A DNA stretch of 64,000 nucleotides from NCBI RefSeq assembly GCF_018873765.1, contig NC_057918.1, positions 66,382,871 to 66,446,870 on the forward strand. Reading direction: 5' to 3'. Below the pieces are notes generated by a model. That model ran no database searches. It saw only the letters and a list, made by a program, of their open reading frames with translations, and was not told where the DNA came from. The stretch comes from Telopea speciosissima. Taxonomy: Eukaryota; Streptophyta; Magnoliopsida; Proteales; Proteaceae. Shown here piece by piece: positions 1-64,000 of this stretch (positions within the stretch are counted from its first letter, which is position 1; the number at the start of each line of letters is the position of its first letter). The position numbers and the translations under genes are program-made.

Positions 1-105
1 TTTCTGATAATTTCGATCAAATAACCATACTATGTTGAGAATGATTTTGCAATAAGAACATAACCAATTAATCAACTAAATTTAAACTATTCTACCAAAA
101 TTGCT

Positions 106-2124
106 TCATAGAAATTCATTTTCCATTTCAATTTTTAGTAAATCTAGGACACAATAGACACTACAAACCTCAGGGTGTGAACAATCTCCAGCAAGAAATA
201 TGTGCACAACATTGTTCACCTCAATCCAACTGCACCCGGGTTGCTTCTTCACACCCCTTTCTTTCATCCTACTCCAAATCCTTTCTGCATCTTCTCTCAT
301 TTTGCAGTTTAGATAAATCTCAGCTAAGATCAAATATACACCAGCATTAAAAGGTTCCATCGCCAAAATATTCTCTGCAGCAATCTCACCCACTTTGACA
401 TTCTTGTGGATCCTACAGGATCCAAGCAGAGCTCCCCAAACACTTGAGCTGACTTCTACTCCATCTGATTTCATCTGATCAATGAAAGTCACTGCTTCAT
501 CGATGAGTCCAAACCTCCCTAATAAATCAACCATACAAGTATAATGCTCACATGTTGGCTGAAGAAAACACTTGTATCTCATGAAGTTAAAATAATACCC
601 ACCATGATCTATCAAACCCGCATGGCTGCAAGCTGATAGAACACCAACAAACGTTATTTGATCAGGCTTAACATCTGTTAATCTCATCTGTTTGAACATC
701 TTCAGGGCTTTCATACCATTTCCATTGTGAGCAAATCCACATATTATAGAGTTCCATGAAATGACATCATGGATTGGCATGGAGGAGAATTCCAAGAAAG
801 CATAACACATACCTCCACATCGAGCATACATGGTAACAACTGCATTGGAGACCGCAATGAAACAGTTGTAACCTGCCTTGATTATCTGTGCATGAGATTG
901 CTTCCCGAAATCTAAGGATGGCAAGTCAGAACTAATGGTCAGTATACTGGTAAAAGTAGCTTCATCAGGTGCTGGGCCTCTCTCTTTCATTTTAACAAAA
1001 TATTTTAGCCCAACCTCACCATGATCATTTTTCCCAAGTTCAAAGATTGTTGCATTCCATGCAGTCTCATCTTTATCAGGCATCAATTCGAAAAGCTTAA
1101 TTGCAGTGCCAACATCTCCTAATTCAAAATATCCAATGATCATATTTGTCCATGAAACAACATCATTAAATGGGTTTTTCTCAAGGAAACCATGAGCTTC
1201 TACAACGAGCCCATTCCTAATCAATCCTAACAAGATTGAATTCCATGATCGAGGACCCTTATGGGGCATATCGGTGAAGAGCCTCACAGCGTCGTTTATC
1301 CTTTGACAATCCACCAACCCATTTAACAGCTCGTTCCAAGAATCCGAATCTCGCTCTGGCATTTTCTGAAACAACCCTTCTGCAATTTCAATCTTCCCAT
1401 TTCCTATGTATCCAACCATCATTGTATTCCACACCTTAATATCCCTCACAGGCATGTCTTCAAAAAGTTCACGGGCCTCAACCATCCGTCCTGTACTAGT
1501 AAGCCCAGATATCATGATAGTCCATGATGCAACATCTCGTGTTGGCATTTCTTTGAACAACTGCTCTGCTAGATCAATTGCCTGCAAGTTCACCAGACCC
1601 ACCATGACCAAGTTCCACGAAATCACATTCCGTGAAGGCATTTGATTGAACAACAGAAGTGCGTCATCCATCAAAGAATTGCGTATATAACCTGCTACCA
1701 TGGAATTCCAAGTAACGACGTCACGAACAGGCATCTGTACGAAAATTTTCTCGGCACCATTAGTGACACCATTCTGCATCAATCCAGCGATCATGGTGTT
1801 ATACGAGAAGAGATCACAATTGGGCATTTGATCAAACAAAATAAGGGCCTTGTGTAAGTTACCATTCTTGAAATATCCACAGATCATGGAATTCCATGTG
1901 ACAGTGTTTCGATGAGGCATTTCATCGAAGAGTTTTTGAGCTTCTTTTACATATCCGTTTCTCATGTAATGTGTTATCTTGGTATTGAGAGGTTTGGGAT
2001 CTAATGAAACCCAATTGCCCTGCCGGATCGAAGATAGTCTCGCCAGAGATATTTTTCTGACGAGAGGGGAGATTAAGGTTCTGCCATGCTTGAGACTTAA
2101 AATGGTGCAGAAGACGAAGAACAT
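106..2124 (-). CDS. Pentatricopeptide repeat protein, PLS class with E/E+ tail
   Basis: This single-exon frame encodes 672 residues and starts at the ATG complementary to 2122-2124. After a basic N-terminus resembling an organelle targeting peptide (about residues 1-45), roughly 31-35-residue PPR motifs follow one another to about residue 550, with recurring 'VxxWNSMIxGY' and 'LFxxMPxRD' signatures. The C-terminus carries E and E+ motifs ('GCSWIEVNNVVHIF') but has no DYW deaminase domain. PLS-class PPR proteins bind organellar RNA in a sequence-specific way, and E/E+ members usually support C-to-U editing with a separate deaminase partner. No frameshift or stop is visible. The product probably acts in mitochondria or plastids, but its RNA target cannot be inferred here. 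Confidence in the family is very high. Confidence 0.95.
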   Translation of the reverse strand: MFFVFCTILSLKHGRTLISPLVRKISLARLSSIRQGNWVSLDPKPLNTKITHYMRNGYVKEAQKLFDEMPHRNTVTWNSMICGYFKNGNLHKALILFDQMPNCDLFSYNTMIAGLMQNGVTNGAEKIFVQMPVRDVVTWNSMVAGYIRNSLMDDALLLFNQMPSRNVISWNLVMVGLVNLQAIDLAEQLFKEMPTRDVASWTIMISGLTSTGRMVEARELFEDMPVRDIKVWNTMMVGYIGNGKIEIAEGLFQKMPERDSDSWNELLNGLVDCQRINDAVRLFTDMPHKGPRSWNSILLGLIRNGLVVEAHGFLEKNPFNDVVSWTNMIIGYFELGDVGTAIKLFELMPDKDETAWNATIFELGKNDHGEVGLKYFVKMKERGPAPDEATFTSILTISSDLPSLDFGKQSHAQIIKAGYNCFIAVSNAVVTMYARCGGMCYAFLEFSSMPIHDVISWNSIICGFAHNGNGMKALKMFKQMRLTDVKPDQITFVGVLSACSHAGLIDHGGYYFNFMRYKCFLQPTCEHYTCMVDLLGRFGLIDEAVTFIDQMKSDGVEVSSSVWGALLGSCRIHKNVKVGEIAAENILAMEPFNAGVYLILAEIYLNCKMREDAERIWSRMKERGVKKQPGCSWIEVNNVVHIFLAGDCSHPEVCSVYCVLDLLKIEMENEFL

Positions 2125-3265
2125 ACTCCATGATTAATCCTCAGTCATTATGTTCAGTTTGGGAAACCATTATTAGCTCAGATTGGCTGCCCCATGCTTA
2201 ATATATGTTGGGTACCAAATCTCCATATCGCTCTCCTTGACAACTGCGCGACATCATGACCCGCTTACCACATTAGATAATGTTCAACAAATTTTCACAC
2301 ACCTAAGAAAAAAAACACATCTCCCATACTAGAAACAACCCTAACACAGAGAAACCTAATTATTATCAGTAGAAAAAAAAGGGGGGGGGGTGGTGAGGGG
2401 AAGAAGTAGAGAGCTTGAGATCACCATAAAAGGCCTCCAACCACAGTTAGCAAAAACGGGATCGGAAAAAAAACGGAGTCACATGGTACGGGTTTTAAAC
2501 AGAGAAAGACAGCGAACGATACGGTCAAAAAAATAGAGAAACGAACAATACAGGTTTTTAAACGCTTAGATTTCAAAACAAAAACGATCAAAAATACGAC
2601 AGTATACTCATATAAATTAAGAGATTATTACCTAATATGCCTAACACTGATCAAACCTGATTACAATATAAAGTATTAACTTCATGTAGCATTTCTCATA
2701 CACTGGTATTAAGGAAAACAACCAAGCCAGCACCTCATTGAGAGATTCAACTAAGAGAAAGTTCTAGCAAAAACGAATAATCAACATACAACTTAGTACC
2801 TTTTTCTTTTATATGGGGTAAAGAGCTCCATCTATAACAAATTTCTCAAAAGTACCCTAGGAAGCTTGAATGCTTGATACGTAAATGAGCAAAATGTGAC
2901 ACAGTTTAATAAAACATAGAAGCATGTAGGGTGGGTCTCCAAGATCGTGAATGAGAATGCTTCAAGCATTATCCAATTCCACCAGAAAAAAAATATGCCT
3001 TTCTGTAATTTTTTTAAGAAAAACAAGAGACAATGAGACATACGAATACCTATTGAGTCACTAAAAGGGAAATGGCTTCAATCGCCGAAGGGAAATGGAA
3101 GGTATTGAGTCGTTGGAAGGGAAGGGAAATGGCTTCAACATGGTTTCAGGTTTCAGCAACGTAGGTATCGCCGCAGGGAAGGGAAATCGCTTCAGTCACC
3201 GGCGCCGCTGGGCATTTCCTCACTTCCTTCGTCCTCTCCTCGTCCTCTCCTCGTCCTCGTGCGGC
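2125..3265. other. Intergenic, no gene seen
   Basis: This is the upstream flank of the minus-strand PPR gene. It holds a short G run (about 2381-2390) and AT-rich sequence with repeated 'aaacgg/aaacga' words near 2450-2580. Those words resemble 'tttaaacg' words near 6230-6270, so an older element may span the region, but its ends are not clear. No convincing coding frame is visible. Confidence 0.4.
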
Positions 3266-3438
3266 TTTGGCTCCTGTCCAGCCGTGGCGGGAGCTGGACC
3301 GTCCAGCACCCCTCTAAGATCCTTCCACTTGGCCAGGGGTGCATCCAACGGTCCTAGGAGAGAATCTAACATTAACCTATCTTCCTCTCTCACCCTCCCA
3401 TTTGACGAAACCCGACCCGATTAAATTTCAAAATCCTT
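3266..3438 (+). repeat. Left arm of ~170-bp inverted repeat
   Basis: This stretch matches the reverse complement of 5913-6083 at close to 88% by eye, including the core words 'gctggaccgtcca' and 'cctctaagatccttccac'. The two arms bracket the gag-only LTR element. They could be long terminal inverted repeats of an older DNA transposon into which the LTR element inserted. No transposase is visible between them. Confidence 0.65.
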
Positions 3439-3955
3439 GGTAAATCTCTGCAACCTGTTCTCCATTAAAACCCTCGAAGAGGAACGAAGAACCTCTCTGA
3501 TGAACAGTTTTTTAGAATCAATTCTCTTTTTTCCAATGAAATTTCAAAGAATTTGTGAATGAATGGCCATTTCTGATGAATCCTGCTTCACAAAAATCTC
3601 TGCAACCTGTTCTCCATTAAAAGAAAACACCAAATATTGTTAGAAATTAACAAAATTTCTTTTAAAAAATTACACTACATAAAGAAAGGAACTAAAACAT
3701 TAGAGGTCACAGGGACATATTTTAGTGAACAACTCAGTTTTCTAAGCTGAAATAGGTAATCCTATGATTTCTGTTGTTACCAAAACCCCTAAACCTTATA
3801 TGCTTGTTACTCTATAATAAGAATCCAGAGTAGTGATAGCCACAGTAGCAAAGAGTACATCTTTCATCCAGGAAGAATTCAAGCGGGTAATATCCTGTAC
3901 CAAGAACCCTAACCAGTTTTTAGGGTTTCATAACGCAAATGAGAGAGAGAGAAGA

Positions 3956-4381
3956 TGGTATGTGCAGAGTTTTCCCTCGCTTCGCTATCTTGAAGATGAG
4001 AAGAAGGTGAGAAGAAATGGATAATAAGAGAAGAATAAGGAAAGAATAGGCTGATTAGGAGGTGCCAAACCTCTTTCTCACAAGAGAAGTTAAATATAAT
4101 CACGTAATTAGCTATCTTTTAATATTAAAAAACGAGATTAAATAGATTGCATAGCAACCTTTACAGCCAAGTAGTTATCCTAATCCCACTATATATCCTA
4201 ATTAATCTCAAGTAATCCTCAAGTAGTTATCCTATTCTCACGTACAAACACTTATAATTTCTAACACTGATGATTCATAACTTCTACCACCACTCCACGA
4301 CTCAACCAACCTCTTCCACTACTAAACAAATAATATATAATAATAAATAAATTATCCCACATGCCACCTAAGCACGTTACA
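3956..4381 (-). repeat. 3' LTR of the TR-GAG element
   Basis: This 426-bp LTR begins TGTAACGTG and ends CATACCA on the minus strand. It aligns along its whole length with 5419-5831. The copies differ by scattered substitutions and by small indels, notably around 4255-4270. Confidence 0.85.
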
Positions 4382-4393
4382 ACTCTCTCCCTC

Positions 4394-5418
4394 TTAATTT
4401 CTAGTCTTGTCCTCAAGACCAAGTTCTGAAAGTTGGTGTTGCCTTGCATCAGTTTCTTCCCACGTGGCGTCCTCCTCCTCATAACAACCTTCGATCAAGA
4501 ACAATTTTTTGCATCGATGTCCTGGGACGAATCGTGCATTACAGTTGTAACAAAGTCCCTTAGCCCGCCTTTCCTGCATCTCTGTTGGTGAGATTCGACG
4601 AACGGGAAGAGATTCAATGTCAGGGGGAATGCTTTTTCTCTCAAGTGATTGGTCACGGGCCTCGTACAATCGAACCAATCCAATAGTTGCAGATAAGGTT
4701 GTGGGGCGACTAGCAAGGACGTCAGCCTTGACTTGGTTGTTTAATCCACTTACAAAAAAACTCACCTGCCGGTGTGATGGAAGATGCCCCACCTTGGAGA
4801 GGAGTTTTTCAAACTGAGATTGATAGTCTCGTACAGTACCAAGTTGCTGCAGCTTAGCGAGCTCCCCAAAAAAATCTTGAAAGGGGGTTGGTCCGAATCT
4901 AGAATGCAATCCATCACAAAAGGTGCGCCAGTCCAGCATTCTTTGATCTTGCTTAAATATGTGGAACCACATCTGTGCGTCTCCTTCCAAGTGGAAAGAA
5001 GCTAATGCCACCCTCTCCTCCTCAGGTGTTTGGTGGAAGTTGAAAAACTGCTCTGCTCTATAGGTCCAACTTGTCGTATCTTCCTCTCCATTGTAACGTG
5101 GAAAGTCCAATTTGACTAACCTTGGAGTAAAGGACTGCTGCGAGGTAGTAGTACGTGCCGGTGGGGTGAGATCGTGAGAAGGGAAAACCGAGTTCCTCCT
5201 AGATTGGGTATTAGGATGCGTGACGTCTCCCCTACCTCCAGTTCCGTTTGAGGAGCTGGTGGTGAAATCAATCTTTCAAACATCTCGCTGAGCTTGATGA
5301 GCACATGTTGTTGCGCATCAAGTTTGGTCAAGATTTGTTGCTGCCCATCATTGAGTGTACTTACATCCTCTTCGAGTTTCTCCACTCGTTGCTCCATTCC
5401 CAGGCTTTGATACCAAGC
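4394..5418 (-). pseudogene. Gag of the TR-GAG element, split in two frames
   Basis: A 238-residue frame (4394-5110) starts inside a typical gag core ('LDFPRYNGEE..') and runs through the retrotransposon gag helix region to a CCHC-like zinc knuckle with C-x2-C-x7-H-x-C spacing at about residues 187-200. The N-terminal part lies in another frame (5116 upward, with 'QQQILTKLDAQQ' coiled-coil-like sequence). A frameshift or stop near 5110-5116 therefore separates the two. It is related to Ty3/Gypsy capsid-nucleocapsid proteins. The zinc knuckle looks functional in sequence, but the protein as a whole is broken. Confidence 0.85.
5403..5415 (-). promoter_or_regulatory. Primer-binding site (initiator Met tRNA type)
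   Basis: On the minus strand, two bases after the LTR end, the sequence reads TGGTATCAAAGCC. This is complementary to the 3' end of plant initiator-methionine tRNA with one mismatch. It fixes the orientation of the TR-GAG element. Confidence 0.75.
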
Positions 5419-5831
5419 TGGTATGTGCAGAGTTTTCCCTCGCTTCACTATCTTGAAGATGAGAAGAACGTGAGAAGAAATAGATAATAAGAGAAGAATA
5501 AGGAACGAATAGGCTAATTAGGAGGTGCCAAACCTCTTTCTCACAAGAGAAGTTAAATATAATCACGTAATTAGCTACCTTTTAATATTCAAAAACAAGA
5601 TTAAATAGGTTGTATAGCAACCGTTACAGCCAAGTAGTTATCCTAATCCCACTATATATCCTAATTAATCTCAAGTAGTTATCCTCAAGTAGTTATCCTA
5701 TTCTCACGTACAAACATTTATGACTCATAACTTCTACCACCACTCCACGACTCAACCAACCTCTACCACTACTAAACAAATAAAATATCATAATAAATAA
5801 ATTATCCCACATGCCACCTAAGCACGTAACA
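5419..5831 (-). repeat. 5' LTR of the TR-GAG element
   Basis: This 413-bp partner of 3956-4381 is bordered on its outside by the 'gaaga' target duplication and on its inside by the primer-binding site. Confidence 0.85.
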
Positions 5832-5912
5832 GAAGAATACCTGGTTAGCCTCGCGGTTGCCGTCGCTGAATACCTTGAAGAAAGAGGAACGATGGTTTTG
5901 AGGAGATCCAAA

Positions 5913-6083
5913 GAGGATTTTGAAATTTGGTCGGGTCGGGTTTCCTCATACAAGAGGGTGAGAGAGGAGTATGGGTTAATATTAGACTCTCTTATGACCG
6001 TTGGGTGCACCCTTGGCCAGGTGGAAGGATCTTAGAGGGGTGTTGGACGGTCCAGCTCCCGCCATGGCTGGACAGGAGCCAAA
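5913..6083 (-). repeat. Right arm of ~170-bp inverted repeat
   Basis: This is the reverse-complement partner of 3266-3438. It is shown separately because the two arms flank the TR-GAG insertion at 3951-5836. Confidence 0.65.
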
Positions 6084-6468
6084 TCCGGTTTAGTTGTTCT
6101 CCAGGAAACGGCGAAGCAGGGAAAGAGAAAAGGGCTCGTATACGATTGGGTTGTGCGGGTTTTATTTTATTTTATTATTATTATTATTTTTTCTTCTCTT
6201 AATGAGTAGAATAAAATGCCACTTTTGTCCTTTAAAAAACGGATACGCGTTTTAAACGCGATTTAAACGGTCACAAAAGAGCCCTATCACACAGATTCTT
6301 CTTTTTTTTCTTTTCTTTTTTTTTTTGGGTAGAAATCACACAGATTCTTCAACAATTATGAGAATTGAATCAATCGTCGGAAAAATATCATCATGGTTGG
6401 TGATCTATTATGTTTTTTCCTCTTTTATTTTCATATTTTGATGGCACAGTCTTTTTTTTTTTTTTTTT

Positions 6469-6668
6469 GGTAATTTACACATACCATCCCTGAGGTTTGA
6501 TGAAAGTATAATTTTACTCCCAATTTTGGATAATTCTACATTCCCCCCTGAGGTTTACAAACGTTAGCAAATATACTCATTCTGTTAATTCATGACTACA
6601 GTGTTAAAATCAAGGGATAAAATTACAAAAATGCCCCTTCAAGAAAGAAAAAAAAAACCTGCAACTCT
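6469..6668 (+). repeat. Left terminal inverted repeat of the Mutator-like element
   Basis: This 200-bp arm pairs with 15125-15323. Its outer edge abuts a 17-base T run, and its inner edge ends at 'CCTGCAACTC', a word also present at the inner edge of the partner arm. Confidence 0.75.
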
Positions 6669-7036
6669 TAAAGGAGAAGGCTTGGGAGCTTGAGAGAGAG
6701 GTTGGAATCTGCTTCAGAAATCCAACAACTCCTCTTTCTCTATGATACCTGCAACTCAAATAGTGAGATTGCAAAATAAAGAGTTTGAGAGAATGCAACG
6801 GCGAAGACTTAGTCTCCTCCTGGCTGTCCAAGCAGGTTTGCAGGTCCATTAAGGTGGCGCTCAACCACGTCACGACATTGATTAACGATGGCGACAACAA
6901 CTTATTATTCCCATCTTCACCCGGCTTCATCTTAGCACCGGACTATGGGCAGAACAATGTAAGAATACAAACAATAATAAAAGCATAAACAGTAGTATGA
7001 AACAAGAGTATAAATAATCAAATAAATATACGTACT

Positions 7037-7860
7037 TGTTAGTTGCAGGATATCGCCAAAGGAGATAGTATGTTGGATCGAGTCGTATCTAGATGACACT
7101 CTCCTTAAGGTCTTTAATCGCCCCTTATTAGTGCAGACCGGGAACAGTGCGATTATACCTCCAAGATGAAACGATCCACTAATCACTAAAGACGGCACTC
7201 CCAAAGTGATTACAGAAGGGGTCCGAAAGCTATACTCAACATATAGAGACAGTAAGGACGGACAGAAACACTCTCTGATGAAAACAGAGAAGAACCACTC
7301 CTTGAGAAGCAAAAAAACAGGAAGAGACGAAGTGAAGTTACCCCTGCCAATACCCTTGTATATATAAAATATGTAGAGACAGGTTGTAAAAGTATTGTAC
7401 GTATATAGGCGTCCCTGTATACATACAGGTACTTTAGGTGTCTCCTTATGTGTGTACAGGTACCAATACACACTCGTATAGGTACTGTAGGTGCATGTAT
7501 AAAAACAAAAATAAGATATTTATTTATACACACCCACACCCGGCGCACGTGCACGCGCTTGATTTAAAAGCACCCCGGACCAACTCCCACACAAGTGAGA
7601 GGACACACTTCTCTCTAAGGAACCCATGTCCCTTAAGGACCCATGAATACTATAAGCAAGCTCACATCCTTGAAGCTAACCAATGTGGGACTAAACAACA
7701 TTGGTTCTTTTACAAATGCAACTCCAAATATGGAGGGAAATGAAAACTCAAATTTGAATAAGATTGGACAATGAAAAGACCTTTTAGACATGTGACAAAG
7801 ACCTTTTGAATCTTTAGTATAATGAGATATAATGAAATTTAATTTAATTTTTATCCAACA
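7037..7860 (-). repeat. Putative 3' LTR of the Copia element
   Basis: On the minus strand the segment starts TGTTGG just after the polypurine tract and can end at CTAACA, giving TG...CA borders of 824 bp. It contains a TATA-like sequence near 7363-7372. With the 5' LTR lost, the outer boundary is not proven. Confidence 0.55.
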
Positions 7861-8452
7861 ATCCCCCATAAGATTCAAAATGTCGATAGAGTGACAAAAG
7901 TGTTGAGTATATTAGACATAATAGGACACATTGTTGCAGGTGTCTTTCGGACTTGAACCTATACTAGGTCTGATGAACTTCACTACAGAATACGGGTGAA
8001 GTCAGACTTCTTGAACCTTTCCTCATTGGTGTAACCGGCAAGCTCACCACCCATATCCTATCAGTCGACTTTACGTGACGTACCCTTATAAATTAAACGG
8101 ACATTTTACTCTATTTTTCAAACAGAATTCGACCTTGTCCCATATCTTGGTATCATGGACGTTTAGAGAGTTCGCCTTTAAAACTCTCATAAGTAGGCGG
8201 CATCACCTCCTACATCCTTTTAGGTCAACCCACAGTGTGCACCATAGATAACATACCCCCACATTTCATGAGATTTAGTTTGATTAAGAGTTAGTAACTC
8301 AACCTCTTTCATTGTGGTGGTACTACCTTTCCATCTAACAAAATGAGCAACTATTGGTAATACTCATCAGATCATCCGGTGATTTCGTTTGTACCCTTTG
8401 AACCTAATTTAGGAGTTAAACCTCTTCATAGGTTGGGTTTCCATCACATGAC

Positions 8453-11140
8453 CTATGTCACAGGCTTTAAGTCTATTCCCTTAGATGATTCTATATAAAT
8501 CTTTATAGGCATTGGTTTTGTGATCATGTCTGCTAAATTACAGTCCGATTTCACAAAATTGATAGCTATCGTTCCCTCATTTATATACTGTCTTACAAGA
8601 TTATGTCGTAGGCGAATATGCCTCCTTTTTCCATTATAGACTCTACTTTTAGCTTTAGCTATAGCCGCCATGCTATCACAATGAAGTGATATCGAAGGAA
8701 CAGGTTTTGGCCATAGTGGAATATCTGCCACTAAATTTCTAAGTCATTCGGCTTCAGTTCCTGCCTTTTCCATGGCAATAAATTCTGCTTCCATCGTGGA
8801 TCCTGTCCCACAGGACTGTTTAATCGATTTTTACGAAATCGCTCCACCTCCTAGTGTAAATATATATCCACTAGTTGCTAACTATTCATTTGTATCTGAT
8901 ATCCAGTTAGCATCACAGAAACCTTCTAATACAGCTGGATTTCCGCTATAGTGAAGACCATAATTAATAGTACCTTTTAGATACCTCAATAGTCTTTCAA
9001 TAGCATCACAATGTTCGTTGCTCGGGTTTTGAGTATATTGACTCAATTTTCCCACAGCCAAAGCTATATCAGGTCTAGTGCAATTCATTAGATAAGAAAC
9101 AGAACCAATTATCTGTGAATATCTTTTCTGATTCACAGGGTCACCTTGATGTCGTTGTAAATGACATCCCATCTCAAAAGGTGGTTTGACCGACGATAAG
9201 TCAAAATATCCATACTTTTTAAGCATGTTTTCTATATAGTGAGCTTGTGATAAGATAATCGCGTTCTCCTTCCTGATGATTTTGATTCCTAGAATCACAT
9301 CAGACTCTCCCATGTCCTTGGTTTCAAAATTGGACATTAAGAGATTTTTAGTATGTCTCACTATATCTAGGCTAGTGCCCATAATCAACATATCATCTAC
9401 ATAAAGTAAGATGAACACACATTTTTTATGATGAAACTTACTGTATAGACACCTCTCGGCATCATTTACAAGAAATCCATTTGATATGAGTACCATATCA
9501 AGTTTTTCATGCCACTGCTTTGGCGCTTGTTTTAGTCCATACAAGGACTTAACAAGTTTGCATACCTTATTTAATTGTCCAGGCATAGTATAACCTTCCG
9601 ATTGCCTGATGTATATCTCTTTCTCTAAATCTCCATTGAGAAATGTTGTTTTTACATCCATTTGGTGTATCACCAAATTGTAAATTGATGCAACAACCAC
9701 CATTACTCTTATAGTGGTGATTCTTGCTACTGGAGTAAAAGTATCAAAGTAATCATAGTTCTTCTTTTGCCTAAAGCCTTTGACGACTAGTCTGGCTTTA
9801 AATTTATCAAGTGATCCATCTGATTTCAATTTCTTTCGAAATATCCACTTGGTGTCTAACACTTTGGAACCTTGTGGTAAGTTTACCAATTCCCAAGTAT
9901 GATTGAATAATAATGAATCAATTTCACTTTTTATTGCCTTTTTCCAGAAGACGGCATCTCGGGACGTAACTGCCTCATTATACGTAAGAGGATCCTTATC
10001 CACAATATGGGCAACCCAATTATATGATTTGGGATCCTCGTTTATAAAATAAACAACCCAATCATTACCAAAGTGCTTAGCTTTTCTTTGCCTTTTATTT
10101 TTCCTCAAATGATTTTCATCATTATCATTAGATATAGGATCATCTTGATAAACAAAGTCATTTTCTGTACTCTTTGATACAGCATATTTGAAATTTAAAT
10201 CACCACTAACATTAGTAACACCAATTTCATTGGATTTATAAGGAAATACATCTTCAAAGAATTCTGCATCCCTAGATTCTATTATGTTGTTTTCTTCACA
10301 AACACCATCTATGATTTTGAGAACCATAAAACGATAAGCATTACTATGTGAAGCATATCCTATAAAAATGCAGTCAAAGGTTTTAGGACCAAGTTTCCTT
10401 TTCTTTGACTCAGATATTAATACTTTTGCCAAACAGCCCCATACCCGTAAATGCTTTAAGTTAGGTTTTCTATCAAACCATAACTTAAAAGGTACTAAAC
10501 CAGTTTTCTTATGAGGAATTCTATTTAAAATATAGCAAGCCGTTAGAATAGCTTCCCCCCCACATATCAAGGGTTAACCCAGAACAGATAAGGAATGAAT
10601 TCATTATTTCTTTCAATGTACGATTCTTCCTTTCGGCTATTCCATTGGATTGTGGTTGGTATGGAGCTGTAGTTTCATGTATAATACCATTCTCTTTACA
10701 AAATTTGTAAAGATTAAAATACTCTGAACCTCTATCGGTTCAAAGTCTTTTAACTTTACTCCCTAGTTGATTTTCAACTTCTCTTTTATAGGATATAAAG
10801 GCATCACTTGCTTCATCTATTGATTTCAGTAAATACAACAAAGTAAATCTTGAGTAATCATCAATAAAGGTAACAGCATAATTTTTTCCACCTCTTGATT
10901 CATATGATTTAAAATCACACAAATCACTATGAATCAAGTCAAGGCGACCACTTTGCCTCGTTACTGACTTATGTGGCCTCTTTGTCAGTTTGGCCTCTAC
11001 ACAAGTAGTACATTTAGACACCGGTGGCTTTCCAAGGCTATCAATAAGACCTAACTTGCATAATCTAGATAAATAAGGAGCACTAATATGTCCTAATCTA
11101 TTATGCCACAAATTAAAAGAGTCAACAATATAAACGGAAG
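8453..11140 (-). pseudogene. Copia pol (integrase, reverse transcriptase, RNase H), decayed
   Basis: Three frames represent one broken polyprotein. The segment 10740-11111 carries the GAG-pre-integrase zinc motif region and the integrase start ('MWHNRLGHIS', 'HSDLCDFKS', 'FIDDYSRF'). The segment 8882-10570 (562 residues) carries the integrase end and the reverse transcriptase, with the catalytic 'YVDDM' box and '[12 protein letters not shown]'. The segment 8453-8731 carries the RNase H end ('HCDSMAAIAKAKS'). A stop near 10740 and a frame change at the C-run near 10558 break the frame upstream, and a further break lies between 8731 and 8882. It encoded the replication and integration enzymes of a Copia element and cannot now make a full product. 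Confidence 0.92.
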
Positions 11141-11439
11141 AAGCACTCAGCTTATCTTTTATTACATTCAGAACACTGATTACAAAAATACCATCACTTA
11201 CATAGGGCGCATTTGGTTGCGTAAATCAACAGAACGTTATTCACTTGGATCGCAATTCTAAAAAAATTAAATTGTTTGGTTGCCTAATTCCATTAGATTA
11301 CCAGAATTACATAATTCTGATTTTATAATTAAACACAATCCATATCTGAGTTCACCTCTATAGGTAAACTCAGATATGGATGATGATTCAAAGCTTAAAT
11401 ATAAATAGTGTGGTCCAACTTTGAAAAGCCATATGGGCT

Positions 11440-11545
11440 TCCCTAATTCGAAAAACGCAAGAACACTCGAGTCATTTTCCAAAAATGCGAAGAACACTCG
11501 GCGACAAAGAAGACCTGCAAATCGTTGAAGGAGGTGCTTGCGTCG

Positions 11546-11589
<44 letters not shown>

Positions 11590-11870
11590 TCTATCTAATC
11601 TCTGTCCCTCTCTCTACATTTAGATGGTAGGGTTTTCTTCAAGAATTCAATTTTTGGATTTCAGGGCTGTCCTAATTCGAAATCGTGAGAAGAGATTTCT
11701 GGGAAAAACACTCGATCCTTCAGCCACCGTGGCTCCTTTGAAACTTGAAAATCGTTGAACAAGGTATGGCTTCTTCTCTGTCCCTCTATCTCTCTCGTTA
11801 TCTTGTCTCTCTCCCTCTCTCTACGATTTAGGGCTTTTGTTTTTTAAGGTTTTCAATTTTTGCAATCCAA
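11440..11870 (+). repeat. Imperfect ~230-bp tandem duplication with CT-rich tracts
   Basis: Words such as 'aaatcgttgaa.aaggt', 'cctaattcgaaa' and CT-repeat tracts recur in the same order in 11440-11640 and 11670-11870. The block looks like a duplicated 5'-UTR-like sequence. It precedes a small unrecognised reading frame and may be part of DNA acquired by the surrounding element. Confidence 0.4.
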
Positions 11871-12014
11871 GGAAGCGACTTTAGTTGAATTTTGTTTTTC
11901 TACTTTGTGGCGCTTGAGTTGTATTCCCTTTTAGAAGCCTTTTTTTTTGTTTTCCTTTTCTTTTTGGTAAAGTTTAGAAGCTTTTCTTCATACCTGAGCG
12001 GCTGAGCTTCAAAC

Positions 12015-12303
12015 ATGGCTTCTATGGCATCACCTCTCGTAAGACATGGCAACTGCTTTCGTAGGTATGGTAATGGTTACAATGGTCGCTCTCCTATTTC
12101 TCGCATCGCCGCTTCTCAGCAGGAGCACCCACAACAGCTTCAGCCGGAGCAGAGGAAATCGAACAACCAAATGGGTCGACGGTATTGTATCTTCGCTTCT
12201 TTTCTTTCCATTACTTTCCTTCTCGGCATCGTTGCCCTGTATCTCTCTTGTTATTATCTTCCACGAAAGTGATGTTTGTGCTAAATCTGTGAACTACAAA
12301 TAA
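12015..12303 (+). other. Unrecognised small open frames, possible captured first exon
   Basis: Two overlapping frames (12015-12272 and 12046-12303, 85 codons each) follow a CT-rich leader. The second has a hydrophobic N-terminal stretch ('VGMVMVTMVALLFLASPLL') that could be a signal or membrane segment, and a GT donor-like site follows near 12181. I do not recognise either frame. The region could be the 5' end of a host gene carried by the flanking inverted-repeat element, or simply chance frames. Confidence 0.2.
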
Positions 12304-13138
12304 TTGAAAATTTGAAGGGAGATGTGTTGAGGAGCTGCGAAATCGCAGCTATCCTCAATTTAAGGTATTTAGTTCGAAAAAATCTATATACCCACATTCT
12401 AGCTCTGTTCCTGTTTGTGTCGATGATACGTTTGGAGTTATGCTTGTGAGTACATAGATTTTCGAACTATATTTGTAACATGGAAAGGTAGGCAGTTGCT
12501 TCTTGTAAAACTCCATGTGGCAGAGTGAGAGAAGAAGTGTTACCGAAGAGTAATAAAGTAATGAGGAAGAATGTATTAATGCATGAAGATCTTTTAAAGA
12601 TGACAATGCTTTGTCCTTGTGTCCTATCATAATTGGTCATCTAATTCAGAACTTCCAATTGCTTCATAGCAGGCCTTGCGCTTGGAGTTAGAGAAGAAAG
12701 GATGGGCTTCAAAGGGCAGCTTCTAAAGACTTCATTCTAGACCTGTAACAATTTGCTGTTAATTAATCAATAAAGGAGAGGGAGTTGGGGGGGGGGAGTG
12801 AGATTGTCTAATTTGTACCAGTTTTTCAACTGCAGGTAATTGTTGGGGTTTGGAAACATTGGTGATTGATTTGAATGATTTTTGTTAGCTAATTTAAATT
12901 TTAGAACAGTATTTCTAAAAAACCATGACAAAATTTGCCTCCTTGATATACTTCTGCTCTCTACAATTCAGTAAGAGGTAGAGCAGAAGAGAGAGGTCAA
13001 ACTCTCCTAATGGACCACAAGGTTACAAGCTGATCTTGAACCAATATATTAGTAATGATTATGTATTGGACTTCATCTTACTTAAGCTGATCAAAACCTT
13101 AAAAAAAAAATGAGAGAATGGATTAGCTATCCTATGTT

Positions 13139-13190
<52 letters not shown>
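13139..13190 (+). repeat. (CA)n-(GA)n compound microsatellite
   Basis: A CA-dinucleotide run passes directly into a GA-dinucleotide run. It is simple-sequence DNA with no coding meaning. Confidence 0.95.
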
Positions 13191-13498
13191 TGGGTATGTG
13201 TAGTTGGGTGTAGGTATTCTCCAAACAGTAAAAATTCAGAGAACTGTAGTGGGTCTGTGTCATTATCCATCTCTCTGCAGGCTATAAAACATAGTTTATT
13301 TTATCCCCTCTGCAAGAGACTACTTGGATGCTAATGTCTCTTGTGAAACCAAAAGCTGAATGAATTCACATCCACCTAAATTAGTGGATTTTAAACTCTA
13401 ACGAAGTGCGTGAGTTATCAATATGGTTGCCTTCAGATGTTTTTTTCGTTCTTGTTAAGCTTTTATATGTTTTTATGACATGGTTTATATAGGTAGGT

Positions 13499-13571
13499 GA
13501 GTCTTTAGCTCAAAAGGAAGAGCACCTGGGTTTGTTCCCAGGAGATGATGGTTCGACTCCATCATGACTCT
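13499..13571 (+). tRNA. tRNA-like cloverleaf, probably degenerate
   Basis: A 73-nt cloverleaf can be drawn. The acceptor stem (GAGTCTT with ATGACTC) pairs 6 of 7, the D stem is GCTC/GAGC, and the T arm GATGG/CCATC is perfect with loop TTCGACT. The anticodon arm CCTGG/CCAGG encloses eight bases instead of seven, so the anticodon cannot be read with confidence (UGU, UUG or GUU, depending on the slip). It is probably a tRNA pseudogene or organelle-derived fragment. Confidence 0.35.
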
Positions 13572-13727
13572 CATGTAGCAGTAGCTTCTTATTTAATTTC
13601 TTATCTTGAAGTGAACTAATTTATCCATCAGAATACGGTGAGACTTGGGGGAATCTAAACTTTTGTTTTACTTAAAAGAAAGCTATTGAGTCATACTGAG
13701 TCATACCCTCTATGTTGTCATACCTGA

Positions 13728-13876
13728 GCACTCACTCACCCCCACCCCTTGCTACCCCTACACCTGAACACAACACTGACACAGTCACCCTCACCTCTTA
13801 TTGCCCCTACTCCTGAGCACACACTCAACCCCACCCCTTGCTGCCCCTACACCTAAGCTCACACTCACACATAGCA
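13728..13876 (+). repeat. ~50-bp degenerate tandem repeat
   Basis: Units built on 'cccctacacctgagcacacactca' recur about three times, with C-rich 'ccaccccttgctgc' segments between. It is a minisatellite-like block without coding signal. Confidence 0.6.
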
Positions 13877-14138
13877 ATGGCATATTAATAATTTTGGGTT
13901 ATATAAGGTTGGGTGGTAATTGGATTTAATTAATTATTTGAGAACAGTAATATGGTAATCGTATTTTTTTGGTTAATGTGTCTTATACTTTTAAATGTAA
14001 TGTTTAGTAACTGATAGACTCAGGGTAACCAAATAGTTTTTCAAATAGATTCAGGGTGAATCCAACTGACAGACTCAGGGTAACCAAACAGTTTTTTAAG
14101 AAGAATCACGTCACAGAATCATGATAGCCAAACAGAAC

Positions 14139-14480
14139 CTTCGGATCTTCTGCCTTGTTGTTGTTAGTGACTCCCTTCTCTAGTGAATAGAGGATGGAGA
14201 AATAGGAATTGGGGAATTGGGTGATGTTGCACACGGATTTGATGGAATCAGAGAAGGTCATGGGGGGAGATGATGAAGAAGACGGAGAGTTCGAGGTCGA
14301 GGTTGCTTCTTCGTCATCATTGTAGTTATTTTGTACGATGACACCAACGATCATTGCGATGATGACTGTGAGCAGTAAAACGGCGGAGATGGCAACAATG
14401 AGTAGACGCTTGCGATAGAACGTCGAGTCTTCGTTCTCACCCACCTTACCGTAGCCCTTTAAGGATTTGATCAAATCCAT
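14139..14480 (-). pseudogene. Pectinesterase (PME) 5' fragment: membrane anchor and start of inhibitor domain
   Basis: From the ATG at 14480 the frame reads a short basic N-terminus ('MDLIKSLKGYGKV'), a hydrophobic anchor ('LLIVAISAVLLLTVIIAMIVGVIV'-like, shown shortened), a Ser-rich linker and the beginning of the PMEI domain ('SIKSVCNITQFPNSYF'). Type-I pectinesterases start this way and continue for about 500 residues to a catalytic domain. Here homology stops at 'DPKVLF', next to MITE-like sequence around 14138. The expected second Cys of the PMEI motif is Tyr. The fragment lies about 640 bp inside the right inverted repeat at 15125, as expected for a gene piece carried by a Pack-MULE. 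It is a fragment and not a functional enzyme. Confidence 0.8.
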
Positions 14481-14768
14481 CCTTTGTATTGTGCTTTTCT
14501 TCCTCACAATCTCTCACCTCTCTAGTTTTCTAATTTCACCCAGGCGTACTAGCATCTGCTATGTTGCAGATGGATCCAGTCCCAACTGGAAATCTGCCTC
14601 CTCGATCTGCACGATTTAGAGCCATCTCCTTTTTTATTCAACTTCTTGAGCTCGAGTGTTGCTTGCAACAGAAAAGGGGGAGGGAGCATGAGTGGGGGGC
14701 GGGCTTGCTGGAAAGGGGATGGGGACTAGGGAGAGCTGATGAGCAACGAAGGGGATGGGGACGGAAAA

Positions 14769-14912
14769 TTATTGCCCCCAGTATTGGGGGCGGTGCTATG
14801 CGCATTGTGCGGCGCAACACCCCCATGTGTGCACAATGGGCCCCACCGTGCACACATGGGTGGTGTTGCGCCACACGATGCTCACAACACCCCCCAGTAC
14901 TAGGGGCGATAA
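14769..14912. repeat. 144-bp near-perfect hairpin (foldback element)
   Basis: Two arms of roughly 65-70 bp are inverted copies. Both run from 'TTAT.GCCCC.AGTA' through 'GGCGCAACACC' to 'CCATGTGTGCAC', with a loop of only a few bases around 14840. Flanking words ('gatggggact.gggagag.tgatgagcaa') are duplicated on both sides. This is a foldback MITE or an inverted duplication. If transcribed it would give a long double-stranded hairpin RNA. Confidence 0.8.
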
Positions 14913-15124
14913 GGACCCGATGGGGACTGGGGAGAGATGATGAGCAAATAAGGGCTAGCTCTTAATGGATTACTTCCTCTAAATCCAAAACCTTTCTCAA
15001 TGGATTGCATCTGAGGATGCTACTTCAATCCATTTATGAATAAAGTCTGATCTTCTAAGAAAAACACAATACCTACCAGCAGCTCATCTTCCCCTTTTTC
15101 AAACCCTAACGAGTTGGGGAAGAT

Positions 15125-15323
15125 GAGTTGCAGGTATTTTTTCTTTCTTGAAGGGGCATTTTTGTCATTTTACCCCTTAATTTTAACATTGTTACTCATA
15201 AACAGACGGAATGGGTGTATTTGTTAACGTTTGTAAACCTTAGGGGGGTATGCAAAATTATTCAAAACTGAAGGGTAAAATGATACTTTCGTCAAACCTT
15301 AGGGTGGTATGTGTAAATTATCC
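15125..15323 (-). repeat. Right terminal inverted repeat of the Mutator-like element
   Basis: This is the reverse complement of 6469-6668 at about 85% by eye. It is followed outside by a 10-base T run. Confidence 0.75.
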
Positions 15324-15333
15324 TTTTTTTTTT

Positions 15334-18320
15334 GGGGGGGGGGGGACCCAATTACTTTAAATTTAAAACAATAAAAAGACATGAGGAAAGGAAATGAAAT
15401 TACCCAAAAAAAATGTCCTACAAACCTAAGGCTCATTTGTTTAGCAGGGAGCGAGGGTCAAAGAGTTGTGGGATTGATCTTCACATTACATGTTATGAGA
15501 TGATAAGGAAAATGGAGAAAAATGACATTTCCCATTCTTCCTGGTATGTTTGGTTGGTTTATTCCTAGAGTAAGGAAAATATTCTAAGACATAAATGCCC
15601 TCCTTTTTCTCAATAAATATCCAAGGAATTAATTTTGTTCAAATTTATAAAGGTTGAAGATTTTTTGTCCAGGAGTATGGCCCCTACACCAACACGAATT
15701 CCAATGGGAGCATGTGCAGAAGCATCAATATGGTAGGATTTCCTCCTTTCATGGCGGCGGGACAGTCATTTTGCCACATCCTGTGTCTTGGCACAAGAGC
15801 CACACTTCTGGACAGAGTCCTTTTTCCATTTATAAAAGATGCATCAGGATTGGGTAGGAGAAAGAGAGGACCATCATGCTTTGCAGCCATTGTCATTGTT
15901 GTGCTTTGCCTCCTACGACTCTCCTCACTTGCCCTCAGTTGAGTCCTCCTATCCTTATTGCAGTTCTTACCCACCTGCAACCCTATTTGCCCCGTTATAG
16001 ACACCTTATTTTGTCACCTCGGCAATGATGTATAGGTGCTTTGGAGCAGGGGATAAATCCAATCTATGGTTTAATAGACTCACTGTAATTTTAGTTATGC
16101 TTGGAATTATGACTAAAATACCTTTATAAAGTTGACAGAGTCAAAAAGTGGTTAAACGATCTTAGAATGAATCCAAAATTCCAAAATAAATGACTTCCAT
16201 AAATAAAATTATTGTACTTGAAAATGGTTCCATTTAAACATCCTTTTTGAAAAGATTTCATTTTGGCTTTATAGGACTCAAGTCAAAAGATTGTAAGACA
16301 TATAGGTAATATAAATAACACAATAATGAATTCATATTATTGATTTGAAATCAAAACGATGCAAAAATCAAGTCCTTTTGATTAAGCTTCATTGGTGAGC
16401 TCTTATTAATCCTGGTGTTATGGGTTCAAATTTTGAAAGCTAAAAACGTTTTCAAGAGTTCTCTCCCAGGGGTCAATAGTAGTCTATATGTAAAGTTAGT
16501 CCTCTCATTTGTGATGGATTTTAAAAAGTCTTATCATACTTGAAAAAGTTGGTGTGTCGTTGAGTTTTTATTAACTTTAATTTTTCCATATGGACTGAAC
16601 CCTAGGGGTCAATAGTCTATATTGTTTTTTTTTATAAAAAAAATCTCCATTCCACATTGTGTTTAATTTTTAAGTGATCTTTTTATAGTGAGTAACCCTC
16701 ATCATCTATGAATGTGGTTGACTACTTGTTCATACATGATTTTCACTTCCTTCCACTTGGGGATCTACTTATCAATCTCTATAATGGTGTTTTTTATTCT
16801 CAACCTAGTTGTAGTGGATGGAGCTCTATTGTTTTATTTGATTCACAAATTTACTTTGCTACTATAAATTATGGTTTTACATAGACTATGTTGACACCAA
16901 AGGCCAAAGACATTATGCAAGGCTTGTTCCTCGTAGTGATAAAAGGATTTAAACAAATTGAAGTCTGGACTTAAAGTCTGGACTAACAGTGATGTTTTAG
17001 TTTTGTGTCTCACGCAAGGAAGTCAAACTGGTTGGCCTTAGGATATCTTTGATATTTTAAACATATCTGTAACTATGTCTTAAGTGTAAAATTTTGAGTA
17101 CGATATTAGTAGCTACTAAGACGGAATCTATTACCAAGGATCCTAGGTTATTTCAAACTATTGAACATGATGTAACCTTTCCATTTTCTTAATATTTTAT
17201 TTTATTTCTATTAAAAAATTGATGCAAAAATCCACGTAAAAAAGAAAAGAGCATCTAATGCAAGACCGGTAAATTTGGAAACTTGTAAATTAAAAAGAAT
17301 AAATACAATAAATATAAATAACTGATGCATCTCAAATGCATTAAACCCCTAAGAAGGTTAGAATGCAGTAAAGTCCATTAAGCCCACAAGGCCCAACCCC
17401 AAAACGTGGTCCAAGGACAAACCAAGTCATGCAAATATATTATAAGTAATATATGATGCAAACCTTTGATTAGATTGTACAAACTCGGATCAAAAGAGAA
17501 TAACAATTACAAGAGTGAAATCTCAAATTTGGATAAATAAACATTGTTGCAGTTAAAAAAAAAAGGGATAACTTTCAGTGTATAACTTGGTTTAAGGTGA
17601 TTCCAGTTGGAGATGAAAGCTAACGTATAGGACTAAAACTTTTATTCTTTGCGTTTTTTGAAATTAAGAATAAAAGAGGGTGATATGAGGACATGAAGTT
17701 GAGGTTACTACACAGGTCCGAATCTGAAAAACTATAGAATGAGTTCCAAACTTGGTGTGCAATATAAAAATAAAAAGGGGTGTTATGAACTTGGATTTAG
17801 GATAAAAAAGATGAAATGTATATAGTAAAAATATTAAAAATTAAGAGGATGGGTGAGGATGATAATAACTCCAATAAAGTATTCTTCTAGGTCCTTTGGT
17901 GGAGGTAGACTTACCAACTCTTCAAGTTTGATGTTGGCAACTCTTTGAGGTCAGGTCACCAAAGGTTCATCAATTCTTCAAGATTGAAGATTGAAATTCA
18001 ACTTAGTTTTAGGTAGACGAACTCTACTTGGTTCACAAGAGTGCTTGAAGCAACAAGTGAATATTTCATTAAAAAATAGGATACCTTACAAGCAACATAG
18101 ATATGCCTTTATAAACAGATATAGAAAACCTTAAAAATAACTACAACATCTAAACTCTTGATCTTAATGATGTGCCAATGGTTGAGATAAAAAGAAGAAA
18201 AGAAAACCCAAAATATACTACCTTTAACAAAAGGGCGTATATGTTACCTCATGTTTCAAAACTGATGTTTGGGATGCCTTCTAAACTGGTTTTATTTTTC
18301 AATTTTGCCCTTCTATATTA
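15334..18320. other. Intergenic, no gene seen; one weak foldback
   Basis: The stretch is AT-rich with no convincing gene. Positions about 15655-15835 form an imperfect foldback around 'gtccaggagtatggc' and its inverse, related in style to sequence at 43615-43740. Near 16400-16440 there is a weak Pol III B-box-like word ('gggttcaaat'), but no full SINE could be defined. Confidence 0.4.
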
Positions 18321-18944
18321 GTGTTTAGGTACTCGCATTATCTGCCCTCACCATTTCTCTCTCCCCTCACTTACTCTGCAAATCTCCCCCTCCCTTGCCC
18401 CCAGGCCTTGGCCTTCTATGCCCGTCTCCACCCATCCACCTCCTTGCCTCCGCCCTCTGGCACCTCTCTCTGTCTCATCCTCTGCCACCACCATTACCAT
18501 GACCTTCTACAATGTCCTCCTCTCCCATTTTTGATCCTCCAATTTTTTATTTGTTTATTTTCATTAACTTTTTGTTTCTTTATTCCACTCTATTTTTTTT
18601 ATTCAACCCCATGTCCCTTCTTCTTTTGCGAACACGAGTTGCTTAGGGGAGAAGGGTGGGGTGGAAGGTGGTTGCAGCATGTGTGGGGGAGTGTTCACAG
18701 AAGGGTTATAGCGGGTGTAGGGTGGGGGTTCGTAGAAGGGGGCTGAGGATAAAGGTTCATAGAGGAGGTTGGGACAATGGGTGGGGACGGTGGGGTGAGA
18801 CCTTGCCATAAGTGGTGCCATCAAGACCTCGTTGTCTACTCCCTTCTGCCCATTGTCAGCAATGACCCAATCCTCTCCTGAGTGTTGGGTCTAGTAGACT
18901 GGTCGTAGGTGGCTTTCATTCAAATGGGTCTCTTGCCTTACTGC

Positions 18945-19275
18945 ATTGAGGCTGCTAAGTCACTCACCTCCCTAGCCCTTGACAATGATCGCAACAAGAA
19001 GATCATCAATGATGAAAGTGGAGTCCCTCCGCTCCTCAAGATCTTGAAGGAAGGAGATTCTTTTGATGCCTAAACTATCACTGCTACTACCGTGCTTTAC
19101 CTCGCCACTGACTAGGAGAGAGTCCATATGACCGCCACCAAGCTTAGGATTCCAATGATTGTGTGCATGTCCTCATCGATTCCTCCATGAGGATTCAGAT
19201 TTGGCCATATGAGGCACCAACTTGGTCGCTAGGATGGCTGAGCACGACCTTGTCGTGGCCTTGGGTGATATTGCA
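18945..19275 (+). pseudogene. ARMADILLO REPEAT ONLY (ARO)-like protein fragment, decayed
   Basis: Conceptual translation gives 'EAAKSLTSLALDNDRNKKII', then 'DESGVPPLLKILKEGDSFDA', a stop, 'TITATTVLYLATD', another stop and 'ERV'. After a frame change it gives 'TNLVARMAEHDLV'. This order and wording match plant ARO-type armadillo proteins, where such segments form consecutive ARM repeats. In-frame stops and at least one frameshift show that it is dead. No flanking exons were found. It may be a remnant of a longer copy. Confidence 0.75.
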
Positions 19276-19358
19276 AGTACCCAAACACTAACACAGAAGG
19301 GTAAAAGACTTCGTAAAATTGAAAAATAAAATAATTTGAAATAGGATAGATTATATCT

Positions 19359-19465
19359 GTGCCGCAGCACTGTCTGCGCCTAGACACATGAGCCTGCCAT
19401 TCAGGGGGACAGGGTGATCATTTTAACTAACCCCATGTGTCTGGACACCCCGAGCACAGAGAACA
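19359..19465. repeat. Foldback MITE (family with 48430-48567)
   Basis: The sequence 'gccgcagcactgtctgcgcctagacacatg' faces its imperfect inverse ending '..agcacagagaac'. The arms match those of the element at 48430-48567. No clean target duplication was found here. Confidence 0.6.
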
Positions 19466-20163
19466 TTTGGCCTTTTAAATAAAACCAATTTAGAAGACAC
19501 CACAAACGTTAGTTTTATGAAACATTAGGTACTGTCCTTTTGTTAAACATTCGGCACCTAAGATGTCATTTGCCCATATTTGTATAAAACCTATTGTTCG
19601 TTAAAAAGCGTACCTTGCTTTTTTCTTCTTCTTCTTTCCTTTTGTTCATTTTTTTGTCTTTTTCTTTCCATCCATTACGAGCCGTTGGTATGGAATCACA
19701 TGTCATCTTTTTCCGACTGCCCAACTTTAGGAAGCAAACCATGTGTCATTACTATTTTACTCTTTACAGGCATCCCGAAACCTTGCTATTCTGCGCTGAC
19801 CGTTACTTTGCCAGTTAGGGCTCTGCTATCTTACGCAGTTTCCATAAAACATTTTGTTTCTACCGGATCATTGAATATTGTGTCCGGCCCAACCGCCCGG
19901 TCTAAACTCTCTTCTACTTTCCCTAAGTAAGATTCGTACCATTGACCGCATTGCCTCAAGATGAAAGTCAAGCTAAACTCAAACTTGGGAATATAATCTG
20001 GTTCGACCACCTAGTAAGATTAAACGGACCGGTCCGACTAAGATCAGCATGAAATGATGCTCTATGTTATTTGTCCACCAGTCTATACTGCTGCGGTCAA
20101 CACATCATCAATCCACGTTGGATCCAACGGTAGAACTTAAGTTGCACATCATTTTCGTTCTCC

Positions 20164-20185
20164 CACGTGTCCACCATATATAAAA
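20164..20185 (+). promoter_or_regulatory. G-box and TATA box of the NTF2-RRM gene
   Basis: A palindromic G-box CACGTG (20164-20169) lies eight bases upstream of TATATAAAA (20177-20185). Transcription would start near 20205-20220. A leader then runs to a 5'-UTR intron with donor at 20514 and acceptor ending at 20624, before the ATG at 20726. G-boxes bind bZIP and bHLH factors, so light or stress control is possible but not shown. Confidence 0.6.
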
Positions 20186-20725
20186 CAAATTTCTAGATCC
20201 ACACATACATTTCAAAATCTAACGAACGGGAAATGAACCCCTCCCTAGCGCAAGTTAGTAAGAGCGATGACTAAGGATTGGTGTTTCTTAATAAGGTGCG
20301 CCCGGTTTTAGACGATTGCGGCGATAGCACAAAGGAAGTCCGAAAGAACCAAAAACAAAACCAGTGGAGAAGCCAGAAGGAAAACAAAAAGATTTTCTCA
20401 AATCTAATCTAATATTTCAGAGGTATTTCAGCTTCCCTGTCTATCTCGCTTTCTCTTGATTTCTATGAAACTCTCCCTCTTTCTCTAGCTCTATCTTAGA
20501 TCTTCCTTTCGAGGTATATGTTAAGAAAAAATTGCAGAAAACTAATGATAAAGAAAAAGGGAAGATTTTTTTTTTCTTCTTTGTTTATGAGCCGTAAAAA
20601 TCTGTTATTTTTTTGGTTTTACAGATCATCCAAGGATTGCAGATCTAGGGTTTCGTTTGGAGCTTTTCGGGGGTGTTAGGGTTTCAAGATCGTTTTTTTG
20701 CTGCATGTTTCCGTAGAAAGCGATA

Positions 20726-21599
20726 ATGGCGACTTTACTTCAAACCCCAGTCAGTGCTGTTCAGGTCAATCCATGAAACTTTTTTTGATTTTTCTTCCCT
20801 CCCCCTCAAATATATATATTTTTTCTTTTCGTTTAGTGTAGTCTCTCATTGTCACTCATTCCTCTCTGCGCTGTTTCAGGTTGGTTCGTACTTCGTTGGG
20901 CAGTATTATCAAGTCCTTCAACAAACGCCGGATTTTGTTCATCAGTTCTACACCGATGCAAGTTCAATACTTCGTGTCGATGGGAATAATAGCGAGATGG
21001 CAACATCAGTGGTGGTAATGTTTGTCATTTTTTTTCTTTTTTGGAATTTTTCTTGTACGTTTAAAATCATGATTTTTCATTATATTTTAGGTATTTGAAC
21101 CAGCATGAATGTGTTAATCATAAAGAGTGGGATTGAGTTATTGTGTTTAATGGAAGACTGCAATATCAGCTCGAGTAGATTCTATATAATATTGTAATGC
21201 TGATGATGCATGACGCTTGGATTTTGTGGTTCATAAGCTGGTTTCTTATTTTGCTGTCTATAGATAATCGATTTGATTTCCACTGTAGTGATTTACATGG
21301 AGAATATATTTTGGCTAAAGTTTATTCTATTTTTTTTTTATTTTTTGTTCTGCTACTTTTTAATTTTGTCTCTGGCAGCTTCTTAGTATTTTTTTCTTGT
21401 CACATTGTCCTGTTGTTTTATCAGCATTTCTGTTTAGTTGGTATTGACTCTCAAAAACGACTTCAGCGGAAAGAAAAAACTGTTCATTTATCATGTTTTT
21501 TTTGTTCTCATTGATTTCTCTCAGTTCAAACCTTGTTACCATTCAATTTTAGACTTTGCGTGCTCAATTCCTCATTCTACTTCTCTCGTTGTGGTTGGG

Positions 21600-21653
<54 letters not shown>

Positions 21654-24600
21654 CTATACTATTTCCTTGGGAGTGATAATGAGGGAGTGCTTATCCGAAT
21701 CTGCCATAATCAGAAACAGCTTGGTCTCCATAGACATCTGGACAGTTGGATTCTTATTTATCATGTGTTTTTTTTTGGGGGGGGGGGGGGGTTGGCAATT
21801 CAGATAGTGCATTCCAGCATCCATACTTATAAAATCCCTCTCTTCTCAATTTAGATAGCAGTCTGTATCCTTATAAAATTTTGGCTTTCAAATTTGTTAT
21901 TTAGTTGCGCTGCTTTATTTAGGATACAACATGAAGAATGGAATGAAACCAGTTGGACCAAAAATGGTACTCGTTATTACAAAAATATTAGTTTAATATA
22001 AATATAAAGCATCAGAGAACAACTTGAACTTACTAGAGGATAAATTTGCGTACACTTTTATACAGCGACACATATGCATGAACTTTATCCATCCAACAGC
22101 ACTTTCTGTTGCTCTGTGACGGTGAGAGGATGGGTGAGGGATTTTGACAAAACGTTTCTTCTTCTCACTAGTGAGAGTTTAGATTGTGATGGTGTGAGGT
22201 AGATTGGGCTGAGTTCTTAGTGCCTATTACAATTTTGCACAGCTTTGCAACGAAGAGTTACTGACCTCAGCTAGTGAACAATCTGCATGTTTGCTGTTAC
22301 TTTTTTCACCTTCCTTGTGTGCCTTCACCCTCTCCCACTCAAAAATAAAATACAAATAAAATTTAAATGAATTATATTAATATGTTGTTACCACTCTTTT
22401 GGTGGTTTTGGGAGTGCTGAATATTTGTTTTTTTCACCTGTTGTCTTGCTATAGTAATATTTCTTTGCTTTGATATTTTGCAGTCTTCACTTCCATTTTT
22501 CTAATAATTTTCTTCACCTATTGATGTCCCCTCCCCAGCCCCCCATGCCCCAAAAAAACGGAGAAAAAATTTCCTGTCTCCAAGTTGTCCATTGTTCTCT
22601 GTCATGCCATTTAACAGTAGTTTGCTCATCTCTTTTGCGATTTCTGCAGAACTAACAGTGTCATGCCATTTTCTCTTTGCAGCAAATCCATTCGCTTATC
22701 ATGTCACTTAATTTTACCGAAATTGAAATAAAAACAGTTCATTCTCTGAACTCGTTGGAGGGAGGAGTTCTCGTGAAGGTTTCAGGTTTTGTGCGAACAA
22801 AGGATTTCAATGGCAGGAGGAAATTTGTGCAGACCTTTTTCCTTGCTCCTCAGGAAAAAGGTTTCTTTGTTCTCAATGATATATTTATCTTCCTTGATGA
22901 GGAACAGATTCACCAGCATCCGGCAGCTATACTGGCACAGAACAATTTTGATTCTAAAGTAGATGCATCTAGTCCCATTCCAGAGCCAGGTATTGTGAAT
23001 ATCAGAGGACTCCTGACTAGTATATATAACAGTAAATAGAATTGTAAGATCATCTATTGGAAAAATGGTTGGGACCAAGCTTAGATAATGATGATCATTC
23101 ACTGCATAAGTGTACTATATGGATTTTAGCAGGTAGGAAATTTGATCTTATTTGTAGGAGTGACTATAAGGTCTGTTAGTCTTCCATTCTATTGAAAAAG
23201 AGTGTTCATATGTTCCAGTGGATGCTGATTGTAGTACGTAATCAAAAGTCAAGAATGTTAATTCCAATGGATGCTGATTGTAGTACGTAATCAAAAGTCA
23301 AGAATGTTAATTCCAGTGGATGCTGATTGTAGTACGTAATCAAAAGTCAAGAATATTAACTTAGAGAATTAAGTAGTAATCCTGAAACTTAAAGTAACAT
23401 GTATGAATAATTCCATTAAAATTTGGAGAATCATGTTTGATTTCTGTATTGTTTTTGGATTATAATTTGGCAGCGTGTTTGTCTATAACACTTAGCAAAC
23501 TGCTTCGGAATTTGGACTCACTTGTTTCTGAAACATGGTCTGTCAGATTCCATTCTTGCTTCCCATCTGTTAATAAATATATGTTTGCCATCAGGTCATC
23601 TAGAAGAAAGTGATCCATTTGAAACTGCTGTGGAAGAAATGGAGGCCACAAATTTTGTGCCATCAGGTCATCTGGAAGAAGGTGATCCATTTGAAATTTC
23701 TGTGGAAGAAACTGCTGTAGAGGAAAACATAGTGGATGAAACTTCTGTGGAAGAGGTGACAGCTGCATTTCAAAGTGCAATGCCCCCAGTCCAAGATGCT
23801 CCTGCACCTATTGAGGAACCTGTTGGAGAGCCTCCAAAGCAGACTTATGCCTCTATTGTATGCTCCACTCTTATATTTGCAATTCCTGTTGCTAAATGTT
23901 TTTCTGTTTGTGTGCCTGTTTATCTTTTTATCTTTCTAACTTTATTCTGCCCTGATGTTTTTATTGTAATTGGTAGTTGCGGGCAAGAGGGCAATCCGTG
24001 TCATCAGTAGCTCCTCAGCAATCTATCAACAAGGGTATGGCACCTACTTCAGAATGGAATTCTGCAGGATGGCCTAATCCTTCACAGTCCTACCCTTCAT
24101 CAATAAATGTTCCTGAAAAGTCTGGTGCAGGATGGCCTAATCCTTCACAGTCTTACCCTTCTTCAATAAATGTTCCTGAAAAGTTTGGTTCCGAAGCAAC
24201 AGATGAAGTGACGGCCATAGAAGAAGAAGGTTATCTGCTCAGCTCCTCCTCCTGCTCCATTCATATATTCTATGTGATAGGGACATTATTTCTAGTGAAT
24301 AAAGCGTCATTGAGAAATCCTTGAATTGCATAAGATAGGACCAAATTGTTGTTGTCCATTCAGTTGTTTTAAGAAGCTTGTGCTGGTGGAACATTTGTTA
24401 CATATACCCTTAGTTATAAATAGGACGTGAAGTTTATTGATATGTTTAACATGTAGAACGTATAAAATTTTTATTTGTAAAAATTATGTAATTCACAAGG
24501 ATTATGTGTATATGTTTAAGTTACTAAAAAATGGCAACAGGAGCTTAATCCTGACAAAGACCTGGATTTGTATTTTATTTGCCTTTTATGCTTCATCAGA

Positions 24601-27600
24601 TATGCACTATAAATATGGATTCATCTTTATCCGCTTGGTATTTGACCGTTTAAAGCCCTATTGGTTGGCTATCTAATGTTTGCTAGTTACTATTTACAAG
24701 TTTATACTTTGTGGTACGGTCTAATGTTTCCTTCTTTTCACTAAAATCTTCTACTATTTCAAAATTTGTGGAATAGCACGAGTCCTTTTCTCTTATTGTC
24801 AAAAATTAATATTATTTCTTGCAAATAACTAGAGTTTTATTTTCTTTTCTTTGAGTGTTTTAGAATCCTCATTTCTTACTATGAAAATCTGGATTGTTAC
24901 AATTTGCTTTATATGTTAAATTATAGTTACTATTTCCAGTTGTTATATTCAAGTCTAATATTCACAATATATCACTAAAATCTTCATCTGTTCCTAATTT
25001 TGTTGAAACAAGTCTGGAATTCCTGTTGAGTTGGTGTTTCGTCAAAGGATTAATAAGATTCTTCATGTCATCTGACTTGTGGCAATTGCCTTTAAAATTT
25101 CATATTGCTTTCTCTTTTCATTTGTAGACGTTAAAAAAATAGACCAAAGATTAGATGAAAGATTTACTCACCTTCTTCCAAAAAATTAGATGAAACAAGT
25201 GCATCATTTTTTTATTTTTGGGATTCATTTGTGAACCTTTTCAGGTGAAGTGAGATCTGTCTATGTGAGGAACTTGCCCACTACCATTTCTTCTTTTGAG
25301 ATTGAGCAGGAGTTTAAGAACTTTGGCAAAATCATACCTGAGGGTGTGGCCATCAGACACCGCAAGGTTCATTCTCTTTGCTTCTTTTTCTATTGTATGC
25401 CTCCATTTGAACCTTAAAAGATATGGAACTGACATCTACCCATCTGCGAATGTATTCACATTGACATGCAGGAAATTGGTGTTTGCTATGCATTTGTTGA
25501 ATTTGAAGATGTCCATGGTGTTCAAAATGCGATCCAGGTTAGCAACTTCTCCTAAAGAAGCTGTTGTTAATCAGTTTTACATTTAAGTTCTTCTGTACAA
25601 TCTTAAATTCCCTAGTGGATGTAATGTAGAATCAGACCCCAACTAGGAACTAATTCCACAGCAGGACCACTAAGATATCAGAAGTAGCACTTTTCAGCAA
25701 TCAAACAAGGATAGCAACCACCCAATTAGATGTTCGAAAGGATCTCAGATAGCAGTAGATTTAGGACACATATTTCTCACAAGCAAATCGATAAATAAAG
25801 AAAGGTAGAAGATAGGTAGAAGGATAGATTTGGATTGAGCTTCTCACTCTCTCCCGGGCCTCTCACCCATAGGTATATCACCCTCTCAAGGCATCTCACA
25901 TCTCAACTGAATCGCACAGCTTCATGAAGAAAATTTCAAATATTCACTATCTCAATTGTTTCCAGCTAATGGCTAATACAAATATATTTAAAGAAAACCG
26001 AATACAAGTCCTAATCTATCTAGAAAATTAAATCTAACTAACCTTCTAATTTCAAATCACATATAAGTAACTAAGAAAACCAAAACAGAAACAAATCCCA
26101 ATAAGAACCTATCAAATAAAACTAATTATACCAGCTGCAATGTAGTCTAGAATGAATGTAATCAAAATAGAAAGCAAAACCAGAATCTGTCTCAAAAGAA
26201 GACTCAAATTAGGGTTTAAACTAGGGAAAGGCTAAATTAGGTTTAGGGTTTTATGGGGACTAAGGGTATGAAAGTTAGGGTTAACGTTAGGTTGAGATTT
26301 ACTAATATCAGTGATGTAATAAACTGATTCAGCAAACCAGTGGGCCAGTGGGGTATAAAATAGAATCAGCAGCAAGGTGTTGGGAGAAAATAGGTTAAAC
26401 TTAGGGTTAGGGTTTAATAGAGGGAAGTTAGAATTCCTAGGGTTTGGCAGGGCAGAATTGGACCAGCTTTGGATCGAGTTCTCCAAGGGGGCAGAGGAAG
26501 ACTTGATCAAGCTTTGGAGGGTTTTTATTGGCTTGTTTAGGCTATGCTGGTTGGGGGTGGTCTAGAAGAGAAGAAGAGAATGGCTAGGGTTTGGATCAGA
26601 TTCAAACTTACTTGTTGATGATGGCAACACCTTGATAACAGCTTGCTTGAATGTAGAACAGTATTACAGTAATGGAACAATGATAAAGAACCGAAGAACC
26701 ACTCGGGCTTCTCACCGTAAGGTGTCAATCGGATCAAACACCGATTCCATCAGCCTTGATCAAACACAAGACAAAGATCTTCTTGAAGAAGATAAGTTGC
26801 AGAGCAGCAGCTTTGAGAATTGTTTTTTCAATATTTGAATGGGGGGGGGGGGGGGAATAGGAGCCCCACGAACAACTTTTATTATAAGGCCTAAGGCCAT
26901 GTCCTAATCAGCCTAGGGAGGACATCCTAGCCGACTTAATTAACAAAACACATCCTCTCTATGACCCGTGGAGAGGAGTGGACCACTTAAGTCACATTAC
27001 CATTAAAACAATTACAAAGAAATCTACTCAATTCATTTAAATTGAACCATTGGTTCAAACTAGTTTTGGATCGGTTCAATTTAAAAGACAAAAACATGAA
27101 AAATATAGAAAACTACTAAAAAACTAAACAACTAGGAGTGGACAGATCCCCCTAGCTGACTTAATTAACAAAACTCATCCTCTCTATGACCCATGTAGAG
27201 GAGTGGACCACTTAAGTCACATGACAACTTAAGTTTTCACATGACCACTGCAACAATTACAAAGAAATCTACTCAATTCATTTAAATTGAACTATTGGTT
27301 CAAACCAGTTTTTGACCGGTTCAATTTAAAACAAAAAAGCATGAAAAATATAGAAAACTACTAAAAGACTAAACAACTACTTGGACTTCTTCTTATGAAT
27401 GTAATTCTTCAGATCCGCATTAGTTCTCCCTGGATTGAAAACATACGTCTCCGACGAATGGTTGAAGGACATGTACCGCTTATATAAATCGGGGTCGAGC
27501 CGCTTGAAGTCGTCAACGTGAATCCTAGTACTGTCATGGCGTGGGCAACCTTTCCATTTGACAAGGAAAGCATGGTAACTGTTGCCATGTTGTGTGGTCT

Positions 27601-30600
27601 TGGGAAACAGATCTTCTACGGTGCGCTGCCCCGTCTTGTCTGTGTTACGTAGACACAGGGCTGTGTGCAATGACCACCTTACCCCTGCCCGAGCGAGGGT
27701 AAGGCGGTCATTGCGCATGGCCCTATGTCTGCGTAGCACAAGCCGGACGGGCAGTTGCGCCGTAGAAGATCTGGATCTGTGGTCTTGTGCATGTCATCCA
27801 AGACCTCTTCAATAATGTCCTTAGTGGGTGATTTGAGTAGGGGCAGCCTCAGCTTGTGTTCAGAATCACCATCATCTGAGTGATGTCCCACATTGAGATG
27901 TAAATCAGCCACGTTGAAGACATTGCTTATGCTCATATCAGCAGGTAACTCGAGTACATAAGCATTAGGTCCAATACGTTTTAGTACCTTGTACCATGGT
28001 TCAAGAACTCAGTTTCGGTACAGGTTTCGCCCTGGCAAAAAACTGAGTTGGGCTGAGATCTCGGTGAGTTGGGGTAAATTTTTTTTTTGAACTTGATGGT
28101 TGGTTTCAGTGGGTTTTAGTCCTAGTTTGGTCATGAAAGTTGGTATACAGCCTATTTTTGGCCATTTAAAAACAATGACACTATCAGATTTTGAAAAATC
28201 AGAGTCCAAATAGGAGTTTCACTCAGTGGGAAATCAGGATAGACACTTATGCCAGAAACCAGGACAAACACTTACTTATGACTAACATCATTTAAGTAAA
28301 TGAAAGATATTATTCATAAATAAGCAAATACCTCTCTATTTGAATCCAATAAAAATAGTAAAAAAATCAAATTCCAAAAGGATAAATAGTCAACCCCCCA
28401 GGTCAAGAACAAAAACTGGATTTTTGGCGGTAGGTTCAATTTTCAATTTTCTAATGTTGGGGTTTTTCTCAAATCTAAAAATTTCATAAATCTTAATGAG
28501 GTAAAATATTGCTAAAAACCAAAAGTGCGGTAAAATATTCATTTGTTTTGATGCCCAAAAAAATATTTCCATTCAAAGTGATTTTGACAGCATTCGCGCA
28601 CACCAATTTAAGTTTGACCGGTACATAACTCCTTCGATATAAATCAGATTTAAGTTTGACCGGTACATAACTCCTTGAAAAGTCGAGTAACCACATGAAT
28701 ACCGTATGTATCCTCTTCGTTTACCTCAACATCATAATCATCAACATTAAAATCTCCATCTTCCAATGGATAGGGGTATAAATCAGGGTTATCTCCCTCA
28801 GAAATATCTTCCTTTTCAGCAACTACATTAAACTTCTGATGAGTGGGACAATTCTTGGCATAGTGTTCAAGCTCTTGGCAATGAAAACATTGTACCCTAT
28901 TGGAGCTGGAGGACGTGAAGGACCAGCGGTATAAGATTTGGGAGCTGTGAAATTTTTCTTGTTCTCAACAAATGGAGTACCAAATCGTCTACCAGTAGAT
29001 ACCAATAATTCTTCTGAACGAAGAGCCTCCTCAAAACAGTCCCTGACATTAGATATATCTACTATGCCAGTAGCCCTGTTAATATCAGCTCTCAACCCCA
29101 GTCGAAATCAAGATAATACCTGAATGTCATTCTCCCTAATACCGGTACGAGTAGAGAGAGTCGAACTGCTGCATATACTCAGCTACAGCCAAATTCCCTT
29201 GACGAAGGGAATTTAGATTATCCTGTAACTGTGCCCTGAAATGTCGTGGTAGATACTTCTTACTCGCATCCTCTTTCATTTCTTCCCAGTTATTGGGTGC
29301 TCTACCTTCATCTTCAAGATCTCTTTTAGTGGTTTTCCACCATTCACGGGCTGAACCCACTAGCTTAGTACATGCTAGTTTCATCTTCTTGTCTTCAGGT
29401 AAATCATACCATTCAAAATAATCATCTAAAGCTGCCAACGAATCATAAATTACCTGTGGATCATGTTTGCCATCATATTCCTTCAACTCTACCTTGACCT
29501 TTCGTGTATCATCATATCGTTGATGAGTACCAATGTAAGTGCTAAAATATGATCTCACATGTTCTTCAAATGTAGGCCGAACTGTAGGGGTTCTAGGAGA
29601 CTCTATCTTCCATGTGCCTTCGATTATTTCGGTACACTTGAGACTGTACCTGATATCTATCATCTTCAGGTGGTACATTACTATTCCTTACCAGAGTAAC
29701 CTGACATTCCTCAAGTTGCTGCAAGCTTTCACTAATGGTTTTCTGTTCAGCTGCTAATTGTTGAAATAACTCAATAACCTTAGCCATAGGATCAGGTGGT
29801 GGTAGTAATGTTCAATCTTCACCCTCTGCCATAGCTTTGATACCAATTTAATGTAGTCTTAGAATGAATGTAATCAAACTAAAAACCAAAACCAGAATCT
29901 ATCTCAAAGGATGACTCAAATTAGGGTTAAGCTAGGGAAAGGCTAAATTAGGTTCAGGGTTTTATGGGGGCTTGGGGTATGAAAGTTAGGGTTAATGTTA
30001 GGTTGACATTTACTAATATCAGTGATGTAATAAACTGATTCAGCAAACCAGTGGGGTATAAAATAGAATCGGCAGCAATGTGTTGGGAGAAAATAGGTTA
30101 AATTTAGGGTTAGGGCTTAATAGAGGGAAGTTAGAATTCCTAGGGTTTGGCTGTGCAGAATTGGACCAGCTTTGGATCGAGTTCTCCAAGGGGGCAGAGG
30201 GAGACTCGATCAAGCTTTGGAGGGTTTAATGGCTGGTTTAGGCTATGCTGGTTGGGGGTGGTCTAGAAGAGAAGAAGAGAATGGCTAGGGTTTGGATCAG
30301 ATTTAAAACTACTTATTGATGATGGTAAGTAATAATTATCAAGGCGTTGCCTGGGCGTCCAGGCTCCTTGGTCGACATGGGCGCTTGCGCCTTGGCAGGC
30401 GCCTTGATTTTTTGGACCCTCTCCAATGCCTTGCGCCTTGATAACTATGGTAACACCTTGATAACAGCTTGCTTGAATGTAGACAGTAATGGAACAATAA
30501 TAAAGAGCCAAAGAACCTCCTGGGCTTACCACCACAAGGTGTCAATCATATCAAATACCGATTCCATCAGCCTTGATCAAACACAAGACAAAGATCTTCT

Positions 30601-33600
30601 TGAAGAAAACAGATTGCAGAGCAGCAGCTTTGAGAATTGGTTTTTCAATATTTGATGGGGAAAATAGGATCCCCACGAACAACGTTTATTATAAGGCCCA
30701 AGGCCATGTGCTAATCAGCCTAGGAGTGGACAAGATCCCCCTAGCCGACTTAATTAACAAAACACATCCTCTGTATGAACCGTGGAGAGGAGTGGACCAC
30801 TTAAGTTGTCACATGACCACTAAAACAATTACAACGAAATTTACTTAATTCACTTAAATTGAAGAACCTCTGGTTCAAACCAGTTTTGGACCGGTTCAAT
30901 TTAAAACACAAAAACATGAAATTAAAATAAGTATAGAAAACTACTAAAAGACTAATCAATTACTTTGACTACTACTTCTTACGAATGTTAGTCTTCGGGT
31001 CTGCATCAAGCTGTAGGAGTGAGGTTGGACCTTGATGCATAGTCTCTGGAGGTAAGGCTGCCTAAATTATGACCCTACCAAGACCCCGCCGTGGCGGGAG
31101 CCTCGTGCACTGGGTACACCCTTTTATAATAGCTGTAGGACTCCTCCAAGTATTGACAATTGAGTCTTCAATTTGTATTCACTAGCTCACTGGCTGTGGG
31201 GTCCACTTGATCATATGAAATCTCCTCCCAATAGAGCTGAGCGATATCTCATAATGTACTGGAAATATACTGCTCGATATAATAGGAATTAGGATAGAAA
31301 ATATCTCCTTTAATAACTGATCAATCTCCTCTTTAATTCTGGAAGTAAATCCACTTAATTCTGGAATTAAATCCCTTTTTATGGTACTGGATGATACCAC
31401 TCCTTGGGGCACAAATCAATGGGTTTGAATAAACCCAGAATTTGGACCAGGTACCTGCTGGTTGATCTGCATCAGGTAGTCTTTTACTTTTCCGATAACA
31501 TTTAATTTGTCTTGGCTACTTTTTTTTTTTTGGATTCATTGTTTATACATTGGTCGAGTTGAGTTTTTAGTTGCTTTCTTGCTTTGCCAAGTGGAAAGAA
31601 TCTGTCCTATGTCAATACATATTTATTCTGCAGTAAACCACTCAACTCAACTAAGCCTTTTCTTAACTAAATGGGGTTGGCTTCACGAATTTTGTTCCGC
31701 CATTCATTCTGGAGTAAAGAGCTGACTTCATCTAATTTGGTATTTCATGGGTGGATTTTTGTACATAATGTTAGCCTCATTTGGCTCTGGTTTTCTGTAG
31801 GCATCTCCAATACAGCTTGGTGGGAGGCAAGTGCACATTGAGGAGCGGAGAGCAAACAGCAATAGCACATCTCGAGGAGGAAGTATGTTTCACGGCACTA
31901 CCCTTTACACTTTTTACTTTACATTACCTAAAACTATGATTACTGTGGAAGGATGAACCTTCATCCTTAGTGATATATCACTGATTTCTGATGAATATGG
32001 AAATCTGGGTTTCTATGCAAGCCACAAGGATCCCAAATACCCCCTCTCTCTCACATATTTGAAGTAATGAAATGTATGGTTTATTCTTCTGTAGTTTTTT
32101 TTTTTTTTTTTTGTTTGAATCTCATAACATGGTTTCTGTTGGGGCTCATATAAATGTGCCTCTACTTTACACTGTTAGACCACCATTGGTTTCTGCCCAA
32201 GGAATGCTGCTTTCTGGCATTCATGTTATAAGAATGCTGGGATGGAGTTTAGCATCAAATAAATGTTTTTTGTTATTCCCTGAGGCAGGGAACCTGGTGG
32301 GGGCTGGTAAGGAAGAGGGGAAATCTGAGAAGAAATAGTTGCAAGGGAAGAGGAAGGGATCTCACGCACAAACTCACACACAGTTGAGCATAATTTCAAT
32401 ATTCACTATTCAATCTCTGTTTTACGTTGGTTACAATGCAAGTATTTAAAGAGAAAAACCAAAGACAATCCCAAGACTCCTGGTTAGACTCTAAAATTGA
32501 AATAACTTGCAACTTGCAATTTAAACTCCAACTAACTCCTACGTATTCAACCCAACCCAAAACAAATAAAAGACTTAAATAAATAAACAACTAAATAAAT
32601 AAATTACTTCTAACCCTTAGTTGACCAAAAACCCAGGTTGGACTGGTTTCTTCTAGGTTTGGGTCTCCAAAGCCTATAATGCTGGTCCAACCAGTCAAGT
32701 GATACTGCATCAGAACCTCTCTGTGGCATTAACATTCACTGTACCTGTTGGCTGGAGAAAAATTTATATGTCAGACAGTATTATTTAGTGAAAGACTCTA
32801 TAATAGTTGCTGAAAAATTCCTGCAATTGAAACTGTTTTTCAATTCTTTGTTCACAATTGTAGTTATCACTGTTAATATATATACTGAGTTGAGTAATTC
32901 TTAGTCGGACAATATTAACAGTAATCTGCAATAGATAAAATATTAGAGAATGAGGAGGAACAGAAGAAGAGAAGAGAATATGGGGGAAGAGAAGGAATTG
33001 ATTGGGAGAAAAATTTCCCACTTGATACCCCTCACCATTGTATATATGTTTCTGTTATATAAGAAACCTACAGGAATGACCTCACTTAACATAAATTTCA
33101 GAATACCAGAGGTAGCCAGCCCATCTATATATCTCAACGTCAACAATCATGCCAAGATTAATTTAAAAGAAAGAAAAAGAAACAGGTCAAAATACTGTCG
33201 ATTTCAGCCCTTGGCCTAATTGTGTGGTTGCTGTCAACTCATCTGTGGCCTGTCATCAATGAGTACCTCTTCTGGTCACCCTTCAATTCTTTTTTTCACT
33301 CAATGAGTACCTCTTCTGGTACAAACCTTAAAATTATTGATTGTCTTGGAGTGACTATTGCTTCTTTGGTATAAATAATTGACCAATTCGCAATACTTAA
33401 GTTTATTTTAGATATGGCCAAAGTGACATTAGTTTTGAAATGAGGAACTGTTGTGCTATTCTATGGAACAAACTATTATCCCATTTTGGATTTTTAAGCT
33501 ATTTATCGAATGTTCTGAAGGTCTCGGTGCAGTTTAATTTTAGAACATCTTTTTAACTCTCGTTTGCTTTATTTATTTAGTTGTTGAATGTTCTTTAACA

Positions 33601-33820
33601 TTCTACTGGCGCTTGAATTGTTTTGACAGGAAGGGGTAGAGGGAGGAGCAGCTATCAGACAGACGCCCCGAGGGGGCGTTTTGGTGGCCGAAGTTTTGGC
33701 AGGGGAAGTGGCCAAGATGGTGCTGAGAGGGACTATAACAACAGACCTCGAGGGAATGGTTTCCACCAGAGGGGTCCAAGACCAGTATCAAGGAATGGGC
33801 AGAACCCATCAGAGCAATGA
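20726..33820 (+). CDS. NTF2 and RRM domain protein (G3BP-like), nine coding exons
   Basis: Coding exons by splice-site reading are 20726-20764, 20880-21014, 22683-22989, 23595-23857, 23977-24229, 25245-25366, 25472-25537, 31801-31882 and 33630-33820. All junctions are GT-AG and in phase, giving 485 residues. Residues about 11-125 form an NTF2-like dimerisation domain ('[13 protein letters not shown]'). An acidic linker with tandem repeats follows. An RRM (about 334-410) has RNP2 'VYVRNL' and an RNP1-like 'CYAFVEF'. The tail is an RGG-type Gly/Arg-rich region. Plant G3BP homologues are stress-granule RNA-binding proteins acting in the cytoplasm. Intron 7 (25538-31800) is expanded by transposons, but the exons remain intact. 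Two in-frame exon duplications are unusual. Family confidence is very high; exact exon ends were read by eye. Confidence 0.93.
21601..21651 (+). repeat. (TC)n-(TA)n microsatellite in intron 2
   Basis: A TC run is followed by about 18 TA units in the second intron of the NTF2-RRM gene. A long G run lies nearby (about 21777-21790). Confidence 0.9.
23216..23361 (+). repeat. Three tandem copies of a 49-bp unit in intron 3
   Basis: The unit containing 'ggatgctgattgtagtacg' starts at 23220, 23269 and 23318, giving an exact 49-bp period with very few differences. It lies upstream of the duplicated exon-4 acceptor. Confidence 0.9.
23587..23730 (+). repeat. 72-bp duplication spanning the exon-4 splice acceptor
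   Basis: 'GCCATCAGGTCATCT.GAAG' occurs at 23587 and 23659, exactly 72 bp (24 codons) apart. The first copy forms the intron 3/exon 4 junction and the second lies inside exon 4. The protein shows '[10 protein letters not shown]' followed by '[10 protein letters not shown]'. The second AG could serve as an in-phase alternative acceptor. Confidence 0.9.
24064..24189 (+). repeat. 63-bp tandem duplication in exon 5
   Basis: Two direct copies of 63 bp encode the 21-residue unit '[19 protein letters not shown]' plus two residues. The copies differ at only a few bases. The unit lies in the disordered linker between the NTF2 and RRM domains, so a length change there is likely tolerated. Confidence 0.92.
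26141..27375 (-). repeat. 3' LTR of the chromovirus, with internal ~240-bp duplication
   Basis: The borders are TGTTTAG...GACTACA on the minus strand. The block with 'ctagccgacttaattaacaa' and 'ggagtggaccacttaag' appears twice (about 26905-27130 and 27130-27375), while the other LTR has it once. This explains the longer length (1235 versus 1107 bp). Confidence 0.8.
27377..27960 (-). pseudogene. Integrase end with chromodomain, interrupted by a MITE
   Basis: Upstream of the MITE the minus-strand frame reads an integrase C-terminus ('[15 protein letters not shown]'). Downstream of it the frame reads a chromodomain core ('[17 protein letters not shown]', then '[16 protein letters not shown]') ending in Lys-rich 'KKKSK' just before the LTR. 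Chromodomains at the integrase C-terminus mark chromoviruses and guide insertion to certain chromatin. The 176-bp MITE at 27602-27777 splits it. Confidence 0.85.
27602..27777. mobile_element. Mutator-type MITE, 176 bp, 9-bp target duplication
   Basis: The ends are inverted repeats around 'CAGATCTTCTACGG'. Perfect 9-bp duplications 'tgtggtctt' lie at 27593-27601 and 27778-27786. The 9-bp target size is typical of Mutator-superfamily elements. A second member is at 47476-47664. Confidence 0.88.
28823..29790 (-). pseudogene. Gag of the intron-7 chromovirus, frameshifted
   Basis: Overlapping frames encode an N-terminal coiled-coil-like segment (29593-29787, '[20 protein letters not shown]'), a capsid-like core (29136-29678, '[20 protein letters not shown]' and '[12 protein letters not shown]') and a C-terminal part (28823-29095) before a Cys-containing region. 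The core resembles gag of plant chromoviruses. Frame changes show that it is not functional. Confidence 0.8.
29852..30958 (-). repeat. 5' LTR of the chromovirus
   Basis: This copy starts next to the primer-binding site at 29838-29850. It carries a 118-bp MITE (30329-30446). On its far side, a further ~55 bp (30959-31015) still matches the coding end that precedes the other LTR. Confidence 0.8.
30329..30446. mobile_element. 118-bp MITE inside the 5' LTR
   Basis: The insert runs from 'gtaataattatcaaggcg' to 'gcgccttgataact', so its ends are inverted. It is flanked by 'atggtaa' at 30322-30328 and 30447-30453. The other LTR copy lacks it, which proves an insertion. The 7-8-bp duplication fits a hAT-type element. 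Confidence 0.82.
31051..31125 (+). repeat. Au-type SINE, 3' fragment
   Basis: The sequence 'ggtaaggctgcc', then 'agaccccgccgtggcgggag' and 'cctcgtgcactgggtacacc' plus a short T run, is the characteristic 3' half of plant Au SINEs. The tRNA-related 5' half is missing. Confidence 0.8.
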
Positions 33821-34737
33821 GTTAGTTTTCCTTAGTAGGGAGGTGGTTTTCTGGTAGTAACATTTCCTGTCATGGTTTTAGGGAAAAAAAATATGTTGAT
33901 GATATTCCTGTGGAGTCTCATTTTGGAATTTATTAGTTGAGGTGTCAAAGTGGAAGCGCCACTTTTTTTTGAGTGTGGGCATTTGATTCCCCAATGTTTC
34001 CCCCCCCAATTCATCTTTAACTTGGATAAGAGGGAAGGTAAACATAATTCATATATCTTTTTTTCTGAGTGAAATGTGGTGTCTTCCTTTTTCCTTTTGG
34101 TGGGTTTGGATTTGTTTTCTCAACATAAAAAGTCTGAATTAGTGATAGATTCAATTTTCCTTTATTTCGTTGAGTGGCAGATACCAATTAAAAGCATTAC
34201 AAATATAGTAATGAAAGACAAGGCTTGCGCTTCATGTTCATAACCATATCTGTTATATATCAAAGCATACTGTGGCCTTATAGAAAGAGTTGTTGAACTG
34301 TGTTGGTAGAAGTCATTATATGATTGAAAAGTTCCTGAGTCCTTTAAAGGATATAACCTGGATTAGCCATGAATGACACCTGAAGGGCCTGGAACACACA
34401 ATCCTATCCTATCCGAGTCCGAATTTACCTCTTGTTCTTCCACTAATCATGGAAGCTTAAGGGTAACTGCAAGTTGGTGGTTACCTAAGGAGTCTACTGT
34501 CCACAAAATGGAGAAGAAAAGAGGAGATCATTTTACATTCCCAAGAGGAAATTGCAAATTCGAGGCCAAATGCCTCCACAGAATTTAAATTTAAGAGTAC
34601 TACCTTTCCCTTAAATACACCAAAAGGTAAAAAAGATGCTTTCTTTTGTTTCAAAAGAAAGCTTGCACTTCCAAATTTCCAAAACTGTAATTCTATCCAG
34701 TAGAGCTTTAGTATCTTTCTAGCATTGTATGCCACAA
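33821..34737. other. Intergenic between two convergent genes
   Basis: This stretch holds the likely 3' UTR of the plus-strand NTF2-RRM gene and the downstream flank of the minus-strand TPR-like gene. No further gene is recognised. Confidence 0.5.
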
Positions 34738-37214
34738 TCAAGCACTTGCAGAGGCCACTATCCCACCAGCAAAATCCTGTGGCAGGTTGCCTTCTTCCTC
34801 ATCCTTTGTTTCCCATAAGAAGCTAGCATATGCTGCAAGCACATGGCTGCCAAGAAGAAGGGCAGCAATTTCTCTAAATTTAGACTCAATTACATTTGTA
34901 AGACATGCTTTGTCATATAGAGATGAATATAAAAACTACAAAACACACATACTTATCTTCAGGTGCAGCTTGAACTGCACGTTCAAAATAATTTGAAGCT
35001 CTGTCCTGATCATGGTAAAGCTTCCACAATAGTTCAGCATACTGTGACATGATCTCCCCATCTGTTGGATCTACTAGTATGGCACGCGAGTAGTATTCCT
35101 CAGCCCCTCGCAGGTCTCCTTTGGACTGTTGTAAAAACAGGGAATTACTTCAGAGAGCAAGATTAGGGTCTATTGTATAACAATCGACAAGGTCTCAACA
35201 ACTTGAGTTCTAATCATTATTCAAGGAATCTAAGAAACACTGGCCTCGGATATTATTCATCTGTGTGATAATTCAGTGCTGAAGGTAAGATAATGTCTTA
35301 CCAGCGTTAGAGATATATTTCAACTTGAAACAACAACAACCCTGGAGATTTTTCACATCCTCATGCCTGCTTTAAGCTTGCAGTATACTAGCCTTACCCT
35401 CATCAGTGTTCAAGGAATGATCATGTTTTCCCTGCTTCTAACATGTGCCCTGCAGACATTCAATGGGATTAAGGTGCACAACTCAATTGGAAACTCCAAG
35501 TAGCTCCAAAAGGTTTAAGCGATTCGATGACCACGTATGTCATGTCTATAACTTCAACATGAATTTTTGGAAGGGATAGATACAACAGAAATGTAACAGC
35601 ACAGAGCAGATGAGTAAAGAGATGCCATTGTATCAGCTTTTGGTCAGGGACATCTCCTTCAAGAAATTTGTTCCAACCTCCTACCCAAGAGGAAGGACAT
35701 CTCTTTCATCTGATCAGTTAAGAGTCTTCGGACTGCAAACTTGACATGTTTGCCAAATGATGGACAAAGGAGAAAGAGGGGCTTTTTCTTTTGCAGATAG
35801 GTGATAGGTGAATCTGCCTATTAAATAGATACTTATGAACATTATACAGAGGCTTGTGAGACAGTATTACTGTGTTGAATTAAGCATACAATCTATGGCT
35901 CATCCAACCATTAAACATGTTTTCAGATGCACAACTTATTAAATCACTCAAGGCACAACATTTGCTACAATAGAATTTTCAGGCAATTTGTGATATTCCC
36001 AGTCAAACCACCAAAGTGAAATGCTAAATAAGAGAGGATGATAAACAGATCTACTATGAAAGTAACCTATGGAGTGCACCTATTCAATAGGTGGAGGAGA
36101 TATTTTAGAACCTTAAAGTCCATTTCCTCAAAAGGACCTTCACTCACATGAATTAGCAGAACATTTAATTGGAAAATTGAAACTATCCACCTGACAATTA
36201 ACCTGTGAGGACTTTGAATTTGAATAATGTTTTGAACAAATCATACAGTCCACATTGTTGTTCACTAATATAATTTCTATATTTCATCACCTTCAAATGA
36301 AAATTGATGACAAGTAACAATAATTCAAGGAAAAAGGGAAGAGAAAATGGATAATTTGATCTAACCTGATACAGAAACTGAGCATAATTCCTTAAGAACA
36401 AAGGGTTGCAAGGATTTTCTTCAACCCTCTTCTTATAATACTCCTCAATTTGGGATCCTTCCCTGCCACCACCCTCACCGGATCGATCGGGACTAAAACC
36501 ACCACCACCATAGCCACCTCCACCACCAGCACCACCACCAAGACCACCCACTTCAATTCCAATCCCTCTTGCCAGATAGAGAGGTGGGCTCACCAACTTC
36601 TTTTCCTCTCCCATCCCATAGCTATGCTCTTCTTCCACAATCAAACCCATATTATTGTTCCTCCCAAAAGAGAATTCACCACTTTCCACAGCAGCGATAA
36701 AGTCACCAATCGTGACAGACCTCCCCAACAACCCATCTCTCTGATCCATATTTTCTTCTTTCTCTTCTTCGTCTTCGTCTTCGACTTCAGACCCATCTCT
36801 CGAACTGTAAATAGAGAAGCTTGGGATTGTCTCCAGAACTGACATACTTGGCCTTCGTGAAGTTCTGCTCAGTGGCTTCGTAGTGTAATCGTCGAAATCG
36901 CAGGAGGCAGCAGCAAGTCCTTCTAAGTTACCGTCAGATCGGGCCCTTCGAAAGCCTCTGGAGCTGGCACTACTGGGTTCGCGGTCGAAGTCAGAGAAGG
37001 TCACAACAGTGTGAGAAATTGGAGATGAGTTGCAGGAGAAGGCGCTGAAATGGGGGTGCCCTCCATGAGAGAATGAGATTTTCTTCAGAGTGTGATCAGA
37101 GCTCAATGGGTGTTTGTTGTTGTTGCTAGAGCTATTCTCAAAATCCCTATTAGGGGTTTCGGAGGAAGAGAGCAGGGACCCAAGAACAGGGGTAGAAGAG
37201 CTCCTCAGCATCAT
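34738..37214 (-). CDS. TPR-like superfamily protein, three exons
   Basis: Exons on the minus strand are 37214-36366, 35125-34953 and 34846-34738, with GT-AG junctions that join in phase to 376 residues. The N-terminal half is Ser-rich and low-complexity ('MMLRSSSTPVLGSLLSS'), followed by an acidic stretch and a Gly-rich run at about residues 228-250. The conserved C-terminus reads 'YYKKRVEENPCNPLFLRNYA', continues 'SKGDLRGAEEYYSRAILVDP' and ends in a 'HVLAAYASFLWET'-like segment. Plants have a family of such proteins with two or three degenerate TPR/HAT-like units; their molecular role is poorly defined. The exon-1 frame reads on into the intron to 36198, which is not coding if the join is right. 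Stop codon at 34738-34740. Confidence 0.9.
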
Positions 37215-37429
37215 TTTTTAGAGCTTTAATGGCCGTTCCTGAAAGATTTACCCGAATCAGAATGCTTGTGGACGTTCTTTTTAACGAAATAAAAGTTCCA
37301 GAAAAAGAAAAAAATGAAAACCTTTACAAACCACATTTGCCGTGATTGGATTTAACGTGCGTAGAGTTCTAACGGTGGGAGTGATACACCAGATAGCAGC
37401 AGCACCAGAAGAACTAAAAAAATCTCCTT

Positions 37430-37460
37430 TTCTTTCTCTTTCTCTTTCTCTCTCTCTCCT
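37430..37460 (-). repeat. Pyrimidine (CT) microsatellite upstream of the TPR-like gene
   Basis: A run of 'tttctc' and 'tctc' units lies about 220-250 bp upstream of the minus-strand ATG. It is probably in the promoter or leader. GA/CT tracts are common plant core-promoter elements, but function here is unproven. Confidence 0.5.
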
Positions 37461-38459
37461 GTGGATTTGATTTATTGAATTTCACTATTTCTGTGGTGGA
37501 GAGAGCTCCCATATCAGGAGGAAGGAGAAATATCTCCATCTCGATCTCAACCAACACAGGTGACAAGTGATTCCGAGAGTGATGGGATTCCCCATTTCTG
37601 TCGGTTACGAGAAGCTTTCCCTTTCATGCATGGAAAGAGATGATCATGTGAAAAATGCTGGTGTTCATTTTGTCGCTTTCCAAGGAAAATGGTCGTTGCT
37701 CTTCCCTCTTCTTGGCTGTCCACCCAACCCGTTGGTTATATTAGGATAAGTCGTAAAGGGTGTCAAATTGGAACAGAATCGAAAACTGAAATCAGATTCA
37801 AATTGAATAATTGTAATAAAATCAAATCGAATAATTTGGTTACAATTTGGAGCTGAAGAATAGAATTGAGGTGGGATTTGGTTACTTTCTAGATTCAACA
37901 TAGGAACCGATGGGTAGAATCAAAATCGAATCGAATTTGGATATCAATATATTATAGTATTAATATTAAATTAATATAGTATAATATATATTTTACTAGT
38001 ATAAGAATAAAAGCCGAATCGTATAGAAACTGAAACCAAACTAAAATCATACAGATTCGGTATGAGTACCAAAGTTTAGAACCAAGACAGGACCAAGTCT
38101 GGATCTACATAGATCACGCTAATACTTCTTGGAACTGAACTGAAACTAAACCGAATACTCGATTCCAGACAGATTTATACCCTTAACGACAACTGTCTAC
38201 TGCAGTTGATAGTGGGTGATGATGTGGTAAATCTTATTTTATCAGGAAGTCTCGGGTTCAAGTGTCTTGGTCTTCACTTTCCCTCCTCATAGGGTAAGTA
38301 GGTATCCATAGGGAAAATAAAAAAAAGACAAGGAGTATATGATATGTTGACAGTTTCTAATTTGTAAGTTTTGGAGGTGCAAATGCCTCCTAAGGCTTCA
38401 CTTGCTTGGGTTTTGAATCTTCTTAAATCTTCCATTAGTCCACCACCTCTTAGATTTTG

Positions 38460-38769
38460 CAATCATTCATGATAGTCTTCATTTATCTCCTTACTTTGTA
38501 TATTGCTCTTTAAACTATGTTCTTAGGGATTACACAAAAAAAAAAAAAAAAAAAAAAAGAAAAAAGAAAAAGAAAAAAAAGAATGTTCTTAGAGAAGCTA
38601 ATAACATAGCTGATTCCTTGGACAAAAAGAAACTCTGTCGATGATATGTAAGATTGTTGATCACACTCCATTCCCTGACTACATGAGCTATATGTCTTAG
38701 AAGCTTTGGGCTTCTTATGCCCCTCTTTTCAATAGTTATTCCTTCACACACTGAAAAAAAAAAAAAAAA
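38460..38769 (+). pseudogene. L1-type LINE 3' end (RNase H tail), 5'-truncated
   Basis: After removing an internal A-rich insert, the frame reads 'CSLNYVLREANNIADSLDK', the typical end of the RNase H-like domain of plant LINEs ('REANxxAD'). It is followed by a short 3' UTR and a poly(A) run (about 38753-38769). The rest of the element is missing. Confidence 0.7.
38527..38582 (+). mobile_element. 56-bp A-rich retroposed insert with 10-bp target duplication
   Basis: 'ggattacac' plus a long A-rich run is flanked by 'atgttcttag' at 38517-38526 and 38583-38592. The insert breaks the LINE reading frame at that word. It looks like a minimal target-primed retroposition event carrying only a tail. 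Confidence 0.7.
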
Positions 38770-40600
38770 ATTAAGTTTTTGAAATTTTTATTGTTACTAC
38801 CCCTATAATATCTTAGCAAATTTTAGAGAGGGGTAATTGCAATTTGCAACCGGATTTACATAATGAAACGAACTGAATGAAAATAAAATTTATCATATAG
38901 TAGATTGAATAGAGTTGAAATTTTGTGGACAAGTAGACCCCAATATCTCTTGTTAACTTGCCAAGTTTATGTTAAAATAGAATTGGCTAAATAGCAAAAT
39001 AAACTTTTGAAAATTCAAAGAAAAACTGAATTTTTTCAGAAAAAAAATGGAATTCACCAATACATAGGAGGTATATAGATAAGTCTAAAATTTGATATGT
39101 GACCAATTTAAATCATTTTCTAGATATTTGTACAAAAAAAAATTGCCACATCACCCTTTCAGATAAAACTTTGTGCCAAAGTATACATAGTGTCTTGTCT
39201 TACTACACTAGAAAAACTTTTGCCGCAAAAGTGCAAAGGAGGAGCTTCTAAACTCTCTCTCATAACATATGCACCCTCTCATTCAAGCAAGTATAGATGA
39301 TACTCTTCTTTGACAAGCAATCATTTCAACCGGAAAAAAAAGGTAAAAAAACTTGTTCGTCCACCTAAGCTTAGTTAGGTGGCTGATCTAATAATACCAC
39401 GTGGAAAGATGATATGACAATTCTAATTATTAGATATCTTGACAATGACTGGGATTGGCTGTGTCAAGTTTCAACCTCTATTTCAATCAATTACCTTCCC
39501 ATGGCCATGCACCCCCTCTATGGTTTAAATATTCTTTTGGTAGTCTTAGATTTTTCAATATTCTATTTTGCCACTTAACATAAACTCTGTTTAGATTAAA
39601 ACTTGATTTGTGAACACAAGACCTAATTGTCCACTAAATTCTAGTCAAACCTAACATGACACATGGCAAGAATAGGTGACCCATCTAAGTCAACCTTAGG
39701 TGGGTCATCTAGCCAAACCTTTGTCCAAGAAAAAATGCAAAATATTGAAGACCTAACAAGTAGAACCTATCACTTTTGTTTATATTTTTAGGGAAATATT
39801 ATTAACTAGAATCTATAGCTCTCCATAGAAAACTTATTACAATTTAAATATTTTTGAAAAAAGAAAAAACAAAAAAATCAAAAACAAATTACATGCACTC
39901 TTTGGTGTTTGAAACAATAACAGAACATCCCATGTAGTTTCACCATGTACATATAATCCCCTGATGGATGGTTGACGGTGTTAGTGAGGTGTTACTTTTG
40001 AAAGATAAAAAGACAATTTTATTTTTTTTACATAAGTGACTTAAATAAAGGTAAAAGACAATTTAAACCTTATTTACATCTTCTCTTCCAAATCAAAAAT
40101 CCCTAAATCGATTTAGGGTTTTGCTACACACCAGCTCCAGCTCCGGCGAAGGTTGCTTCGGCAAAGGTAGCAACAACCATGAAAGATAGGGTGCCCTCGA
40201 AGACCTCAACACTATACCATAGGTGGCAACAACCATGAAAAGGGTTTTGTCCTCAAGGGCCATCTGTTTTGAATCCTTCTTCGATCTGGCGGTCATACCA
40301 TGCAGAGACCAACCTCATCAATGGCAGAGGCATCATGCACGATGAGCATTTGAAGCCTTCAAGGTCATTGTTGACGGCAAGCTTGTATAAGCTGGCGGAA
40401 GAATAATTAGTTTCATCATTAAGTGATTCATGTCTTTGGATGTGAATTTTCTTTTGCAGAAAATGATAATAGCCATGACATAGATTTCAAGCGTCCAAAC
40501 CGAAAATCCACCTGAGCGGAACAGTCCCCCACATTTATCTCTCAAGGAAATTTTCGTTCAATCGGTACACCTTGATTAGGAGACACCATGAGAAACGCCC
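38770..40600. other. Intergenic, no gene seen
   Basis: AT-rich sequence with no convincing frame. Near 40150-40240 the words 'gcaacaaccatgaaa' occur twice about 60 bp apart. Short frames on both strands have no recognisable homology. Confidence 0.4.
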
Positions 40601-40619
40601 CTGAATTCTGCTCTGTGGA

Positions 40620-41250
40620 GAGATATATATATAGAGAGAGAGAGAGATGTGAATGTCGGAGAAGGGAACCTGTCTAGGCTGTATCTGCTCAGACGGATTT
40701 CAATTTTTAACGTGTTCTATGTGGTGAGAGAGAAAGAAAGGTATATATTTCCGGGAAATCATTCTCCATTTCTGTTTCAGAAAATTGCAATAGTCCATCT
40801 GAAGACAATAATGGAGGATCTCTTGCTCAAAATCCATCCTAAAAGATGCCCAAATCTGAATTTTGATTGGAGTGAGATGAAATTTCAAGAACGGAATTGC
40901 AGAAATTTCATTCCCAATTTCCAACGATTACCACATAAATCAGCGTCGTCGTGTGTCCCTTGCTGCTCGAAGTTGAGGAAGAGAAATCAAGAGAGAACAA
41001 ACAAATGGCAGTCCCCGTGTCGGTCTGCCCAAAGCGATTAACGATACCAGCTAGCAGCATAGATAGAGGGATACCTTGTAAAGGAGGACACGTTCCCAAC
41101 CTGAAGGCCGCGCAGGTAAGCTGCCTGCTGTATGACAGGCTAGTAGTGCACGAAGCGCAGGGAGAGCCATTCACGTACAAGCCACTGATTGCAGGAATGC
41201 TGGAGAATAAGCACCGGCGATGATTTATAGCAGCAGCAGCAGCAGCGGAC
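40620..41250. other. Unrecognised region with small frames
   Basis: A (TA)n/(GA)n tract (40621-40648) precedes frames on both strands (40649-41041 plus, 40908-41252 minus, 40951-41223 plus). A donor-like 'CAGgtaag' occurs at about 41113, so a gene 5' end is possible. I recognise none of the translations. A CAG run encoding poly-Ala on the minus strand lies at about 41230-41245. Confidence 0.2.
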
Positions 41251-41328
41251 AATGATAAAGATGCTTCACAGTTTGCCGGAGAAGAAAGGGATAGGGGGAG
41301 ATGGGTTTGGAACGTTGGATTTGGATTA

Positions 41329-41451
41329 CACTGCCCTTACTTTGCGTCAAGTACATCTAACAGAGGAGGCAGAAATGACTATCCTACCCTCTGATCGAGG
41401 TGGGGTCCACCTCCCTCTATTAGATGTACTTGACGTCAAGTATGGGCAGTG
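41329..41451. repeat. 123-bp foldback MITE
   Basis: The arms 'cactgccc.tact..cgtcaagtacatcta' and their inverse lie at 41329-41370 and 41415-41451. The centre carries 'gactatcctaccc'. No clear target duplication was found. Confidence 0.75.
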
Positions 41452-42124
41452 CAATTGAGAGGATAAAAATTCTGGAGATGGGTATGTGATATGGTTATGT
41501 TCTATAAGGGTATAATGGTCCATTGCAAAAATAGAAGGGTAATATAGCCATTTTTCAAAAGTTTAACAACAGCTAACAATTTAAACTTAACGGTAAGAGC
41601 TTATTTGCAAGCCTTCCAATCATCCACGGGTGCACATAAAATGTGAAACAACGGGAGGGTGTTTTGGTATTATTTCAAACACTAGGGGTGCATGTAATTT
41701 GCTCAAAATCAATTAACCTTCCACGGAAAAAAAAAAAAAAAAAAAACAAATTTTATTATTTTAAAAAAGAAAAAATCTTGGTAACTAAAGTTTTTTTATT
41801 GGTACGATATCTTGATAACCAAAGTTGGTGAAAAGGAAGACATAACTCTTAATGTTTTTATTCTTTTAGGTTTGATTTGGTATATATGATGTCTATTTCA
41901 ATTTTAGGGGATGATTTCTAATTCTTTGTCTGGTCTAATTTTTGATCCTTATTTCAGTGAAATAGACATCAAGTGGAACAGAAATTCTAAAATAACTGAG
42001 GAGCTGTTTTAGAATTTTTAGTTCATTTGATTTCACTCTTGCTCTTTAATGAGTATATAGTTAATTTGATGGACAAAGTAGTCACTTTATGTTAAAATAA
42101 AACATCACCTTTTTTCTTCTCATA

Positions 42125-42299
42125 ATGGTCTCACCACCATCCCACCACCACCATTGCCACCCTCACCACCATCACCTCCCGCCGCCACCATCACCACCAC
42201 CACCACCACCACCACCAACCTGTCATCACAACCACCACCACTATCACCACTTCCATGCCACCATCATTGCTACCGCCACCACCACTACCCCATTACCAC
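42125..42299 (+). repeat. CAC/CCA trinucleotide-rich microsatellite, left part
   Basis: Long interrupted (CCA)n/(CAC)n sequence continues on the other side of an inserted element (43137-43290). Frames through it give His/Pro/Thr-rich peptides and are not genes. Confidence 0.85.
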
Positions 42300-43136
42300 T
42301 AGGGGTGTCAACCGGTCGGGGCTCGGTCGGGCCTAGTTGGGCCTCACCAATTTTATAGGCTGCACCGTGTCTGACCGTTTAAGCATTCAGGCTTGCCTTG
42401 GGTGGGCATGGTACGGTTTCATTTCTGTTGATCGGTGTTCGGTCTTTAATCGGGGCAGCTTTATTCAGGCTAGACGGACCTAAATCGGGTCCAAAACGGA
42501 CTAATGAGTCATTTAACTCTAAACGGTCTCTAAACTGTGTGAGCTTACTAATTGACATGCAACCAGAATTTTAAGTTCAAACCATCACATTGTTGGGCAG
42601 TCACGGTACACCTCAACTCAAAGTCAAATAAAGCTTATCCCAACTAAAATAGCAGCACAACACCGAATAGAAGCACATCTAACAAAGTAAGTAGAGGAAG
42701 AAATAATAGCAACACAACACCGAATAGAAACACATCTAACAAAGTAAGTGGAGGGGAATAAAAAAATAGCAGCACAACACCGAATAGAAGCACATCTAAC
42801 AAAGTAAGATCTAAAAACTAAAACTAAGTCTCATCTCACCTACGTTAAGTGTATCTAACCAATAAATGTCAAAGACCGATAAAGAAACAAACAAAAAAAA
42901 AGGAAATTTGGAGGGAAGGGGAGGGGAAATTTATAAGTTAAAGGGTCGGGTTGTAATCGGGCGGTCTAGGTTGGGCTTGGAATCGGTCGGTCCGATCGGG
43001 TGCCCAATGGGCTAGGACCCCACTCCGGGATCGCTCGATTACTAAACGTGTTTAGTAATCGGGCCAGGCCGGGTTGGGCTTTAACTGGGCGGGCTCGATT
43101 GGGCCTGGCAGGCCGGCCCTGGAATTGACACCCCTA
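42300..43136. mobile_element. hAT-like non-autonomous element, 837 bp
   Basis: The ends are TAGGGGTGTCAA and its inverse TTGACACCCCTA. Flanking 8-mers 'attaccac' (42292-42299) and 'atcaccac' (43137-43144) match at 7 of 8, as for a hAT-type duplication. The interior has three ~60-bp tandem units ('agcacaacaccgaatagaa..', about 42650-42808) and no transposase. Confidence 0.78.
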
Positions 43137-43290
43137 ATCACCACCATCATCGTCACCGTTGCCACCACCACCACCACCACTACCTCAACACCACAATCAT
43201 CGTCGTCGCCATCATCACCGCTAGCATCATCACTGCCACCACTACCACTACCTAGCCTCAACTGCCACCACCACCACCTTTTCAAAGAAA
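43137..43290 (+). repeat. CAC-rich microsatellite, right part
   Basis: This is the continuation of the trinucleotide-rich DNA interrupted by the hAT-like insertion. Confidence 0.8.
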
Positions 43291-43804
43291 TATAGAGAAT
43301 CTATTCTTAGGAATTGAATTGTCAAATGGATTTTTTTATTCTTAAAATATCTCATATTGATACAATAAAAACAATTTCAATTTTTTAACAAAAAATCTAT
43401 TTGTTGATTATTTCATAAAATCAATCCGAAATTGAGATGGAAATCATACCAAATCTGGCCTTAGTATAACATACTTTTTCTTTCAATAATATAACACACT
43501 TCTTCTTTCAATAAGGTTAAAATCATATCACTTCGTATGTGTACTCGAAAAACATGTATGACACTAACATCTCTTAAGAATGAAATAATAGTAAATCACT
43601 TACAAATTAGGGAAAAATGTGTTTATCCGGGAGCATGGCTCCTGTGCTAGACACAGACCCCCGTGAACTGCTTGCCCCATCCTCCATGCACGTGCTCTCA
43701 TTGGGCCCCACACTAGTGTAAGGCCCACACTCCCAATAGAAAAAAAATATTCAATTAAAAAAGACTTTTTTTTACCCCTAGCTAAACAAAATTTTGAGAG
43801 TAAG

Positions 43805-43975
43805 GCAAAAGGCCATCAAAAGAATGATACAACTTAGCTATCACTTTGGCTATAACAAAATGCACGAGAGAGAGAGAGAGAGAGAGGCAAAAGGCCATCA
43901 AAAGAACGATACAACTTATCTATCACTTTGGCTATAACAAAATGCACGAGAGAGAAAGAGAGAGAAAGAGAGAGA
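43805..43975 (+). repeat. 82-bp tandem duplication with GA tracts
   Basis: 'gcaaaaggccatcaaaaga' starts at 43805 and 43887. Each copy ends in a GA run after 'aatgcacgag'. The period is 82 bp, with few differences. Confidence 0.88.
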
Positions 43976-44123
43976 AATTTGCAAGGCGCGTATTTTTTCT
44001 TCGGTAAAGATATGCAAGGTGCGTTTGAGTCGAAGAGAAAGTTTAAACTACTAATTTTTTTTTGAATGCATTTGTAGTAAACAATGAAACCATGAATCGC
44101 AACGGGATGGGAATATGGGATAA

Positions 44124-44387
44124 TGTTACAATCATAGGCTGTGGGGTATTCTGTTAGTGGTTTAGGGTAGATGGGTAATTAGTGGTTAAGGGTAATTGGG
44201 TAATTTGATTTAGAAATGGCTTTATATAGTGTATGGATCGATTGTACAGGATATGAATAGTAAAATCTCACTTTCCACTTATTTCTTATTCTCTCCTTCT
44301 CTTATGCTTTCTCTTCCTTCTTTCTCTTCTTCTTCTTCTATCTCTGCTTCTCTTGCGTCATGGCACCACTTCATCTGATTCATAACA
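44124..44387 (+). repeat. 5' LTR of the chimeric element
   Basis: This 264-bp copy contains a TATA-like 'tttatatagtg' near 44222 and a long CT-rich stretch towards its 3' end. A sequence with 'TTGGTGCTTTCATTGAGAG', a plausible primer-binding region not of initiator-Met type, lies about 38 bp beyond the LTR end. Confidence 0.9.
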
Positions 44388-46225
44388 TTGGTCCGACCTG
44401 CCGGATCTTCTGCCTCGGTCATTACATTGGTGCTTTCATTGAGAGAAATCGGCAACCAACCATGATCGACGAACTCCGCCTCATCCCATTGTTCGCCTTT
44501 GCTCAGGAATTGAAGGACATTCGAGCCTTGTTGCTTGATTACAAGAAGAACTGCGTCAAGATGCTAAACAATATATCAGATCTACAGCTTAGTTCCGTGG
44601 CAATCAATGAACAATCAAAGGAAGTGCAGTGTCTGGTACGTGAATTAATCGACGAAGAAAATTCCAACGCCATGGCAGATCTTGAATCTCTAGCGCACGA
44701 CGATGCACATGCCAACTCCACGACTTTGGTTTCGGCACTTGTGGCATTAGATCCGGCTACCAGCGTCGTGAATGATGACCACCTTCATACCATTAGCGTC
44801 GCCCACAATCAGCATGGAGACCAGACCTTCAACGATGCAGCCATGGAGCAGAATCGGGTTGCTTCAACGATCGTGGCAGCAGCGCTCGTTCCTTCCTTCG
44901 TCGGTCAGAATCCAACCGGAACAGAGTTCATTCCTGCCATTGTATCTTTCCGAATGCACAAAGTCGATCTGGAAAACACCGGCGCAGTGCTAACTCTTCG
45001 TTTCATGGTGATGGAAGAGCACATCCAATCCATTCATGTCACTCCCTCCCCTGTTCTGCCTTGGAGGGAAATGAAGAAACAAGAAATAGAGGAGGATGAG
45101 AACCAACGGCCGCCACCGGAGCCTCCACCACTTCTGCAAGTATCCAGCTGCCAGCGTCTCAGCTGTTGGACCAGCGAAGGTCCGGACTATATGGACACCA
45201 TAGATTCCATTTTCTGTTTCTGCTCATTTCTTCTTTCTCAATTTCTATTCTCCATAAGCCCACCTTATAGAACCGAAACCCACTTTCACTCTATCTTCTT
45301 CCTACATCAGATCACCGACCCTCTTAATTTTACTTCTCTAATCCGTTTTCTCCATTTTTCTCAACCAAATCCATTTCTTTCATTTTTTCCATTTTTTCCA
45401 TCTTTTTATCATTTTCCATGTTTATTCTTCTTCAATTTCTACCCACCGATCCTCACACCATCTCAAATCCCACCAATAAACTGTTCCAAATCCATTTTCT
45501 GTTTCTTCCATTTTCTTCAAATGCATTATGTGCCGCTGTTAATCGTTATCGCAATCCAACCATGGCACCGGGGATTTGTAGCTCTTAAGATTCAAAAAGG
45601 TGCCACGGAATTTTCTCAAGCTGCCCTCGATGAGGTCGAAGTCCTCTATGCGATTGCTGATGGTGAACTCTCTAATTCAAAAGGGGTTGTTCGATTAATT
45701 GACCACTTCAAGCATGCAGGCCCAAATGGGCAGCACCCTGGTATGGTTTTTGAGTTTCTTGGTGATAGTTTACTACGGTTGAACAAATATAACTCTTATA
45801 GTGGCCTTGAATTGAACAAGCCATATGAGAGTGTCGGTGGGTCGTGTGCTGGGTTGGGGAGGCTGAATCGACAGCAACTGCTGCAAGTGCTACTGAACTC
45901 CTTGATGGAGAGTGGAAGCCCAGTGTATACTGTGGATGAATCACTAGTACCCTTGGGGTTTGGGAATTTCCAATATTTTTTGCTTGCTTTTGCTGGGATA
46001 AGTTGGGTTACAGAAGCTATGGAAATGATGTTTCTCTCTTTTGTGGGACCAACAGTTCAGGTAAAGAATGTTTTTGTTACATCTGCATTGGTATTCTTGT
46101 GTGTGAGTTTGGGAAGGATTTTTTATGCGAGAAAGTTGTTCGACGAACTTCCTCAGAAAATGTCGTGCTTTGGACAGCAATGCTGGATGGGTATGCGCAA
46201 CGTGAGGAACCAATGTTGGGTTTGA
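44360..46225 (+). CDS. 621-codon chimeric frame of the retrotransposon (unknown N-terminus, kinase piece, transporter piece)
   Basis: One uninterrupted frame starts inside the 5' LTR; a likelier start is the Met of 'MIDELRLIPLF' at about 44462. Residues about 35-275 are an unrecognised, partly helical segment ('FAQELKDIRALLLDYKKN') ending in a Pro-rich stretch. Residues about 280-400 translate what looks like a 5'-UTR. Residues about 406-488 are the SRPK lobe piece and 519-567 the transporter piece. The rest runs into PPR-derived DNA partly out of frame. The kinase piece keeps the VALK lysine but lacks the HRD and DFG motifs, so no kinase activity is expected. Whether the frame is translated is unknown. 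Confidence 0.55.
   Translation: MAPLHLIHNIGPTCRIFCLGHYIGAFIERNRQPTMIDELRLIPLFAFAQELKDIRALLLDYKKNCVKMLNNISDLQLSSVAINEQSKEVQCLVRELIDEENSNAMADLESLAHDDAHANSTTLVSALVALDPATSVVNDDHLHTISVAHNQHGDQTFNDAAMEQNRVASTIVAAALVPSFVGQNPTGTEFIPAIVSFRMHKVDLENTGAVLTLRFMVMEEHIQSIHVTPSPVLPWREMKKQEIEEDENQRPPPEPPPLLQVSSCQRLSCWTSEGPDYMDTIDSIFCFCSFLLSQFLFSISPPYRTETHFHSIFFLHQITDPLNFTSLIRFLHFSQPNPFLSFFPFFPSFYHFPCLFFFNFYPPILTPSQIPPINCSKSIFCFFHFLQMHYVPLLIVIAIQPWHRGFVALKIQKGATEFSQAALDEVEVLYAIADGELSNSKGVVRLIDHFKHAGPNGQHPGMVFEFLGDSLLRLNKYNSYSGLELNKPYESVGGSCAGLGRLNRQQLLQVLLNSLMESGSPVYTVDESLVPLGFGNFQYFLLAFAGISWVTEAMEMMFLSFVGPTVQVKNVFVTSALVFLCVSLGRIFYARKLFDELPQKMSCFGQQCWMGMRNVRNQCWV
45577..45825 (+). pseudogene. Captured SRPK (SR-protein kinase) N-lobe fragment
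   Basis: The frame reads 'FVALKIQKGATEFSQAALDE', 'VEVLYAIADGELSNSKGVVR' and 'LIDHFKHAGPNGQHPGMVFE', then 'FLGDSLLRLNKYNSYSGLEL'. This matches the ATP-site lysine, helix C and hinge regions of plant SRPK kinases, which phosphorylate SR splicing factors. The catalytic loop and everything after it are absent. No introns remain in the piece, but it may equal a single exon. Confidence 0.88.
45914..46060 (+). pseudogene. Captured N-terminus of an organic cation/carnitine-type MFS transporter
   Basis: The frame reads 'GSPVYTVDESLVPLGFGNFQ' and then 'YFLLAFAGISWVTEAMEMMF', ending 'LSFVGPTVQ'. This is the start of plant organic cation/carnitine transporter 7-like (NiaP/SV2-related) proteins, with the first transmembrane helix and the 'EAMEMM' motif. 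Homology stops sharply at a 'CAG|gta' boundary, where PPR-like sequence begins. It is a fragment without transport function. Confidence 0.8.
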
Positions 46226-46690
46226 TGGTGTTTACGGAGATGGTTGGTGAAGGTATTCAGCTTGATGTTGTGGTTATGGTTAGATTGCTTTTGATTTGTA
46301 GTCAAAGGGGTTGGCTGAGACATGGTAAGAATGTGCACGAGTGGAATATTCGGAGGTGTCTGCGGCTGGGATTGTATTTAGGAAGAGATGTGGTTTCGTG
46401 GGCTGCATTGATATTGGGGTGTGGGATGAATGGAAGTGTCAATGTTGCTTTGGATCTCTTTTATCTGATGTGCAGGGAGGGATTGGTTCCCACTGAGATT
46501 ACTTTTGTTGGGATCTTGTATGCTTGCAGTTATTGTGGAAGGGTGGATCAGGGATTTGAGTACTTCAAGAGGATGAGGGAAGTATATGGGATTATGGTGG
46601 CATTGTTGATTTGCTTACTAGGCCAGCGTGGGTACAAGAAGCACATGATTTTATTCAAAATGTGCCACTGGATTCCAATTGCATGTTTAT
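46061..46690 (+). pseudogene. Captured PPR-protein fragment, frameshifted and internally deleted
   Basis: In successive frames the sequence reads 'KNVFVTSALV', 'GRIFYARKLFDELPQ', 'NVVLWTAMLDGYAQREEPML', 'RDVVSWAALILGCGMNGSVN', 'VPTEITFVGILYACSYCGRV' and 'EAHDFIQNVPLDSN'. These are PLS-type PPR motifs. A deletion appears between 'LGLYLG' and 'RDVVSW', and frame changes occur near 46160 and 46590. It is not a copy of the PPR gene at 106-2124. Confidence 0.88.
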
Positions 46691-47070
46691 TAGATATGTT
46701 CTGGTACCTCACAAGATCAAGGATGCAGAAAGGTCTCAAGATCCTAAGGAACAGGCTGCAAATGAAATGGCTTCATTAATTAGAGATCCCAATATATCAA
46801 CTTCATTCCATTTGAAATTTCAGCAACTTTCCCGACCGCCACTTGTTTGTGATAATGTTGGACTGAACGAGCTCCTTCAGCCTTTTGATCCAGGTGGATA
46901 CCACAACCCCATGAATGCCACCACCCAGCTGCTGATTATGATATGTTTTGTGTTTGATCCAAGGATCGATGTACAAGGTTTACCACAGAACCTTGAGGAG
47001 TTTCAGCTCCAGTTGTCCATGGATTCTCAGTAGAACCTTGAGGCAAGGTTCTGTCCGAAGGGGATGATAA
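46690..47070 (+). other. 3' internal region of the chimeric element
   Basis: A frame (46611-47033) continues through 'DPKEQAANEMASLIRDPNIS' and 'SRPPLVCDNVGLNELLQPFD', which may be a further captured fragment that I do not recognise. It ends 'LPQNLEEFQLQLSMDSQ', reminiscent of retrotransposon polyprotein ends, just before the polypurine tract. Confidence 0.4.
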
Positions 47071-47334
47071 TGTTACAATCATAGGCTGTGGGGTACTCTG
47101 TTAGTGGTTAAGGGTAGATGGATAATTAGTGGTTAAGGGTAATTGGGTAATTTGATTGAGAAATGGCTTTATATAGTGTATGGATCGATTGTAAAGGATA
47201 TGAATAGTAAAATCTCACTTTCCACTTATTTCTTATTCTCTCCTTCTCTTATGCTTTCTCTTCCTTCTTTGTCTTCTTCTTCTTCTATCTCTGCTTCTCT
47301 TGCGTCATCGCACCACTTCATCTGATTCATAACA
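47071..47334 (+). repeat. 3' LTR of the chimeric element
   Basis: This is the 264-bp partner of 44124-44387, identical in length and about 97% identical by eye. Confidence 0.9.
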
Positions 47335-47475
47335 AGATCTCCTGTCCGCCATAATGCTTAGCTTTTGTATGGTCATGGTTTTTAAAACTAGACCCATGAA
47401 CCAATAACCAAAAATGGATTTGATTCTAGTTCAACTCAATTCATGGGACCCCACCCTAGTTGCTAGGTAAAATTG

Positions 47476-47664
47476 CAATTTGGATCCTCTACTGCCCAGC
47501 TGCCCGGTAGGACCGTGCTCCCTAGACACGACAAGGCGTGCAATGACCGCCTTATCTCTGCTCAAGCGTCTTGTCCGAGTGAGGGTAAGGCGGTTATTGC
47601 GCACCTCACCATGTCTGGGCAGCACGGTTCTACCGGACAGCTCGACAATAGAAGATCTGAATCT
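47476..47664. mobile_element. Mutator-type MITE, 189 bp, 9-bp target duplication
   Basis: Perfect 'gtaaaattg' duplications lie at 47467-47475 and 47665-47673. The arms and the centre ('caatgaccgccttat..', 'gagggtaaggcggt') match the element at 27602-27777, so both belong to one family. Confidence 0.88.
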
Positions 47665-48020
47665 GTAAAATTGGAATTGACTCCCTTTTTGGGGCACTAA
47701 AAAGCGTGCAAGTAGGGATTGGGTAAAAAAGTAAATTCAATCTTGAGGAGGTTTTTTGGATAAGAAGTCTTCCACAAACCCAAGCAGTGAGTCTGGTATA
47801 ACGCCCACTCTGAAATAGCATAGGCACATCCATTGTCATTTCTATATAAATATAAAAATGAGTAGATCTCAAGCCAAAGTAAGAGGAGCCTAATACATAA
47901 CAAAATAGTAGAGACCTCAATTGGCAGAGGGATCGAATCATCCAAAATTCTTTTTTTTCCTGGGGGAGGGGGGGGGGGGAATGAATTAACCTTTATTGAA
48001 GAAAAGAAGAACTATTTATA

Positions 48021-48295
48021 AGGATCTAAACGGATCAGATTCGGCTCGGATAGTGCTATATCTGCATCCGCAATCCAATTAGTTTTTAGACAGATTCAAA
48101 TAGTGCAAAATGGATACTGACACGGATACAGATCAGATATTTTATCCATTTACATGTAAATATAGCTTTTTGGATAGCTATAGCCTATCCGTATCTGCAT
48201 CCGCATCCGTTTAGCTTTTGGACGGATTTAGATAGTGCTAAACGGATACGAGCACGGATACGGAAACAGATTTCGGCTATTCATTTACATCTCTA
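48021..48295 (-). repeat. MITE related to 52809-53126, opposite orientation
   Basis: The reverse complement aligns with the hAT-like element at 52809-53126 through 'gtaaatgaatagcc.aaatc' and repeated 'cggatacgg..' and 'tagtgctaaacgg' words. The left end is degenerate and no target duplication is clear. Confidence 0.7.
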
Positions 48296-48429
48296 TATTG
48301 ATGATTGTGTCAATGGGATACTTGGATTGAGGATCTTTTATCTTTTGCATTGTATATAGTTCTGTAATCATATTTATTGTTGTTTTCGCTTTTAGTTGAT
48401 CTTTTGGGATAAAACGTAAAATAATAAAT

Positions 48430-48567
48430 AGAGAATGTTTTCTATATCGGGGGCGCAGGCTGCACCTAGACACATGGGGGTGGGTAAAATGACCAGTCTG
48501 CCCCCCTAAATGGCAGACCCATGTATCTGGGTGTAAGCTGCGCTGCGGCATAGAGAACATCAGCCCT
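48430..48567. mobile_element. Mutator-type foldback MITE, 138 bp, 9-bp target duplication
   Basis: 'ataataaat' is repeated perfectly at 48421-48429 and 48568-48576. The arms contain 'gcgcaggctgcacctagacacatggg' in shortened inverse form on the right. The same family is seen at 19359-19465. Confidence 0.82.
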
Positions 48568-48837
48568 ATAATAAATTATCTATCTCTTAGACTTTTGAAC
48601 TCCTTTTAGTATTGAAACGCTTCCGCATTCTTGATTTTACATTTGCTTATAATGTAAATATATTTCTTCCCGCACTCTAATGTACATATGAGTTGTATTG
48701 AGTTGCCTATGATTCGAGCCATTGCATCGAGATCCTGGTGATAATTTAGGATGTTGGTAAGGATCCTAGTCATACCAAAACCTTAGGATGGGGGTTGAGA
48801 TGTGACACCAGGATGGGAGAGCAGTGATGGCAAGAAA

Positions 48838-49580
48838 ATTTGGAAGAGATCAGAGGAAGCCCCAATTATGATATCATATAAACTGCCCAATCTCAAAATC
48901 AAAGATATTTTTAAGCTGCTCACTAGCATCAACTCCAACCCCAAAAATGAAGATCAATGATTTTTGGTTCGTAATCTTGGTATCAGCTGGACAGATCGGC
49001 CGATACGGATTGGGATCACCCAAATTTGGGCAAATTTGACATTTTTGTCCCCGTTTTTAAAATCTGATTTTTTAAAACCTTTTTACCTATGTCCGTACAG
49101 CTGGATCGGATCGGTATCGGAACCAGTCTCAACCAATATTGATCCGATCCGGCCAAAATCCGCCAATCCGATCCAAGTTTACAAACTATGATGCCAAGAC
49201 AATTTGAAAGAAATCAGATCGAGGAAGCCCCAAATAAGATATCATCAACTACCCAATCTCAAAATCAAAGATATTTTTAAGCTGCCCACTAGCATTAACT
49301 TCAACACCAGAAATGAAGATCAATGATTTTTGGGGATTAGAGACCAACCCTATTTGTGAAAAGCCGAAGAACATCCTTGATGGCCTAACAAGAGATAGTA
49401 GAAGCATAGGAGAAAATAAACACATCATTAGCATAGAAAATAAAAAGCATTTGATTAAATCTTAGCAATTCGAATGAAAAATAATCGGATCGAGTATCAT
49501 CAATAGTGGTTTTCAAGTCCAATCTAATAGCCATGGCTTCTACAATAGCTGCCGAACTACAGTAAGGGTATGTGCTGATT
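48838..49580 (-). pseudogene. LINE reverse-transcriptase fragment, interrupted
   Basis: On the minus strand the frames read 'FIFYANDVFIFSYAST', corresponding to the 'FADD' catalytic box of LINE reverse transcriptases with Asp changed to Asn. They continue 'AIKDVLRLF' and 'NPQKSLIFISGVEVNASGQL'. A 130-bp stretch (48838-48967) is repeated at 49203-49332, on either side of an unrelated ~230-bp insert (about 48968-49200). Confidence 0.72.
48968..49200. repeat. Insert with 'ggttcgtaatct' ends (MITE-like)
   Basis: The segment starts 'ggttcgtaatcttggtatc' and ends with a rough inverse ('..aagtttacaaactatgatgccaag'). Its interior of repeated 'gatccgatc' words resembles sequence at about 56908-57110. 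It splits the LINE fragment. Confidence 0.5.
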
Positions 49581-50104
49581 CCTCGCACATCAGGATTCCT
49601 TGAAGAAGCTTTTCCTTCACAAATCCGACATTTTGAGTGATGTAGAGGGGTTGATTAGGTTAGAACTCTGACCAACTTCTAGATGGGTGATATCTTATAT
49701 TCTTTATCACAAAAAAAAGGGTGATATCTTATCTTGGGATCTTAATTCAACCAAATGCTCCATATTTGTATTGAACGGCTCTGCTGATATCAAGCTAAAG
49801 ATGTCATAATTGGCTTTTCAACCATTGTTAGCTCTATATTGCTACTTATGGTGATGAATCTAGAGAAAACCTGACTTAGATTGAATTAGTTAACTCTATA
49901 TTAATATGTAATTAAATTGTGCAAAGTTTGATGGTGGTGCATGATCCAGTGGAAGGATCAAAGGGCCAATTTTGTATCAGCTAGACCATCCGATTTAACT
50001 CGGGATCCTTGGATTCAAACCAAAGACCCTCTCTGGGATTTATCTACAATTTCATAAAAAAAAAAAAAAAAAAAAAAATTTGGGATCATTGGTATAAAAA
50101 CTCT

Positions 50105-50262
50105 AAAAGGTATATCCAGTGTATGAGGTTCCAGCCATTATGGGGTCTAGGGTGGATCACAATGAATACAATTATACCTTTGCTTTCACAGTAAAACTGT
50201 TTCCAGATTCAAACCCGTGATCACTTGATCACAATAGTGCACCTTACCGTTGTGGTTAAAGA
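50105..50262 (-). repeat. Au-type SINE, nearly complete
   Basis: On the minus strand the sequence runs from 'acggtaaggtgcactattgt' through the Pol III B-box-like 'atcacgggtttgaatc' and 'ggaaacag..' to 'gaccccataatggctggaac', then 'ctcatacactggatatacc' and a short T run. This is the order of plant Au SINEs, with moderate divergence. Confidence 0.8.
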
Positions 50263-50568
50263 TATTCTTCAAAGAATCGATGGAGATAATTTCTACTCTA
50301 AAGCTGATAAGTAGTAAGTAATATAAGGATCTAAAATATCCTCAACCAGCCCAAGAATAAATAATTTCCAGCTACCCTAAAAATGGGAGGAACAAGAACC
50401 ATATATATAAATGATACCAAACCCAGCTTTGTCAATGGAAGTCAAAGATAAGAAAAGCCTTAAATTAGTCAACCTACCACCTGTCATCATATAACCAACA
50501 AATCCTCACCTGGTTCCAACTGTTTAAAACCTTTTAACTTCCTGAATAGCCTCATCAATCTTCACCCC

Positions 50569-50575
50569 TATATAG
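50569..50575 (+). promoter_or_regulatory. TATA box of the C2-domain gene
   Basis: TATATAG lies about 195 bp upstream of the ATG. It is followed by a CT-rich leader and a (CCA)n tract (about 50693-50745), which ends 24 bases before the start codon. A transcription start near 50600 is inferred. Confidence 0.55.
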
Positions 50576-50769
50576 TTTTCACCTTCTCTCTATCAACCTC
50601 ACCTGTTGGTGCCTGGTGCAACCTCCTCCTCTCTTCCCTCGTCGTCCTTCTCTCAGACGACGAGGACATCGGACGACGGGGAACGCACCATCTCCACCAC
50701 CACCACCACCACCGCCACCACCCCACCACCACCACCACCACCACCTCAAGCAATCCCAATCAATTCATC

Positions 50770-51909
50770 ATGTCTGTAAAGAAGGCAACGCCGCCGACTC
50801 CCTTCCAGCTCCTTGAGATCAATGTAATATCGGCACAAGATCTCGCCCCTGGGACCCGTAACATGCGTACCTACGCCGTCGCATGGGTTCACCCAGGTCG
50901 CAAGCTCTCCACCCGTGTTGATAGCCATGGCCACGCAAACCCAACCTGGAACGACAAGTTTGTCTTCCGCGTCGACGAACAGTTTCTCAATTCCGATACC
51001 TCCGCCGTCATGATTGAGATCTATGCCCTTCGCTGCTTCCGCGACGTACGCGTTGGCACCGTTCGAGTCCTCGTCGGTAACCTGGTCCCACCTTCTGTTC
51101 GATCTGGTGGGACCACCCACCATATCGGAATGCGATTCGTGGCCCTTCAGGTCCGACGCCCATCGGGCCGTCCACAAGGAATCCTCAATATCGGAGTTGC
51201 CGTACTTGATAGCTCCATGCGTAGTATGCCACTCTACACCCATGTCTCCGCCTCCGCCGTCGGATACCGAGATCTCATGGGTGAAGAAGCCCATACCCCT
51301 CACCACAGCAACCATCCACCACCCAAGATCCAGCTCCGCCGCACTAGGAGCGAACGCTCCGAGGCCTGCAACGACACCGTGTCGCAGAAAACTGGCTCCA
51401 TCGTTAACGGTTCGGATATAGGAATCGGCCGACGTAGTAGCGTTGGAGGAGGAATACCACCGCTAAAATTTATCACGGCGGCCACCCCCAATGGTTCCAC
51501 GTACGCAGATTCGGAGATCGGACCAGCGCCGTCAGTAGTGGCGGCGGGACTGGCGGTGGAGGACTTCTTTCAGGCGAACGAGATAGGGAGTTCAATACTG
51601 GAGGGTTGGAGCGTGGAAGAAGGAAGCATTGAGGGGCTTAGATCGAAACTGGATAGGTGGCGAACGGAACTTCCACCAATTTACGATCGTGGGTACGGGA
51701 CTTACCGGACACCTCGCCGGCATACTCGCAGACACACCGACGGCGAAATTGGGGGAGGATTGTTCTCGTGCTTTGGTAGCTCATATGGGTGTGAATGTAC
51801 CTTCTTCTGTGGGCCCGGATCAAGGAAGAAGAAGCTTGGAAATCGGGAGAAGTATCCACAAAGCCCTTCTGAATCTCTGGTGCTATCTAAACCCAGTCGT
51901 CTCTTATAA
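50770..51909 (+). CDS. C2-domain protein (SRC2-like), single exon
   Basis: The frame encodes 379 residues from an ATG preceded by a trinucleotide-rich leader. Residues about 10-125 form a C2 domain ('FQLLEINVISAQDLAPG', 'YAVAWVHPGRKLSTRVD', 'NPTWNDKFVFRVD'). This fold binds membrane lipids, sometimes with Ca2+; the loop acidic residues are only partly kept, so Ca2+ binding is uncertain. A Ser/Gly-rich, probably disordered region follows. Near the C-terminus is a Cys/Gly segment ('GGLFSCFGSSYGCECTFFCG') that could carry lipid attachment sites. Plant proteins with this layout are related to SRC2 and to C2 proteins linked to cold or defence responses. The GC content is higher than in the surroundings. 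No frame damage is seen. Confidence 0.9.
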   Translation: MSVKKATPPTPFQLLEINVISAQDLAPGTRNMRTYAVAWVHPGRKLSTRVDSHGHANPTWNDKFVFRVDEQFLNSDTSAVMIEIYALRCFRDVRVGTVRVLVGNLVPPSVRSGGTTHHIGMRFVALQVRRPSGRPQGILNIGVAVLDSSMRSMPLYTHVSASAVGYRDLMGEEAHTPHHSNHPPPKIQLRRTRSERSEACNDTVSQKTGSIVNGSDIGIGRRSSVGGGIPPLKFITAATPNGSTYADSEIGPAPSVVAAGLAVEDFFQANEIGSSILEGWSVEEGSIEGLRSKLDRWRTELPPIYDRGYGTYRTPRRHTRRHTDGEIGGGLFSCFGSSYGCECTFFCGPGSRKKKLGNREKYPQSPSESLVLSKPSRLL

Positions 51910-52808
51910 GTTGTAACCCTAAAATCAAAATTTGTAAGACAACAGAGGAAGCTGTGAATTGAGAGAAGAAGAAAGAAGAAGAAGAAGCAGTTCCAGACTT
52001 CCAGTTGCAGAGTGGTTTGAGGGAGAAGAGAGAGACACGAACATGCGCCTGGTGCGTGTGAACTTTTGGCGCCCAAATATAGTATTTTTGTTAATTTTTT
52101 GAATTTTATATTATTTTTTTTAAAATTTTTTTGTAAAGGAAGCTTACGCTTCACAAGACTCATATGTGTATGTACTGCTAACGTGCGCAGTGGGTCAAGT
52201 TTGCAGACCAAGGAATTGGCCAATTGGGCGTAGACGCAGGGAGGTACTGCTGGAAGATAGCCCTCCTTCTCTCCGTGTGTCTCTGAGACCTATTTTAATT
52301 TTCTTTTCTTTTACTATTTTTAAAAACATTTATTTTTTCCCCCCTTCACCACAAATTTTATTTTTAGGGAACGAGATGCAAAGGAGAGATTGATATGGTG
52401 CGACAAAAAAAACAGCTTTTTGTATTTTAGGAATGTAAATTAAGATCTTAATTGTGAATTTAAATTAAAGCTAATAATGCCGTGTTTTGCGGGGTTTTGC
52501 AATTGTAATTAATTTTTTTTTTTTGGGTTATGATTGCTTGCTATAACCTTGTTGTGAGTTTTTAATATTAGAACCAAAATTCAAGATTTATTTTTTTTAT
52601 GCTAAAATTAAAGATTTATTCTCTAAATCTAACTAAAGGCGTCAAAATGGAACCGGAACCGAATATCAAATCCAGAATTGATCGTTTACGATCGAACTAA
52701 ACCGTGAATAGTTATCACTTTCAATTCGTAGGTACTTCCAGTTCTTCCAATTCCTCTAATATGGGGATTTACCCAAAAAAAAAAAAAAAAATCCTCTAAT
52801 ATGGGGAG

Positions 52809-53126
52809 TAGGGGTGTAAATGAATAGCCAAAATCCGTTTTCGTATCCGTGTCCGTATACGTTTAGCACTATTCGAATCCGTCTGAAAGGTAAATGGATG
52901 TGGATACGGATATGTTATAACTATCTGAAAAGCTATATATACATGTGAACAGATAAAACATCCGATCCGTATCCGTGTCCGTATTCGTTTAGCACTATCC
53001 GAATCCGTCCAATAACTAATTGGATGCGGATGCGGATATAGCACTATCCGAATCCGTCTGATAACTAATCAGATGCGGATGCAGATATAGCACTATCCGA
53101 GCTAAATCCGATCTGTTACAGCCCTA
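52809..53126 (+). mobile_element. hAT-like MITE, 318 bp, 8-bp target duplication
   Basis: The ends are TAGGGGTGTAAA and TTACAGCCCTA. Perfect 'atggggag' duplications lie at 52801-52808 and 53127-53134. The interior contains a ~56-bp tandem unit ('gcggatatagcactatccga'). Confidence 0.88.
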
Positions 53127-53469
53127 ATGGGGAGTGGACCCCACCTTGGGTAGTGTTTTCGGGCAGGGGGTAGGGTGGTCAGTTCAGCTCCCATGTGAGG
53201 AATTGGAGGGGATAACGATTCTTGAACTGCACCATAGAAAAATGATTTGGTTTTGATTTTATAGGTTCTATTCCTGGTTCGGTTTTGATTTGCACTGCAA
53301 ATCAACCGAGGTTCTAAACCGAATAGAAATCGGTTCCTCTTAGTCGAATACTAGCCCATGCATTGACTGGATTAATTAATAACATAATAATTAATTTAAT
53401 AAATTACAATTATTGTAATATACTTGAAACATAAAATAAGTTAAATGTCCTGGGTTGACTATATATTAT

Positions 53470-53826
53470 ATTGAATATATATAGTTAATCCTCATGCATC
53501 TAGTCATATGAGGATTGTGATTGAATCTGATAATTCCAACCTAATCAGATTCCTTACTGATAGCACACAGGCTTCGCCATTACTGATTCACCCGATATTT
53601 GATGATATTTTGCATTTGTCATCTTGGTTTACTATTTGTAATTTTCGTTGTATTCCAAGGGAGATTAACACTGTGGCTGACTCCCTGGCCCGGAGGGTCC
53701 TGTCGATTATATGCTTGACGGTTTGGCCTATTTCCAATCCTTGGTTGCGAGTGTTATGTTTGCTCTCAACACCTTGAGATGTTGCATGATCTAATAAATC
53801 TCTTTTTTCGTACAAAAAAAAAAAAA
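53470..53826 (+). mobile_element. 5'-truncated L1-type LINE with 12-bp target duplication
   Basis: 'actatatattat' occurs at 53458-53469 and again at 53827-53838, straight after a poly(A) run. The insert encodes the end of the LINE RNase H domain ('MRIVIESDNSNLIRFL', 'IPREINTVADSLARR') and a 3' UTR. The perfect duplication and tail indicate a fairly recent target-primed insertion. Confidence 0.9.
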
Positions 53827-54839
53827 ACTATATATTATTATATTTGTTCAAGTAGGAATTGAAAATGATGGATGATGTTAAAATGGATTAACAAAACCCT
53901 ACTTGCTCATAGAAAAAATAGTTTGTTTATCATGTGAGAGTGGAAAAAAAAATTGAAAAAACAAAAAATAAGAAAGGAATAGAAGGATGGGTGAAGATGG
54001 GAAGTTTGTTTTTTTCTTTTAATCACGTAGGCATGGGAAATATGAGACCGAGAGAGAATGGGGAAACACAGGAATATAAAGGCTTTGAAAACCGAGGTTG
54101 TCTTCATTACTGTTTCCCAACAGTGGCACTACACAAACCACAAGTAAACTGGTTGTGAATCGGATAATGAAAACCGAATAGAAACCAGTAAAACTGAACC
54201 GTATGCAAAATGATTATGATTCTGACTAATTCCTATCCAGTTCGGTTTTGATTTCACCTTATCAAAATGTAAATCGCACTGCAACCAAACCGAATAACCA
54301 GAACCGCACCGATTGACACCCTTACCTCTAACCATGAACAACTTTCTACCAAAAAAAAAAAAACCATGAACACCTTGTAAATCATGCAAGTTCCTCTCCT
54401 GATATAGATTAGATTTCAAGGAAAGTGTTACAACAATTACTAGCCATGACAAGGTTGGATTCCAGGGCCATTGCTCCTCCCCCCTTCTCGCGAGCATAGA
54501 TTAATTAGATTTCGAGGAAAAGTGTTACAACAACTATATGAATCAGTAACTCGGGGTCAAAAAGATATAACATTGTGGTCTGGACTTAGTCATTGACAAA
54601 AAACATTAAAATTCTTCCCTTATTGGATGAAGTTCCCAAATTAGCCTCCTCTCTTCCTATCATCGTTCTCCCCTTTTTTTTTGCTCCGTCTATTCCCAAA
54701 TTCCCCTCTTTTTTTTGACACCGGTTAATTACTCTGTCTTATTCCCAAAAGTCCTTTAAGGTAGGGTTATATAAAACCAAAGGTAAATGCATTCAATTCG
54801 GCTCAATTCTTTGTGATACACCAAAAAATATCCAACCAA

Positions 54840-55345
54840 CAAATGGTCGACACTTGGTAGAATCTTGATCGACAGTCAATGAGACGAATCGTGTGACACA
54901 TGTCGCAAAGCTTGACTTGGGGGGGGGGCAAGCAACCACTCAGAACACGATCCAAAGAGTCGTTCCCTCTAATGGCACATAGGAGGGAATCTCGTTTCCC
55001 ACTAGGGGACGTTCCCCCTCATTGAGGCAGATAACTGACCCCATTACCGTACGTGTCAGAAGATGGGAGACTGGGAAAAGTTATCAACTGCCTCGATAAC
55101 CATGTCAAGTATAAAAAGGGAAGAGGGGGACCCAGGTACGACATTCAGAATCTTACTTATTGCTCTCTCCGTACCTCTCCTCTGACTATTCATCTATGCT
55201 CCGGACTGACTTTGGCATCGGAGAGTCCCCCCCTCGGAGTTTGCTCCGGGCCTCTTCTTTGTTTTTTCTCTCCTTGTAGGTCGCACACGTCACCAGGAGG
55301 CTTTTTGGCGGCAACACTTGGTGATACCGCGATCTATCCTAGGAC
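54840..55345 (+). repeat. Possible Tat/Ogre-type Gypsy LTR fragment
   Basis: The phrase 'ggactgactttggcatcgg' followed by a C-rich segment and 'tgtaggtcgcacacgtc' resembles LTR ends of Tat-lineage Gypsy elements. No partner LTR, coding region or target duplication is visible, so the assignment rests on pattern memory. Confidence 0.35.
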
Positions 55346-56409
55346 ACTGATACCAAGATTACGAACCATGATTCCCATTGTTCCCTCGTTAGCAATTTAG
55401 CATGTTTTTCCTTCCCACACCATCCTCTTCCTCTTCCTCCCAGTCTTTCATCTTTCATCCATAGTTGGAAAACCAATTTTTCTGACTTGACTAGTCTTTC
55501 AGAAAAACCCAGTGACTCGGCTTCGTCAAACCCGGTCAAGGAAAGTCATGTTTTTTACTTTTTAATACATTAAATATGTATAAATTAGTAAAAAAAATCA
55601 GAAAATCCAGAAAATATGGAAAACCCCAATTAAAATAAGGAATCACATATCAATGCATTTTGAGTTTATACCATTGAACAACAGAAGGGAGTCGAAGAGT
55701 TGAGTGTTTTTTACTGTTTTAGAATATGGATTTAGTTTTTTACTCAACTCAGTTTCTAAGTGAACCGGCTTTATGATTTTTCAAAAAATGACTAAACTCA
55801 TCGAGTTTGTCATAACTCGGGTAAAAACACAGTCTTATTTGACTTGGACGATTTATGACCCAATCTCGTCATCTTTTACTATGACCTAGTCTATACGACT
55901 CTTGACCAGATTTTCCAAAATTTTAACTCGATTCGAACAATTCACGGGGAGTCACGCCAGTCAAAACTTGATTTTTCAACTATCCTTTCATCTAATTTGC
56001 TTCGAGTTTCCACTTTCCATATCACTCATCAGGTTTATTGTTTTTTTTTTCCTCGGTAAATCACTCTATCAGGTTGCTCATTGCCAAAAATGATGATCTT
56101 AGAAATTTGAGGCCATAAGTAGCAAGGAAAATATCATGTCAAGGTTTACCCAACCATCACTATCATTTTTTACCAAAAAATAAAAAAACCATCACATTTT
56201 TCCACCTTTTTATTTTTCCGGTTCTGTTTCTCTCTGCCCTTTCTCTTTTCTTTTCTTGACATCTAAACATAGCTTATACTCGATACCTAGTTTTCTGGCG
56301 AGGGACAAGATTTGCTGTTTGACGGTGTGAAATAATTACGTCTTTCTCAAGGCGATTTCAAAATTTAAACGGATGAAACTTTATGCTGATTTTTTTGTAA
56401 TTAACTTTA

Positions 56410-56590
56410 AGGCAAGAGTTCTCTGTAGGGGAGTGTGGCGTTCACTGTGCATTTGGGGGCCAATGGAAGTGTGCACGATGACATCAACATGGTGGTCATT
56501 ACCACTTTTTCATGGGGGCAGGGTGTTCATTTTGGCCCCCCCTCTTTGTGTCTAGGTGTAAGGGTACATTTTCCACTGAGAAAATTTCTC
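56410..56590. mobile_element. Foldback MITE, 181 bp, 9-10-bp target duplication
   Basis: 'attaacttta' is repeated perfectly at 56400-56409 and 56591-56600. The imperfect inverted ends contain 'ttctctgtagggg' and its degenerate partner near 56570-56588. Confidence 0.78.
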
Positions 56591-56718
56591 ATTAACTTTA
56601 TGTTCTAAACGTCCACGAAAAATTGGGATGAAAAAATCATACAATTTATTTTCTTTTTCTTTTTATTTCATTTAAACAGACCCTAATGCATTTAGTTGTT
56701 ATTGACTACCAATACAAT

Positions 56719-56885
56719 GGCATAATGATGGATTTTTATCGCCCCCTGTCCGGTCAGTGCACCACATTTGAGAATCCAACCATTAAACCATGGGTAATGA
56801 TGTCTTTTTATCTTCTCAAGTGTTGGGTGTATGATTGGATTCTCAAGTGTGGTGCACTGGGGCGGTAAAAATCCCATAATGACCA
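56719..56885. repeat. 167-bp foldback element
   Basis: The left arm 'ggcataatgatggattttta' with 'cgcccc' and then 'gtgcaccaca.ttgagaatcc' is matched inversely on the right (about 56830-56885). The arms are around 55 bp. No clear target duplication was found. Confidence 0.78.
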
Positions 56886-57142
56886 TGCTGCTCCTATTTT
56901 CGGACCATGGTTCGTAATCATGGAATCGGGTTGCCTAGAATTGGGCAAAATATGACCCATTTGCTCCTGTTTTCTTTTTAAAACTGTGATTTTCTTTTCT
57001 TTTATATCTTTTTACCCTTACCATTACAGGTGTATCAGATCCTCGGCCAATACCTATCAGATCCGATCGATATCGAGCGATCCGATCCTAAATTACGGGT
57101 CAGCAATCTACCGTGTCTTTCCTTTATATGCACCCACCTGTA

Positions 57143-57280
57143 GTTCCCTGCCCGACCCAATTCCCTAGTCCCTCTAACAAGGGGGGCTAGAATGACTACC
57201 CTATCCCTGCTCAAACACTCTGCTCGGGTGAGGTCCACCACCCCTATTAGTGGAACTGGGCCGGACAGGAACTGGGGGAC
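57143..57280. repeat. 138-bp foldback element
   Basis: The outer arms 'gttccctgcccgacccaatt' and the inverse of 'ggaactgggccggacaggaa' pair with gaps. The centre 'gactaccctatccctgctc' resembles that of the elements at 27602 and 41329. Confidence 0.6.
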
Positions 57281-57299
57281 ATAATTTTCCATGCGCCAT

Positions 57300-58930
57300 G
57301 TCTTCCATCTTTTTTTTTATGGGAAAATAAAAAGCTATATATTACTTGTGGGGCAAATTTACATCATGGTTATACACAAAATTCGACTTGGTGTTTAATG
57401 CCTTATCGGCCCAAAAACGTAACAGTTTTGTTAAGTTGTGATTATGACAAAAAGAAAAAGACACTTCTTTAGAAATGTCAGCCACCTGCAAAAAGAGATT
57501 TATGATTTCCAAAGGCCATGGAGATTGGGATGGAAATGGAAGAAGACTGGGCAGATTCTTGTGAGAGCACCAAACTTCTTTCATCTTCAACCCTAGTTTC
57601 GTAGCATGATCTAATCCTGTGGGTATTCCAAAAAGTCCTGGTTTCAAAAAATGAGTCGGATATAAGGTCCCTACTGCGATAAAAATAAATTTGCCCTTTA
57701 GCAAAATGCATGAGGCCCACCCTGATGGTCTATGCTCCTAGAGTCGTGTCCTGCACATATCAACACAAGAAAATGTAGAGTAGGTAAAGCAGAAAAAGTC
57801 AGCTCAAATTCATCGTTTGTTACATCCAAGGGCGGGAGTGAGGAGGGAGATATATGTAAATCCTTCATCCAATGGTCCACCTTCCTCATAACCAACAGAG
57901 GATTAGGTTTAATAAATCTTGTTATGCAAAGATTTCTACCAGAGAAATATCTACCGAGACACAACTATGAATTTAACTAAGAAATTGAATGAAATTGGAA
58001 CAACGGAGATGAGACTGCGAAGTGCTCTTTTCTTTATTTAATATTGAATAATGCTCAATGAATCTCCTGTACATGAGGGTCTAGCCCTTAATTTATAGGA
58101 ATAGAGATCAAGTTGGGGTATCCTTCCCTTTTCTGTAATTTTCTTTTCTGGGTGCACGGTTTTAGGAAAGCTTCCATTCCTGTTGAGATTCCCCCGTGAA
58201 TCTCGGGATCTCCACGATTCTTGAGGCAAGTGGGATCTTCTCTTGGTGGTTATATAACTGCCGTAGTGGGGCCTAACTTCATGACTGCCAGGCGTGTGAG
58301 AGTCTTTATGCCCGCTTGCCTCTTCTTTACCTTTGTGAATCGTGGGGAGTCCACGTGTATGGTCAGGATTTGAAGTACAAATTATGGTGTATCATTTGCC
58401 CCCTACTCTCTTTATGCCGGATGAGGTGTAGGGAGTAACTCGATATGCATCGTCGATGGGCCTTGACAAACTGCTGGGAGCTCGGATGGGTGGTCTGGGT
58501 CTGGCTAACACGGGGTTAGATCTGGTTGGAGATGACTCTTTCTCTGTTGGACATCTTTACCCTTATGGGTCATTTATTCATGCGCCGTCGGTAGCCGCTG
58601 TTAGCTCGTGGGAGCGAAATATCTGTCGCTTTTTGCACTTTTTGGAGGGGAGATTGAAGTTTAATTTTTGAACTCCTTTGTCTTCCCAATGTTTTTTGAT
58701 GATGATGCCCTCTCTTCGAGGTCCAGGCCTCTTCTTCTCCCTGTCATTTGGTTCGTTAAAAAAAATTATGCATTTGGATCTGACGGGAGTTGCGATGGTG
58801 TCCCAAGGGTATAAAATGTTTTAGCCTTTCTTAGTTTTTTCATTTCATCGTCTTCAAGCTCTGGTGTTAAAGATATTTCTTCGAGTTCTGTTCTAGCATC
58901 GTTCTGTGCCTTTTTATCTTCTTCGTCCCA
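57300..58930. other. No gene seen; possible 5' LTR/leader of the downstream element
   Basis: From about 57980 the style changes to sequence typical of LTR or leader DNA (a segment with 'tgtacatgagggtctagccc', later 'atttgccccctactc'). No partner repeat lies in the window. Short frames here are not recognisable. Confidence 0.3.
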
Positions 58931-58939
58931 AGTAAGTGC

Positions 58940-61640
58940 TTTTCTCTCTTTCTTTTTATCTACAATTCCTTTCTTTTCCTTTTCATATCCATTTCGGGGA
59001 AATGGGGAAACCCAAGAGAAACCTTTCTTCCAGAGAGAACTTAGAAATAGAATCCCTGTTTGACGAAGGTGAGAGATTATTCCATGGGGTTACCCAGGAA
59101 AGAAATCAGGGAATCTCCCCTCGATCACCCTTCGTTGGAGGCGTAAGTTCTAGAATCTCTGCATTCGTTCCTCGGAGCTCCAGCGAGGTGTTGGCCAGTA
59201 CTTCTAGCCTTGAATCCATGAAACAACTAGGAAGGAGGGGTTATTGAGTTCGACAACCGCAGCACGATCCTATCATTGGAAAAGGGGTTGATGAGATCCC
59301 CTCCATTCTGACTGAGTATAATCTCTCGGAGATCCGACATGTCTATGCAATTCCAGAGGAGGTTATTTTCAGAGTCCCCTCTCCCAAAGATAGACTGAAT
59401 CAGCCTCGGCCTCGGGAGGTTGGTCTTATCCTTGATGCCTTTGAAGCTGGTCTTTAGTATCCCCTTTCTCCTTTTGTGGGCCGACTTCTTAGGCATTATA
59501 AGATAGCCCCTAGTCAATTGGTTCCCAACGACTGGAGATGCGTGGGAGCCTTCTTAATCAAGTGCTTTCGATTGGAGAGACATCCTTCCACTGCCCTTTT
59601 CATCAGGTGCTTTACCTTGAATCAAAATAGCGGTAGTCCTGGTTGGTATTATTTTTGCCAACGGGGTGTACCAGTAGTGGATTCTCTTCCTTCCTCCAAC
59701 CATGGTTGGAAACAGAGGTTTTTCTGGTCCGTCTGTGAGGGGCCTAAGTGTCCCACCATGTGGAATTACCCTGATACTACAGCTAGAAACAAAATCCCTC
59801 TCTTAGGGGACTCCGAGGATAAGGTGACTTTGGAGAAGATGATAGCCGATAAGAGTCATATTAAGGCAGAGGTTATCAACGTCCAGGATATGGGCGAACT
59901 GGAGCGGGGTGAGCATCTCGAAAGTTCTTCCCTTTCCCATTTCCTGGGTATTTTTGGTTGTATTATAACTTCCTCCTTTTGTTGGTTGCAGTGGAGTTTG
60001 TTTTGGACTCTCTCACATCGTTCATAGAGAAGGAGGATCTCTAAGTTGCCGGGGACAAGGTTGTAGCCTCCTCGGATAAGGGCAAGAAGAGAAAATCACC
60101 CTCCACCGATCTGAGCAAGGATTCCTCAAAAAAAGGATCGTTTAAGCCTCCTTCTGTGCTTCCCTGAGGTTCAAAAATGGTAGAAGCTTCCTCGGGCAAA
60201 GAGAAGACTCCTAACTCGAGTTTGCTTTCTCAGGAGGAGGGGTCTTCTATGGTCCCAAAAGACCTTCCTCCCCCTTCTGGTACAAAAAAGGACAAGGGCA
60301 AGGGCAAGGCCAATCCGATGCATTTGTTCTCCGATGGTCCATTAGCAACGACTAGAGGGTGATTGGCAATATCGCGGCGGCCAAGAACATGGCCTTGAAT
60401 TGTGTTACTCCAGCTGATCAGGACTGGCTTACCGGGATGGCCGATGAGACTTTGGAGAAATCTATTCTTGCCCGGGCCTATGTGGTGATGTTTTATCCTC
60501 GGTTTGTGTTCTTATTTATTTCTCCTCGCTTACTAATTCTCATTCCATCTCTATTTCAGACGGTGGCTTTTGCCTCAGAGTTGGTGGAGCGCAAGAGGAA
60601 AGTTACCTCAGTGTATTAGGAATCTGAGAGTATAATGACGGAGTTGAGGAAGGCTGTCCAATACAACGAGGAACGGATTTTGGTTCTAAATACCCAGTTG
60701 ACCACTCTGAGGGCAGAGAAAGATTCCGTAGCGAAAGCGCTGGAGGCAACTCAGGAGAGTCTGAAGGAGGTGAAGGAGCAAGCCCAGTCTTCCGCGACAT
60801 CTTATGGGAAGATGAAAAAGAAGCTAGGTGAGAAGAAACAACAGCTCCGTAATCTGCAAACGGATCTTGATAGTCTAAGGGCTCAAGTTAATGATGCCAG
60901 GATTAGGGCCCTTGATGAATATCTTAAATCTGAAACTTGTAAGGTTCGCCACATGTCGCTGGCTTCTCTAACTATGCTGAAGATAGCTTACTCCATCTGC
61001 GTTCGACTGAAGAAGAGACAACCAGATTTTAACTTTGAAGGAATAATCGAGGTGGAGTATATGCTTGAGCGGTTAGAGTCAGGCGCCTACAAGCCTGCCT
61101 CTTTGGTTGGAAAATTGGACATCCATCGTCCCTCTTCTTTAATAATTCCTCAAGTGCCTTCTAATGAGGCCGATGGGCAAAGTTCTGGGGTCAGCCCTGA
61201 AGAAGCCACTATTGGTGAACCTGATCAAGCTGTAATTTCTGTTCCTTCTGAGTGTGCCCCCGAGCAAGATGTTGTGCAGAGTGTTGGGCAGGGAGAGGAG
61301 AATCCTCCCCCAGCTCCGTCGACTATGCCAGCTACCCTCGTGACTTTTGAAGATGCTGTAGATGCCTCTACGGTTTAATTTTCTATTCTACCAGATACTT
61401 TTGTGTTCTGAGGATAAGGCTTTGGAAGGTGCTCAGCGCCGCTATAACCGAGTGAGGGAGGTTGCTCCCCATTTTAGTTGGAGGAAGATAAGATTAGGTT
61501 TCGACCCTCGTGTTCCTGTGCAGGAGGTTGTACTTGACCCCTTGGCATTGTCCATACCATTTTTTCCTCCTCCACAGAATGTTCCCGGGCCTTTGCCCCC
61601 TAATCCTCCTCGTCCTGAGCTCAGATATCTGAAACTGTGA
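58940..61640 (+). pseudogene. 'Putative gypsy-type transposon' gene (Transposase_28-like), decayed
   Basis: The conceptual product starts 'MGKPKRNLSSRENL' (59001). After stops near 59245 and 59457 it reads the conserved core 'SPFVGRLLRHYKIAPSQLVP', then 'CVGAFLIKCFRLERHP' and 'WYYFCQRGVPVV'. This matches the plant 'putative gypsy type transposon' domain found in non-autonomous or gag-side parts of LTR elements. Intron-like breaks (GT near 59909 to AG near 59990; about 60480 to 60559) split the rest. A 247-residue frame (60635-61378) is strongly coiled-coil ('LNTQLTTLRAEKDSVAKALE') with a 'KSETCKVRHMSLASLTMLKI' conserved tail. Several stops make the whole unlikely to be functional. Confidence 0.7.
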
Positions 61641-61676
61641 TTTGTTGTATCTTGGGCAACTGTTGTCGTTCCTCAA

Positions 61677-61678
<2 letters not shown>

Positions 61679-61711
<33 letters not shown>
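61679..61711 (+). repeat. (TA)n microsatellite
   Basis: This is a run of about 16 TA units followed by a T run, downstream of the gypsy-type gene. Confidence 0.95.
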
Positions 61712-61715
<4 letters not shown>

Positions 61716-62304
61716 TTTTATGCTAAGAATTTATTGAATCTGTGTTACTTTTTTCTCTTATTGAGTTGTTAAATCCTTCTCTTCTCTTGGCTTCTAGCAA
61801 CGTTTGTCTTTTTCCCTGACGTACATATTCATCATGATGCGAATCTTTTTTTCAGAGATTTTTGTGGATTCCCCATGCTAGCATTTATTGTATCCTTGTT
61901 TGACTGGCGTTCCATATACTTTAGCATTAATGGGTTTGTTGAAGAAATCGAATCGTTGTCTAGGTAACTGCACCGGTTCCCATTTTTTAAGGAACATTGA
62001 TCCATGGGGGTTGAAACACGTGGCTTTAGGTGTAACTTCCCAATAAGTGGGGTATTTGTCCCTTTAATATTCTTTTTGCCTTTGAACCATCATTTTGCCC
62101 TATAAATAGGGTTAGCACCTTTCATACTTTTTGCTCCCCAAGGAAAAATGGGTTCTTTAGTGTTGTCTTTTCACTGCTGTTCCGTAGAGACTCTGCGCTT
62201 CTTATGGTGTTTTGGTTGCCATTGCTTTCTAAGATGCAGAGGTTGCATGTTTTTTATCTTCTTAGAAGTATCACTTTCGGCTTCAATCTTCAATTGACAT
62301 TTCC

Positions 62305-62839
62305 CTACACAACTTTGATCCTCAATTGACATGCAGTGTCTTTTGGGTGGACTGGCTGTGATGACGCCTCTTTGGGTGCCTTCCCTTTGCCAACTCTTTG
62401 GAGAAGGAAGGTTGCATCAAAGGAGTGGAGAATCTTAAGGAGGCTGCTCCCCGTCGGCTTCATTGTTAACGTATTTGGTGGGCAGTGGTGTGGATCTGTC
62501 AGTGCGCTAGGGCACCAGAAGCTAGTGGGGCGCTTAGTGCTCTTCAGGCCTCTCACCTCCTGTGGCTTGAGAGGAGTAGTAACAGGGCTATTTTGGTGCT
62601 TTAGTGCCCTTGATGGTGAATCCCATTTGGCAAAGTTGCCTCTTCTTGATTCTCGGGGTTTCTTTGGAGCAGGTGGTTTTACCTCATCATGGTTGAGCTC
62701 GGTATCGATCATTGTGAGGCTGATGTCAATACTACCCCTATCTCACACTTTGCCACCCTCAGCGTTCAATTTTCATCAGCCTTCTTCTGTTCGGGAGTGC
62801 ACTAATGGTTCTCTCCTGTCGGCGTGGTTGCGCTATTAG
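62305..62839. other. Unrecognised frames, probably 3' region of the element
   Basis: Open frames exist on both strands (62336-62839 plus, 62305-62712 minus). Neither shows a domain I recognise. Their place between the gypsy-type gene and the minisatellite suggests the untranslated or antisense part of the same element. Confidence 0.25.
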
Positions 62840-63084
62840 TTTGCCACGCTTTCTCCTTTTGATGAACTGGTCTTGTAACCGAGCATAGCTTCTTCATAGT
62901 ATTTGTAAATCTCATTGTGTACTTGTACTTGAAAGTTGAAATTGCTTTGTAAGCTTGTACTTGAATCATTACATACTTGTACTAGTAGACCGAAATAATA
63001 ATAAAAGAACTTTGTCTTTGTACACTTTGCCATGCATTCTTCATCTTTGCTATAGCTTGGCCTTATATTTTTACTTCACGTTTA

Positions 63085-63745
63085 CCTCTGTGGTCGGTTG
63101 ACCATTGCCTTAGATTTGGGGAAATGCCCCTATGGTGCAACTCACCATTATGGTCGGGTGACCATCATCTTTGGTTGGGAAAACGCCCCTATGGTGCAAC
63201 TCACCATTATGGTCGGGTGACCATCATCTTTGATTGGGGAAACGCCCCTATGGTGCAACTCACCATTTATGGTCTGGTGACCATTATCTTTGATTGGGGA
63301 AATGCCCCTATGGTGCAAGTCATCATTATGGTCGGGTGACCATCATTTTCTTTGGGGAAATGCCCCTATGGTGCAACTCACCATTATGGTCGGGTGATCA
63401 TCATTTTCTTTGGAGAAACGCCCCTATGGTGTAACTCATCATTATGGTCGGGTGACCATCATTCTCTTTGGGGAAACGCCCCTATGGTGCAACTCACCAT
63501 TATGGTCGAGTGACCATCATCTTTGGTTGGAGAAACGCCCCTATGGTGCAACTTACCATTATAGTCGGGTGACCATCATCTTTGGTTAGGGAAACGCCCC
63601 TATGGTGCAACTCACCATTATGGTCGGGTGACCATCATCTTTGGTTGGGAAAACGCCCCTATGGTGTAATTCACCATTATGGTTGGGTGACCATCATTTT
63701 CTTTGGGGAAACGCCCCTATGGTGCAACTCATCATTATGTTGGTT
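63085..63745 (+). repeat. ~59-bp minisatellite, about 11 copies
   Basis: The unit contains 'cgcccctatggtgcaactca' then 'ccattatggtcgggtgacca' and 'tcatctttggttgggaaa'. It recurs with spacing of 57-60 bp, from a degenerate first copy at about 63085 to about 63745, with light divergence and small length variation. It is direct-repeat DNA without unique spacers. Confidence 0.95.
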
Positions 63746-64000
63746 GCTGACACATTATTAACAAAAACAATAATATCCGTAGAGAACTCTAATGCTTGCC
63801 ATCAACTTTATTGATTAATCATTGATTTTCCACAAGTGACACATTTGAATTTCAAACAACTAACAACTTTAAAATTTAATTTTGGAATTCTAGCAACTGA
63901 GTACTACCAGAATTTAAACAACTGGGAATTGACCTTTATTGATAAAATTTTTGCAAGTTCTATGTATTCCAGGATCGTGGTATGGGTGTCCCCTCCAGGG

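Follow-up and report, generated by a model that had tools for sequence, protein, structure and literature searches.

Our results indicate, with a probability that we put at roughly 0.88, that the element at 44124..47334 of the window (the 64,000-nucleotide stretch of Telopea speciosissima DNA analyzed here) belongs to a clan of non-autonomous LTR retrotransposons in Telopea that are small (2.8-3.6 kb), probably of Ty3/gypsy descent, and carry joined pieces of host genes. These pieces have been spread by transposition and exchanged between LTR lineages, and a sister element contains at least one piece derived from spliced RNA. The window element is in decay; the rice rate of 1.3e-8 substitutions per site and year puts its age at about 1 million years. 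Gene capture by LTR elements is already known (Bs1, GmaRetroS15); the new parts are a clan that swaps its cargo and a double primer site.

Structure of the element

The element and its parts are as follows.

44124..47334, + strand parts: non-autonomous LTR element of the Telopea speciosissima window
44124..44387, +: 5' LTR, 264 bp, TG...CA, K2P distance to the 3' LTR 0.027
44264..46222, +: 653-codon frame, open between two stops, that spans leader, SRPK, bHLH and OCT and extends into the beginning of PPR-A, in the donor frames
44389..44406, +: primer binding site (PBS) 1, complement of the tRNA-Tyr 3' end, 18/18 nt, at +1, next to the 5' LTR
44428..44445, +: second, downstream PBS, complement of the tRNA-Thr 3' end, 18/18
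44462..45106, +: the element's own 5' ORF part, starting MIDELRL..., with similar starts by eye in L013, L015, L026, L027 and L028
45107..45571, +: pyrimidine-rich leader, parts of which are common to relatives without SRPK
45572..45820, +: SRPK piece, starting exactly where donor exon 2 starts
45821..45903, +: piece of a bHLH transcription factor, in frame with the donor (match at 45847-45901; preceding 26 bp only loosely aligned)
45904..46066, +: N-terminus of organic cation/carnitine transporter 7 (OCT), starting at the ATG after the donor splice acceptor or one base earlier
46067..46484, +: PPR-A piece, matching gene at C2:43.06 Mb
46474..46679, +: PPR-B piece from a different PPR gene, 85% versus C2:77309125
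46667..46787, +: sixth host piece, unnamed gene, 84.6% versus C3:4954150-4954700
46788..47057, +: element 3' part, partly common to Telopea protein P0001
47058..47070, +: polypurine tract (PPT)-like run adjoining the 3' LTR, read from the sequence
47071..47334, +: 3' LTR, 264 bp, TG...CA

An earlier note, made from the sequence alone, had described a chimeric LTR retrotransposon in which pieces of host genes lie between near-identical LTRs. The LTRs, the PBS, the PPT, the other copies and the matching host loci support this reading, the element being non-autonomous. The paired direct LTRs differ by 7 mismatches over 264 bp (divergence 2.7%). The tRNA-Tyr site is the single match window-wide when up to 4 mismatches are allowed, and the host genome holds 15 exact copies of the 22-nt tRNA-Tyr 3' end, both of the two that were fetched being tRNA-Tyr genes. 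Rfam at gathering threshold returned one tRNA, and no tRNA-Tyr pattern was found in viral contigs. The second site is assigned from what we take to be the tRNA-Thr sequence, which ARAGORN accepts as a valid tRNA-Thr.

The window copy has no target-site duplication (TSD), its flanks reading GATAA and AGATC, and it is filed as an LTR retrotransposon because copies of the same structure exist. These copies are dispersed and have the same borders, which disposes of the possibility that the repeats are not LTRs. As the earlier note had stated, the interior is devoid of replication genes: a Pfam scan of the three longest forward frames, and of pieces of them, found no retroelement domain (RT, INT, PR or RH). 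The element is only 3.2 kb long, so pol cannot fit. With this length and a 653-codon frame it is not a TRIM, a class that is very short, with short LTRs and without coding capacity. The 5' ORF part, to which Pfam gave no match, is presumably the N-terminus of gag.

Host-gene cargo

The SRPK, OCT and PPR pieces reported earlier are present, but the count of three host genes was too low. The cargo consists of six pieces matching six host loci on five chromosomes (SRPK, bHLH, organic cation transporter 7, two PPR genes and one unnamed gene), the bHLH, PPR-B and sixth pieces being the additions. Comparison of the interior with the same genome, which the earlier note had proposed, located the matching genes at separate loci, and an origin from a single contiguous host locus is therefore rejected.

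The region of the SRPK piece is 64% identical to a Telopea SRSF kinase over 132 aa, a stretch extending past the piece, and its DNA is 90% identical to the gene at C4:8046202. It was recognized through PDB sequences (3e-13); Pfam alone recognized neither the SRPK nor the OCT piece, and the OCT piece was unmatched among PDB sequences. Over 54 aa, the OCT piece shows 78-80% identity with the Telopea and Macadamia versions of organic cation/carnitine transporter 7, and its DNA is 91% identical to C5:68731103. The bHLH piece matches C1:43441776 at 48/55 positions, and the gene there contains an HLH domain. PPR-A is recognized by Pfam (2e-15), and its DNA is 89% identical to the intact PPR frame of its matching gene; it has a 76-bp internal deletion near 46383 and, relative to copy L017, a 1-nt frameshift near 46158. 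The switch from PPR-A to PPR-B, whose matching gene encodes PPR repeats and an E motif, falls within the PPR stretch. The sixth piece had no match in Pfam or PDB.

Of four window pieces examined, SRPK and OCT have their 5' edges at exon starts, and bHLH and PPR-A start inside open frames. The introns immediately upstream of the SRPK and OCT pieces in the donors are absent from the cargo. The element thus shows capture of the Bs1 type, with exons only of several host genes between LTRs, 'exons only' being testable solely in pieces near introns (SRPK, OCT and the NRAMP piece of L011). Short similarities are present at several joins. A retained OCT intron at the OCT/PPR join was considered and rejected, as the donor lacks a GT at that position and the bases agree with a join to PPR-A.

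A clan of related copies

The genome contains two further near-full copies of the window element, at 96%, the three copies having no flanks in common, and many partial or mosaic relatives (40 of 196 candidates scored). LTR pairs were found at 15 of 20 fetched loci, and exact 5-bp TSDs in 9 of the 13 members with both ends resolved, the window copy included; L010, like the window copy, has none. The LTRs of L021 are identical across 301 bp.

Between the window element and L016, L017 and L019, the SRPK-bHLH-OCT stretch is 93.7-95.9% identical, whereas the LTRs are merely 55.5-66.1% identical. This indicates that cargo moved between LTR lineages. The part of PPR-A right after this stretch is less alike (88, 91 and 83%, respectively). 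A sister type carries other cargo, namely, PPR, RBR-ligase and NRAMP pieces, the last two of which start inside exons or open frames. Two joined exon parts make up the NRAMP piece of L011, and the gene at C4:10487600-10488250 has a GT-AG intron between them. The clean removal of this intron indicates that NRAMP capture passed through RNA.

Among the members read, gag-like remnants were confined to L016 and L024 (32-34% match to a gag in the window, no match in Pfam), no pol was seen, and no autonomous partner was found.

Tandem primer binding sites

In 9 of 15 members examined, a tRNA-Thr site lies downstream of a tRNA-Tyr site. In 5 relatives it is the tRNA-Thr site that adjoins the LTR, and the LTR end varies with which site adjoins. 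L020 has 335-bp LTRs (TSD CTTTC), with the tRNA-Tyr site inside both LTRs and the tRNA-Thr site adjoining; in its sister L021 (TSD CCATC), the LTR ends at the tRNA-Tyr site, and the tRNA-Thr site is kept downstream. We consider it likely that the clan, which also trades multi-gene cargo between LTR lineages, has two working PBSs in tandem (one for tRNA-Tyr and, 40-50 nt further downstream, one for tRNA-Thr) and that the priming tRNA fixes the 3' end of the LTR, so that shorter and longer LTRs alternate within one lineage. Our search of the literature on tandem or dual PBSs found nothing comparable among the papers listed. If used, the tandem sites would provide a natural example in which the choice of primer alters the ends of a retroelement.

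Alternative explanations

The longest frame in 60 base shuffles reached 197 codons, versus 653 in the element, and the longest on the reverse strand is 99; other members have longest frames of 822 (L011) and 768 (L024) codons. Such lengths, open in one frame across three joins in the window copy, would fit a frame maintained by selection, either as a new host gene or as a gene of the element, as would the existence of a database protein (P0001) annotated from a relative and the excess of synonymous over nonsynonymous change between the SRPK piece and its donor gene (pS 0.20-0.25, pN 0.06-0.08), a comparison that includes the constrained donor branch. Between the seven copies of the SRPK piece, however, synonymous differences number 0-4 and nonsynonymous differences 2-9, stops occur in the SRPK or OCT piece in 3 of the 7, and no frame in L021, the youngest member, exceeds 270 codons. 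Comparison of the copies gives no sign of purifying selection on the fused frame, the window copy most likely makes no selected protein, and we regard selection on the frame as unlikely. The useful chimeric protein envisaged earlier is accordingly not supported. Still less probable, to the point of being barely tenable, is that two solo LTRs or a recombined pair surround unrelated genomic DNA that is no transposed unit: the missing TSD and the LTR divergence would agree with this, but two copies share the structure, the flanks of the three copies differ, and the PBS and PPT are in place.

How the pieces came together also allows more than one answer. Gathering at the DNA level, by filling during break repair or by a Pack-MULE or Helitron, with LTRs enclosing the pieces later, could produce short similarities at several joins; the clean removal of the NRAMP intron and the missing introns just upstream of SRPK and OCT make it improbable, only marginally less so than a selected frame. 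Splicing of read-through RNA into host exons has been proposed for retroviral oncogenes, and a capture begun by splicing of element read-through RNA into downstream host exons would explain why SRPK and OCT start at exon starts. We hold this to be possible but doubtful, since the upstream side yielded no demonstrated splice donor and the bHLH, PPR-A, RBR and NRAMP pieces start inside exons or open frames, edges that lead us to reject splicing as the source of all captures.

We favor a stepwise origin through RNA. Host mRNAs would have been packaged together with element RNA, and reverse transcriptase would have switched templates at short similarities; the two exon-start pieces may have been joined first through splicing of read-through RNA. 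Gag and Pol would have been supplied in trans by an autonomous relative. The joined cargo has spread by transposition and passed between LTR lineages. The clan has many members of differing age, joins held in common and matching genes within one genome, and it allows one to read in what order and by what chemistry LTR elements capture genes, including the RNA source, the joins at short similarities, the two exon-start edges and the exchange of finished cargo.

Telopea database protein P0001 derives from the annotation of a relative element and is labelled a PPR protein; among 6 candidates, the only protein relative of its 3' tail was P0001 itself. In practical terms, such elements get annotated as host genes.

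Comparison with known systems

Maize Bs1, the parallel suggested in the earlier note, is the right comparison. It is described as an LTR element whose hybrid frame is built from exon-only pieces of three host genes (PMC13317346, PMC4717578), and the window element likewise has a hybrid frame assembled from exon pieces of several host genes. Unlike Bs1 as described there, the Telopea element joins six pieces, and its clan includes sister types with different cargo, exchange of cargo between LTR lineages and tandem PBSs. The soybean TRIM GmaRetroS15 is reported as a small LTR element with three gene pieces, including a kinase, without introns and copied after capture (PMC4717578). The Telopea element is similarly small, multi-gene with a kinase piece, intron-free and copied after capture; unlike the gene-bearing TRIMs of that account (1.2-1.4 kb, with TSDs), the window copy is 3.2 kb long, has a long fused frame and lacks a TSD. 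Survey accounts give gene fragments in 425 maize LTR elements and captured genes numbering 672 in rice and 1343 in sorghum, with PPR and kinase domains among the commonest; no element combining fragments from two or more nuclear genes was identified in the maize survey, as reported, in contrast to the six pieces here. In mouse VL30, PBSs for different tRNAs occur within one family and LTR length is variable (PMC4859993). The Telopea clan resembles VL30 in its differing tRNA PBSs and varying LTR length and differs from it, as described in that source, in having a tandem pair of PBSs and an LTR end that moves.

Structure of the element and its genomic copies

The earlier note described an LTR element with a polypurine tract and an interior lacking replication genes, and this description holds. 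The two LTRs differ at 7 positions (divergence, 0.027), a purine tract adjoins the second, and a Pfam scan of the three longest forward frames and of pieces of these detected no retroelement domain.

44124-44387, 5' LTR, direct repeat of 264 bp with TG...CA ends
47071-47334, 3' LTR, direct repeat of 264 bp with TG...CA ends

A tandem duplication of 82 bp (43803-43966) lies directly upstream of the element, and an inverted repeat of 77 nt (47478-47662; 78% complementary, 31-nt loop) lies 143 bp downstream.

Searches of the Telopea assembly (822.9 Mb, 1287 contigs; window, C3:66382871-66446870) with the whole element gave at least 83 matches, window included, with 40 of 196 candidates scored; among those scored were two near-full copies (96%, on C2 and C11) and many partial ones. 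The earlier note proposed searching with the interior for donor genes and further copies; both further copies and matching host loci were found. An LTR pair was seen in 15 of 20 fetched loci and not at L012, L015, L018, L022, or L023, the last being the PPR-A gene without an element. LTR divergence across the related elements ranges from 0 (L021) to 0.039 (L010). Among the 13 members with both ends resolved (window included; truncated L009 and L013 and end-unresolved L024 left out), nine have exact 5-bp target-site duplications, that of L026 matches at 4 of 5 bases, that of L025 is off by one, and none is present at L010 or the window copy (flanks, GATAA versus AGATC).

Elsewhere in the window, direct repeats of 263 bp (95%), 1463 bp apart, enclose a Ty3-type gag frame (Ty3_capsid, Retrotrans_gag) at 3952-5677, a structure resembling a gag-only LTR element. 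At 26213-30954, several direct repeats spaced by about 3.7 kb, together with a minus-strand gag frame, are perhaps a decayed gypsy element. Ty1/copia polyprotein pieces (RVT_2) occupy the minus strand at 8882-11225, and a tandem repeat with a spacing of about 59 bp lies at 63056-63737.

Host loci matching the cargo

The SRPK piece gave 10 matches: seven in elements, a gene at C4:8046202 (90%), a paralogue (83%), and one short match. Seven of the nine matches to the OCT (organic cation/carnitine transporter 7) stretch fall in these seven elements. Outside them, the OCT gene (C5:68731103, 91%) matches from its ATG, and the part before OCT matches a bHLH gene (C1:43441776, 48/55). PPR-A corresponds to an intact PPR frame of 512 codons at C2:43057000-43065000 (89%). 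The segment 46470-46780 gave 17 matches: nine in element copies, six over PPR-B (80 to 85%), and two from 46667 onward, the sixth piece (C3:4954321 and C11:45551008). Two of these eight non-element loci were read: C2:77309125, matching PPR-B, is a PPR gene, and C3:4954321 is an unnamed open frame. The matching loci are candidate donors that may prove to be close relatives of the true ones, a caution that weighs most on bHLH, PPR-B, and the sixth piece.

The 5' edge of the SRPK piece coincides exactly with the start of exon 2 of its candidate donor, preceded in the gene by TTTTGCAG; by eye, a sequence change just before this point also occurs in 4 of 124 retrieved proteins (P0033, P0054, P0110, and P0116). 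The OCT piece begins at the ATG, which in the gene directly follows TCTTGCAG, or one base upstream. The bHLH and PPR-A pieces begin within open frames. L011, of the sister type, carries PPR2 (92% to C1:22656980), an RBR ligase piece with an IBR domain (91% to C4:26845296), and an NRAMP-type transporter piece matching C4:10487600-10488250 (Pfam Nramp, 26.2 bits, below the cut-off of 29.8; PDB match, 1.5e-15); the RBR and NRAMP pieces begin within exons. A GT-AG intron of this NRAMP gene is absent from the L011 piece. The following intron is also gone, and some exon sequence with it, from the interval between two GGTTC words. The capture in that case therefore drew on spliced RNA.

Exchange of cargo between LTR lineages

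The window element, L009, and L010 have one common structure, and L011, L013, L014, and L015 share most of its 5' part (1-580) and 3' part (2090-3211) around a different middle. The SRPK-bHLH-OCT stretch of L016 to L019 is 93.7 to 95.9% identical to that of the window over 490 to 495 bp, versus LTR identities to the window element of 55.5% (L016), 58.4% (L017), and 66.1% (L019), L018 being left out for want of a complete LTR pair. Identity is lower in the PPR-A part downstream, at 88%, 91%, and 83% for L016, L017, and L019, respectively. So large a gap between cargo and LTR identity is difficult to account for unless recombination took place, most probably by template switching.

The annotated protein P0001, a Telopea database PPR protein of 437 aa, maps to L017 and corresponds to the fused cargo of this relative, which carries an additional P-class PPR piece. 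PPR pieces are further cargo in L020 and L027, with weaker matches in L025 and L028, and L016 carries a DUF740 piece.

The fused open frame

A single frame of the window element stays open for 653 codons and takes in SRPK, bHLH, OCT, and the first part of PPR-A, all in their donor frames. The longest frames elsewhere reach 822 (L011), 768 (L024), 588 (L027), and 571 (L009) codons, and they are short in L021, the youngest member (270), L028 (254), and L019 (182). Reverse strands reach 74 to 266 codons, and the maximum over 60 base shuffles of each element is 240. Because captured coding pieces are open from the outset, these lengths do not show a need for an open frame. Between copies, the SRPK piece has 0 to 4 synonymous and 2 to 9 nonsynonymous differences; against the candidate donor, pS is 0.20 to 0.25 and pN is 0.06 to 0.08, values that include the constrained donor branch. 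Stops interrupt the SRPK or OCT piece in three of seven copies (L010, L017, and L019). A selected protein product is not indicated.

Primer binding sites

In a survey of 15 members (L009, L012, and L015 left out), a tRNA-Tyr site stands at +1 with 0 to 2 mismatches in seven (window, L010, L011, L013, L014, L021, and L028) and with 4 in L025 and L026. All nine have a second, putative tRNA-Thr site (0 to 1 mismatches) 40 to 50 nt from the LTR end. The LTR abuts the putative tRNA-Thr site in five members (L016, L017, L019, L020, and L027; 0 to 3 mismatches), and L024 has neither. Outside the survey, tRNA-Tyr-like sites occur in L009 (3 mismatches), L012 (0), and L015 (1). The tRNA-Tyr 3' end has 15 exact copies in the host genome, versus 0 for the reversed control; both fetched loci hold intron-bearing tRNA-Tyr genes, which the tRNA scan in intron-free mode did not detect there. 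A tRNA gene at window 13499-13572 received an unusual anticodon call.

Among the members whose LTR abuts the tRNA-Thr site, L020 alone retains the tRNA-Tyr site within both LTRs (one mismatch), and it shares cargo with L021 (96%); the direct case for a putative primer switch within one lineage therefore rests on this pair.

Comparison with known elements

Our literature search found no tandem or dual primer binding site of this kind, a result that does not establish that none has been published. Several primer binding site types are described within the VL30 family (PMC4859993), and types in plants are also described (PMC6317226). For multigene capture, the maize survey in PMC2774510 found no element holding more than one gene. 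A review places Bs1, with three host genes, among the first examples (PMC13317346), and GmaRetroS15 is likewise described as holding three genes (PMC4717578).
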